Part shown: in pieces, positions 1 to 64,000 of the stretch
Numbering within the stretch: position 1 is the first letter of the stretch
Layout of the letters: the number at the start of each line of letters is the position of its first letter
Source: Acorus gramineus
Taxonomy: Eukaryota > Streptophyta > Magnoliopsida > Acorales > Acoraceae
DNA length: 64,000 nucleotides
Assembly: GCA_030737835.1 (NCBI GenBank)
Contig: CM060850.1
Span: 21,819,615 to 21,883,614, forward strand
Direction: 5' to 3'
The notes under the pieces: model-generated
What the model was told of the DNA's origin: nothing
Databases searched by the model: none
What the model saw: only the letters and a program-made list of their open reading frames with translations
Position numbers and translations under genes: made by a program

Positions 1-1084
1 CCTGAATTCTCTGAATTGAGATGAAACTGATTCTTTTATAACCATGACATTTCTCTCAATTGTGTGAATTATGCTTCCAACTCATAATCACCATATCCTG
101 AGTGTAGTTAAGAAACCAAAGACAATAAGTCGAGCATTATCAAAGAGATTGGCAGTGTTACAATTCATTTGAAGGTCAATTTGAGAATGTTCACACCAAC
201 AGTGTTTCCATTTGCCCTGATTAGTATATATCCACAGAACATCAGGCAAGATAATATACGACCATTAAGTTGAGCACAAGACCTCATGATCATCAATAGG
301 CATAGAGATCTATTTACTTAGTTTATCTATGTAGTTTTCTTTTACTTATTGAAATTCAAAATAGAGCAATTCAAATGACAGAAATGGATGTGAGAGGACA
401 CAGTCAGTGACCCATCCCATGATAACTTTCTCTCGTTTGTTTAGTCTTTTTCCTATACTTCCTGCATGAATGCTAACAATCCTAGATTTTTGCATAGCTA
501 AATCCAAATTTTGGTTCTGCAAAAAAAGAAATTCTCTTTTCAATCTATAATTTGAGATAATGATATTTCATAACTATATACAAAACAAATACGAAAAATA
601 GGAAACAACAAACAAGAAAAGCAGGGGAAAAATCAATATTTAACATATGGTTTGTCAGAGAGATCTGCCTATATAGAATGATTAATCCATTCAAGCACTA
701 GAAGGAACCATCAAGCCTTTAGTATCTGTAGAATGCAGTGCACAATGCATGAAAAATAAAAGAACATTTATATCTCAAAAACAAATATTTCCACACATTT
801 TAACGTACATATAAGAATGGCATTCAACAAAACCAAACAAACAACATGCACATATCAAAAAAAAAATCCATAATTTCAATCACACAAAACCCTATTCACC
901 AAGGCATAAAGAAAGACAATAGGCAGCAAAAAAAAAAAGACACATTTCATCACCCTCTTCTTCTCCCCTTTTTCACAAAATCTTTCTCTCCCCCTAAATC
1001 AAACAAATAAACAAACAAATCCTCCCCAAAACAATGGATTTCTTCACATAAAAGCATCAACAACAACATCGGCTCCAACAATAC
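1..1084. other. AT-rich DNA without a recognisable gene
   Basis: No convincing coding exon, RNA gene or transposon terminus was seen here on either strand. If the weak exon at 1085-1243 is real, this stretch is the intron that follows it on the minus strand, because that exon ends in a GT donor at 1084-1083. The longest open frames are short and lack any recognisable protein motif. Confidence 0.4.
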
Positions 1085-1243
1085 CTTGGGATCGTCGACG
1101 TTGAAGGTCTGCACGGAGAGGATGATGGCGGCGAGCAAGAGAGCGAGAGCGGACGACTGGGGGGGGGGGAGGGGGTGGTCCACGGTGAGAGGGGTGAGAG
1201 ATTTAGGGTTTCTTAGGTCTGAGAGGGGTTTTGCTGTTTCCAA
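1085..1243 (-). CDS. Possible N-terminal exon of a minus-strand gene (unknown protein)
   Basis: On the minus strand this stretch reads as an open frame with a proline-rich part followed by a hydrophobic run (SALALLLAAIILSVQTF) that could be a membrane segment or signal anchor. It then meets a good splice donor (AAG followed by GTATTG) at the 1085/1084 boundary. The local GC content is much higher than its surroundings, as is common for plant first exons. Against it, no ATG opens the frame: the frame begins with TTG just after a stop. A run of Cs near 1161-1170 is also a place where a miscounted base would change the frame. The rest of the gene would lie to the left, outside the window. The family is not recognised. 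Confidence 0.25.
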
Positions 1244-1463
1244 TTAGTTGTATTTTAAAAGGGTTGGGTTGGTGTGCATTGAACATTAGGTTTCCAATTA
1301 TATAAGTGGGGTGTTTAAAAAAAATGGTGCGCACCCCAATTTGAGGGGTGCAATTAGAGGCACCCAAATTTAAGACGTGGGCTGGATTTCGAGAGATCCG
1401 TTTAAGACATAAAAAACACAGCAATACCCGTTTAAAATAAAATATAAAATAAAAATTTCAGAA

Positions 1464-1750
1464 TGTTGTAAACTAAATAGAATATGAATACATAAGAGTA
1501 TATAAACAAAACACACAAGTATATAGAGAAGAGAAGTAGAGAGAGATTTTTATTCTTCTTGTGTTGGTTATAGAATACATGAGAAACCCTTCTATTTATA
1601 GGGTGCATAGAGGAATCCCAAAGGTGGGGAGTTACAAGTCTATAGAGGTGAGGGGGAGATAGTGGGGCAATAATGGTGAGTGTTATGGAATAGAAGAGTG
1701 GGGGAGGTTATGGCTTGGAGGAGTGGTGGTTATCCACTATATTCACAACA
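1464..1750 (-). repeat. 3' LTR of copia A
   Basis: Left copy of the LTR. It begins TGTTGTAAAC and ends TTCACAACA on the plus strand, and matches 7022-7309 at roughly 96% by eye. It faces the purine tract at 1751. Confidence 0.93.
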
Positions 1751-2108
1751 CTCCCCCTTGGATGACCACCGCGCTAAGAAAATTATCTCATTAAAACCTT
1801 GCTTGGAAAACCCAATGAAAATAAACCAAAGCGAATGAAAAAAAGTACAATGTAACTTAGTCGTATAATAGTGTATGCGTTTGACACTGCCTCATTAAAA
1901 CCTTGCCAGGAAAACCCAATGGGACAAAACCTAGGCGAAGGAAAAAGAGTACAGTTCGCAAAATGTCATAAAAATTACTCCCCCTCATAAGTACAAGATT
2001 TCAAGAATTTTGGTCGCAAACTCATCGCATCCCGATTTCATACACCAACTTCTTGAATGTTGATGTCGACAAAGCTTTAGTAAACAAATCTGCAAGATTG
2101 TCCTTTGA

Positions 2109-5100
2109 CTAAATTTGTTGAACATCAATTTCATGTCTCTGCTGGAGCTCATGAGTGTAAAAGAATTTTGGAGAAATATGCTTCGTTCTATCACCCTTGA
2201 TATATCCCCCTTTGATTTGAGCAATGCATGCTGCATTGTCTTCATATATAGTTGTTGGAACATCTGTAATGCGAGATAGTCCGCATGTAGTACGAATATG
2301 ATGAACCAAAGACCTTATCCACACGCATTCCCGGCTTGCTTCGTGGAGTGCAAGAATCTCAGAGTGGTTAGAAGACGTGGCGACCAAAGTCTGTTTCGTA
2401 GATCGCCAAGAGATTGTTGTGCCACCGCAAGTGAATACATAGCCTGTTTGTGAGCGAGCCTTGTGAGGATCTGAAAGATATCCTGAATCTACATAACCCT
2501 TTAGTTGTGCACCATTATTGGAATCCTTTGCATAGAATAGACCTATGTCTGACGTTCCACGAAGATAACGAAAAATGTGCTTCACACCATTCCAATGCCT
2601 TCGAGTTGGTGCAGAGCTAAATCTGACCAATAAATTAACTGAAAATGCAATGTCAGGTCTAGTGCATTGGGCCAAATATAATAAGGCACCAATTCACTAA
2701 GATATGGTACTTTAGGATCAAGAAGATTTTCAGTATCTTCTTTTGGACGAAAAGGGTCCTTCTTTGGGTCAAGTAACCTTACTACCATTGGAGTACTTAA
2801 TGGATGACATTTGTCCATATTAAAACGCTTCAGGATTTTTTCAACATATGTTGTTTGATGAACAAGTATCCCATTTGAACTTTGCTCAATTTGCAAGCCG
2901 AGACAGTATCTTGTTTTTCCAAGATCTTTCATTTCAAACTCCTTTTTCAGATATTCGGAAGCCTTTTCGAGCTCTTCAGGAGTCCCAATTAGATTAATAT
3001 CATCAACATATACTGCAATAATGGTAAATCCAAGTTCCGTTTTCTTAATAAATACACAGGGGCATATTGGATCATTGACATATCCTTCTTTTATTAAGTA
3101 CTCACTAAGACGGTTATACCACATTCGTCCAGATTGCTTTAATCCATACAAGGATCGTCTTAGCTTGATTGAGTACATGTTTCATGGTTTTGCTTCAGGC
3201 AATTTTAGTCCTTCAGGAACTTTCATATAAATGTCAGTATCTAATTTTCCATATAAATATGCAGTAACCACATCCATTAGCTGCATGTCAAGTCCTTCTG
3301 AGACTACAAGATTAATTAAATACCGAAATGTGATTGTGTCCATCACAGGAGAATATGTCTCTTCAAAATCTATCCCAGGTCTCTGCAGGAAACCCTGTGC
3401 CACAAGACGAGCTTTGTATCTAACAATGTCGTTTCTTTCATTTCGTTTTCTCGCAAACACCCATTTACATCCTACTGGTTTAACACCTTCAGGGGTTAGG
3501 ACTACTGATCCAAATACTTGGTGTTTTGCAAGTGAATCCAATTCTGTTTGAATAGCAGCTTTCCATTGTGGCCAACAATTTTTTCGTCTGCATTCATCCA
3601 CTGAACGTGGTTCTAAATCATTATCTGAAATGATTTCTGTAGCTACTGCAAATGAGAATATATCATCAACAAGCACTTGCTTTCGATCCCACAATATTTG
3701 TGAATTTGCATAATTTATGAAAATTTCTTCATTTCCATGTACTTGTTCTTCATGCACGGGCGTCACTTCAGGGACGTCAGTCTCTTCGGGGACTTGTGTC
3801 ACTTCAGGGGCTTCTTCCTCTGTAGGAGTTATTATTGTGGGTCTTTCAAGTGTTTCATACTCTTCTAGAGAATTATTCTTCATTGTTTTTCTCCTTCGGG
3901 GAGCTAAATCTTTTGAGCCTATAGGTCTTCTATGCTTCAGGCGTGTTTTTGTTGATTCATTAGCCGGCATATTAACAGTTTTTTCTATTGGAACATTAAT
4001 TCGAGCTGGAGTATTAGCAGCTGGAATATGTGATTTCATCACTTTTGCTGCATCATTGAATGCATTTGGCAATTGATGCGCAATTCTTTGAAGATGGGTG
4101 ATTCTTTGCACTTTAGTTTCACATTGATTAGTGCGAGGATCAAGATGAGACAAAGATGGAGTTTGCCATGTAAGTTCACGTCGTTCTTCTGGCGACGGAT
4201 TTTCTCCCCCTAACGACGGGAATATTGTCTCATCAAAATGATAATCCGCAAATCGAGCGGTAAAAACATCCCTGTCAATTGTTCAAGATATCTTATAATA
4301 GAAGGAGAATCAAAGCTTACATAAATTCCCAATCGACGTTGAGGGCCCATTTTAGTTCGTTGTGTAGGGGTAATAGGAACTTGTACAGCACAACAAAAAA
4401 TTCGAAGATGTGAAATATTTGGTTGATGACCCAGTACGAGCTGTAAAGGGGAATATTGATGATAAGCAGTTGGCCGAAGGTGAACTAATGCTGCTGCATG
4501 CAATATAGCGTGACCCCAAGCTGAAACGGGTAATTTTGTCCTCAAAAGCATAGGACGTGCAATTAGCTGAAGATGCTTAATAAATGATTCAGCTAATCCA
4601 TTTTGGGTGTGCACATGAGCAACAGAGTGTTCAACATCGATGCCATGCGACATACAATAGTCGTTAAAAGTTTTCGATGTGAATTCACCAGCTCCATCAA
4701 GGCGTATTGACTTTATAGGATAATCTGAAAAATGAGACTGTAATCAGATTATCTGAGCAAGTAGTCTTGCAAATGCAGCATTCCGAGTGGATAATAGACA
4801 AACATGCGACCATCTAGCAGATGCGTCTATCAATACCATAAAATACTTGAATGGTCCACATTGGGGGTGGGGGGGGGATTGGGCCACATATATCCCCTTG
4901 GATTCTTTGCAAAAATGTTAGTGACTCAACATTAACTTTTGTAGGAGATGGTCTAACTATCAGTTTTCCTTGTGAGCACGAAGTGCATTGATAGTGATTA
5001 GGTAAAAAACTTTTGTAGGAGATGGTCTAACTATCAATTTTCCTTGTGAGCACGAAGTGCATTGATAGTGATTAGGTAAAAAAATCTTCTGGTTCTTTAA

Positions 5101-6091
5101 CGAATGCCCAAATGAATTATCAATTATTCGACGCATCATTGTAGATCCTGGATGCCCGAGACGATCATGTCAAAGTGTAAAAATATCTAAATCATAGAAC
5201 TTCTGGTTCATTACAGCATATGATTCCATTGTTTTTATGGTTGTATAATACAACCCAGATGAGAAAGCATGAAGTTTCTCTAATATATGTTTTTGGCCTG
5301 AAACAATTGAAGTAATGCATAAATACTCCATATTGTTTTCATTGATAGTCTCAATATGATATCCATTAAGACAGATATCCTTAAAACTTAGCAGATTTCT
5401 TCTGGATCTTGCTGAATATAATGCATCATTAATACAAAATTTTGTACCTCCTGGTAATATTATATTTGCTCTTCCGGAGCCTTCAATTAATTTTGTAGTA
5501 CCAGAAATGGTATTAACATTTGCATTGATTAATGTCAATGTCGAGAAATATTGTTTATTTCGTAGGATCGTATGTGTTGTAGCGCTGTTTGCTAGACAAA
5601 TGTCACCAACCATAACCATTATTGTAAAAAAAAATATGAAATAAATAAGATAAATATAAAAATAAGAAAAATGGATTTTAGATAACAAAGAAAAATTATA
5701 ATTATAAAAATTATAAAAGTTTGATCGTACATCAGGTACGTGACCATATTTTTAAGCACCAAATACATAACAATCATTTTCCTTGTGTTAGGGGTTTGTT
5801 CTGCAACCCTTTTCCCTTCAATTATGCTTTTGTTTAATAGCAAATCACTTCTAGTGATTTGAGATATTTTACAAACTCTATGATTGTTGTACTTTCAACT
5901 ATATAAATCATGATCTCATCATTCATGACCACAACTTCCATGGCGAACATAAAATAAAATGCATTTACTTCGGGTAATGATGCTATGCCATTGAGTTGAG
6001 TTATATGATATTTTAAAAAAATCGTTCGGCAACGAGAATATATAAAATTGATGTTCTCAATATTGCTACAACTGGAGCATATTTGATGCAT
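2109..6091 (-). pseudogene. gag-pol remnants of copia A
   Basis: Minus-strand conceptual protein carries copia pol landmarks. RNase H (ADAS-like region, YEDNAACIAQ and TKHISPKFFYTHEL) lies near 2110-2670. Reverse transcriptase lies at about 2580-3850 and includes LYGLKQSGRMWYNRL, the YVDD box (AVYVDDINLIG) and GCKWVFARK. Integrase lies near 4200-4900 and includes HTQNGLAESFIKHLQ. A protease and gag-pre-integrase-like stretch lies near 5170-5690. In life this would supply particle proteins, reverse transcription and integration. It is a broken fossil with several breaks. Confidence 0.88.
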
Positions 6092-6204
6092 AATGGCCGG
6101 TGGACCTTTGTCAATGAGGTATTAATCTTTAAATCCTCTTCATTATGATGATGATGGTGAAATCTAATCATAATTTACATGTTCCTGCTGGGATACATGG
6201 ATCC

Positions 6205-6520
6205 TTTTTTTTTATTTGGTCCTTCAAGGACCCGAAAAATATATCATATAACTTTTGTTTGGTCCTACAGGGACATGAGCAATCATGATTTGTGTATATA
6301 TATCCTTCAGGGATAAAAATTATACGGTCCTTCAGAGACACATTCTAATCATATCTTTCACATGATCCTCCAAGGATCCATGTAATAATTTTTGTAGTCC
6401 TTCAGAGATAGAATAAAATTTGCATGGTCTTATTGGAACACATTATTCATAACTTTTACATGGTCCTTCAGGGATCCATGTAAATACAATTTTTGTATGA
6501 TCCTATAGGGACACATGACA
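6205..6520 (-). repeat. Dispersed short hairpin motif array in copia A leader
   Basis: About nine copies of a motif close to GGTCCTTCAGGGACAC recur every 30 to 50 bp. The core TCCTTCAGGGA is an imperfect inverted repeat, so each copy can fold into a small stem. The array lies between the primer-site end and the gag-like region, which corresponds to the untranslated leader of the element's RNA. No function can be read from sequence alone. Confidence 0.6.
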
Positions 6521-7021
6521 TTGTAACATTAAAATGAATCTCAAATCAAATATAAATATCAAATTAATTGATATTTGTGAGAACTTTTGGTTCTACACAT
6601 AGATGTATAATATTTAAATTTTAATAAAAGATGACAAACATGGAACAGTTACATGAAAAATAAATAATCAAATGATAGATGCCGCATACTGTTGCATGAG
6701 AAAATTGCATACTAGTTTTCATAAATTAATCATATCATAACATATGTATGGAAAATTTTCACAGGGATTACATGCATGGAAAATAAAAGATAGATGTATA
6801 CATTACATCAGATGAAAATAAAAGATAGATGTATACAGGTTCTACACATAATTTGCATACGGTTCCATGCATATTGAAAAAAATAATAATCATATGTATG
6901 TAATAGATGATTTACATAAAAATACATAACATCAAGGGAGAGTATATTTTTGATATAGATCATTAAGAACCCATCGATACAAACCTTTCTCTTTAATAAG
7001 GGGCTTTTCGTGCTGATAACG

Positions 7022-7309
7022 TGTTGTAAACTAAATAGAATATGAATACATAAGAGTATATAAACAAAGCACACAAGTATATAGAGAAGAGAAGTAGAGA
7101 GATATTCTTATTCTTCTTGTGTTGGTTGATGGAATACAAGAGAAACCCTTCTATTTATAGGGTGTATAGAGGAATCCCAAAGGTGGGGAGTTACAAGTCT
7201 ATAGAGGTGAGGGGGACATAGTGGGGCAATAATAGTGAGTGTTATGGAATAGAAGAGTGAGAGAGGTTATGGCTTGGAGAAGTGGTGGTTATCCACTATA
7301 TTCACAACA
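7022..7309 (-). repeat. 5' LTR of copia A
   Basis: Right copy of the LTR, promoter-bearing for a minus-strand element. It ends only about 35 bp before the likely MSL1 leader exon and points away from MSL1. Confidence 0.93.
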
Positions 7310-7344
7310 CATAATTATTTTTGGTTTATTTTTTTGGAAGAAAA

Positions 7345-7463
7345 AAACATGACTTGGAGCTTACTCAAGAAATCACCGTGGTCTTGAAAGCATTCCCCGC
7401 TTCCAGAATTTCGTTTTCTCTGTAGTAACTGTCGATGGTTCTTCGGCGATTCGATACGCGCAG
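7345..7463 (+). other. MSL1: Probable 5' untranslated exon of MSL1
   Basis: The stretch lies just right of copia A and ends with a clear donor (GCGCAG followed by GTTCTCTC) at 7463/7464. The next plausible acceptors are at 7824 (GATTCGCAG) and 7925 (TTACATTGCAG), both ahead of the MSL1 start codon. A leader intron therefore fits, though the transcription start is a guess. The stretch from 7464 to 7824 is AT-rich with no other feature. Confidence 0.4.
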
Positions 7464-7824
7464 GTTCTCTCTATCTGATCGTTCTAATTGAGTTTTCAGA
7501 GCTGATTATGATTGTTCTCTTATTATGCAATCTATTTGTAGAAAGTTTGTTTGATGATGTTCGGTTTGATGTGCTAAATCGCTGATAATAAATAAAGAAA
7601 AGATAACTGGGACAAGGTAACGAAGTTTTAAATGTGGGGCAATGTTGAATCTGCGCAATCATGGAAAAATTGGCTGTCAGTGTCGGCTGATGTGAAAAGG
7701 CAGAGAAAAATGAAGAGCAGCATTTGCTATACGCCAATACCCATTTTGATCCCGTACTGTTTTTACTCTAATTTTTTTTTTTTTTAATTTCTGAATAATA
7801 TTATGCTGAATTGTTGATTCGCAG

Positions 7825-8009
7825 TTTAATAACACCAAGCTATGGCAGGTTTTTTTGAAAATTTTTTATTGAGCATCTTTTTTGTATCCTGCCCCTCTAA
7901 CTTGTTCTTAATGGTTTACATTGCAGAAAGAAAATTGATTCACCAAGAAGTAGCAGACTTGCAGAAAATTGATTTGGAGAGAGATTTAATAACACCAAGC
8001 TATGGCAGG
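7825..8009 (+). repeat. 25-bp direct repeat that duplicates the MSL1 start context
   Basis: Bases 7825-7849 and 7985-8009 are identical. Both contain ACACCAAGCTATGGCAGG, so the real MSL1 ATG (8002) has an upstream twin at 7842. The first copy starts exactly after a CAG acceptor at 7822-7824. Its GGCAG is followed by GTTTTTTT, which could act as a donor. The ATG at 7842 opens a 69-codon frame that ends at 8051 and overlaps the MSL1 start out of frame. Confidence 0.85.
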
Positions 8010-11000
8010 AATCAGAACCTTGTTTATGAGGTCATTTGGTGCTGCCTTTAATCCTACTGCTAAAATGCCATCTGTTCGACTGCGAAATTCGTATATGATC
8101 TTTTCAAGAAACTTCCACATCCTACCTAGGTCATCATGTCTGAATCCAATTCCTATGCGCTTTGTGAAAGATCAGCCATTTCTGGGTTTTTTGGGCAATA
8201 TGAACACAAATATGATGCCAAATTCAGCAAACACTGGACTGCTATATAACAAATCCGATTCCACCAGACTTTTCTCAACAGGATCTTTTCACAAAAGTGG
8301 ATTTGCAAATAATTCACTTCACTCAAGAGGCAGCTTGTTTTCTTTCTGCATGACTGATAAGTTGACAAATCGGACATATGCATCCTATACTGGAAAAACA
8401 GATGGTCCCCATGGGCTGGACATTCCACCTGCAGACACTTTGGGGGAATCAGCTGTTAAAAGTTCTGATATTAGTGGAAATGAATGGGTTTCTAGCTTAA
8501 AGCATGCTTATCAATCCGTAGTTGATGCTGCTGTTTACACAGGGAAAAAGTCTAAAGAGGTATCTGATGAGTTCACTCCTTATGTGCAGCAGTTCTTTGA
8601 ATCACATCCATATATGAAAGATGTTATAGTTCCAGTTGGTGGGACTGTTGTTGGTACGGCATTGGCTTGGTTGGTAATGCCCAGGGTTCTGAGGAGACTT
8701 CACAAGTACACTGTTCAAGGACCTGTTGCATTGTTTGGGAACATGCCTCCGGAAAAGGTATCTTATGAAAAAAGCATGTGGAGTGCTCTGGAAGACCCTG
8801 CACGATATCTTATCACTTTCATGGCTTTCTCTCAGCTGTGAGTCATTACTTGCTGTTATGTGGTTTAATGTTGTCTTGCTTCTTGATAGTTGGTGGGAGG
8901 CTATACTGTTGGATAGTATTGTCAAATTGGTGAGAATAATTTGAGTTTAAGATTTTTATTTCTTTATCTCATGGAAAAAAATTTCCATTCCATAGTCAAC
9001 GAGACAATTCATTTTGTCTCATGAAACTTTATAAATATATGATAGTTTCTCATAAGACTGCCTCCAGCTTTCCTAGTATTAAATTTACTTATGATATCCC
9101 TATTCAACCTGTGCAATAATAGATTTCATAAACATGTACCTCTAAAAACCAACGGTTTTTTTTATTAAATATTCCTCATTTAAATAAAAAAAAAAATCAA
9201 TGTTGGTGTTTTTCTTTTGGATATATTTTTTTTATTATTATTTTGGGGGGGGGGGGGTGTGGTTTTCCGGCTACTTTAGTTGAACTAAGAAAGAAATTGT
9301 ATATTGATTAACATGTAATTCTACTTTCCTATTGGAACAAAGGTTCTGAGATAAACTGTCTAGTGTTGTTTTCTTGTTGTTGATCTACTTTTTTGAAAAT
9401 TATTATAATTATTGTTGTGTTTTGAAAGTGGAGGGTACCACCAAATGTAATATTGCAATCATTAGATGGGTTACATTCAAAATGTGTTTGCATAATCAGG
9501 ATTATTACAGAGGTTTCTATGATGCATTACATCCAAAATGTGTTTTCACAATCAGAGTTACAAAAGTTTTTGAATTTGGTGCTTTATTTTTCAATTACAA
9601 ACGTGCTTGAGATTAAATAAAGAAGATTGAATCTATTTAGAGATCTAATTTATGAAAGGATTAGTCTGAGTATTCCTACCTGGCTATCAGTTAAATATGC
9701 AAAACTCAAAGTGAGTTATAGAGTTTCTTGTAGGGCATGTGTAGATTGAGTTTTATTGACTTCCTATTATGATACATACTGACATATTAATGTAACTGGA
9801 TTATTTCTTGTTTTGGTTTGTGAATTCAACATATACTCAAGGCATGTATGATACATTCTTATTTTCTGCATTTTCTTGCATTTTCTAATCTTTACAGATT
9901 TTTTTATTCGAACTTCTAAAAAATGGCTTGCATACTTTGTGTGATCACCAAAAAATGAATATTCCAATGCAAATGTTCCTAAAGTACCTATGTGGGTGCT
10001 TACCTTATCAATACTGCAAGGAATGCACATCATATGGACTTTCTTAGATATTTTGCTCGGTTCAATACCTTACTAGTTTTCATAAAGTTAATGTTATTTA
10101 TTGTTTTACTGAAAACCTTGTTATATTAAGTATTTTATGTAATATACAGATACACTTCTCATGTATCCTGTTTGTGCATATGATTGTTTGTCTGCATGTG
10201 TTTACACTAATATGCATGCATTTATATGGAAATGAATGAATCTCTGCCTCTTTGTTTGCTGATGCCTTCTTTCTTGTACCTTTGAAGAGCCTTGATAATT
10301 GCACCAACTAGTGTTGCATCTGGATTCATATCTCAAGCTTGGAGTGGAGCAGTTGTGCTTTCATTTATTTGGTTTCTCCATAGATGGAAGACCAACGTAT
10401 TCTCTCATTCTTTATCCAACCGAAGCATAGCAAGTCCTGATCGAGAGAGGCTGTTGGCTTTTGATAAAATATCATCCGTTGGCCTCGTTGTTCTTGGATT
10501 GATGGGATTTGCTGAAGCTTGTGGTGTGGCTGTTCAATCAATATTAACTGTTGGTGGCATAGGAGGTAATTAATGATTTTTGGGTGTCTCTTATTTACAT
10601 GCGAGTTATGAAATTAACTCTCTTGTTTAAATTTGTTTAAGGTTATTTCACATAAAGCATTTTTCCGAGGAATGTAAATTTACAAATCTTACCATTAAAC
10701 AGTGAGGAATATTCTTTAAGTTTGTCTTTTTCTAGGTGCACAAAGCTCAACTAAACCGATTAATCTTCTTCTGTTTATTTTGAGCTTGGCTTTTGGGATG
10801 AATATATAATAAATCATAATTTGAAATTACTTCTCGACTGCTACTCTTTTTTTTTTTTGGTAGGTAATTTTTTTTCTTTCTTGGTCATATCTTCCCCTTA
10901 TCAGCAGACAGCGAGACTTGAACCTAAGTCCTCTCAATAAAGAGAGGGTACATCTCCCATCCTACCAAGATGAGGTTTGGTGACATCATGCATGCTTCTC

Positions 11001-14000
11001 GACTGCTACTCTTCCTGACACCTAGTAATATTGATTGGTACCTAATTTCTGAAAGGCTAGTTGATGAGCAAGAGAGGAGTCCACCCTGCCTTGGCCAAGA
11101 CCATCATTACCTACTTGGCATTTCTTTAAAAGAAAAAAAGACCATAATTACCTATTCTTATGGCTATCATCATGTGTAAAATAAACTAGATGGCACTCTC
11201 CTTTCCTATTACTGGGTGTAACTGCAACAGATAAGTGAATGCGTGAAAATATACAGGGAGTAAAATGAGCTACCAGTGTAAATCTGTTTTCTGTTTTATT
11301 TTTTAATCTCATGTTTGACTTAGAGACTCCTCTTTCCCCCCTGTAATCAATATTTTTTTTACACCTTGCAGCTGCAACTGCAGTAATATTAATATCAAAG
11401 CCAAAAATTAATGTTTTTGATGCTTAAAGAGCAAAGGTTTGAAGTTCTTGATGTTGATAATTATTATATAATTTAGCAGGTAGACTTTCTAAATCTGAAT
11501 ACAAATCATGGCAATGCTTAATCTAATATAAAAAACAATTATATTAGATAGAGATGGGTAAAAATGTAAAATGGTTTCAATAGTGTTTTATTATTTTATA
11601 ATCGAGTCCAATCTTTGTTTCACGTTGTCATGCATCGACGGGTCACAATGATGAAAGCTCATGCATGCATGCTCCTGTGTACAAACTGATAGCTTTCCAT
11701 CATGAGCTATATAATCTTACAAGCATCATGGTACATGTGCTTCTTTGTAGTAATTTGTTGCGTCATTACTCTTTTTAGCAGTTCTATATTGTCATTTGAA
11801 AGAAGAATCTCATATGTTTTATAATTTGGTGCAGGAGTTGCTACTGCTTTTGCTGGTAGAGATATCCTTGGGAATTTCCTCAGTGGATTGTCTTTGCAGT
11901 TTGCAAAGCCATTTTCAACAGGAGAGACAATAAAAGTAATTTCTTTATATAATATTTCTACACTGACAATTTGTTTATTTGTGCTGATTATATTACACTT
12001 ACATGAGAACTTCCATTTTATGATCTTTAGGGTAGACTTGTGCAGCTTAAATTATTTACTTAACTCAAGGCCAAAATCAATGCTATGCAATGTTTCAAAA
12101 TGCACTGTGGTCCCGAGGCATGAAAGAGGGTCTCAGACCTGGGCCATGGTATTATCATAAGCGCATAGACATCATGCATGGTCGCATGTGCCAGTAGCAC
12201 ATGCAATCACATCTAGTTTCTGTGACCTTTTTTCCCCCTAAATGCAGACAACTCTTTTACATTGTTGTTTTCAATAGATTGTTATACGACATGTGAGCAT
12301 CTCTTCATCAGACACCACGCCCACAGTATGGGGCCCCAAATCTGGAGATTCTGTTCACTGATCATTTTGGGGACCAGGACCAGGGGAAGGGGGGGATATA
12401 ACCTTCTGCTCATGAGGAATGAGGAGGATGCACTAATCGATGGCCTCTGCAATGCAACTGGAGAAGGGTACCTCCTCACCGTTGAAGACGAAATGAATTA
12501 ACCTCAATGCCCTACCCCGCCTCCTCGCTTCTATCTCTATAGTTTTTTCTTTTATCTTTCTTCTTCTTCTTGTGTAATTAAATTAGGGTTTTAAGTGTTT
12601 TTTTTAACAGTCTGCATAATCTGGGTTTTGAGTGAAAGAGGGGGCCTGTATATTGTCAGATAGAGGAGTGAGAAACTTTTTTTGTGGGAACATGATTTAT
12701 GACTCCTAGTAATTCTGGCAATTGGAACACCAACTAATTAGATGGGAATAGAAAATAGGAAGTGAAACAATTTGACACTCTTGAATTGTAATTCCTTCCA
12801 ATTTCAAGTCTTCATTTCAAATCCAAAATTGTACCCTAGTTTTGTTAATGAAATTTGGTGGTAGAATTCATACCTTGTTCTCAAAAAGAAAAATAAGAAA
12901 AAGAAAAAAGGAATTGGTTAGACTTGGGAATTGCAATTCCAATTTTAGCAAATGTCAAATTCAATCTAAAAGTTATATGTGGGCCTGGAGGGAATTATAA
13001 TGAATAATGTAAGATATGATTGCCAAAAAATCACTTATTGGGATGCCAAAATAGACTTCCTGTGAAAGCTATCTTTTGTGGCCTTTTAGGATGTGGAGGA
13101 AACAACTTCCCAAGTAAGTGCTTTCTTCGAAACTGAATGGAAGACCATCCATCCTTAGCATGGAAACTGTGCCCAACATGACTTTGGAATGTTATAAGAA
13201 ATCCCATGACTTCACTAATGTATTGTTTTTACTTTGTTGACATGAAATTTACCATTGTTTTGCAGGCTGGGACCATAGAAGGTCAAGTCATAGAGATTGG
13301 ACTCACAACTACATCCTTACTAAATTCTGAGAAATTTCCTGTGATAGTTCCTAATTCATTATTTTCCAGTCAGGTGAGAAATGCTTCTTACCCCATTTTT
13401 CGTTCAACTCTTATTCTGCAGCCGTTACATAAGTTGCTCATAGATGTAATCAACAATCTGTGTGACACTCTCTGAAAATGCACGATAATATACTGATTAT
13501 CCATTTTCATCAATAAAATTTTAAATGTTTAGTAGGTGTGCAATCAACTTTGACTCCATTTTCTGAAGCTACCTAGTTTTCAGGATCAGTTTTCGACTTA
13601 TGTGGTCATTCTTCACTGTGGGGACATGTCCTATACTTGTGCAGGATGGAATGGGAATACATGTCTCATTTTAAAGAATTCTTATAGATGGAGTAAAATA
13701 TCTCAACAAATGTCCTACTTCGTCCACCCTATCTGAAAGGCCAAGAACAATTGTCATGTGACTTACCCAGCGATGCTAAATTACAGGGAAGCCTGGGTTA
13801 AGTGTACAATTTTTTGATTCATTGTAGCAAGGCTAAACCGCAATATATAAGCAATGAAAGAAAATATGATATTGTTCTACAGCCCTAGAGTGCTAATTCC
13901 CAATATGGATTTTAGTTATTTGTACCCATATTCTTTTCATATCTATTACGATTGGATCTTACAAGAGTATTATCCATGTTCTTAGTGAGGAAAATAGCTT

Positions 14001-15499
14001 GCAACACTTCGATGCAAAAATTCAAGGTTTTGGTCGTTGTTCTTAAGGAATATAAAATACCGATGATCACTATATCTTTCTAGTCGGGGAGCCCCAATTG
14101 ACATCAATAAATTAAGTCAATATTTCATGTAAATATCTGTTATGCGTGATGCAAAGTTCATTATAATTCTGTCATATTCTGAAATTGAATATTCTTTATT
14201 TTGCTTTCATAACTTGGAGTCATTTGTAAATTTTTTTCTTTATAACTAACATTGGCTGTATATTTTTTAAAACAGGTGGTTCATATAGAAACTATGAATT
14301 CTTATTTACAGGATGTGTCAAAAAACCAATGTTGGTGAGGCACATGAAAAACATTATTTATTAAAATAAACTTGATCAATATCCTGTAGAATTTTGCAGG
14401 TAATTGTGAACAAATCACGGGCTCAATGGCGTTCCACAGTAAGGAAGATCCCTCTACGCATTCAAGATTTGGATAAAATCCCCCTTCTTTCTGAGGAGAT
14501 TAAAAGTATGCTAGCATCTAATCCAAAAGTATTTTTGGGGAAGGAGGCTCCCTACTGTTTCCTGTCCCGAATAGAAAATTCTTATGCAGAGCTCACTGTT
14601 GGGTGCAATCTGCAAAATATGGTGAGATGTGATTATGTTGTATTTATTCTCTTATCCATTAGTACTTAATTTCATGTCTCTGCATGCTTTCCTTTTATGT
14701 GATGTTGAAGGATGACAGAAAATGTGACTGGAGTGGTTACTCTAACGTGAATTTCATGTTTGCTCTTCATTCAAGTGTATTGTCATTTTTTTTGTCAACA
14801 TATGTTTTTAGGTCCATTTGTATTCCCCGGTTCTTCTTTAAAAGGCCTGCAACATTTATTAGTGGTGGAATTTCCATTTGGATAAGATAAGCTCTCACTA
14901 GGCTTTCTGCTGAAACAAACTCTCATTAGGCATCGTGAAGAAATGCTCCATGTAAAATGTAAAAGCATGGATTGGGCTACACTCTCAATGTAAAATGAAT
15001 GCTTCTTCATCTAACATGAATGTTTCAACCAAATCAAGGAAACCCATATGCTCACTTGCTTCTTTTTTTTTTTTGTTTCAGAAATCACATTTAACCCATG
15101 CAATTTCATATGCTGTAAAACTGTTGATTAGTTTTGTCTACATATGACAAGTTCAATAAATTATATTGTACCTTTTATCCTCCTTGCCTAAAAAAGGATA
15201 GGCTTTTGTCCCAACATGGTTTTCTTCAAAGTTGCGAAACTTACTCCCCAGTATGCTTGTAATCCCAAAAGGATGCTGCTCCTATCCTCTCTATTTACTA
15301 TTCTTGTTGCTAATTTCTTCTGAATTTTCCATTCACAATGTCCATTTACATATTGTTCTAATATAAGTTTTTTTTGATATTGTAGAAAAGAGATGAATTA
15401 TACTCAACAGAACAATCTATTTTGCTGCAAGTGGCTCAGAAAATCAAGGAACATGGCGTTGAACTTGGAACAACCTATCAAGATTACCCCACAAATTGA
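8002..15499 (+). CDS. MSL1: Mechanosensitive ion channel MSL1, mitochondrial (MscS-like)
   Basis: Six coding exons: 8002-8837, 10288-10565, 11835-11935, 13266-13373, 14400-14621, 15386-15499. All introns are GT-AG and phases match, giving 552 aa. The Arg-rich, acid-poor N terminus (MAGIRTLFMRSFGAAF) looks like a mitochondrial presequence. Hydrophobic helices lie near residues 205-230, 280-312 and 340-372. The MscS pore-helix region GGVATAFAGRDILGNFLSGL follows near 371-390, then the conserved beta domain (EGQVIEIGLTTTSLL; VPNSLFSSQVIVNKSRAQW) and the C-terminal domain to PTN-stop. Sequence and length closely resemble Arabidopsis MSL1, an inner-membrane channel that opens under membrane tension and dampens excess membrane potential. 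The start is chosen for its presequence and agreement with MSL1 proteins. Intron 2 holds a SINE. Copia elements flank both ends. Confidence 0.95.
10849..10993 (-). mobile_element. tRNA-derived SINE in MSL1 intron 2
   Basis: On the minus strand the copy has an A-box-like CATCTTGGTAGGATG and a B-box-like AGGTTCAAGTCT, spaced as in tRNA-derived promoters, and ends in an A-rich tail (the T run from 10849). A perfect 19-bp target duplication (CTTCTCGACTGCTACTCTT) lies at 10830-10848 and 10994-11012. Length is about 145 bp. It resembles plant SINEs of the Au/TS type, though no family search was possible. The perfect duplication implies a fairly recent insertion. Confidence 0.85.
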
Positions 15500-15747
15500 C
15501 TTCCCAGTTCATGCAAGGATTTTTTTGATGTGTCTACCAGAGCTTTTTCAATTGCTTCCCTCATCATGCTAAAATCCGTGTCGCTACTCTCTCAATATGT
15601 GCAGCATGTCTTATCGCATAATCATCGTGAGAGCAGGAAACTTTTTTGCTATGAACATCTAAATACGTTTTAATTGAAACACTGGTGCTTCTTTAGATGC
15701 ATACGGATCTGGGCATGATCGATTCCCTTGCGAGTTTATGTAGGAGT
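15500..15747 (+). other. MSL1 3' untranslated region, proximal part
   Basis: Non-coding sequence following the MSL1 stop codon. It ends at the GGAGT target duplication of copia B. No AATAAA signal was seen before the insertion, so the original 3' UTR may have continued into what is now 20461-20936. Confidence 0.45.
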
Positions 15748-15873
15748 TGTTAGAATATGAAAAGAATGAATCAAGAATCTTATTGGGGTTTGTATCCAAT
15801 ATTTATAGTACAAAAAGGGAAACAAGAAAAAGACTAATCTACCCTTAACCCTAACATATATATACATTTAACA
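15748..15873 (-). repeat. 3' LTR of copia B
   Basis: 126-bp LTR, three mismatches to 20330-20455. It is followed inward by the run of Cs that is the purine tract on the minus strand. Confidence 0.95.
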
Positions 15874-15924
15874 CCCCCCCTCAAACATGGTGGATCATAC
15901 ACCGAGAGTTTGCTCAACAAGAAA

Positions 15925-18900
15925 TCATGCCGCTGAAGTGTATGAGACTTTGTGAAAAAGTCTGATAACTGAAGAGAAGAGATATATGGGAGTGATATAG
16001 TGCTGCAAGAAAATGATGACGGACGAAGTGACAATCGATCTCGATGTGCTTCGTACGTTCATGAAATACTGGATTGCTAGCAATCTGAATGGCGCTCTTG
16101 TTGTCACAATATAGAGAGTAGACGCAGATAGAATGACACCCATGTCAAAGAGGAGGCGCCGAAGCCAAACAACCTCAGCAGTAGCAGATGCCATAGCACG
16201 ATATTCGGCATCAGCACTCGAACGAGAAACAATGTCTTGTTTCTTGGCCTTCCAAGATATAAGAGAGTCCCCAAGAAAGACACATATACCAGTTGTGGAT
16301 TTTCGATCTGTGACATCTCCTGCCCAATCAGCATCAGTATAAGCGCGAAGTTCAAGAGTAGAAGAAGACGGTAACAGCAGAGCACGAGATATAGTGCCAC
16401 GTAGATAGCGTATAATCCGAAGAACTGCTGCATAATGAACAGTACGAGGGGTAGCAACAAACTGACTGACAATATGCACAGCATAGGCAATGTCAGGACG
16501 AGTGACAGTGAGATAGACGAGGCTTCCAACAAGTTGTCTATAACGAGTAACATCAGAAAGTGGTTCTCCATCGTCAGGCCGGAGCTTAGCATGAAGCTCA
16601 ATAGGAGTAGGAGAAATGCGATCATCAGTCAGACAGGCACGGTCGATCAAGTCAGCAGTATACTTGCGTTGGGAGAGAAGATAACCACGCGGAGCAGAAG
16701 CAACTTCCAAGCCTAGAAAATAGCGAAGTTTGCCAAGATCTTTCATCTCAAATTGACGCTGAAGATGTTGCTTGACCGACTGTATATGAGACGAATCATC
16801 GCCGGTGATGATCATGTCATCAACATAAAGCAGCAGGATAGTACGATGAGGACCAGAGGTGTGAACAAATAAAGCTGGATCAGAGGAACTCGGAACAAAC
16901 CCAGCAGCACAGATAGCATCAGTGAATCGAGCGAACCAAGCACGAGGAGCCTGCTTGAGACCATAGAGAGCGCGGTGAAGATGGCATACATGACCAGATG
17001 AATGAGGAAGACCCGGAGGAGGAGTCATGTAAACCTCCTCTGATAAATCACCATGAAGAAAAGCGTTCTTGACATCAAGCTGATAAATGGGCCATTGACG
17101 AACAGAAGCAACAGAAATCAAAGTACGAACAGTCGTCATCTTTGCTACAGGAGCAAATGTCTCATCATAATCAATACCATGCTGCTGAGTGAAACCACGG
17201 GCAACCAACCGAGCCTTGTGACGCTCAATCGAACCATCAGAGTTGGTCTTGATCTTATAAACCCACTTACAGCTGATAGGAGTCTTCCCTGGAGGAAGTG
17301 GTACAATTTTCCACGTATGAGTGCGTTGTAATGCACTAAGCTCCTCTGCCATAGCACCTTCCCATTCTGGAATGCCGACAGCCTCACGATATGATTGGGG
17401 CTCCCAGTGAGTGGAAACAGCTGAAAGAAAACACTGAAAACTAGGAGAAAAAGAATCAGAGGCAACCAAGCTAAGTCGTTGAGGAGGTCGACGAGCGCGA
17501 GGCGGATTGCGACGAGGAGCAACTGGTGCGGGATCGACTACCGGTGCGGGGTCGACTGCTGGTGTATGGTCGACTGCTGATGCGGGGTCGACTGCTGGGG
17601 CATGGTCGACTACTGGTCGAACAACATCAGGCGCAGGAGCAACAACAGGGGGACTCGGCTCACATGAATCATCCGAAGAAGGAGATATAGGGGATGGCAA
17701 GGTCGTAGATGGGACAGATGAAGGAATAGAAGCCGGTGGGATAGACGATGGGGATGACTCAGGAGATGAGAAATCCAGAAAAATAAGGTCATCAACAGTA
17801 GACGGAGGAAGTGGAGCCGGAGGTGAGCGAAGAGCATAATAAGGATGATGCTCCCAAAATGTGACATGACAAGAAATGCGAAGACGTCGTGCAATAGGAT
17901 CATAACACTTGTAACCCTTATGTTGAATACTGTATCCAAGAAAAACACACATAGCAGAACGAGGAGAAAGCTTGGTACGTTCAGTGGGAGGAAGAAGAAC
18001 AAAACATGTGCAACCAAAAACACGAAGACGAGAATAATCAGGTGGCTGATTGTGAAGCCGCTCAGATGGTGAGATACCACCAGTAATAGATGACGGAGTG
18101 CGATTGATGAGATACACACTTGTGAGAACTGCCTCACCCCAAAACTCAACAGGGACGGATGCAGAAAGAAGTAAAGATCGAGTCATCTCAAGGATGTGAC
18201 GGTGTTTACGCTCAGCAACGCCATTTTGTTGATGAGCATAAGGAGTGGAAAACTGAGGAAGGGTGCCTTGGGATGTCAAATATTCACTAAAAGCCTTAGA
18301 ACAATATTCACCACCACAATCAGAGCGTAACACCTTAATACGACGAGAAAATTGAGTCTCAACCATGGTAGCAAAAGAAGTATAAATACGCAATAAATCT
18401 GAACGACTAGAGAGAAGGTAAATCCAAGTGAAACGAGAATAGTCGTCGATAAAAATGACATAATATCGATTTCCCCCTTTTGAAAAAATAGGAGACGGAC
18501 CCCAAATATCAGAATGAACTAAATCAAAGGGAGAATCTGAAATATGCGAACTGGAAGGGAAAGGAAGAGCCACTGTCTTACCCAATTTACAGCCCACGCA
18601 TGGTTGAAGATCCGTGCGAGAAAATGATCCTAATGCACCGGTGCTAACAAGATATCGGAGTCTAGGCTGAGACAAATGACCAAGACGACGATGCCAAAGA
18701 TCGAAAGGGGAAGGGGAATTTGTATCTAACTGCACAGAAGCAGCGGAAGGCAGAGGAACATGAAGCTGATCCATGTAATAGAGTCCACCTTGTCGTCGCC
18801 CAGTCCCAATCCGTCTCCCAGTAAGTCGATCCTGAACAGAACAAGATGATGAATCAAATGTGATCGTATAACCAAGGTCAGCAAGTTGACTGACAGAAAA

Positions 18901-19458
18901 CAAACTCATGGAAAGTTTAGGAACATGCAAAACATTTGGCACATTAAATCGATGAGAATGATCAGAAAGAATGCCAGAGCTCGAGACAGACATAGGAGAA
19001 CCATCAGCAGTGCGAATAAGTGAAGGAGAACGGAGTGGTGTACAATTAACAAGAATCGATGCATCCGATGTCATGTGATGGGAAGCCCCAGAATCAAGAA
19101 CCCATGAGGTAATCGGTATACCTGGTACGGGAGTAGAAGCAGACTGAACAGAACCAGAAAGATCTATACCAGTCAATGATCGTAACATAACATAAAGCTG
19201 TTGATATTGATCTTGTAGCCCCTTTAAATGTGCAATAAGGTGAGCTGTGGTAAACTGTGACTGAGCAGAAGCAACGCGAGGTGCAATTGATGTACATATC
19301 TGATCCTGACAAAGAGAAGATTGAGTAGACGACTGGATTGATAAAGAGAAAGCGGCATCTCGAGCACGTTTTCTAGCCAACTTGCGGCAATCGAGGGTCA
19401 CATGTCCAAAGGAGTGACAATATCTGCAATCCATAGTACTTGCACAGCAATAGATCAA
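15925..19458 (-). pseudogene. Copia B pol polyprotein region
   Basis: One long minus-strand open frame of 1177 codons. In order it holds a CX2CX4HX4C zinc knuckle (CRYCHSFGHVTLDC), the copia protease motif (WVLDSGASHHMT), the gag-pre-integrase part (LWHRRLGHLSQ), integrase (DDYSRFTWIYLL; HQQNGVAERKHRHIL), reverse transcriptase (HGIDYDETFAPV; LYGLKQAPRAWF; LLYVDDMIITG) and RNase H (YTDADWAGD). These activities would copy and insert the element. It is treated as a fossil because it is an old insertion without an evident full gag. Confidence 0.93.
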
Positions 19459-19539
19459 AATAAACAGTATCTGATAGATCCAAAACAGTCACAGATGCGT
19501 AGATCACGAAAAGCTGATCAAAATGAGTACCAATATGAC

Positions 19540-20250
19540 TATATTTGGAGTCCGAATGAGCCCGTAGCGGCCGGATAAAGAAAATACCGAAAGATAGATG
19601 ACAGAGCGACAAACGGGTCGGGTCGGGCCGCGGATCCGGGTCGGGCACGTAACCGGGTCGGGTCGCGGATCCGGGTCGGGCAGCTGAAGCCGGGTCGGGC
19701 AGCTGGGCCGGGCGCGAGCGGGTGCTGGGCCGGGCGCGCGCGGGCGCGAAGCACGGGATCTCGGGACAAATTCCCGGGAGATCCGGGATGCTGTCCGGGA
19801 CCGAATCCGGGACAGGATCCCAGGAAATCCGGGCTGGTCGGCGCGGATCCGCGCTGATCACGCAATTCCGAGACGACACGCAGGCAGACGCGGACGGGGC
19901 GCGGGCATGGCGCGCGGATGGGCAGGGCGCGGAAGGGGCGCGGGCAGGGAGCCGGCAGGGCGCGGCAGGGCGCGGCAGGGCGCGGACTGTGCGCGCGTGG
20001 GGGACTGGGCGGGGCAGGGCGGTGCTGGATGGCGCTGCAGAGTTGCAAGGCAGCACGAGGCGGCGCAGCATGGCGGCGCAGCGGCGGCACAGCAGCGGTG
20101 ATGCACGAGGCTGTGACAGGGGCAACGGCGGGGCTGCGGCGGGGCTGCGGCAGGGGCAGCGGATCTGCACGGGGCTACGGCAGGGGTAGCGGATAAGTGC
20201 GGGCAGCGGCGGGGCTGCGCGCGGGTGACACGAACAGAACGACGGACAGC
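19540..20250 (-). repeat. GC-rich leader block of copia B
   Basis: Strongly GC-rich with repeated CGGGTCGGG, CGGGATC and GCAGGGCGCGG words, lying between the 5' LTR/primer site and the coding region. Several overlapping Arg/Ala/Pro-rich frames here look like by-products of base composition. A related block, with shared phrases such as GAGATCCGGGAT and CCGGGACAGG, recurs in copia C at about 63350-64000. Confidence 0.7.
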
Positions 20251-20329
20251 GGAGCGTGGACGATCTCCGAACGGAGAGTATCGCCAACAAAAAATCAAGG
20301 AAAAAAATTGGATTCAAGCTCTGATACCA

Positions 20330-20455
20330 TGTTAGAATATGAAAAGAATGAATCAAGAATCTTATTAGGGTTTGTATCCAATATTTATAGTACAAAAAGG
20401 GAAACAAGGAAAAGAGTAATCTACCCTTAACCCTAACATATATATACATTTAACA
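20330..20455 (-). repeat. 5' LTR of copia B
   Basis: 126-bp LTR flanked outward by GGAGT and inward by the TGGTATCAGAGC primer site. Its promoter would drive transcription toward the MSL1 3' end on the opposite strand. Confidence 0.95.
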
Positions 20456-20460
20456 GGAGT

Positions 20461-20936
20461 CATGCCACTTCCCATTTTCATGGTAATGATCTTCTTGTCA
20501 TTGCTACCGGCAAATCTTTTTTTTATTTTCTCTCGTGTTTACATATGAGGGCTAACTAAATCACTTGGAATGATTTCTGCCTATGTTTTTGTTTTAAAAA
20601 AAGTTCAAATGACTAAACATGTAATATCTTTCGCCAATGCTTGACATTCATAGGTATAGTGATTTCCAATACATGCATCTTTACTATGCAAAAAAAATTT
20701 ATACAACTTTTTTTTTTTTTTAACAAAACTTGTATTTCTTTAATAATTTTATGAAGAAAGGAATGGATGATATTTATTTTATTACATGATGTTTGTTTTG
20801 ACTGAAATTTTACATTTCCATTTTTTTTTGGTTCGTGGTAGATTTTTACCTCATCAATACGGCAATACCTGATGGTTCCTTGTTCTGTTTCATTTTTATA
20901 AGTTTTTTCTATTCCATTATTGGATCAATAAAATAT
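20461..20936 (+). other. Original MSL1 downstream flank
   Basis: This sequence continues the stretch interrupted by copia B. It is AT-rich and non-coding. An AATAAA hexamer at 20927-20932 could serve MSL1 as a poly(A) signal. It overlaps the 9-bp target duplication (ATAAAATAT, 20928-20936) of the MULE that begins next. Confidence 0.4.
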
Positions 20937-21070
20937 GGGTAATTAGCACTTTTAACCCCCGAAAATTAAAAATTTGCAAAAATAGCCCCGCCACCCGAAT
21001 ATTTGCAAAAACTAGACCCGGCGATATTTTACACTGGAGACGGATTATATATAATCCGTCTCCAGTGTTG
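20937..21070 (+). repeat. Left terminal inverted repeat of the MULE
   Basis: Matches the reverse complement of 36530-36666 with scattered differences. It runs from GGGTAATTAGC through an AAATAGCCCCGCCACCCGAA-type block to the ACACTGGAGACGGATTATA palindrome arm. Confidence 0.88.
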
Positions 21071-21243
21071 CAATCGTAAGTGGCCCATTCACACTAGAGA
21101 CGGATTATATATAATCCGTCTCCAGTGTAAATGGGCCCCTTAATGAATTTACACTGGAGACGGGTTATATATAACCCGTCTCCAGAAGACGGATTGTATA
21201 TAATCCGTCTCCTGGAGACGGATTATATACAATCCGTCTTCAG
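21031..21243. repeat. Array of subterminal palindromes
   Basis: Four to five palindromes lie head to tail. The first (21031-21068) is a perfect 38-bp palindrome with arm ACACTGGAGACGGATTATA. The second (21091-21128) is nearly identical. The third (21151-21186) has GGGTTATA arms. The rest (21186-21242) are built from GGAGACGGATT and AATCCGTCTC units. They are separated by AT-rich or GGCCC-containing spacers. The same core also occurs at the right end and in the small derivative at 46935-47971. Confidence 0.9.
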
Positions 21244-21469
21244 TCCTTTTTTTTTTTTTTTTTGGTTTTATACATTGTTGGTTATCTCACCTGTATAAAA
21301 ATTCCTGCTTGAACATGCATAAATGTAATAAAATTGCATTGATATTTACATAAATCCATTATAATCACTTGACTCCAGTTTCTAAACACCAATGAAAATA
21401 CATAAATATAATACACACAAATGAAAATGCATGAATATAATAAAAGTGTTTTACATCCCATAAATACAA

Positions 21470-23695
21470 TCATCCAAATATTCTCATAAGTCCTTTCTTT
21501 TTAGCTTTTCTCGGAGCAGGAGGTGCTGATGAAGAGGGTACGTCAGTTGCTGTGGATGGCGGCACACCTGATTGTGGTGGAGTGGTAAATTGTTCGCCCG
21601 ATCCCCGACTGGCAGTAGTAGAAGTACACCAAACCCTGCGTGGTCCACGAGTATATGTCTGGAGTGTCATCTGTGGAGCTCGATCAGGAGCTGGGGCTGG
21701 TTGTTGTGGTTGCTCATCGATCTCTGCATCGAGTCGTACATCATTGAAGAACTCATCAATGGTGAATTCGGTGTGAGCGAAACTATCATCTACCACATCC
21801 TCAGAATCATCAGCATCTGTAGATGCACTGGGGGTACTCGAAGGTTGTCCCCTGTCTCCCATCATCGCATCTGCATAGTCCCGTGCCACAGCAATTATAC
21901 GATCCCACTCACCGCAGTTGGGGTATAAGACCAACCCCCTTGCAAGCACCTCGGTAATGTTCTGTGTAACTCCCCCTGTTAACAAAAGTTTCAATATGAT
22001 AAGTAATATAAAATCATTTATCACTATCTAAAAATGTAACACGCGTTTAAAATTCTTACCGAATTTGGTGCGACATAGCCTGGATGGTACTGTGGGGGTG
22101 GTGGAGGTGTGATATGTCTGACTGTTCTCTCCCAGTACCACTCCATATATCTCCTCAAACTCCGGGTATCAGGAAATTGGTGGATGTGATCCAATCGTTG
22201 GTCCCAACGCTCGATATAAGACTGGTGGAAAACTATCCAATTCACATCCTGTCTACCTCGTCTGTTTACCTGGTCGATGGCCTCTACATCAGATGGAATG
22301 TCCTGATGCCATCCAAATTGACGTGCGACTCGATCTGGCACGTGCATCTCCACAATATCAAAGCAAATGAGTGGGACCCTAGCCGTCCACAACTCCATAT
22401 GATCCAAACATGCAGGTGGTAGTGTCTCATATGTCCCAGGATAAGGCTGCCATATAACCTACCAAAAACCAAATATATAATTAGTATGACAATTAACATA
22501 GAATATATCATTTGTGAAATATATGGCTAATTGTATAGTCACCTGCGACTGAAGCTGATAGTCCAGTTGTGCTCTATAGTATATCAGAACACGCGAGTTT
22601 TCATCAAACCTCTGAGTCACCTTCCACCTGAAATATCGAATTTAATACATGATCTTCTATGAATTGACAAAAGAAGATGAAAATATTGACATTACCTTGC
22701 TCCCAAAGGTCGATCTCCAAGAATAAAATCTGGATCATGCAATGACAGTCGTCCCACATGTAATCTCTCCCACGACCATAGCTGCATTGGAACAAAATCT
22801 TTAGTAACACAGGAAAAAAAACAAATTTAGTATGTATGGATGAAAATTGGGGTTTGCATATTACCTGTAGCAAAGAATAAAAACCATGAGATCCTGCCGA
22901 CATCCTCTCTCCAAGCACACTACCTCTGTACAATGCTCTATATAAGTGGGCCAACGCAGCTGCACCCCATGAATATCGACCAGCATCCTCAAAATCTCTG
23001 AATAAATGAAGGTAGCACGCATGTATCTTATTTCCTGTGCCATCGGCGAAGATTGTTGATCCAAGCACAAATAAGATATATGCACGTGCATACTGCTGGA
23101 GGATATCGTCGTCCAATTCAACATCTGGTACGATGCTGAAGGTTTCTTTAAGCCACGAGAGAAAAATTCTTCCACCCTTGATCTTATCTGCAGAGGGGCC
23201 AACACCTAACAGCTCCTCACAAACGCTGGCCCAATCATCGTGGTCTGTGATACCAGTCACGGGCTTGCCATCAATGGGTAGTCCAGTCAGAATAGCAACG
23301 TCCTGAAGTGTAATTGTCATCTCGCCATGTCGCAGATGAAATGTGTTGGTCTCTGGTCTCCATCTCTCAATCAGTGCTTGTAGAAGTCGATGACCTGATC
23401 TGGTATATCCCATCTCTGTCAAATAATACAACCCCGATGCCCTCACGTATGGCTCGATGCGTGGATCCATGACCCAGTGACGCAATGCCACCATGTGGAT
23501 AGTAAACTTGGACGAGTTGGTCTGTTTAAGGAAATTATATATTCAAGTAAGAAAAAAATCATATATGAAGAATAACATTAGAGAAAAACACATCATTTGT
23601 CATACCTTGCCCTGGAATCCATGATGAAACCTATGAGATCCCTGAAAATACAGCAAATCATCCATGACGGGTCCATGCCACTCACGTATGTCCAT
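21470..23695 (-). CDS. Plant mobile domain (PMD, MAIN/MAIL-like) gene carried by the MULE
   Basis: Exons on the minus strand: 23695-23606, 23521-22865, 22781-22696, 22627-22543, 22458-22060 and 21975-21470, about 600 aa. The first four junctions have good GT-AG sites and matching phase. Recognisable PMD (aminotransferase-like) segments include VALRHWVMDPRIEPYVRASG, TFHLRHGEMTITLQDVAILT, GLPIDGKPVTG, LWSWERLHVGR and VIWQPYP. Host relatives MAIN and MAIL1 act in the nucleus in genome stability, silencing and meristem maintenance, with PP7L. PMD genes are also known as passengers of transposons. The low-complexity tail ends in basic PRKAKKKGLMRIFG. The last junction is out of phase by one base at a run of five Cs (21972-21976), so either the splice differs or the tail is lost. 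The ATG at 23695 is the first after the transposase stop. Confidence 0.85.
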
Positions 23696-23772
23696 CACCT
23701 GTAATTTGAACACAAGTTAATATCTACTCAAACAATTGAACATTCATCATCATATCACAATCATATTTAACA

Positions 23773-24653
23773 TCAATTACCAGCATTTGTATTTCTACGT
23801 GGACATTTATTTTTTCTATGGCTTTTCTCATGACATATTGAACATGTATATCTCAGACTTGGATCCCTGGAGTCCATATGCATACGTCGGCGAGTTGATA
23901 CAGGGCGCCCCGCTTGTCTCCTAACATTTGGTGGGATGAAGATGGGATCGTTTTCCGTAGGAATCGGCCAACGACTTTTATCATCAACGGAGTGGAATCG
24001 GGGTTCATAAGTGTGTCTATATGACTCTGAGGAAAGCCAATGTGACACATATCTCCCAGGACTAATACGAGCATACCCACAGGCCGCTATGACATGTGCA
24101 CATGGATAGTGAAACAACTTCGGAACATGACATTGACATTCTGCATTGTCAGAATATAGGAAAACAATGTACATAACCGCATTCTTGTCTTGGACATTGA
24201 ATTCTGATCTATCAAGCCTTCTTACTAACATCGCCCTTGCATCATGTGCAGTTCTCTCCAAATGTTGCTGCATAGATGGCACATGTTCACCTGACATGCT
24301 CTCGGCCGATTCACGCCTCGTATAAAAATACTCTGACACTCGTATGAATGTCTGTTGTAATATGGCAGTGACTGGTAATCCTCTTACACCTTTCAAGACA
24401 CTGTTCATGCTTTCTGCTCTATTGGTGGTCATCGTGCCATGACGACGGCCATCGTCATAACAAAGGGCCCATGTTTGTGGAGGGACTTGATCAAGCCATG
24501 TGCGAGCTTGTGAGGAGGCACTAAGAATCTTTCGCATTTCATCAGCAAATTGATTTGGACATTTCAAGGTGGCATCCCTCCACACTTGGTCACTCAACTC
24601 CTTTGATTTTACATGTTTTTTTAAGTTGTCTATCATGTGTCTCATACAGAAAC
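23773..24653 (-). pseudogene. MULE transposase, C-terminal part
   Basis: Minus-strand frame continuing the transposase after the gypsy insertion. It has the conserved MULE helix around TNRAESMNSVLKG, whose Glu is the likely third residue of the DDE triad. A SWIM zinc finger follows (CQCHVP then CAHVIAACGY, a CxC...CxH pattern), then a CX2CX4HX4C knuckle (CSICHEKSHRKNKC) near the end. The frame closes with a TGA at 23773-23775. A GGTAAT donor-like site just before the stop does not splice in frame to the PMD gene downstream. Confidence 0.9.
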
Positions 24654-24658
24654 GATGG

Positions 24659-27600
24659 TGTTATATATGTGTCACTTTTAACCTGTTGGTAACCGTTAGA
24701 GCGCCCTGGCAGTTTTAAAAATTTTTAGGGTTTTCGATCGGAACCGCTTATTTTCAGACTGTTAGCTATCGTCTGATCTAGAGGACTCCGATTGGAAATC
24801 TGACTGCATATTTGGTGTCCTGGTGCCATTTCTGACCTCCCACGAAAATTTCATCGAATTCTGGCATCGTTTGCAAAAATTTCGCAGTTCCGGGGCGTAT
24901 CCGGGTTTTTAAGTGACTTGTTATAAAGGAAATCAAATAAAACAAAAATCACTATTCATCGTCTCTCCCGACGTGATCTCTCTCTCTCCCCTCTCCGTTT
25001 TTCTTCCGTTTGAGCCCCCTCCACCCCTCAAAATCGAAAACCTAAAGCACGGGAAGTGTAGATCGGGTCCCGATCTACGCTCCGGTGTCTTCAAATCCGA
25101 ATTCCGGCGACTTTAGCCTCCCCGACCTCCCCTTTTCGTCCTCTGATTTGGCCCATTCCGAGGGATAAGCTAGATCGGGGCGTGAGAAGGCTTTTGGGAA
25201 GGGTTTCGGCGCGTGGAGATCCACCGGACGCCTCTTCCTCCCCTCGGTAAGCCTTCTTTCTCTCCTTTTTCTTGCTTAGATGAATGCTAGGGGGAGGTTT
25301 TTGTGATTGGGGGTGGTCGGCGGCTGTGGGGGTCGTCGGAGGGTGGTCGGAGGTGGTGGGAGGTGGTCGGGAGTCGGTGGGTGGTGGTTTGGGTGGTCTC
25401 GGGCAGCTGGTGGTGGCGCTCGGGCTGCGGCAGGTCGTCCGGGCCAAGCAGCAGCAGCAGCAGCAGCCAGGCGGCGCCAGGTCGGGTGCGCGCGGGCAGG
25501 CGCGCGTGCGTGCGCGGGCGCGCGTACGCGCGGCGTGCGCGCGAGGGCGTGCGGGCCTGGTGCAGGGTGCTGGTCGGCCTGGGCGAGCAGGGGCTGGTGC
25601 TGGGCGAGCAGGGGCTGGTGCTGGGCGAGCAGAGGCCGAGCTGGGCGGCTGGTGCGCGTGGAGCAGGTCGCGCGGGTGCGCGGACGGCGTGCGCGAGGCC
25701 GCGGCGTGCGCGAGGCCGTGGCTGAGGGTGCGGATGGCGTGCGCGAGGCCGTGGCGTGCGCGAGCCGTGGCTGAGGGGCGAGGTGCGCGAGGCCGTGCGC
25801 GAGGCGTGCGCGAGGTGCGGCGAGGTGGCGGAGGTGCGCGCGGGGTGCGCGCGAGGCGGGGCACTGCGTGCGGGGGCGCGCGGGGTGCTCGCGGACCGGC
25901 GCGAGGCGTGCGGGGCCCGCGGTGGCGCGTCCGGGCGGTGGCCGACCGTGCGGGTGGTTGCCGGGGGCCGTGCGGGTGGTTGCCGAGGCCGCGGGTAGTT
26001 GTTGGGGAAGTGTTGGATGCTTGTTGTGGGTTTAGGGGTGTTTATTTATGTATTTAATGATAATTGTGGATTAATACTTACCAAATAATACCTGTCTTGC
26101 AGATCTCGACAGACGGTCGCGCGTCGACCCAGATCACTGGTGAGTGGGACAATCCAACCCAGTCGAGAGGTGTTATACGCACTTGGGCGTATACCGACCT
26201 CTCCTGGGGCGTCTTGGATGAATATTAACCTGCAATAATATGTATCCATGATTGTATAATTTATGTGTAGAATGCATGCTTCCCTAGTCTTTGCATGTTA
26301 GGGACTTGCCCCTTAGGATATGCATATGAGCCTTGCAGCATGTCCCCTGTTTACATGCTAGGAAACCCGGCCTATGCATGTGTCCTACTAGTTTTATTTA
26401 TTAAATTAAATACTAGTATCTGTTGAATTGCATGTTATAGTGATTATTTTAGGGGAGGGGCCTTGCGAGGACAGCGGTGAGACCCGGGTTAGGGTACACC
26501 GTGTTCCTTGTTTGGTTGTCGGAGCGTCCTATAACGGGAACTCACGCTGCCCTCCCGAGTTGCTTTCCCCCAAGAATATTTCACCATGTTATAACCTTAT
26601 GCATGTTCCCCGCATCGTAGTTATGCGCCCTGGTGGGTTCTGAGGAATTCAGAACGTTAGAGTTGTATGTTTGGTATGATTATTAGCATGAGTAGTGAAT
26701 ATTATAGGGGAGGGACCTTGCGAGGACAGCGGTGAGACCCGTGCTAGGGTACTCCGTGTTCCTTGTTTGGTTGTCGGGGTACCCTGTATCGGGAACTCAC
26801 GCCGCCCTCCCGAGTTTCTTTCCCCCAGTGGTATTCCAACACTGCTTTTGATTGTACTGTTTCCCCGCATCTTGGTTATGCACGCTGGAGGAACTCTGAA
26901 GAGTTCATGACATTTGAGTTGGAGAGATGCGTTGTCGGCGGATCCGAGTGGATCATATGCGTATGGATAGGCTGTTCTGTCCCCCTGCGTTGGATCCGGT
27001 AGAGACTACCCCCAACGTTAGACAGGGCCTTCCTGACAGAGGGCTCCCATCAGTAGGCACCTCCTGATTTGGTGACGGACTGTGCTGAATGTGGGAGTAG
27101 ACCAGGCGGCCTACGGAGTGGAGGGAGAGACTATCGGTGGACCAAGGGTGACCAACAGCCTAGTCAGTCCCAAAATCCTATGTCACCCGTGGTAGGGTGA
27201 GGGTGAGGGTGTAGTGGGTTGGCGATGAGCGACCTGCTAGTTTTGTTTATGGATGATTGTTAGTCCCAACATCCTGAGTCCCCTGTTGAGGGGTAAAAGG
27301 TGAGGGTATGATCTGGGTTATGGAAATTGTGGATTGAATGGATTAATATGTTGTGGTCAATATTGTCTGTGATGCATGGGTTGTGCCGTTCACTGAGCGT
27401 GTGGCTCACCCCTCGCATATGTTTTTCCCCAGTTGCCACTGAGCCTGAGCTGGAGCCGGAGCAGCAGTTGGAGCTTTCCGAGGGATTTCTTCAGTAGCGG
27501 AGCAGCGCTACGTCCGCGAGTACCAGAGGCTATCAGCATCCCTTTCCTTGGCTGTATGTATTGTATTTCCGTGCTGAGCACGTGTTGTATATATTCAGTT

Positions 27601-27836
27601 GTATTTGTGTATATTGGCTCTCACAGGACGTATGATTGAGTATCGAGTCTGTAGAATGTTTATTCACAGATTCAGTCTTTTGCTTCCGCATTAGGTGTAT
27701 ATATCATGTCAGCTTCTTGTCGTTGTGTGTCATTCTGTTTATTGTGTATGATATATATTGTTGACCTCCTGTGTAGGTTTCTGATATGATATATACACTT
27801 GCCGCGTCCCGGGGTTGGCCGCCCTGGGGCGTGACA
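24659..27836 (+). repeat. 5' LTR of the gypsy element (3178 bp)
   Basis: It contains a GC-rich tract (about 25300-26000) with a short CAG run (from 25448) and GCGCGAGG-like words, then two tandem copies of a roughly 240-bp module beginning GGGGAGGG(G/A)CCTTGCGAGGAC (near 26453 and 26708). The open frames through the GC-rich tract lack protein motifs. Confidence 0.95.
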
Positions 27837-27955
27837 AAAGTTGGTATCAGAGCCTGGTCCTGTCAGAGCCAATAGTCTTCCTTTCGTAGAGATGAGTCCT
27901 AGGATTTCGAGATGAGTATTCTGATCCTAGTGTCTGGTTTTCTTAGGGTGCTGAT

Positions 27956-29494
27956 ATGCCTCCTCGCAGAGGACGGCGCGGACGAGGTCCCTCTCGGTCT
28001 TTGGAGGTTTCCGGACCTACCAGAGACGAGGATGCTACCGGAGAGCCCTTGACGCAGGAGCCACCTGCTTGGGAGCGTGCTTTCGCTCGGTTGGCTGATT
28101 TGGTGGAGACACAGACGCGGATGATGGCAGAGCAGGCTAGAGAGATTCAGGAGCTGAGGGCGACTCGCGAGGCAGTTCCGCCGGTCCCCTTGGTGGTAGA
28201 TCCGCCTGTGGTACCCGATGTACCCCCAGTTCCTGTGGCAGTTCCGGCAGTTGGAGTTGAGGATCCCCTGGAAAGGGAGGAGGAGCTAGAGGCGGCAGCG
28301 CGGGTGCAGCAGAGCGGCCTCAACGCCTTTCTAAAGCTCCATCCTCCCGAGTTTCATGGGCAGTCGGCAGATCCTCTTGCGCCAGAGCGTTGGTTGAGGG
28401 AGGTGGAAACGATTTTCGCGGCCATGCTTTGCACCGATCGCCAGCGAGTCGCCCTGGCCACCTTCATGCTGAAGGGTGACGCCGCCGAGTGGTGGGCTAC
28501 CCGAGTGGTGGACATTCCAGAGGGAGTGGAGCAGCTTTCTTGGGCGGGATTCTGGAGGTACTTCTTGGATGAGTACTTCCCGTTCTCGGCGCGGCAGCTA
28601 GTGGAGCGGGAGTTTGAGCAGCTGACTCAGGGCACCATGTCCGTCGCTGACTACTCTACGCGCTTCACGAGTCTGTCCAGATTTGCTCCAGCCTTGGTGA
28701 CGGATGAGGTCACGAGGTGCCGGCGATTCGAGCTGGGTCTCAGCAGCGCTATCAGGGTGCACGTCACCGCCCACGCTTTCACGAGGTACTCCGACTTAGT
28801 GTCTCGGGCGAAGACCGTCGAGAGAGACCTCGGGATTCAAGTGCGGGCTCCGACCCCTTCTTCAGATCAGGGTCCTTCCGGGAGTCGGGACCAGGGGCAG
28901 CGCAGGAAGAGGAGGCCCCGTTTCGATCAGTCAGCGGCTTCCTCTCCTCCAGCAGATGCGGTGCCAGTGTGGGATCCAGCACCCATTGCGGCAGTGCCCA
29001 TCCAGTCCTGGCAGCCGGAGAAGCGGCGCTGTTTTCATTGTCAGCGCATCGGGCATATCAGATACAATTGCCCAGATGCTGACCGACCCCGAGTGCCACC
29101 TCAGCAGCCGCCGTTCTTGCAGCAGCAGCTTCCGCGCCAGCAGCAGCAGCAGCAGCCTCAGCGTCAGCAGCAGCCAGTGCAGCCGGCGAGGCGTGCTCCT
29201 GTTCCTCAGCCGCGGTTGGTCCAAGGCAGAGTTGCAGCGCTTACGGCCGAGGAGGCGCAGCCTTCGGGTGTCATGGTTCGAGGTATCATCTTGTGTTCCC
29301 AGCTTTCTAGTATAAGGATAGATGTGTGTGTAATTGGTGGTTATTATGCAAGTGTGTGGGGTATCTGGATGAGTGAGTGTCAAGAGCGGTTGTTTGGGTT
29401 AAGGAAGCCGGGTTTTAGCTGTCCTGGCAGTGAGTTCCCATCAGTAGGTACCGCCGATGCAGTCGGAGGGGTACTGAATTTGGGAGTATGCTAG
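27956..29494 (+). CDS. Gypsy element gag
   Basis: An open frame beginning MPPRRGRRGRGPSRSLE about 120 bp after the 5' LTR. The retrotransposon gag domain lies near residues 120-290 (FLKLHPPEFHGQSADP; AEWWATRVVDI; FWRYFLDEYFP; MSVADYSTRFTSLSRFAP). A CX2CX4HX4C knuckle (CFHCQRIGHIRYNC) lies near 365, then a Gln/Pro-rich stretch. In the family this protein forms the particle that packages element RNA. The gag part looks whole. The end of the frame (about 29280 on) runs into non-gag sequence. Shape and motifs fit the Tekay/Del lineage. Confidence 0.9.
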   Translation: MPPRRGRRGRGPSRSLEVSGPTRDEDATGEPLTQEPPAWERAFARLADLVETQTRMMAEQAREIQELRATREAVPPVPLVVDPPVVPDVPPVPVAVPAVGVEDPLEREEELEAAARVQQSGLNAFLKLHPPEFHGQSADPLAPERWLREVETIFAAMLCTDRQRVALATFMLKGDAAEWWATRVVDIPEGVEQLSWAGFWRYFLDEYFPFSARQLVEREFEQLTQGTMSVADYSTRFTSLSRFAPALVTDEVTRCRRFELGLSSAIRVHVTAHAFTRYSDLVSRAKTVERDLGIQVRAPTPSSDQGPSGSRDQGQRRKRRPRFDQSAASSPPADAVPVWDPAPIAAVPIQSWQPEKRRCFHCQRIGHIRYNCPDADRPRVPPQQPPFLQQQLPRQQQQQQPQRQQQPVQPARRAPVPQPRLVQGRVAALTAEEAQPSGVMVRGIILCSQLSSIRIDVCVIGGYYASVWGIWMSECQERLFGLRKPGFSCPGSEFPSVGTADAVGGVLNLGVC

Positions 29495-31001
29495 GTAGGG
29501 GCTACCCGGTAAGAGATTATTGAATGGTGTCGCGAGCGTGGAATCGCTCTCCCCTTAGTTGGATCCGCGTAGTACAGCCCCGGCGTTAGACAGGCTCCCA
29601 GTCAGAGGACCAGGCGAGCTACGGAGGGGGAGAGGCTACCGGTGGACCAGGGGTAGAGAGCAGTCTAAGTCTCTCCCAAAGTCCCAAAATGTCTCCTTTC
29701 GGGAGTGAGGGTGTGGATGAGGCGAAGACGGGTCGCTCGTGACCAAATGGTTTATTCGACCGTTCCCGATGATGTTGGGTTCGGTCCTGTAATGGATGAT
29801 GTCGCGAGTATGGAATCGTTCTCCCCTTCGTTGGACCCGAGTAGGGACTCCTCAGCGTTAGAGAGGCCTTCCTGACAGAGGGCTCCCCTCAGTAGGCACC
29901 TCCTGATTTGGTTTCGGACTGTGCTGAATTGTGGGAGCGGACCAGGCGGCCTACGGTGTGGAGGAGAGGCTACCGGTGGACCAGGGGTGAAGAACAGTCT
30001 AAGTCTCTCCCAAAGTCCCAAAAAGTCTCCTGAAAGGAGTGAGGGTGTGGATGAGACAAAGACGCGTCGCCTCGTGACTCGGTCGTGGTTCGACCGTTCC
30101 CATAGAGGTTGGGTCCGGTCTTGAGATGGATGTTGAATGACATCGTGGTGATCATCTAGATGTAGGTGATCTGGAGGGGTTAGATGTGTTATTTTAAAAT
30201 GATGTCTTCTTCTAGTGTTCCTTTCTGGATTAAGGGGCCTTGTGAGGTCGGCGTTGAAACCCGGGCTAGGGTACTTCGTGTTCCTTGTTTGGTTGTCGGG
30301 GTATCCTATATCGGGATTTCATGGTGCCCTCCCGAGGTTTCTTTTCCCAGGCAAGGGATACCATGGAAGCATCAGATAGATGAAAGATCAAGTGCGAGTT
30401 TTGGGTAGAGGTTAAGGCCTTTTGGGCTGGGTGAGTTCTGGTGAAGGCATATCTGTGGACCCGGGTAAGACGCTTGCTATGTCGAATTGGCGTAGACCGT
30501 CGAGCCCCGCATGGATTCGGAGCTTCCGGAGTTTGGCGAGTTATTGCAGGAAGTTTGACGAGGATTCTCGAAGATAGCTGTTCCTTTTACCCGCCTTACT
30601 CGGAGGGATATCCGGTTCGAGTGGTCCCCTTCTTGCGAGGAGAGCTTCCTGGAGTTACTCGGAGGCTCACCTTAGCGCCAATTCTTACCTCTCCGTCTTG
30701 GAGTGGTGGGTTCGCAGTTGGGTAAAGGTGTGTCCGCGATCCTGCTCACGTCATCCCGTTCGAGCCGCTCGTCTCTGAGCCGGACAGTCATTCGTGGAGC
30801 AGTCGATTGAGATCATGGACCGCCGCGTGAGGAGGCTCTGCACCAAGACCGTCCAGTTGGTCGAGGTGCGATGGCAGCACCGTTCCGGTGTTAAGGACAC
30901 TTGGGAGCTCATGGAGGCCAGGTTCGACGCGTATCCGCATCTTTCCCCTCCTAGATGTTTTTGGCGAATTTTGGGGACAAAATTTCCTAAGGGGGGAATA
31001 A
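29495..31001 (+). repeat. LTR-like blocks and pol tail inside the gypsy element
   Basis: Blocks at about 29430-30060 resemble the LTR stretch around 26935-27240 (shared GGCCTTCCTGACAGAGGGCT and CAGGCGGCCTACGG). A block at about 30230-30345 resembles the tandem LTR module (GTGTTCCTTGTTTGGTTGTC). Near 30790-30950 a short frame resembles the very end of chromovirus pol. The purine tract then leads into the 3' LTR. No polymerase or integrase motifs were recognised. Confidence 0.7.
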
Positions 31002-34000
31002 TGTTATATATGTGTCACTTTTAACCTGTTGGTAACCGTTAGAGCGCCCTGGCGGTTTTTTTAAAATTTTTAGGGTTTTCGATCGGAACCGCTTATTTTA
31101 GACTGTTAGCTATCGTCCTGAGTTAGAGGACTCCGATTGGAAATCTAACTGCATATTTGGTGTCCTGGTGCCATTTCTGACCTCCCACGAAAATTTCATC
31201 GAATTCTGGCATCGTTTGCAAAAATTTCGCAGTTCCGGGGCGTATCCGGGTTTTAAGTGACTTGTTATAAAAGGAAATCAAATAAAACAAAATTCACTAT
31301 TCATCGTCTCTCCCGACGTGATCTCTCTCTCTCCCCTCTCCGTTTTTCTTCCGTTTGAGCCCCCTCCACCCCTCGAAATCGAAAACCTAAAGCACGGGAA
31401 GTGTAGATCGGGTCCCGATCTACGCTCCGGTGTCTTCAAATCCGAATTCCGACGACTTTAGCCTCCCCGACCTCCCCTTTTCGTCCTCTGATTTGGCCAA
31501 TTCCGAGGGAGAAGCTAGATCGGGGCGTGAGAAGGCTTTGGGAAGGGTTTCGGCGCGTGGAGATCCACCGGACAACTGCTCCTCCCCTCGGTAAGCCTTC
31601 TTTCTCTCCTTTTTCTTGCTTAGATGAATGCTAGGGGGAGGTTTTTGTGATTGGGGGTGGTCGGCGGCTGTGGGGGTCGTCGGAGGGTGGTCGGAGGTGG
31701 TGGGAGGTGGTCGGGAGTCGGTGGGTGGTGGTTTGGGTGGTCTCGGGCAGTGGTGGTGGCGCTCGGGCTGCGGCAGGTCGTCCGGGCCAAGCAGCAGCAG
31801 CAGCAGCAGCCAGGCGGCGCCAGGTCGGGTGCGCGCGGGCAGGCGCGCGTGCGTGCGCGGGCGCGCGTACGCGCGGCGTGCGCGCGAGGGCGTGCGGGCC
31901 TGGTGCAGGGTGCTGGTCGGCCTGGGCGAGCAGGGGCTGGTGCTGGGCGAGCAGGGGCTGGTGCTGGGCGAGCAGAGGCCGAGCTGGGCGGCTGGTGCGC
32001 GTGGAGCAGGTCGCGCGGGTGCGCGGACGGCGTGCGCGAGGCCGCGGCGTGCGCGAGGCCGTGGCTGAGGGTGCGGATGGCGTGCGCGAGGCCGTGGCGT
32101 GCGCGAGCCGTGGCTGAGGGTGCGGATGGCCGTGCGCGAGGCGTGCGCGAGGTGCGGCGAGGTGGCGGAGGTGCGCGCGGGGTGCGCGCGAGGCGGGGCA
32201 CTGCGTGCGGGGGCGCGCGGGGTGCTCGCGGACCGGCGCGAGGCGTGCGGGGCCCGCGGTGGCGCGTCCGGGCGGTGGCCGACCGTGCGGGTGGTTGCCG
32301 GGGGCCGTGCGGGTGGTTGCCGAGGCCGCGGGTAGTTGTTGGGGAGGTGTTGGATGCTTGTTGTGGGTTTTGGGGTGTTTATTTATGTATTTAATGATAA
32401 TTGTGGATTAATACTTACCAAATAATACCTGTCTTGCAGATCTCGACAGACGGTCGCGCGTCGACCCAGATCACTGGTGAGTGGGACAATCCAACCCAGT
32501 CGAGAGGTGTTATACGCACTTGGGCGTATACCGACCTCTCCTGGGGCGTCTTGGATGAATATTAACCTGCAATAATATGTATCCATGATTGTATAATTTA
32601 TGTGTAGAATGCATGCTTCCCTAGTCTTTGCATGTTAGGGACTTGCACCTTTAGGATATGCGTATGAGCCATGCAGCATGTCTCCTGTTTACATGCTAGG
32701 AAACCTGGCCTATGCATGTGTCCTACTAGTTTTATTTATTAAATTAAATACTAGTATCTGTTGAATTGCATGTTATAGTGATTATTTTAGGGGAGGGGCC
32801 TTGCGAGGACAGCGGTGAGACCCGGGTTAGGGTACACCGTGTTCCTTGTTTGGTTGTCGGAGCGTCCTATAACGGGAACTCACGCTGCCCTCCCGAGTTG
32901 CTTTCCCCCAAGAATATTTCACCATGTTATAACCTTATGCATGTTCCCCGCATCGTAGTTATGCGCCCTGGTGGGTTCTGAGGAATTCAGAACGTTAGAG
33001 TTGTATGTTTGGTATGATTATTAGCATGAGTAGTGAATATTATAGGGGAGGGACCTTGCGAGGACAGCGGTGAGACCCGTGCTAGGGTACTCCGTGTTCC
33101 TTGTTTGGTTGTCGGGGTACCCTGTATCGGGAACTCACGCCGCCCTCCCGAGTTTCTTTCCCCCAGTGGTATTCCAACACTGCTTTTGATTGTACTGTTT
33201 CCCCGCATCTTGGTTATGCGCGCTGGAGGAACTCTGAAGAGTTCATGACATTTGAGTTGGAGAGATGCGTTGGCGGCGGATCCGAGTGGATCATATACGT
33301 ATGGATTAGGCTGTTCTGTTCCCTGCGTTGGATCCGGTAGAGACTACCCCCAACGTTAGACAGGGCCTTCCTGACAGAGGGCTCCCATCAGTAGGCACCT
33401 CCTGATTTGGTGACGGACTGTGCTGAATGTGGGAGTAGACCAGGCGGCCTACGGAGTGGAGGGAGAGACTATCGGTGGACCAAGGGTGACCAACAGCCTA
33501 GTCAGTCCCAAAATCCTATGTCACCCGTGGTAGGGTGAGGGTGAGGGTGTAGTGGGTTGGCGATGAGCGACCTGCTAGTTTTGTTTATGGATGATTGTAA
33601 GTCCCAACATCCTGAGTCCCCTGTTGAGGGGTAAAAGGTGAGGGTATGATCTGGGTTATGGAAATTGTGGATTGAATGGATTAATATGTTGTGGTCAATA
33701 TTGTCTGTGATGCATGGGTTGTGCCGTTCACTGAGCGTGTGGCTCACCCCTCGCATATGTTTTTCCCCAGTTGCCACTGAGCCTGAGCTGGAGCCGGAGC
33801 AGCAGTTGGAGCTTTCCGAGGGATTTCTTCAGTAGCGGAGCAGCGCTACGTCCGCGAGTACCAGAGGCTATCAGCATCCCTCTCCTTGGCTGTATGTATT
33901 GTTTTCCGTGCTGAGCACGTGTTGTTATGTATATTCAGTTGTATTTGTGTATATTGGCTCTCACAGGACGTATGATTGAGTATCGAGTCTGTAGAATGTT

Positions 34001-34179
34001 TATTCACAGATTCAGTCTTTTGCTTCCGCATTAGGTGTATATATCATGTCAGCTTCTTGTCGTTGTGTGTCATTCTGTTTATTGTGTATGATATATATTG
34101 TTGACCTCCTGTGTAGTTCTGATTTGATATGATATATACATTTGCCGCGTTCCGGGGTTGGCCGCCCCGGGGCGTGACA
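31002..34179 (+). repeat. 3' LTR of the gypsy element (3178 bp)
   Basis: Same length as the 5' copy, with small indels that cancel out. It ends GGCGTGACA directly against GATGG at 34180. Confidence 0.95.
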
Positions 34180-34184
34180 GATGG

Positions 34185-35987
34185 TGCCATGTTACATTGC
34201 TTGATTCCTCAATATCCTTCATGCCTGCTATGATGCCCAAGTGCCGATCAGATATGACACACAAATTGTTTATACCACCAACAGAAAAGAACAAGTTCCA
34301 AAGGAAGAAGGTCCAACTGCTTCTGTTCTCAGATTCAACTATAGCAAAGGCTATCGGAAGCAAACCATTTTCTGCATCGCAAGCAGTGGCTATCAGGAGA
34401 TTTCCTTTATACTTTCCATACAGATGTGTTCCATCGATGCAAACCAATGGACGACAATGTTTGAAAGCCTCTAAGGCTGGTCCGAATGCCCAAAAAACAC
34501 GTTCAAACTGTCGGATCGGTCTGCCCATGTTATTCTCTTGTATGACAGGGCCTTCGAAGAACACATTTGTTCCTGGATTAGACCTCCTCAAGGCATCAAC
34601 ATATAGAGGCAACTCAGCATATGATTCCTCCCAATTTCCAAATATCCTCTCCATAGCCTTCCATTTGGCACGGTTTGCTTTTGAATATGAAATTGTGTAG
34701 TGATGATCAGCACGTATCCTGTCCATTATCTCAGTAGGCCTGATTCTCAAATTATGACGAATCGTTGGCATAATCAGCTGTGAGATATAATCAGAACTAA
34801 ATTGTCTGTGATTTGAACTGAGAAGAGGATCCAAGCATGTATGAGGAACTCTCAGAGTGGAAATCTTGAACATTTCTGAACCACCGACCCTCCTCGCATA
34901 TAATCTCCAATTACATTCATCATTTATGCACTTAACGGCGTATTTTTCTGCATTTGATTTCACCACATGACATTGTGCGCATTTCTTTATGCTCCAGGTT
35001 CGGACAGCATTAATGAGTGACTTCTTATTCGCGAAAAGCTGACCAACCTCAAGTTCATTACACGAAGAAGATCCGATTTCATAAATGCATGGATGGACAT
35101 TTTCAGCCACCGCCTGCTCCATAAGCTCACGTGTAGGAAACATTTGAGGAACACTATATTCACGGATGGCAGTTCTCCTCACATCATGGTCCTCCTCACT
35201 ATCAGGTTCCTCAACCTAGCCATATTCACGATCCTCTGCTTCTTCTTCTTCTTCGGTATCTTCATCATCATCCTCTTCTTCTTCTTCCCCTTCTTGATCT
35301 TCTTCTTCTCCCCAATCTTGATCTTCTTCTTCTCCCCCTTCTTGATCTTCTTCTCCTTCATTGTTCACTTCAATTCCTTCACGAATATCGTCCCAACCCA
35401 TGTCATGAAATGGGGACCTATAAATGCAAACACAATATACTTACATATATGAATACACCCACCAAAAACATCCTATAAATTCACAATACTTACAAATGTG
35501 GTATATTCACACTCCCATAGGCATTGGTCGGTGTTGCATCAATCATATTCTCTTGGGTGCACGGAACAAACGACGACGATGAAGGTTGATATGGTTCACG
35601 AACAATGGAAGGATATGAATCTTCTGCATCATAATTCATCGCGCCACGATCTCTTTGTATGATCTCTTCCTTCTCTAACCATATTTGAATGACATGCGCG
35701 TGCTGTGGGTACAACATCATCATAACTTTCACTTCCATATCATCTTCGAGAGGGGCACCCAAACACTTTCCATCGTGAGTGGGATGCACAGCAGTCATGG
35801 ACAATTTGTAAAGACTTGGATCGGTCCCCGTCAAATGGTACATCATTTGGAGTAAATCGACATAAGAGATCTTCTTACGTATGATGGTGGTTTTCCTGGT
35901 ACCACCTTCATAAAATGAACTATCTTCGAGTTGAACAATCCTTCCGTTAAAAGAGTACATTAACGGGACATCGGATTTCTTTACCAT
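34185..35987 (-). pseudogene. MULE transposase, N-terminal part
   Basis: Exon 1 is 35987-35494 and exon 2 begins at 35417 (donor TT/GTAAGT, acceptor TTATAG), running into the gypsy insertion. Exon 1 (VPLMYSFNGRIVQLE...) looks like the PB1-like N-terminal domain of MuDR transposases. Exon 2 has a very acidic stretch from GAA/GAT triplets (35230-35390), a zinc-binding MuDR domain (KKCAQCHVVKS; CINDECNWRLYARR) and the transposase core with VCIDGTHLYGKYKGNLLIA and VISDRHLGI. These supply the first two Asp residues of the DDE triad. One in-frame TAG lies at about 35216, after the acidic stretch. The third catalytic residue lies beyond the insertion. Confidence 0.92.
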
Positions 35988-36529
35988 CTAAACCATAAAT
36001 TATTCAACTTAGTAAATATATTTCTAAATTCATAATAATAAAATCCATCCAACACATACACATTAAACACAAAAAACATTCATGCAACACATACAAAGCA
36101 TATTTCCAAAAAAATAGCCTTTCATTTTTTTAAAATGTTTACTAAGAGGCCATTGAATTATTTCCTAAGGCCATACAATTTTTTAAAAAAATTTCAAATT
36201 TTTTTAAGATTTAAAAGTTTATTTTGACAAATAAGAAATTTTAAAATAACCAAAACCCTAAAAAAATTCACATTTCACTTAACAAAACATCATACAATCA
36301 ACATTCCAATAATAAATAAATTCAACATTCAACATTTAGGATTTTTTATAAAAACCCTAATTTAATCAATAAAATCAAAACAATTGATAAATAAATAATA
36401 AAATTCAAGAACATTTAGGGTTTTGATGTTTACCTTCGGATTCAAAGTTGTTTTTGATGATTTTTCGGGGTTGGCAGCGGGTGGGTGAGTGAAAGAGGGA
36501 CAAAAGGGGTGAAAAATGGGGGTTTTGAT
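35988..36529 (-). other. MULE 5' leader/promoter region
   Basis: AT-rich, non-coding stretch between the transposase start and the right terminal repeat. It presumably holds the transposase promoter. No clear individual site is claimed. Confidence 0.4.
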
Positions 36530-36666
36530 GTTATATATAATCCGTCTCCAGTGTATAATCCGTCTCCAGTGTAAAATATCAACGGGGCTAATTTTTACAA
36601 ATATTCGGGTGGCGGAGCTATTTTTTTAAATATTTAATTTTCAGGGGCTAAAACTGCTAATTATCA
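36530..36666 (-). repeat. Right terminal inverted repeat of the MULE
   Basis: Inverted relative to 20937-21070. It contains two close copies of the ATAATCCGTCTCCAGTGTA unit and ends GCTAATTATCA against the ATAAAATAT target duplication. Confidence 0.88.
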
Positions 36667-36675
36667 ATAAAATAT

Positions 36676-37614
36676 ATTCCATGTTTTATATAATAGATTC
36701 AAATGCATGTTCAGTAAAAAAAAATGTGCTGAGATATTTGCAGGTGACATGTTTAGATATATTTCAGGGTGGGAACATGTGAATAACTATTTTTTGCATG
36801 TACCACACAGTGTGACCCAGTGTCTGACAAAATAGGGTCTAGCAGGTAAGAGTCAGCTCTGTCTGTCTTGTGTTTGTCTTGCTCATATGTTGGAAACTAT
36901 CATATACTATTGATCTGATTATATTTCTTTGGGGGCACATCTATCCCCACACACACCGTTTGCCTAATAACACATATAAAAAAACTTAAAAAACACATAT
37001 AAATTTTATTTGAACATCACTAATCCAATCAATCATTCGACGGTCGACTTGATAATCTTTTTTTAGAACAATTGATAATCAGTTTGTTAATTTTTATTTA
37101 ATAAATTTGAAAGTCACCTTGTCTACTGATGTCTTGACTCCTCGTAGCACTTTAACCTCTGTGCTACGTCGTCTTTCTTTAGTTTTTGTTTATTATTTTT
37201 TTTTATGTATCCTCTCATTCTCAATTGATTATAGAAAGATCTACTTTTTTTTTTTTTTTTTTTTTTAAATTATTTTATTCAATTAGCTAGCTAAAAAGAC
37301 AGTCAACCCAAACCCTTGTTTCTAAATTCTAATCCTTCTCGGTTCTGTAAAAGTACAGGTATTCTATTGATACCGTAATAACAAATTTCGTAATATAATA
37401 TAAGATAAAGAAAACTACTGTTGTTTCAATTTGCCGGGTAACATCAATATTTCAAAAAAAGAAAAAAAAAGAACAGAGCCTAATCAAAGCTCAATTAAAT
37501 TTGATCAAAGACCAGATATTATTATGTCATCGACAACTACGATCCAAGCGTATCCGTCAGACACACCAGTCAAAGATTTTCTCATTCACCGTCTTCTTCG
37601 ACGTCTCAGCTCCC
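36676..37614. other. Intergenic DNA and DUF819 gene promoter/leader
   Basis: AT-rich sequence with long T runs (about 37244-37266). No gene is seen until the DUF819 leader just before 37615. No specific promoter element can be supported. Confidence 0.4.
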
Positions 37615-40600
37615 ATGGCGTCTTCATCATCATCATCAATGTCGTCTCTCATCCTCCAAAAACCGCACTCACCATGCTCGATCACCCACCGATCCCTACA
37701 ACCCCACCTCAAAATCACACCCTCCCGAACCCCCTCCCTCTCCCCGCGAATCTCCTCCAAACCCACCAGAAACCAAACAATCACAGCCTCTCTGAGGATC
37801 GACGCTCCCCTCGTCTCCCCGCACGACCATTGGGGCATGTGGACCGCCCTCTTCGCCACGGGAGCCTTCGGAATCTGGTGAAACCCTCGTTTGGTTTTGG
37901 TGATTGTGTTTGTTCAATCACTAAAAGGGGGTGAATTGAATTGTTTTGATTTCTTGTTCTTTTTGTGGGGGAAGGTCGGAGGGGACGACGATGGGGAAGA
38001 CTCTGAGCGGGGCTTTGGTGAGCACGCTCGTGGGGCTCGGGGCGAGCAACCTCGGGATCATACCGTGCGAGGCTCCGGCTTATGGGGTGGTCCTCGAGTA
38101 CCTACTTCCGATGGCGGTGCCTCTGCTTCTCTTCAAGGCGGACCTCAGGCGCGTCGTGCGGTCCACGGGGACTCTCCTGATCACTTTCTTGTTGGGTTCC
38201 GGTGCGTTGTTTTACTTTACTTGATTCGTTTTTATCAGTTATTTTTTTTTAATGAAAAGATAGATATTTGTTAACCTGATTTCATTACTGAAATCAAATT
38301 ACAAATTTTGAATGAGATGAGAATATAGAAAGTAAACAGAAGGCAATAGAAACATGTAGAAGAGACATCTAACCTCCTGCTAGAGACCACCCACACCCAT
38401 GACTACTGCACTATGCAGATGCGTCCGTTGCTGAAAGTGACATCACTCGCCTTCGCAATCAATGTAGTGGTCCCATTCCTGCATACAACTTCAGAACATC
38501 TCCCACGTGTTACCGGATAATATCCAAGCTCATGTGAAAGAAGATGATTTAAACCCTCAAAATCTCCTACTAGATGATATCTAGGTTACTGATTTTAGTT
38601 TGTTTTACATAAATCTCCTACTAGTAACCATGATATCGATTTCAATTTATATCTAAAAAAAAGCATCTACAGCTAGTATCCCATAGTGTCTTCAGTAGAA
38701 GTTTTAAAAATAAATTATATCATAGTGAACTGGTATCCCAGACACCAGCGTCACCGCAATTTTCACAAAAGAAAAATGATGATGCCGGTAACACATGTAA
38801 GGTGATTAAAAAATGGGATGGTCATGTGATGTGATGCTTATATGGAAGTTAGATTGGTCATTTTAAAGTAAATTTGGGGCAATGGCTACTTGTATAAATA
38901 AATATATTCTAATTGTTATTTAGAAAAGCACAACTTTCAGTGTAGGTGATGTCTTGAAGCCATCTGCCAATCTTTTCTTTTGAGGTTCATCTGTCTAAGA
39001 CTGTTTATGCATCACGGCCTACATGTGTACTCGGACTTTCGGGACATACCTGGAGTCCTCATATCTCCATCGAACTGCATCTATGAAGCTGAAGAAGAAT
39101 TTAAGAGAGTTTTCTTGTATTGTCCTATATCCAGGTCCACTCTTCCACCAGCGTTTCAGCAAATGATAGCCATGCTTTACCCCAATCCACCTCCATATTG
39201 AGTAGAGGCATGACCTCTCAGTGCTCCCACACTCCATTGTATATGTTGGATACACACTTCCATTTCTTTGTAGTGCAATCTCATTGTCTAACAGCCTGTC
39301 ACTGCTTGTTGAAATAACTATACACAACACCCTGCCTATCCTCTCTGCTTCTTGAAGCCATGCTTCAAAGGAACTGCATTTATGCCTGTAATAGACATCT
39401 GGTATTTTAAGGCATACTTTTTATATTTATACCATTCATGTTCAATTTCAGTTTGTACTCACTCATTGTTGTACAACAGTTGCGACAACAATTGGAACTA
39501 TTGTAGCATATCTAGTAGTGCCTATGCGATCACTGGGTCAAGATAGTTGGAAGATTGCCGCTGCTCTCATGAGTCGACATATTGGAGGAGGTAACATGAA
39601 CAAGTTGGCTCATTTTTCTTTTCAAAATTTTAATGTCTTTTGAAGCTTCATTACATGAATTGTTTTCCCATTCAAACCCAGAATAATTTCGTAACAACAC
39701 TACATGAACAAGTCAAAATCATAAGTTCTTGCATCTTTTCTCCATGTTTGATGTGTCATTAATTTTGTTTCATCAGAATTACTATTATAGTTGGGACATT
39801 GTGATTTAATTATTTCCTAAAGAAGAGTTATCTGATAAACATGCGTGATTTAGAAGTTTTCTTTTGGATGGACAGAAATTTTAAAATTGCAGGTATGGTA
39901 CTAGTATTACCAAAAGAATGTTAGTACTTTTAACTTGGGTTTAGGACTGGAGCCTATCAATGTTCAATGCAAAGGAGTTTATAATTAACCAAGCAGTTAT
40001 ATGCAATGCTGTGGGAGGAAAACAGTGGTGGCCCCACAATATAGACGACAAATGATTTGGTGTCTTTTATTAGTCAACTATATTACATAGATATCTAATT
40101 TTTTTTAGTTTGGCAATGTGCCTGACGCTGTATTCATATTGCATTCGACACCCAGATACATGCCACTTCTACATAATAGTGTTAAGCATTCAGGGGCTTT
40201 GGTATCTGACACATCCTATTTACGTCTCACACCTATGAAGCACGGACGAGGACACAGACGTGGGACACAGACCATGATACTCACATGGTGACATGGAAAT
40301 TATTGAAAAACTAGGACATGGGCTAAGTAAGGACACAACAATAAAAAAAACAAATGATTATATATTATTATATATGTATTACATATGAAAAAATGAGAAA
40401 TAATGAATCCATAGAGTATAAGTTTCCTTCAGTATATAATGAAAATAAACTTATAATGATTAATGGATTAAATATTCTATTAGTAATATTTAATTTTCAT
40501 AAATGCAGAAGACGAAAAAAGCGGCAAGCAAAAAGGAAAGTAAATGTAAAACAGCACATTTGAATGATCACCCTGAAGTTTGTGCAAATAAAACTCCTTA

Positions 40601-43600
40601 TAAATATCATATGAGTAATTATTCTGTCTAATTTTTGCTAAGTGGACATTTCTTTGAACTTGCAGTTCTTTAAGTTGTTGGGAATTGTTAAATTGTCTTT
40701 TTTCCGGCAATTTTAGATTTGAATTTGTTTTTTGCATCAATTTATATGAGGTGGCAAATATCTTTTTGCTAATCTCATTGCCAACCATTTAAACTTAATG
40801 ATGACAAAACACATGCAAGATTATAACTATTATCATGTTTGATGGCCACTTAAATCTGTGAGTATCACTTGTTCAAATGAGGAGCTTTTTTTATGCAAAA
40901 TATCTTGAGTTTCAACTTTCAAGTCTTTGCTGCCTAACTATAACCTATAATTTTTTGGGAAATTTCAGCTGTCAATTATGTTGCTGTTTCGGAAGCTCTT
41001 GGTGTTTCTTCATCAGTTCTGGCATCAGGGCTAGCCGCAGACAATGTTATTTGTGCATTATATTTTACAACTCTTTTTGCTCTAGCTGCCAAAATTCCTC
41101 CGGAGGAATCAAAATCCACCCCTGGTGTGTAGTTACTCATCATTTTCTCATTTCTGATGAAAAGCATCAATATCACATATTATAAAACTTTAATTAGTCA
41201 AATATGTATCCTGTGTTCATCTGTTTAAATTCTTTGTGCTTTTCAGCTACACATTATTATCTGGAAGGTCTATGCAGTATTTGATTCATACCAATCAGAA
41301 ATTCAGAATATTAAGTTATTAGCCATGAATACTTAGTGTTGTAGAATGCATTTTGAAAATAATTCCATTAAGACCAACTCCAAATACATATTACTGTCCT
41401 TAATCAAATGGGAGCAGTATTATGCATATGTTTCTTTGATAGGTAAGTGGTGAAAATTTGAACCCATGAGCCATAGCTCAACAATAATATGCGTATGGTT
41501 CACCATGTTTTCTGTTAGTTTATCATCATCATCATCATTATTTTACTACCCTCCCAAACAAGCAACTTGTAGAATTTCCACTCACCGGTGGACCCATGTT
41601 CCAATTTTTTTTTTGTTTGCCTCCCTTGGAAGTACGAAAAAATAAAACTCAACTATTAAAAAATAATTAAATAAAGAAAAGAAAGAACAAGATAATAGAG
41701 TTATCTTTACCAATTACAACAAAAGTTTCCAAAATGAGTTATTTTTCTCATCCAATTCAGAAGTAAAAAAGTTCAAGCCTCTTAGGTCTCCCATTTTCCC
41801 CCAGAAGGACACAATCCATATGACATTGAATGAGGTAATATAGTGTTAACATGATTTGTTGATAATGCATATTTTTATAGAGTTTTTGCTTTGTATTTCA
41901 AATAACTTTCTTCAATCCCCCGTGGAGAAAATTCTATGTCCGCCACTGTTTCCACCCATCACATTGTCTGCACGAGCTGGATCTTGCAATTATAAAGATT
42001 TCAAATTGTCTATTATGCCATCATGGATCATGATCAAATAAGAAGGATGTGGATATGTGTTAGAATAAAGAAAAGAGAATTCTTGTTATTATATTAGAGG
42101 AGTCAAATGCTCTACTTATAAATACACAATGAAACCCAAAATATTAAAAAAGGAAACTAGGAAACTATTAATATCATAATAATGATAATAATGAGTCAAT
42201 ATTCTCATAATAATGACTCTTTAACACCCTCTCCCAAACTCTGAAGGGTGGAACCCTTAGAGTTTGCACAAAATAACAAACACCTCCAATAATCGAATAA
42301 TTCAATTTTGTGAATTGATAGTCGTCATCTGTCTTTTGGAATCCATCACTTCGCTCCCGCTCTTCTTGAGTCAGTTGGAGTCACTCTCGCTCTTTGAGTC
42401 AATTAGAGTCGCTCTCGCTTGTTGAGTCAGTCAGAGTCACTCCCACTCTTTGAGTCAGTCGGAGTCGTTTCCGCTCGTTGAGTCAGTCAGAGTGGTGAAT
42501 CAGTCAGAGTCGATGATCCACTAGATCAGATGGCACGCGTAGGGCTTGCGGAGGCGCGAGGAGAGGATGTGAACACGGAGGCTCAGACGAATGGCGCGGA
42601 GGAGCGCAGAAAGGTGCAAACAGGCACACGGACGGGCGCAAACGACGTCGGAGGCTGGCGGCAACGACGGGTGGCTGGTGGCGGTTGGTGTGGACCGGCG
42701 CGACATGTAGAGCTGAGAGACGAACGTAGAATATTCGTGTGTACGAAGCACGGCGGAAGGCGGCACAAGAGGCCACTAAGATCGACCAGTGGCGAGTGGT
42801 CGACGTCGGTGGGCCGATTGCAGATGGTACCCTTGATTTCCAATATGTCTGGGTGAATGAAGTACTGGAGAAGATGACAGCCTAGAGAGGCTTCAGAGAA
42901 TCACAAGGACGTGTACCTCTCCCCGGATTTGCCGGAATGCTCAGAGAGATATCTTTGCATGACGCGCATTCCCTCAGTCGCACGCGTCACGGATTGCACG
43001 AATCGATCACGTCAAGGGTGCGGAGACTGTCGACGCAGCAGCATGTGCACGTGTTGCGGAGAACAGCGGCGATGCGTGGACAGGGACGCGAACGGAGCAA
43101 ACAGTGGCCTGCGGACGATGCGAACGCCGGGACAGGTGCGCGTAGGCACGGATCAGTGCGGGCTGAGGCGTAGACGAGAGCATTGGCTGGTAGGGCGCGG
43201 CAGAGGGCGGGCATGGCACGGAGATTGGTGTCTCATCAAGACGCGTAGAAACATCGAACAACGGAAGAAGAAAAATATAGGTACCAAAAATCCTCCCCCG
43301 CTCTAATTGAAGACTCCTCAATCGGAGCAGGGAAGAAGAAGAAAAAGCTTTTTCTAGATCTAGGGTTTTTAGGGTGGCTCTGATTCCATGTTAGAATAAA
43401 AGAAATAGAATTCTTGTTATTATATTAGAGGAGTCAAATGCTCTACTTAGAGATACGCAAATGAAACCCTAAATATCAAAAAAGGAAACTAGGAAAACTA
43501 GGAAACTATTGATATGATAATAATGAGTCAATATTCTCATAATAATGACTCTTTAACAATATGCTTATTGAATGGGAAAAATGGGAAGTACTAAAATATA

Positions 43601-45711
43601 CACCAGGGGCAGCATTTTGATTTTGGAATGATCTGATCCTCATTTGGTTCTCTCCATATCTGCAGCAATCAAGTATAACTAGTAATAGCATATAAAACCA
43701 TATGATGTCATGGTGTCGTCTTCATTCATACAAACTAACCCATTTCAGCACAATCATTTTGTGTTCAAGCACCTGTCATTGGCACTTTTTAACAAATGTT
43801 ATACCACAATAGTGGCATTCTAACATATTAGTGATGTCCTGAAACTAGGGGTCTTTTGTCTTCTCTTGGTTTCATTAGTATGAATTTTTTTTTTTTTTTG
43901 AAGTAAATGGTAGGCCTACGCCTTCATATTAAATAATAAAAGAGAGAAAGCCCAAAGCAGGGACTATACATCACAAAATAAAGGCAAGGCATGATTCAGT
44001 AGTATTATTTTGACAACATTTTTTGAGTATTCTAATCTTCCATGCCAAAAACTCAATAGATAACAGTGGAAATTAAACCACCTCATAGATTTCATCCTCA
44101 TTGAGGTGCCTCTTAATAGGATGTTGATCCATCATGATCTTTATTCGCCATCTTCCTTGATAACAGTGGAAAGTAAATCACCACATAAATTTGTACCTAG
44201 TGATTAAATGTATGTATGCCTCTTTTTTGTCATTTCATAGTTTTGTTAGTCTCTATCTTTTGGACAAATCGAGTTATCTATATTTCAAATCTTTAAAAAA
44301 TAGTAAAGCAGATGAGAATGTTGTATATATACTCTGATACTGATTTAAATAAATGGAACAGATGAGCTAGTCGATACAAGACCTACATCTGAAAACAAGC
44401 TGCCTGTGTTGCAGACTGCTACAGCTCTAGCTATATCCTTTGCTATTTGCAAAGTATCCACTCACATCGCGAAGTCATTTGGGATTCAAGGTGGAAACCT
44501 TCCAATCATAACAGCAATTGTGGTTGTCCTGGCAACCCTATTTCCAGTACAATTTGGTAACCTGGCACCTGCCGGAGAGGCGATGGCATTAATTCTGATG
44601 CAGGTTGTATTATTTTCTTATTATGAAGTTCCTAGTATATTTTGTTCTTGCATAGATATTTAATTGGAAGTACAGATGATTGATTAAGGCTATTGTCATC
44701 TTTCTTGTGATTATTTGAATCTCTCCCCACGTGCTTATTTATATAGAAGAAACACTTAAATAATTATAATAGAGATACAATAGAATCAAGAAATGTGTTT
44801 TTTGTCCACCATATTATTATCATGCAATATGTACCAACCTAGGTACCCAGAACCGATTTCATCTCATTCAATACTGTCATGATGTCTTCTGAATAGCGCT
44901 TTCTCTCTTCTATTTATACAAGGGCGAAAGCCAACCTTCTCATAAAAAAAAAAAATTATGTCTTCTCAATAGAGCTTGGTCTATGTTGAGGAAGTCACTA
45001 TGTAAGAAGTAGTTTCTAGATCAGTTTATTAAGACAAGGTAGTGCAGCATTTTATATATTATTGTTAAGTTATGATCATTTATTATTTGAGTCTGACATT
45101 GTGTTAGAGCCTAGAGGTATAGAAATATTTAGTACATATGCAGTATCATTCTCAATTGCTTGTACATATAGAATTGTGTTAATACATAAGCATTATTTGA
45201 AAGCCCCCCGAGCTTACCTGATGCGTAGGTTTTGACTGGGGTTTTTTCAACTAATGTTGGAGTTCCTCATCACCTAAATAATTTATTTGAAAGCCGGCAC
45301 TCTCAAATGATTTTTCATACATTATAAGTCCATAATGAAATTCGCATCCTTAACTGTGATTGAGGCTTCCAAACATGACCACAACAGGTCTTCTTCGCCG
45401 TGGTGGGGGCGAATGGAAGCATCTGGAACGTCATCAAGACTGCACCTGGTATCTTCACATTTTCTCTGATTCAAATAGCTGTCCATCTCGCCATAATACT
45501 TGGTGTAGGAAAACTGTTGGGATTCGATCGGAAGCTGTTGCTGCTGGCTTCAAACGCCAACGTGGGAGGCCCCACAACGGCGTGTGGAATGGCCACGGCC
45601 AAGGGCTGGAATTCTTTAATTGTTCCTGGGATTCTTGCAGGTGTCTTTGGTATATCCATTGCAACATTCCTTGGCATTGGTTTTGGTATTCTGGTTCTTA
45701 AGAAAATGTGA
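37615..45711 (+). CDS. DUF819 family multi-pass membrane protein, plastid-targeted
   Basis: Six exons: 37615-37877, 37975-38201, 39480-39590, 40969-41124, 44362-44603, 45388-45711. All have GT-AG sites and matching phases, 440 aa. The Ser/Arg/Pro-rich N terminus ([19 protein letters not shown]) looks like a chloroplast transit peptide. The rest is about ten hydrophobic segments with DUF819 hallmarks: [76 protein letters not shown] and [15 protein letters not shown]. Arabidopsis At5g52540-like proteins share this layout. The family also occurs in bacteria (YjcL type) and its transport role is not established. The chosen ATG gives the transit peptide. Intron 4 holds a TRIM-like element and intron 5 a small retroposon. 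Confidence 0.93.
42058..43558 (-). mobile_element. Short non-autonomous LTR element (TRIM-like) in DUF819 intron 4
   Basis: LTRs of 169 and 170 bp (42058-42226 and 43389-43558), both TGTTAGAATA...CTTTAACA, with an exact 5-bp target duplication ATATG (42053-42057 and 43559-43563). A primer site TGGAATCAGAGC, one base from the initiator-Met type, lies inside the right LTR, so orientation is minus. The internal 1.16 kb has 28-bp tandem repeats and a GC-rich part but no recognised protein. LTR divergence is several percent, so it is older than copia B. The short LTRs, primer site and GC-rich leader resemble copia B and C. Confidence 0.92.
42366..42495. repeat. 28-bp tandem repeats inside the TRIM-like element
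   Basis: Four and a half units starting TTGAGTCAGT(T/C)GGAGTC, beginning at 42366, 42394, 42422, 42450 and 42478, with a few substitutions between units. Confidence 0.9.
44901..44957 (+). mobile_element. Tiny poly(A)-tailed retroposon in DUF819 intron 5
   Basis: A 57-bp insert ending in an A run is flanked by 19-bp direct repeats, 44882-44900 and 44958-44976, that differ at two positions. This is the mark of LINE-type target-primed insertion of a 5'-truncated sequence. The source family is not recognised. Confidence 0.65.
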
Positions 45712-46925
45712 AGTGTATTGTGAGACAAATTGGTGATTGTTCTTATAATTTTTTCTTGTTCCTTGAAATCAAGGTTATCATGTAATTTAGTCTCAGCCTA
45801 TATTTTTCTTCAGAAGAAACAGAGTTGGCGCCACCGAAATAATAGAAATTGAATGTTTTTTTTAAATAGAAATTGAACTTATTTTTGGTTGGTGTTTTTT
45901 TAGTATTGATTTGTTTATTACATGAAATGAAATTCAGGGTTAAAATAGGCATTGAGAAATTAGTCCATGTGACTTTGATTTTATGTAATGAAACTATATT
46001 TCTATTTGGAAAAAATGAAATATCCATTCAAGTAAATTGTAATATATACTTTTTAACATGATAAATGAAAATCAATTGAGTATATGATCTCTGTAATACG
46101 TAATTATTAGATTAGATGAATATATATTATATCAGATAAGATATACAAAAATATTCATTCAATTCATTCCATTCCAGGAACTTTTATTTTTTATATGAAG
46201 TTATGTAGTTCATTTAATAAATGTATATATATTTTTTTGTAAAATCCAAGGCTGCAAAAATGATGTAAAAATGACTATAATGATCTGTTTTCTAATGTAG
46301 TCTTATCAACGTAACATGATTCAATTGTCAACCAAATATAAAAGTGAATGTATGTTCACTTGTGAAAACAGATCTTGGTGATTGATGTGATAAAAGAAAA
46401 TTGTGTGACAAACACACGTAATAAAATTTCTTATCAATTATAGTCCATTTAATAATGTACCATTATTGCTTGTATTCAAGAAAGGAGAACCATTGCTCGG
46501 GGGACCATTAGAGATTTAAATTTACCATGGATGATTGGATGAAAACTCACTCTATCTCTACATGTAAGGAAATATGAATGATTACATACTGGTTGTCCCC
46601 AAAGCTCATTTGGGACCACACACTGCTACCCTAATCAGAGTTGGACTGAGCTCTCACACTCTCAGACATTATCTAGAAAGACAAAGTAAGAGTTAGCTAA
46701 ACTAGAATTATGTCCTAACCAATTAACTCTTGTATGAGCATGATATCCCCTCTTAATCTCTGTTTTAGTGTGGCAGGGGATGCACGAGCTCAACATATTT
46801 AACATACATGTCATGCTACTAATTTTTTGTATTAAAATATTTTATTGACTATCTCATGTCATATCATTTGATGGAGCATTACAATTTTATTGGAATTCGC
46901 TCTATTTACTTAATGATTTTTTGAT
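45712..46925. other. Intergenic DNA after the DUF819 gene
   Basis: AT-rich and non-coding. It includes the DUF819 3' UTR of unknown length. No transposon terminus or gene recognised. Confidence 0.45.
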
Positions 46926-46934
46926 ATTTTATTA

Positions 46935-47971
46935 AGGTAATTAGCACTTTTAGTCTTTTTAAAATGAATATTTGTAAAAATAGCCCCGTCCGTCGAATAT
47001 TTGTAAAAGCTAGCTCCGTTGACCCAGTCAACGCTACCATGTCAGCGCTGACCGTTTTTTTAATTTTTGTACTAGAGACGGATTATATAATTGATGTGGC
47101 ACGTGACTATGCAAATGCGATTATAGGAGACAGGGAACAACTTTTGAGTACATCCAGTGCGTCTATAGATGCTGATGATTATGAGGATGTCATAGATGAT
47201 AGTTTCGCTGGGACAGGGGCTGATACTGAATTCACAATTGATGAGTTCTTCAGTGATGTATCACTCGAGACAAAATTTGATGAGCAGCCACAACAATCAG
47301 CTCCAGTTTCAGATCAAGCTCCAGAGATGATACTCCAGACATATGTTCGTGGATCATGCAGGATTTGGTATACTTCTACTACTGTCAGTCGGACATCGGA
47401 CGAACAATTTACCACTTCGCCACAATCAGGTGTGTCATCTTCTACAGCAACTGATGTACCCTCTTCATCAGCACATTCTGCTCCAAGAAAAGCTAAAAAG
47501 AAATGATTAATGAAATATTTAGATGATTGTATTTGTGGGACGTAAGACATGTTTATTATATTTATGCATTTTCATTTGTGTTCAGAAACATGAGTCAAGT
47601 GATTGTAATGGAACTTATGTCTTATTTCTTTAAAGTTGTTTTATTATATGTTCAAGCAAGATTTTCCATACAGATGGGAAAAAACAATTTGTACAATAAT
47701 AATAAAAAAAAACGGATGACCACTAGAGACGGTAGAGACGGATTATATATATACCATCTTCGATGTAAATCCCCGCTGTTTTGGCCAAAACATTGGAGAC
47801 TCCAGTACAAAAATTAAAAAAAAAACGGCCAGTGCTAATCGGGTCAACGAAGCTAGTTTTTATAAATATTCAATGGACGGAGTTATTTTTATAAATATTC
47901 ATTTTAATGAGCCTAAAAGGAGTTATTTTTACAAATATTCATTTTAATGAGGCTAAAAGTGCTAATTACCC
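46935..47971 (+). mobile_element. 1-kb deletion derivative of the PMD-carrying MULE family
   Basis: Flanked by a 9-bp target duplication ATTTTATTA (46926-46934 and 47972-47980). The ends are AGGTAATTAGC on the left and GGGTAATTAGC on the right strand, like the large MULE, with the same AAATAGCCCCG and GAGACGGATTATATA blocks inside. The interior is the last exon of the PMD gene plus its 3' flank, at roughly 85% identity to the large copy. No transposase is present, so movement would need one supplied in trans. Confidence 0.92.
47090..47506 (+). pseudogene. PMD gene C-terminal fragment inside the small MULE
   Basis: The frame (DVARDYANAIIGD; TEFTIDEFFSDVSLE; VPSSSAHSAPRKAKKK-stop) parallels the tail of the PMD protein encoded at 21470-21975. 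It begins directly at the inner edge of the terminal repeat with no start codon of its own, although an ATG at 46964 in the terminal repeat lies upstream in the same frame. The PMD domain itself is absent. Confidence 0.85.
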
Positions 47972-47974
47972 ATT

Positions 47975-48043
47975 TTATTACGGGGTATGCAACTGGCTGG
48001 TTTGACCTTTATTACGGGGGTATGCAACTGGCTGGTTTTCCTT
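47975..48043 (+). repeat. 34-bp tandem duplication beside the small MULE
   Basis: TTATTACGGGG(G)TATGCAACTGG-type unit at 47975-48008 and again at 48009-48043. The first unit overlaps the right target duplication of the MULE derivative. Confidence 0.85.
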
Positions 48044-49149
48044 TAGGGACTGTCGTAGCCCTCTAGGCTATTTAGGGTCTTACTGACTCGTCACTCTATG
48101 CTATCTTTAGGAGTGCCTCTCTACCAATAAAAAAAAAAAAAATTCACTATTGGCTTACTACCCTCGGCCTTCTTTCTACTATCACCAAATAGTCGCTCCT
48201 AATTAAAAAAAAAAAAAAAAAATCCTAAGGATCAAAATGCTGATACTGTTCTCTGTTTATATGCATGCATCAACAATCACAAAATCCATTTCTACCCGTC
48301 CCATATATCTTGAAATTGATTACCTTTGTCATGGTAGTGATTATATACTTTATTTTGGACTTTATGAGGTATATTGTTCTACAGATACTTTATCAACTGA
48401 TATAGGCTTAGAGCAACACTCATTTGTCGACCAACTTAGACTTCAAGATGGTCGAATATAAAACAAGTGTTCTAAAAATCATTTCTAGCCGGCGATTAAT
48501 CCTCTCCCTAGGCGTAGGTAGACCCATCCTGTAACGCTTATTGCTTAGTTGCCTTTCAAATTAATTCCTAGTTGATAAATAAACTATTGAGCTGTCTGTC
48601 TTATATGTTTTATTTGTTAATTAATTTTGTTAAGGATTATTGTCATTGAAAGATTGAAAGGGCCTTAAAACCAATAAAATTTTAGGTCACACCAACTCCC
48701 AAAGTCAACATGTTGAATTTGGATAACAAAACAATAAGTAATGCCATTATGTTTGTTTCTATTTATTTTAAAATTTATTTATATTAATCTTTTCACATAT
48801 TGGTGGATTAATATCGAGCTAACACAGTATCCTTCTATAGCTCGCTATTTTGTCACATATCAGAACTATGATGGAAGATGTGAGATGATTGGAGACCAAG
48901 GGCTGCAATGGTTGAAGGCTTGTATAAGTTCACTTGAAATTTATTTCTGGCAAGGTTATCATGTCTCCAAATGTGTAGTTCGTTTTTAGGATCAATAAAA
49001 AAAAATAAAAAAAAACTTAGCTAGTTAGGAGGTTGTTAATCAAGAGGGTTACAAGATAGTATCCGAGTCAAATACAGTTGTAATAACTAAATTTGGATTT
49101 TTTTAATTTGTTGGTATAGAGGAAATATTTGTAATTATTTATTAAATTA
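48044..49149. other. Intergenic DNA without a recognisable gene
   Basis: AT-rich with A runs near 48129 and 48205 that may mark old retroposon tails. No duplications clear enough to call an element were found. Confidence 0.4.
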
Positions 49150-50260
49150 AATGTCATTAATTCTTTTGCTTCAAGTATGAAAATAATTCTAATGTTGTTC
49201 TTATGGCCGAATCATATAATATTTGACACATTAGATTAGGATGTAATCATAATTTTATGAGAAAATTAATTGGTAAGCATGCAATTAATTTCGAAGTCTC
49301 ACATAATTCTTTGAAGTATGTGTTGAAGTTAAATTTCCTAGAAAACCTTTTAACTCTTATGAAAGAAATTTTAACATACTTGAATTAGCACATCTTGATG
49401 TTTACTATTTAAATGATGCTCTTATTACAGATAATATGAGATGTTTCGTTTCCTTTATTGTTGACTCTACCTCCAATTTGCTCTTGAGACAATATGTACT
49501 CTATAGCTACTTATTCACTTTGATCAATCAAGAAACATTTATTTGCTGAAGTAAAATAATAAACAAATTGATAGTTTTAAGATAATGTTTTGGAAATGCA
49601 TTTGAAAATTTTGTGAAGAAAATTGTAATGTGCATGAAGTTTTTTGCTCCTTATTACCTCAATCTAACGGGGGTTGAGAGGAATAACAGGATATTAATTG
49701 TTATGGTAAATTCTATGCTTGCAAATTTTTTGTTAGTAATAAACTATGGAGAAATCTCTTTTAGCTGTCAGTTCTATTTGAAATAGAAATTTCCTTCAAG
49801 CATTTTGATAAAATTCCTTATGAACTTTGATTTAAAGGCATTTAGTTTGAAATATATAAAAGTGCAAGGGTGGCTAGCCAAAGTAAAAATTCTGAACCAA
49901 ATAAAAGGAATTGAATTTGGGGACTAAAACTATTGATTCTTTATTTTCATGACTAAGTTGAAAATTAAACAATCATGCTAATAGATTTATTGTAATCTAA
50001 CATTTCTGATTTTTGAATTAATATTGTTTTAAGATTTATGTTTGTTTGAAACTATTTTTTAGATCGATTAGTGATGGCATCTAGTTCTTTGGACACATTA
50101 TATTTTTTCTTCTATTGAATCCCAGTGTCCAAATGAAAAGGAACCTGGTCATATTCTTTGTGATAATCCATGGGAGAGAAGAAAAAAAAATGTTTTTTTA
50201 AATTTATAAACTCAAGATCTACAAAAGGATGTCAAGAATGTTTTATTAAATGGTTATCTT
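49150..50260 (+). mobile_element. Highly decayed Ty1/copia fragment
   Basis: A plus-strand stretch near 49640-49730 resembles a copia integrase around the PQSNG...VERNNRIL region. Weaker similarity extends on both sides. No LTRs were found. It is broken by many changes and clearly the oldest LTR-element trace in the window. Ends are approximate. Confidence 0.6.
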
Positions 50261-50852
50261 AATGAGGAGGGGTGCGTCATTAAGGGGGTGCGTGTGTCTG
50301 TGCATGGTGGGGGAGGGGTTAGACCAGCCATGAAAGCGCTTAATTGACCATCAACACAGGTCTTGAACATAGTCAATGTAGATGAAGTCTTACACAAACT
50401 CCTAAAATAATTTCTAAAGACATTTTTGAATAAGTATTCACACCTGTTTTTTTCCAATAAAGATGAAAAATATTTTGTATTTTTTAATAAAGATAAAAAA
50501 AAAATAAAAGTAGAGTAGGTGGGGTTCTACTCTACTGCTGCCTATGATCAGGGCCCACCATGCCACATAACAATACGCAAGAACATATAAGTATTTATAT
50601 ATGTTGGTGGAATTGTATATCCTATGTATGCAGCTGATCATGATCACATGTCAGCTGCAAGTTTCACACCAAAACAATGCCCTGCGCATACCGCAGAGAC
50701 CTTGCTCGTGCTCACTAAAAACAAACCAAAACAACAATCATAACATTCTACACCTTAAAAAAAAAAAATGTTATACCTTCCATGCAACCTCCACAGCCAA
50801 AGCAAACACACAGAAAAGCTTTGCATGTTAAGTCATGATTCACACCTTCTTC
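50261..50852 (-). other. Intergenic DNA and BEL1 3' untranslated region
   Basis: Follows the BEL1 stop codon on the minus strand. AT-rich, no other gene seen. The length of the transcribed part is unknown. Confidence 0.4.
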
Positions 50853-53800
50853 TCATCCGGCCAAGTCATGGAGCAACTGTGCACCCATCAGATTCCGATA
50901 CGGCAAGTTCTCGACGTTCTCTCTAGACAAGAAGAGTGGCTGCTGAGTAGTAGGAGAGAAGGAGAGGCTCATCCCCCCACTTTCATGTTGATGCAACCCC
51001 AAAGTGAGTGAAACACCCACTCCGAAGTTCTGTCGATGAAGACCGGCGTCGCCGTCGTTTTTAAAGTCCAATTCCGCCACCCTGAACTGGTCCTGGGGTG
51101 CTGGTTCATGGTGGTGGTGGTGGTTGCTGTTGATGATGGAGAAGAGGGAGTCTGAGTCATGGAGAAGTAGTCCATGGTTGGTGATGGGTTTCTGTTCAGA
51201 AGTGGGGTTAGGGTTTTGGTTTTGCTGAAAATGGTGGTGGTTAGGATGGTGGTTGTTGTTGGTGGTGGGCGTGGTGGTGTTGTCATTCTCATGATTTCCA
51301 AGTAGGATGTCCTTCTCCTTTGTTTCTTCCATGTACATCTCCTCCACCATTGGTTTCCAAAGCCTGACCCTTGCGTTTATGAACCAATTGGACACCTGTG
51401 GTTTTAAATGATCCGTATCTTAATATTGTAATCACATGATCTTTTTGAAAGGTACCGTTTGGACACATAGAGGTACATTGGTCCATTATATTTTTAATAT
51501 TGTTGTGATATATAATGTAAGGTGCAACCTGAGTTTGGAGGAAAAAAACTATTGGGTTTTCATAAAAATCAACCAAAACACATAAGTTTTCAAAATAACA
51601 TTAGTAACAGTCTTACAAACAGTCTATAAATGTTTTATTTTGAATTTATCAAATATAGAAAACTTGAAATATATAATTGGATGCATGAGAAGTGTGTATC
51701 GTTTTATTACGAATTGAATGAACTACATTTTAACAAATGTAAAAAAAAATTAATAAAATATATACCTCACCAAAACAATTTGAGATATATATATATATAC
51801 TTTATAAGACAGTTATGAAGGTATATGAACTATCTGCGAGATTGTTTGTATGGACTGACTCATTCTTTTAAACAGAGAGAAGGGAAACTTGCCTGGCTCT
51901 TAGACAGACCAGTCTGCCGGGCCAAGAGGTGTTTATCTACATCGCTTGGATATCTGCATTATATTCAAAGACAACATATAAGAAAATGAAAAGAAAAAAA
52001 ATGCTTGTAACATGGTACTGTCATTAAACATATAAGGGTGTTAGTTGTAGTATTTTACAGAAAACATGAAGAGAATTATCAAAAAACACACACGCGAAGG
52101 TGAAAAGGTTGTGTTTTTATTGCCGTGTTACGTGAAATTTCTCCATAGCCACGGAGCCACCTTTTATAACAATGAAAGCTGAACAACCACAACATGCATG
52201 AAAGCTCAGAAGTGTAAAAGCAATGAATGATACGTTTCAGTATATGTGTACAAACTTTTTATAATACCAAGATGTGGAAGATGGTGCAATGGAAATTCAA
52301 GTATAATGAAGGTAGGTATGTGAGTGTGATTGATGGAGAAGCTAAGCATAATGAATGATTGTCATGAGGGATTGAGAAAAAAAAATTCAACCGTAACTGT
52401 TCAACTATCAATGAAGGAAAGAAATTCTTTTGTTTTTCTAACAAAAGCTATTGCCAGGTAATCTTTAGTTTCCATTCTTACTAAAGAAAATGTATAGATT
52501 GATATATCTATCATATATATGTAGAGAGAGATATATATATAGTAATATAGAGAGAGAGAACTACGGGTGGAGAAAGTGTTCGAAGAGCCAAGCGCGGAGT
52601 ATTGATACGGAACGCTCGGGGAGGCCTCGCTGGGGCCTCCAAGGGTGGCCCTCCATCATCCCCCCATGTTGGAATGCCTTTTGTTGACGGATACATTGAT
52701 CAAGAACCCTCAGCCTCGGCGTCTCCCCCTTTGTAGTCCCCGGTACAACCGCATCCTTCTCTCCCATTGCCTTCTTTGTTGCCTGTATCTGACCCACAAC
52801 GCCATCCCTCAAGCACCTAAAGTGCCTAGACATGGCCTTTGAAGCCAATTTTGAGTAGACCTTTGCCGTTCCTTCACCTGCCATGGCTTCAAACGACGAA
52901 ACCAATGCCCTCATCTGCTCGCAGTAGTGCCTGTACCTTCTGTCCACCTATGGAAAATTGAGGCTGGAAATCAGAACGTTGCTAATAATAATTAAGGTTA
53001 ATAATGAGATGAGATTCAATTATTGTCGTATATCATCAATTTTCATCCGTCACTGGCATGTGGTTAATAAAGACACATAATAATGTTTTAATTGGAACTG
53101 ACGAGAACGGATGGAATCAGTTAGTTTGAATTTCATCTCCTTCCAATGATTCTTTAAGAAAATCATTGAAAAGAAGGAAAGGAATAGAAGTGCATGCACT
53201 TTGAAGGAGTGGGTATCTCATAATTCATAATTTATAATGTTATCTGTTAAGTGATTCACAAGAGGCTTCTTAGGGTTTAAATAAAGTGGGAGTTTCCATT
53301 TGAGGGAGATCTATAACTGTTGTACCCAGTTTCTGAATTTGTGAAAGTCTTTCCTAGGTCTCAGTAGTCTGAAAAGTTCCCAACACAAACTGCTCAAACA
53401 TTGATTGACAGATAAAGAACGAAAGAGAGAGACTAAAAAAAAATATACATAACTATAGATAGAGAAGATTCGGTGCTATAGGAGATAGGTATAGGGAGGT
53501 GCCATATAAACCTAAGGAATAGATGTTTCCAAAAACAAATGGAGAGGGCCAAAACTGTTAAACTGTCCCCAACCAGACACAGTACTACTTCAATAACAGT
53601 GACTCAGTCGATTGAAGAGCGAATAAATCCATATGTAACTGTTTGAAATAAAAGATAGTTCACCTAAAAAAGATCCAAAATAAAATAAAAATAAAAATAA
53701 AAATTACCTCTTCAAGCATGGAAAGAAGTCTGGCTTTACGTTTCTGAAGCTCCAGAAGGTCCAATGAATACAAGGACTGATTTCTTGATGAATCTCCATC

Positions 53801-54301
53801 TTCTGATTGTTGGGTCTTGGTGGTCTTGTTCTTCACACCTCCTTCTCTATTGCTTCCCAAGCTACAAAACTCATTGAGCAGCTCCTGTACCGGGACCAAG
53901 TACTTGGAGAAACACATCATCGACGAAGACGGATAGAACCCAATATCAGACGGCCTCTGATGGCACAAAGAGAGCGAGAGGCCTTGATTGGGCCGTCGGT
54001 CGCCGAACACGCACTGGAGGGACGATGGGTCGTCGCTCCAGCCGGTCTCGGACTGCTCGGAGAAGTAGTCGGGCTTGGGGTGACCCGGTTGGTAGAGGTG
54101 GTTGGGTTGGACCACAGTGGTCCTGGATGATGATGGTGAGTCTTGCTTGGCGGTTGTTGTTGTGGTGAAGCCTTTCCACATGAATTGGTTGCGATGTTGT
54201 TGTTGTTGTTCTTCCCCACTCGGTTTCGATGAGGGGAAGTCTAACATTTCCATGCCTGATTGTATGTTGAAGATCCCCGGATTGGGTTCGAAGCCCTGCA
54301 T
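50853..54301 (-). CDS. BEL1: BEL1-type TALE homeodomain transcription factor
   Basis: Minus-strand exons: 54301-53708, 52947-52565, 51953-51893, 51395-50853; 526 aa with matching phases. Residues 107-112 (GLSLSL) and 474-480 (VSLTLGL) are the two ZIBEL motifs. The SKY part ([18 protein letters not shown]) is at 132-149. The BELL domain runs from about 180 to 260 and includes [17 protein letters not shown]. The TALE homeodomain at about 300-360 has the extra PYP loop (HPYPSD) and recognition helix WFINARVR. The C terminus [15 protein letters not shown] matches BEL1 rather than other BLH proteins. BEL1 pairs with KNOX and MADS partners in the nucleus and patterns ovule integuments in Arabidopsis. 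Intron 3 has a GC donor (CAG/GCAAGT) instead of GT. The start is the first ATG after an in-frame stop. Confidence 0.94.
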
Positions 54302-54705
54302 CTGTGATGATCACTTCGTAAAGTGATTCTGTAAACCCTTCATGGAGAAAAATATGATGAACCCATTAAAACCCAGAATCAAATAACACTTTGTTCTTGA
54401 AATTCACATGGATTACCTAGAAAGGATGAACAGAAGAAACTCGGCTTCTTATCATTTGTTGTCCTGTCTGAAACCCAAACTCTCTGCCCTATTATTGAAA
54501 ACAGACTGAAATATAAATGATGAGGTATAGATTTTTTTTTTCCGGAATCAAAAACTGATTTTGAGAGAGATAGAGAGTGAAAACCCAAAAAGAGAGAGAT
54601 CCACTGCTTTACGAGGGAGGTTAGTAGCAGTTGTGCTTTGTCGTCCTTGCTCCGGTACAAAAAAAAACCAGCCGCCGCCGCCGCATCATGTCCCACACTC
54701 CCAGT

Positions 54706-54771
<66 letters not shown>

Positions 54772-54830
54772 GTTGGGTCAGAATGGCAGGTTAGATCGAT
54801 GAAGCAGCACGAATCACGAGAAGACTAACA
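54302..54830 (-). promoter_or_regulatory. BEL1 leader/promoter region with (TC)30 tract
   Basis: Upstream of the BEL1 ATG. A perfect dinucleotide run at 54708-54768 reads GA on the gene's strand. GA-rich stretches near homeobox gene starts are known binding sites for BBR/BPC proteins, so a regulatory role is possible but inferred. A splice acceptor-like CAG directly precedes the ATG, so an intron in the leader cannot be excluded. Confidence 0.5.
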
Positions 54831-57800
54831 GAAACAACACAGCTGTGGGTTCGCGTACTTCCTGCCTTTTTCAGATGGGGCTGCGTTGGGGAGGGCCGGG
54901 AGAGGTGGATGAGTCTTTTGGTTGTTTGTTTGACATGTGGAGCAATGTTTTAGAAGTTGAAGTTTATTGGATTAATATGAATTTAACCGTGACATCATGT
55001 TGTGTAATAAATATATTTAATTAATAAAACTATTAAATATAAGAGTTGTGTAGCTTACACGTATTCCATAACTCAACATGAACAGTACATGTTCCTTGAT
55101 AACCATCCAATAAGTAATATATTTTTGTATTTAAGATACATGTCTCGTTAATTTTTTTATATTTATTAAAAATAATTTTTTTTTAATTCTTTATAAAACA
55201 ATACACTTTTTAACAAAACATATACTTCATTAATCAGATGATGTTTATCCTATTTTAAAATATCAAAACATTTGTGAATAGTTTGTAGGACTGTCTACCT
55301 ATGTTCCCAACATTATTATTCCTATATACTCTGTTATAATATTAGGTTAAAGTCATTTCTTACAAATGACAAAAATGTGATTCAATTAATGTGGCATCTC
55401 ACAGAAGATCTAAATAAAAAAAAAACCTCACTTGTTCACTGCATGTCAGACCAGTCAAGGATTTGATAAACAATTATGAGATGATTAAATAGTATCCTTA
55501 ATTTTCAATAGCATAACAACTAACAAAGTGAGTATCCTTAATTTTCAATAGCATAACAACTAACAAAGTTCATGGTTTCAAACTAATCGTAAATAGTTCT
55601 CAAAAAACATCTTAAATTATACTAGTTCTTATCTCTTATATGTTTTAAGAGTTAAGTCGATTGGAAAACAGAATGACAAGGATTAATGTAAGCTGTCCAA
55701 TTTTTTAAAATATTGATCAGAGATGAAAAGAACAAAAATGGTATGAGATAAACCAGTCAACGGATTAGATATCTTAATATTTATATCTTATAATCGAAAC
55801 CATCTAGATCCATATATTAATATGAATTTTGGTCTTTTTTTTATTCAGAGCAGATATTGATATTTTTTTGGATATGTAACATATTAAAGAAATTAAAAAC
55901 TTATTATAAAGAATTCAAGATTTCTCGTATTTTTTAGGATCATACAATTATTTATATTTTTCATATTACAGTTAATCATACAAGACGATTGAATTTGAAT
56001 ATAATTTTACAATATGTCATATTCAAATATTTTTAATGGCTATACTTATATTTGTATTTACACTATAGATATTTTATTATGCTAAGTATTTATATACAAG
56101 TTAAGATACAAAATATTTATCAATTTTATGATTTAAACTGATATGAATCAATCAGAAAAACAATTAACACTCTTATCAAAAATCATAAGATGAAATATAA
56201 AATTTATGATTGGTCCATGTTATCAAATTAATTTTTTTTCTCCCATTAGTCATTAAAAAGAAAAAAGAAAATCCCGGCGCCGACTGGGGTGGGCGGGGAT
56301 GTTGTTTAGTGGTCCCTCCACTCTAACTAATTGCCATTAACCCCTCGAATGGGGGACCCATTTTGATGACCTTCTCTGGGGATGGGACCGGCAATTAATT
56401 TTTCACTTCCACGGAACATGGTGGTCCCCTCTTTCTCTTCTCTCATGAGCCTCCCTGCCTTTCACGTTATTTCGAGAGAGATGTAATCTGGACCGTCCGT
56501 TCTCTCCCCGTACGAGTTGTAGCTGCTAATGCGTACTAATCGACAACCACTAGGAGTAAGTACAGTGACCAAATTTTTTTTTTTCTTTGGGTGGATAAGT
56601 GAAGAACAGTGAATCATGTGATTGTCGTGCACCAGAACAGTGGATGAGATTGGGAGAATAAGAATTTTCATTTGAGTGAATAAGGTTCGTTCGTGTCATT
56701 CTATTTGGAATAACTGATCTATACTTTTTTAAATCTTTTTTATTAATTAGTGAGTTATTCTAGCTAGAAAGATCTTATATAATGTGGGAATGCCTTTCCT
56801 CGTTATAGCAGGGTGAAGTCACTTAATGTTATTGATCAGCTACCTAAACAAACAATTTGTCTCAAAATAGACCATTGGGACTCATCCTTTTCAAACCACT
56901 GTTAGAACTTATCAATCACTGGATTTAGATTTATAACTGAGGAGCATTTCATATGTATGACCTCCCCGAGTGTTATATATAAGAGATTTCCCCTTAGGGG
57001 ACCCTCCCATATTAGATCACGTCATATGTAAGTGTTTCACAAAAAAAAAAAAAAAAAAGGGTTTTACAATCTTATGAGCGGGTTCTAATGAGCTTCGACC
57101 CGACATCTTTTTAAATCCTATGTTGGCTAATGTTTGCATAAATATTAGTAGTGAGATTTTCAATGTGCTCATTTTAAATCAAAACTGTGAACTTTTTATT
57201 TCACATAAAGGAAAAAAATACTAATATTTTATCTCCCGCTTTATAAGGATTTTGTCAAATATAAAAAAATGATAAACTTTGATAAATTTTTACCATTTAA
57301 AATAGAGATAACTTATCAAATCATGTTCAATGACGGATCAGTAAAGTTTCAAGAAAACAAGAGATCTGATAGAATATAGGACAAATACACCCTTTTAATT
57401 CATATAATATGTAGTTATAACAGACGCCGAAGCTTAAAATTTACTTAAAGCTTTTACTTATACAAAAGTTTAATAATTTCAATATATGCATGCATGTCGA
57501 TCACAAGCACCTGCAATTCAATTGAACAAAAAATAATGAACTGAAATACAATGAGTCAGTCCTTTACATTTGGTATCACGTCGCTATACAGATGACCTAA
57601 TATAATCTCTCGTGCTCTGCTCATAGATTTCTCCAAAACTTTTTTTTCTTTTTTTTTTGGGAGCTTCTGTCTAGCTGCGGCTTAGCCAAACAATTAGTTA
57701 AGAAGTTACAAAAAGTGTTGAGTGGTTGTTTGGTGTTGAGTGGTTGTTTTCAATTCTGGAACCCACAACAAATTGTGTCCAAAGAATTGCTAAATGACAT

Positions 57801-58851
57801 AATTTGTGTTGGGTTTGTGTCTTGTTGTCTAGTTTCTGAATATTGAGAAAGAACTACTGTAGAGATTATGTGGTAATAAATATTGTTTGTCATAGATACA
57901 CGGATTGAACTGATTGTATTCAATTTTTTTTTGCACGAGTATTCTCACACGTACAGTTCTACAATTTCTGTGTTACATGTGATGGTCAGGGGTAGATCTG
58001 ACATTTCCCGAAGAGGGGTGTAGTTGAACCAAAAAGAAATTTGCACTTTTAAAATTTAATCAAAATAAAAAATAAAGAGAAACAAATTTTTCATGATTTT
58101 CTCCTCCTTAATTGAAAATAATTATTATAAAAATAAAGAAATCAAAGCCATTAAAATTTAAAAATAATAAATCAACCATAATTTTATGAATAAATATTTA
58201 AAAGAAAAAGAAATCTAAATTTATTAAAAGAGATGAAAAAAAAAAAATTCTCCTTTAAAATAAAAACAGTAGTCTTCTCTCCCAAATATCAACTGGTCCC
58301 AAATTGTCTTCTTTCATTCGGCCAACATTTCTTGGGTTTGGGTATATTCTTTTTATCTTTTATCTTTTTTTATTTGTATACTTTTTTAAGCCTCCCCTCC
58401 AAAAAAAAAAAAAAAAAAAACCTAGGCACCCCACCGGTGGTGGTATTATGGTAATATATATAACCATATATACACTATTTTTCTCATGGGGACAACTTTT
58501 AGTTACAATTTTTTAATTCTAAAAACGATAATAATAGATAATGTATTTTTTAAAGTACTAAAGATTCATTTTCATTAGATGTAGAAAGCAATTATTAAGT
58601 CCACTACTACAAAGGAGAATATTTACATCCCCTGTAATTGTCATTCCATGGAAATTCATAAAACATTTTATGAAGGAGAAATCATATATACTAGGAATGG
58701 ATTATGTGTGAATGCGCACGCATGTTGTGTGGATAAGTGAGTTATGTGAAACTTTATTCTTCTATAATGACTATATCATTGTTTTTATTTATTTATTTAT
58801 TTATTATTTTCTTTGAATAGTGGTGGTTCACAGGATTTGATCAATTAATCT
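54831..58851. other. AT-rich intergenic DNA upstream of BEL1
   Basis: No gene or intact transposon seen. It holds a near-exact tandem duplication (55489-55569), long A or T runs (57041, 58400) and short AT-rich ORFs without motifs. Distal BEL1 control elements could lie here but none can be pointed to. Confidence 0.45.
55489..55569. repeat. Two-unit tandem duplication of about 40 bp
   Basis: The unit AGTATCCTTAATTTTCAATA (first 20 bases) followed by GCATAACAACTAACAAAG occurs twice in direct succession, essentially without differences, which suggests a recent event. Confidence 0.9.
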
Positions 58852-58976
58852 TGTTAGAAAGAGAGAATGAAATAATAGGAATCCTTGTATTGCACTTTAG
58901 GGTTTAATCCCTTATATACAATTACACATAGGATTACACGTGTAATACACTATGACATAACACATATAATTTAACA
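58852..58976 (-). repeat. 3' LTR of copia C
   Basis: 125 bp with TG and CA ends. Similar in size and ends to the copia B LTR but clearly diverged in sequence. Confidence 0.88.
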
Positions 58977-59178
58977 GCCCCCCTCAAACTCATGGTGGAT
59001 CATACAAGGTGAGTTTGCGAATGAGGAACTGAAATCGAGGAACTGGATGTGACTTCGTAAAGAAATCAGCAAGCTGCTCTGCAGAGGAAATATGTGGAAG
59101 TGATACTGTCTTTGCAAGGTAGTGCTGACGAACGAAGTGACAGTCGATCTCAATGTGTTTGGTCCTTTCGTGAAAGAC

Positions 59179-62100
59179 CTAATTGCTGGCTATCTGAATA
59201 GCAGACCGGTTATCACAATAAAGAGGAGTAGGACCAGTCATAGTGACTCCTAAGTCCACCAAGAGACGTCTAAGATGAACAATCTCCTTGGTGGTAATAG
59301 CCATGGCACGATACTCAGCCTCAGTGCTGGACAGGGAAACAACTTCCTGTTTCTTGTTGCGCCAAGAGATGATGGAATCTTCAAGAAATATGCAGAACCC
59401 AGTGGTAGAGCGTCTCGTGGTCGGATCTCCAGCACAATCGGCATCAGTGTAAGCTCTAAGAACCAAAGTGAAAAAGGATGACAGATACAGCGATCTAGTG
59501 ATAGTACCACGTAAATATCTGAGAATACACATAAGAGCATCATAATGCACTGATCGAGGGGTTGAGACAAAGTGACTAACAATGCTAACAGCATGAGCAA
59601 TGTCAGGTATGGTGATGCAGAGATACACAAGCTGACCCACAATCTGTCTGTATCTAGTAGGATCTGGAAGAAGCTCACCCTTTGTAGGACGAAGCTTCAC
59701 ATGAAGCTCGAGAGGAGTATCCGCACTACGGGTATCGGAGAGGGCAGCACGCTCTAACATGTTAGCTGTATACTTCTGTTGAGAAAGCAGGATCCCACGG
59801 TCACTCTGTGCAATCTCAAGACCAAGGAAGTAGCGAAGAGTACCAAGATCCTTCATCTGAAACTGTCGACTGAGGTGATTCTTGACCAGAGTAATACCAG
59901 CGGAGTCATCGCCAGTTATAATCATGTCATCAACATACAAAAGAAGGATTACCCGCCCCTGCGATGAGGATCGCACAAACATAAAGTGATCCTGGTGGCT
60001 CTCAACAAAATCAGCTGTCAGAATAACACTACGAAAACGCTCAAACCAGGAACAAGGAGCCTGTTTCATTTCGTATATAACTCACCGAAGATGACAAACA
60101 TGCTGAGGAGGAGTGCTAAGACCTGGAGGTGGCTGCATATAGACAACCTCAGATAGGTCACCGTGAAGAAAGGCATTCTTCACATCCATCTGAAAGAGAG
60201 GCTAGCGACGAACAACAGCAACAACAAGGTGAGTAAGAACAGTGGTCATCTGAGTGACAAGTGCAAACGTCTCCTCATAGTCAATACCATACTCCTGGTG
60301 AAACCTCGAGCAACAAGACGAGCTTTATACCAATCAATGGACCCATCAGGACGATGCTTGATCTTGAAGATCCATTTGCAACTAATAGGTGTAACACTAT
60401 CTGGAAGGGGAACAACATCCCAAGTCTGTGTCTGCTCAAATGCATGAAATTCCTCTATCATGTCCTGCTTCCACTCAGGGTACTCGACTGCCTCGCGGTA
60501 AGAATGGGGCTCACGGTGGGCATGTATAGCTGTGAGATAGGCCTGAAACTGTAGAGAGTAGGTAGTGACAGATGCAAAACCAAACTGGTCAGGTAGTCCC
60601 GAGTTGTGACTGAATCGGGAAGGGGGGTGATGTGCACACTGAGGATAACGAGGCAAAAGCTGAGGATCCACGGCAGGAGGAGGCGCGTCAGGCGTGGGAG
60701 TCGGAGGACCAGCGGAAGTATCTTCAGTAGAGGAAATAAGAGACACACTGGGAGGAGAGGGTGGATTATCTGCAGGAGTGTCAGGTTGAGAAGCAGGGGT
60801 AGGAATAGACTCTAGTGCAACAGGTAGGTCAGGAAAAGGAAGAGATGTAATAAGAGAGACTTGAATAGGAGAATGTATAGGAGAGACCTGAACATGAGAG
60901 TGCACGGGAGGAGAAGACGAAGTGGATGAAGAAGAAAAATAGGGAACATCCTCGACAAAGGACACATGACGAACGATCCAAAATCGATCTCCAACAGGAT
61001 CATAGCAACGACAACTCTTGTGTTCGAAGCTAATCCCCAAAATACACACTTTACTGACCGAGCGACCAACTTGGTGCATTGATGAGGAGGGAGAAGCACA
61101 AAACACGTACATCCAAATGTGCGGAGTATTCTATAATCAGGGTGAGAAGAATAAAGACGCTCAAGAGGAGTCATACCGGAGAGGACAGAGGAGGGGGTGA
61201 TATTGATAAGATGGACAAAAAGAAGAGCAGCCTCAGCCCAGAACGTACTGGGGACTGAAGAGGAAAGTAAGAGCACGTGTTGTCTCAAGAATATGACGAT
61301 GTTTATGTTCAGCAACCCCATTTTGCTCATGAATATAGAGGCATGATTGCTGAAAGAGGGTGCCATGAGAATGAAGAAGAGAACGCATCGTAGAAGAGAT
61401 GTATTCTCGAGCACAATCAGACCTAAAAGTTTTGATACGAGCTTGAAATTGGGTATAAATCATATAGGTAAAAATCTCATAAATTATGGAAACATCAGAA
61501 CGATGACGCAATAAATAAATTCAAGTAAAACGAGAGTAGTCATCAATAAAACTAATATAATAAGAAAAACCACTCTTTGAGGTTACATGAGATGGGCCCC
61601 AAATGTCAGAATGAACAAGCTCAAATGGACTAGAGGACTGATTATTACTAGGACTAAAGGGAGTAGCCACAGGTTTGGCTAATTTATAGCCCTCACAAAC
61701 ACAAAGTGGAGGAAAAGCAACATGACCTAAGACACCAGACTGAAATAGTTCTTTGAGACGAGACTCAGACACATACCTAACCTTCGATGCCACAAATCGA
61801 CATCAGAAGTGACACTACCACAGAAGACAGATGGATCAGGAACGGGAAGACGAAGATACTCCACGTAATAAAGTCCACCAAGCCTACATCCAACGCCAAT
61901 CCTCTGCCCAGAATCACACAATCGACTAATAGATATAAGATTCATGCAAAGGTCAGGGGCATACAAAACAAATGGTAATGAAAGATGTCCTGTAGGGTCA
62001 GAGGTGGTAGTGATCGATTCACACTGCGTGATGACTAAAAGAGAGCCATCTATAGTATGAATCGTGGGCAGGTGTGAAGGTGCTGGTGAGCATGCAGTGA

Positions 62101-63200
62101 GGACAGAACTGTCCGGTGTCATGTGATGTGAAGCACCTGAATCAAAAATCCAATGAACAGGAGTACCCGAAGTAGTAGAGAAAGCAGAGGGAGTAGAAGA
62201 ACCAGAAGGAGGTTTCTACACGATCAGCTGATCGAGGCTCTATCCGATACGCCCAAGCTGATCTGTGTAGGAAGACGGAGCATCAGTAGCAACAACAACA
62301 GAAGTATAGGGAGCAGTGGGGCGACGCTATCCTCTTCCTTTTGGTCCAAAGCGCTTTTCGTGATGAAGCTTCCAACAGTCGACGATTGGATGTCCAGTCC
62401 TCTTGCAGTGAGCACAAAGTGTATTCTTTCGAGAGGAGCCTGTGAAAGTCGTAGGAGGAGTAGCTGCCAAGACACCCTCATAAGTGGAAGATGGAGTGGA
62501 CTGGCGCAATGCAATGGTGCAAAGATGAGTCTCCTCAGTGACAACGGATTCTAGTCGAGGAAGTGGATCTCGATGTATGAGTTGACCTGCCAATATGGAA
62601 AACTTTGGATGAAGAGCCATTAGATACTGGTACAACTCGCAACAATCACGAAAAGCTTCTCGCTCGGCGGGAGTGGCCATCGGTCTAGGCTCAAGCGTAC
62701 GAAGCTCCCTGAAGTTCACCCTCATGCGGCCATATAGAGTCTGAGCAGATAGATCACCTTGAGTAGCAGTCTGAGTCTCGATCAGAAGTTGATATTCACG
62801 AGCACTGCTTTTCTCTACAAAGCGATTACTAAGATGAGTCCATAGTGCAGTGGACGATGAAAAACCAGTGAGATTTGCACGGATCGAACGATCAACATAG
62901 TTGATCAAATAGGAGCGTACGCGTCTGTCCCGTGTGTGCCAAGTGATATATGTCGGGTCTTGATCAGAAGGTTGCACAATAGAACCATCAATATAACCGA
63001 CAAGATTACAACAATCGAGAGCGTTGTGTACTGTAATGTGCTAGGGTGACCAGTCGTCGACAGAATTGAGAGGAAAATCCGTCGAGTTTGGAAGATTGTC
63101 CCGAAAATTCTCAAAACATGCAATTTGAGAGAGAGTAGCAGTCTGAGAGAGATCATCCATCTTCAAAGTTGGTGGCGGAAGAGTAGAGTCATCGTTAGTT
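59179..63200 (-). pseudogene. gag-pol remnants of copia C
   Basis: All copia pol domains plus gag are recognisable in order, as listed for the element. The gag part (LINYVDRSIRANLTGFSS; ALWTHLSNRFVEKSSAREYQ) shows what a capsid region of this lineage looks like. Broken, with several breaks. Confidence 0.88.
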
Positions 63201-63349
63201 TCTGACATTGTACAGAACCACTCGGATGAGGATCAGAAACAAACGAGGATGTAGAGCATAAAAAATTGTGCAAAATAGACTCTTGGATCACTTTAATCGG
63301 ACTTCCGGAGAGGAAGTTATGACCGATTTAATGATTCGAAGTCTCAAGG

Positions 63350-64000
63350 AGGTGAAGGAGGCGGCGGAGAGCGGCCGGTGGGGCAAAGGGTGGCCGGAGG
63401 AGCCGGAGGGCGGCCGGAGGTGACCTGAGGGCGGACTAGGGTCGGGTGCCTGGCCAAGTTCGCAGATCTGGGTCGGGTCAGAGTTGAATGTTGTGCCGGG
63501 TTCGTGGATCCGGGTCAGATGTGTGGAGCCGGGTTAGTCGCTGGACAGGGTCCCGGTCAGATGCTAGGCCAGGGGCGGACGGATGCTGGGCATGCGCTAG
63601 TGGGATCCCAGGAAACTCAGGATCGTGAGCTAGCAGTTACAGGGACACGTTTGCGCGTCTAGGCTCATGAAAAAATGCCTGAGAGATCCGGGATTCTGTC
63701 CGCGACAAGATCCGGGACAGGGTCCCGAGAAATCCGAGCTAATAAGTGCAAATCTGCGCGTGCGCGGATCAGGTGAAGCGGCAGGCGCACGGGCAGGGCG
63801 AGGTAGGACACTCGAGCACTGTAGGGCAGGTGCGCGGATTAGGCGACGCGGCAGAGCGCTCGGGTAGGGCGCAGCAGGGACAGGCGCGGTAGGGTGTGAG
63901 CTTGGGCAAGGCGCTCGGGCAGGGCCAGGTGCGGCAGGGCAGGCGCTCCGGCAAGGCACGGTAGGGCGCGCGCTCAGGCAAGGCACGACAGGGCAGCGCC
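63350..64000 (-). repeat. GC-rich leader block of copia C
   Basis: Repeats of CCGGGTC, GGCGGCCGG and CAGGGC words. It shares GAGATCCGGGAT and GATCCGGGACAGG phrases with the copia B leader. Open frames across it are Arg/Ala/Pro-rich and show no protein motif. Confidence 0.65.

Follow-up and report, generated by a model that had tools for sequence, protein, structure and literature searches.

Our results indicate that the PMD gene carried by a MULE of Acorus gramineus belongs, as a regular second gene, to an old MULE lineage of this species and is maintained by selection on the element, and that PMD is very probably a selected partner of the element. The whole explanation we propose is a two-gene MULE in which both genes would share a leader and the PMD protein may counteract host silencing. 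We give it a probability of roughly 45%, with the partner role weighing most.

The element lies at positions 20937-36666 of the window (the whole stretch of 64,000 nucleotides that was analyzed), has its genes on the minus strand, and was delimited by its TIRs, a 9-bp target site duplication and its similarity to other copies, together called family A. Without its nested retrotransposon, the element measures about 6.2 kb, and the DNA identity of the window element to the other copies fetched is mostly 97-99%. The TIRs and the 9-bp duplication claimed in a preliminary description of this DNA were both recovered. A repeat search returned arms of 116 nt (20934-21049 and 36554-36669) that are 88% complementary; the TIR at the PMD end is placed from the first of these at 20937-21049 (plus strand), and the TIR at the transposase end at 36554-36666 (minus strand), drawing on the repeat search and on TIR places across the genome. 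The terminus of the PMD-end TIR, GGGTAATTAGC, is also present in L076 and L077. When 40 near-full-length places of the TIR were scored in the host genome, 32 had a transposase or PMD match inward of the TIR within 16 kb. The duplication ATAAAATAT, read by eye, occupies 20928-20936 on the left and 36667-36675 on the right, and this 9-bp mark of a MULE was examined in the window copy. Subterminal palindromes of the type GGAGACGG...CCGTCTCC occur at 21028-21244 according to the repeat search and a palindrome count, which, with a minimum arm length of 11 nt, gave three palindromes across 324 nt at the PMD end and none across 4,992 nt of interior sequence.

The transposase on the minus strand is of MULE type, as previously described, and scores 42.6 bits for PF03108 (cut-off 25) and 42.8 bits for PF10551 (cut-off 27.6), while the SWIM zinc finger profile reaches 18.7 bits on the family A transposase (cut-off 19.6). 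Exon 1, which encodes the N-terminal part, spans 35494-35987 based on frames, with donor and acceptor read by eye. Exon 2 is divided into a first part holding PF03108 and PF10551 (34185-35417, from frames and Pfam) and a second part with the gene's own stop codon at 23773-23775 (23773-24658). Two features had to be added to the earlier account of this gene. An LTR retrotransposon with a gag frame, inserted later on the plus strand (24659-34179, ends read by eye) and flanked by the 5-bp duplication GATGG at 24654-24658 and 34180-34184, interrupts the transposase gene, and the window copy has an in-frame stop at 35216-35218, ahead of the main transposase frame.

The six-exon PMD gene reported 77 bp behind the transposase in the same direction was also confirmed, and its model is readable: from the transposase stop codon to the PMD ATG, the window copy has a spacer of 77 nt (23696-23772) with five ATGs, ending in TTACAG directly before GTG-ATG. 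All six exons lie on the minus strand and were placed by exon model and alignment, i.e., exon 1 (MDIREWHGP..., 23606-23695), exon 2 with the PF10536 core (22865-23521, also by Pfam), exon 3 (22696-22781), exon 4 (22543-22627), exon 5 with the end of PF10536 (22060-22458, also by Pfam) and exon 6, whose tail ends in KAKKKGLMRIFG (21470-21976, border uncertain by a base). Two exons match the PMD profile PF10536 at 168.1 and 81.3 bits, far above its cut-off of 34.9, and PMD was the sole domain matched by Pfam in the exon frames scanned. A PDB search with the sequence of exon 2 returned nothing up to E=1, and an AlphaFold model of this exon built from eight rows was poor (mean pLDDT 58). The gene had been called complete-looking, and a correction is needed at the last acceptor. 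Of 30 rows aligned locally, 22 carry a longer G-run at this site, four including the window copy are one base short, two have more gaps and two are unrelated in this part; the missing base puts the last exon of the window copy out of frame despite its complete look. Because of the nested retrotransposon, the transposase nonsense codon and the base lost at the last PMD acceptor, the window copy is a dead, decayed copy of a two-gene MULE. Family A itself, unlike the window copy, is not dead, and in many other copies the transposase frames are open over 675-719 aa.

Linkage between transposase and PMD extends far beyond this copy. At least 102 of the 136 transposase C-terminal matches listed for the host genome are followed by a same-strand PMD match no more than 8 kb downstream, most often at a distance of 260 bp among the listed matches. 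Five of the 34 listed transposase matches that have no listed PMD were examined, and three of them do carry one (L009, L016 and L027), while L008 and L018 have lost it by different deletions. Three further families, B, C and D, have transposases 38-78% identical and keep the order of transposase followed by PMD seen in family A. In family D, whose transposase also scores above the cut-offs for PF10551 and PF03108, 11 transposase places reach 72% identity or more, and 10 of them have PMD downstream on the same strand. Terminal repeats are established for family A only; a repeat search in 5.5 kb of family D found no TIR pair, in a stretch that need not span both ends. PMD thus passed the proposed check that it should sit behind the transposase in other members, and since the three further families keep the order it is not a one-off passenger. 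A tree of eight PMD rows, all from the host genome, does not place families A to D on one branch side and has L072 on a long branch, so that PMD may have been captured once or several times.

Selection on PMD is evident both between families and among the copies of the young family. Between families A and B, dN/dS is 0.13-0.15 for PMD and 0.16-0.19 for the transposase, and between A and C the values are 0.08-0.13 and 0.11-0.18, i.e., purifying selection on PMD is about as strong as on the transposase. Among 19 family A copies ascertained on the transposase only, PMD shows 41 nonsynonymous and 43 synonymous changes and five stops, which is 0.33 of neutral (p=1e-6). The dN/dS check suggested earlier therefore gave values far below 1. 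Shared variants of PMD within the young family are at 0.15-0.32 of neutral, and constraint on the N-terminal part of the transposase in the young copies is not significant (35 N : 13 S, 0.84, p=0.61). An unmasked alignment, in which singletons gave 0.93-1.02 because flanks were misaligned, was set aside; in it, shared variants of PMD exons 1-5 stood at 0.27 of neutral and those of the transposase at 0.87. The kept splice structure, previously offered as an argument for past selection, was not accepted as such for the window copy, as the copies compared are young (median divergence about 0.8%).

These data also bear on the idea that the element captured PMD from the host and derives no benefit from it, whether as a passenger or as a regulatory decoy. 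MULEs do take up pieces of host genes, and defective PMD is common among copies picked by their transposase: in 29 copies chosen by the C-terminal part, PMD is open in seven and frameshifted in 16. Some small PMD deletions are common to two or three copies. However, the same gene order in four families, the between-family dN/dS and the low ratio of shared variants make such a passenger very improbable, and random capture is rejected on the transposase linkage together with dN/dS. The frequent defects in the transposase-picked copies imply that PMD is not needed in cis.

The arrangement of splice-like sites suggests how two proteins could be made, and a leader shared by both genes through alternative splicing is somewhat favored by the DNA. 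A presumed noncoding leader exon without ATG, with an estimated start, lies at 36434-36507 on the minus strand and ends in CCGAAG/GTAAAC (slashes mark the junction). It would be followed by a leader intron of 446 nt with 19 ATGs (35988-36433), ending in TTTAG/ATG at the transposase start. The presumed leaders of families A, B, C and D all end in AAG/GTA, with estimated starts, and that of family D holds one ATG. In each of the four families a YAG precedes both the transposase and the PMD start codon by 0-3 nt, compared with 76 of 814 ATGs comparably placed in the same elements. One family B copy (L064) has lost the PMD ATG. Unspliced family A RNA would contain upstream ATGs both in the leader intron (19) and in the spacer (five). 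According to the proposed model, a single promoter in the transposase-side end would produce RNA with the noncoding leader, which would be spliced either to the transposase or past it to PMD, so that translation of each protein begins at the first AUG in the mRNA that encodes it. GT dinucleotides close to the transposase end in families A and B would also allow a small intergenic intron. One copy in which the leader is joined to PMD (L046) was considered as a working PMD-only unit and rejected, as PMD exon 1 is truncated and has no normal start.

Alternatively, PMD might be transcribed from a separate promoter within the 3' portion of the transposase gene, and the acceptor ahead of the PMD ATG would then close an intron in the PMD 5' UTR. 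This would account for that acceptor without a distant leader, but the transposase start shows the same acceptor-ATG design and the leaders of all four families are poor in ATGs, which suggests a common scheme, and we find a separate promoter unlikely. Splicing out of the short spacer to give a transposase-PMD fusion, as in grasses and Amborella, is quite improbable. PMD-C is joined to MULE transposases in examples given by Ikeda et al. (2017, PMC5418596), the family A spacer resembles a small intron (G/GTAATT...TTACAG), and a weak GT in family C could yield an in-frame join. However, the join in family A is out of frame with a stop soon after, in family B two stop codons come ahead of the GT closest to the end of the transposase, in family C stops follow immediately, and a decayed D copy also has a stop ahead of PMD. 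A simple ORF fusion was rejected, as in the DNA a stop codon closes the transposase frame in A, B and C, and the decayed D copy has one ahead of PMD.

PMD proteins are needed in Arabidopsis for transposon silencing, yet transposons also carry PMD genes, and the role of the latter is a matter of speculation in the literature consulted. An anti-silencing role is a tentative suggestion by analogy, at somewhat less than even odds. The PMD protein would act in trans, and its most likely job would be to weaken host silencing, either as a mimic of the host PMD proteins MAIN and MAIL1 or by displacing them; MAIN and MAIL1 act with the phosphatase PP7L. A role in transposition itself, i.e., in excision, integration, nuclear import or target choice, as thought for MURB of MuDR, is less probable. 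The linkage and selection evidence fits it equally, mudrB is apparently required for integration according to part of the account in PMC6446971, and the subterminal palindromes would give a DNA-binding partner something to read. On the other hand, the descriptions of host PMD proteins drawn on here (PMC5418596, PMC8616336) concern silencing, gene expression and genome stability rather than DNA recombination, and Pfam matched only PMD in the exon frames scanned. The anti-silencing step draws on printed MAIN/MAIL1 biology and on the analogy with VANC, and our measurements do not favor it over a role in transposition. The earlier reading of PMD as a working partner is supported by linkage and dN/dS. 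A rather improbable extension of the anti-silencing role, also by analogy, is that PMD might be a sequence-specific anti-silencer reading the subterminal palindromes of its own family, with the two genes expressed from one alternatively spliced leader. If so, the word would differ per family, PMD and palindromes would evolve together like VANC and its motifs, and the history of the domain would have two sides, host MAIN/MAIL1 and the transposon protein. The young, high-copy family A and three diverged relatives with a selected PMD make the question of its role testable.

The link between MULEs and PMD, and the anti-silencing idea, are already in print, as far as these sources were consulted (Ikeda et al., 2017, PMC5418596; Dupeyron et al., 2019, PMC6446971). 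The former describes PMD-bearing MULEs of grasses and Amborella, and a table in the latter gives PMD in the plant groups VANDAL, MuDR-9_OS, MULE-Monocots, MDR, MUDRAVI2 and MUDR. These resemble our elements in having a MULE transposase and PMD within one element. In the portions consulted, however, they are fusion proteins or have PMD listed as sense or antisense, whereas PMD in families A to D forms a gene of its own, oriented like the transposase and at constant spacing. The selection evidence, the constant two-gene unit and the predicted leader-splice architecture are new here, and dN/dS and start-site architecture go beyond these published accounts as consulted. Host MAIN and MAIL1, which are PMD-C genes, share PF10536 and differ in lying outside transposons. 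In the CACTA elements En/Spm and Tgmt, two proteins come from alternatively spliced transcripts of one unit, and the large ORF of tnpD in Spm comes from the intron-1 region of tnpA, as described in part of PMC2613891. These belong to another superfamily with unrelated proteins, and splicing was shown there on transcripts, whereas for family A it is inferred from DNA. VANDAL21/Hiun with VANC is likewise a MULE with an accessory protein and repeated family-specific noncoding motifs, and VANC was shown to cause loss of DNA methylation (both from the portion of PMC5735166 consulted). VANC is a different protein from PMD; an anti-silencing role of PMD is proposed by analogy, and its DNA binding is putative. 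MuDR, with mudrA and mudrB, is also a two-gene MULE with an accessory protein. Its genes converge, and each TIR supplies a promoter, whereas those of family A both point the same way, and the leader-splice design, if confirmed, would show a plant MULE making two proteins from one promoter.

The preliminary description had proposed that the plant mobile domain (PMD) gene of the Mutator-like element (MULE) at 20937-36666 is a working partner of the element rather than a random capture. Our analysis supports this proposal, to which we assign a probability of about 0.9. The element itself, described earlier as a MULE with TIRs, a 9-bp duplication, a transposase and a six-exon PMD gene 77 bp behind it, was confirmed with three corrections. 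All its genes are on the minus strand, the TIRs are 116 nt long and 88% complementary, and the flanking 9-bp duplication is ATAAAATAT. The transposase contains PF03108 and PF10551, both over the Pfam cut-off, and the PMD gene begins 77 nt behind the transposase stop codon and has PF10536 at 168.1 and 81.3 bits.

The PMD gene also sits behind the transposase in other copies of this MULE family (family A). In the 398.6 Mb host genome, with the best candidates scored, the transposase C-terminal part has at least 136 matches and PMD exon 2 at least 153, the best 150 of 153 being listed. Among the matches listed, PMD follows the transposase on the same strand, at a distance of up to 8 kb, in 102 of the 136 cases, and 260 bp is the commonest gap between the two. 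Five of the 34 transposase matches without a listed PMD were fetched; PMD is present in three and was lost in two by two different deletions. Searching for the TIR gave 431 candidates, of which 40 near-full-length ones were scored; a transposase or PMD match lies inward within 16 kb at 32 of the 40 and is absent at eight.

Four diverged families (A-D) are recognisable in this genome. Compared with A, the transposase is 69-78% identical by stretch in family B (L063-L065), 53-66% in family C (L066-L071) and 38-40% in family D (L073), while PMD is 49-63% identical in C over the longest stretches and 44% in D over exon 2. PMD comes after a whole or truncated transposase, with both genes pointing the same way, in B (L063-L065), C (L067, L068, L070 and L071) and D (L073), and in L069 of family C transposase exon 1 alone stands in front of PMD. 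The remaining C copy, L066, has another insertion behind the transposase and no PMD within the 2.9 kb fetched; about 4.5 kb downstream there is a match to PMD. D-type transposase of at least 72% identity occurs at 11 places (12 rows, two from one copy). At ten of the 11, D-type PMD follows in the same orientation, the distance being 1.0-1.4 kb in nine and 4.9 kb in the other; a search of 5.5 kb of L073 found no TIR pair. Since families B, C and D keep PMD downstream of the transposase on the same strand, the MULE-PMD association, whether it goes back to one capture or to several, is old relative to MULE diversity in this genome. Separately, L072 (C11:2475000-2480500) is a very diverged PMD gene with PF10536 at 155 and 116.5 bits, possibly one that belongs to the host. 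Another PMD type is multi-copy (L074, L075 and similar places, in groups of five and four alike by score and frame length), and L074 and L075 have no family A transposase match in the 5.5 kb fetched.

Selection was assessed among the young copies of family A, whose median difference is 0.8% in the compared stretch, and between families. Nonsynonymous (N) and synonymous (S) variants were counted against a neutral expectation from introns and fourfold sites, with local identity below 85% masked and codons in fewer than six copies dropped, and copies were split by ascertainment so that the gene under test did not choose its own copies. In 19 copies ascertained on transposase only, PMD has 41 N, 43 S and 5 stops, i.e., 0.33 of neutral (p=1e-6, treating variants as independent and with a mutation spectrum that ignores CpG context), and variants in at least two copies are 7 N to 16 S (0.15 of neutral). 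In 19 copies ascertained on PMD exon 2 only, PMD outside exon 2 has 59 N, 50 S and 3 stops (0.37; shared variants 23 N to 23 S, 0.32), and the transposase has 16 N, 17 S and 1 stop (0.29). Constraint was not significant in the transposase N-terminal part of 29 transposase-ascertained copies (35 N, 13 S and 1 stop; 0.84, p=0.61), and an unmasked run gave weaker ratios. Between A and B, pairwise NG86 dN/dS is 0.13, 0.15 and 0.15 for PMD exons 1-5 (dS 1.2-1.3) and 0.19, 0.18 and 0.16 for the transposase (dS 0.91-0.94). Between A and C, with dS near saturation, the values are 0.08-0.13 for PMD in five copies and 0.11-0.18 for the transposase, again in five. PMD exon 6 is looser, at 0.40 and 0.28 in the two pairs of more than 100 codons and 0.15 over 40 codons in a third. 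These estimates leave out any codon that has a stop or a gap, and any pair below 40 codons. Within B and within C, both decayed, the ratio for PMD exons 1-5 and for the transposase is 0.4-1.0, the range that dead copies should show.

Decay of individual copies is symmetric between the two genes. Among 29 copies chosen by the transposase C-terminal part, PMD (up to element position 4800) has an open frame in 7, a frameshift in 16, a deletion or interruption in 5 and a stop alone in 1; among 29 chosen by PMD exon 2, the corresponding numbers for the transposase (2200-3365) are 9 open, 14 frameshifted and 6 deleted or interrupted. The two sets overlap by ten copies, and small deletions in these counts are perhaps partly assembly errors. 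Twelve transposase matches (C1, C2, C6, C8, C61 and C92) start at the same residue, 95, and all twelve have a PMD match downstream. The two inspected, L052 and L053, have the same one-base deletion, which suggests that PMD was kept while a line with a defective transposase multiplied. Because decay hits both genes alike and PMD is kept in 12 of 12 residue-95 copies, both look like trans-acting functions that single copies can lose. Another fetched copy, L046, has no transposase; in it the presumed leader runs straight into a truncated PMD exon 1, and a retrotransposon-like end adjoins.

The window copy is not functional, because of a nested LTR retrotransposon, an in-frame transposase stop at 35216-35218 and the last PMD acceptor. 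The retrotransposon (24659-34179) has its own 5-bp duplication, GATGG, and splits transposase exon 2; joining its flanks gives a frame of 638 aa, and many copies have frames of 675-719 aa spanning the sites of both transposase lesions. The PMD gene had been called complete-looking, which holds for its six exons and fails at the last acceptor: the introns are 68-84 nt and GT-AG save this one, which is short by one base. In a local alignment the acceptor has a longer G-run in 22 of 30 rows and is one base short in four, the window included. The nested retrotransposon has LTR blocks 85-100% identical, internal repeats and a gag frame, in which PF03732 passes the cut-off and PF19259 falls just below it; no reverse transcriptase frame was noticed among the listed ORFs. 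Elsewhere in the window, Copia-type retrotransposon frames, one of them 1187 aa long and all judged from translations, lie at 2109-5751, 15925-19488 and 59179-63040. At 46936-47712 a second, older family A relic has a TIR-like stretch (79%) adjoining a piece matching PMD exon 6 (78%), and no transposase piece was found there.

The two genes may share a leader, i.e., a presumed noncoding stretch at the transposase-side end. A pyrimidine-rich stretch ending AAG/GTA (slash, presumed splice junction) precedes the transposase in all four families, in A just inward of the TIR on that side. Counted from the starts that we chose, this stretch is free of ATGs in A, B and C and has one in D. The intron-like stretch between it and the transposase start has 446 nt and 19 ATGs in A, 268-272 nt and 10-11 in B, 217 nt and 6 in C, and 132 nt and 3 in D. 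The transposase starts at TTTAG/ATG in A, CTTAG/ATG in B, CTGCAG/ATG in C and GATAG/AAT-ATG in D, and PMD, by the same design, at TTACAG/GTG-ATG in A, TTACAG/ACT-ATG in B (L065, the ATG being lost in L064), TTCCAG/ATG in C and CATAG/ATG in D. As 76 of 814 ATGs in these elements have YAG 0-3 nt upstream, eight of eight start codons behind YAG would arise by chance at about 6e-9 if independent; the families are related and the true value is weaker, though these flanks have for the most part diverged. Between the two genes the spacer has 5 ATGs in A, 6 in B and 7 in C, an argument against PMD being translated from an unspliced RNA that spans both genes. Alternatively, there may be a promoter within the transposase gene, or a small intron may separate the two genes. 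The simplest reading would be a single leader spliced either to the transposase or to PMD, and we regard this shared-leader mechanism as somewhat likely.

PMD in MULEs is not new. The part of PMC5418596 consulted describes fusions of PMD-C members with MULE transposases in grasses and Amborella; it infers two captures and raises anti-silencing as a speculation. For several plant MULE groups, the consulted part of PMC6446971 records PMD in at least half of the members, in many cases antisense, and that of PMC8616336 repeats the counter-silencing idea. In this partial literature coverage we found neither a selection analysis of a MULE PMD nor a description of the leader splice, and claim no absence. 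Because of published work and analogy, anti-silencing is our best single guess for the PMD function, held tentatively at slightly under even odds. Long perfect palindromes with family-specific words occur at the element ends (GGAGACGG...CCGTCTCC in A, GGAGGCGCC...GGCGCCTCC in B and ACGTCTCC...GGAGACGT in C) and are candidate binding sites for transposase or PMD. Two or three with arms of at least 11 nt are present in five of the seven end stretches scanned (window 21028-21244, L076, L077, L078 and L081); none are present at the 5' end of the A copy in the window, in L079 of B or in the 4,992-nt interior of A. En/Spm, according to the part of PMC2613891 consulted, makes its two proteins from alternatively spliced transcripts, a parallel to the shared leader proposed here. 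Compared with the repeated motifs read by VANC, the accessory anti-silencing protein of VANDAL elements (PMC5735166, consulted in part), the palindromes are alike in layout, not in sequence.
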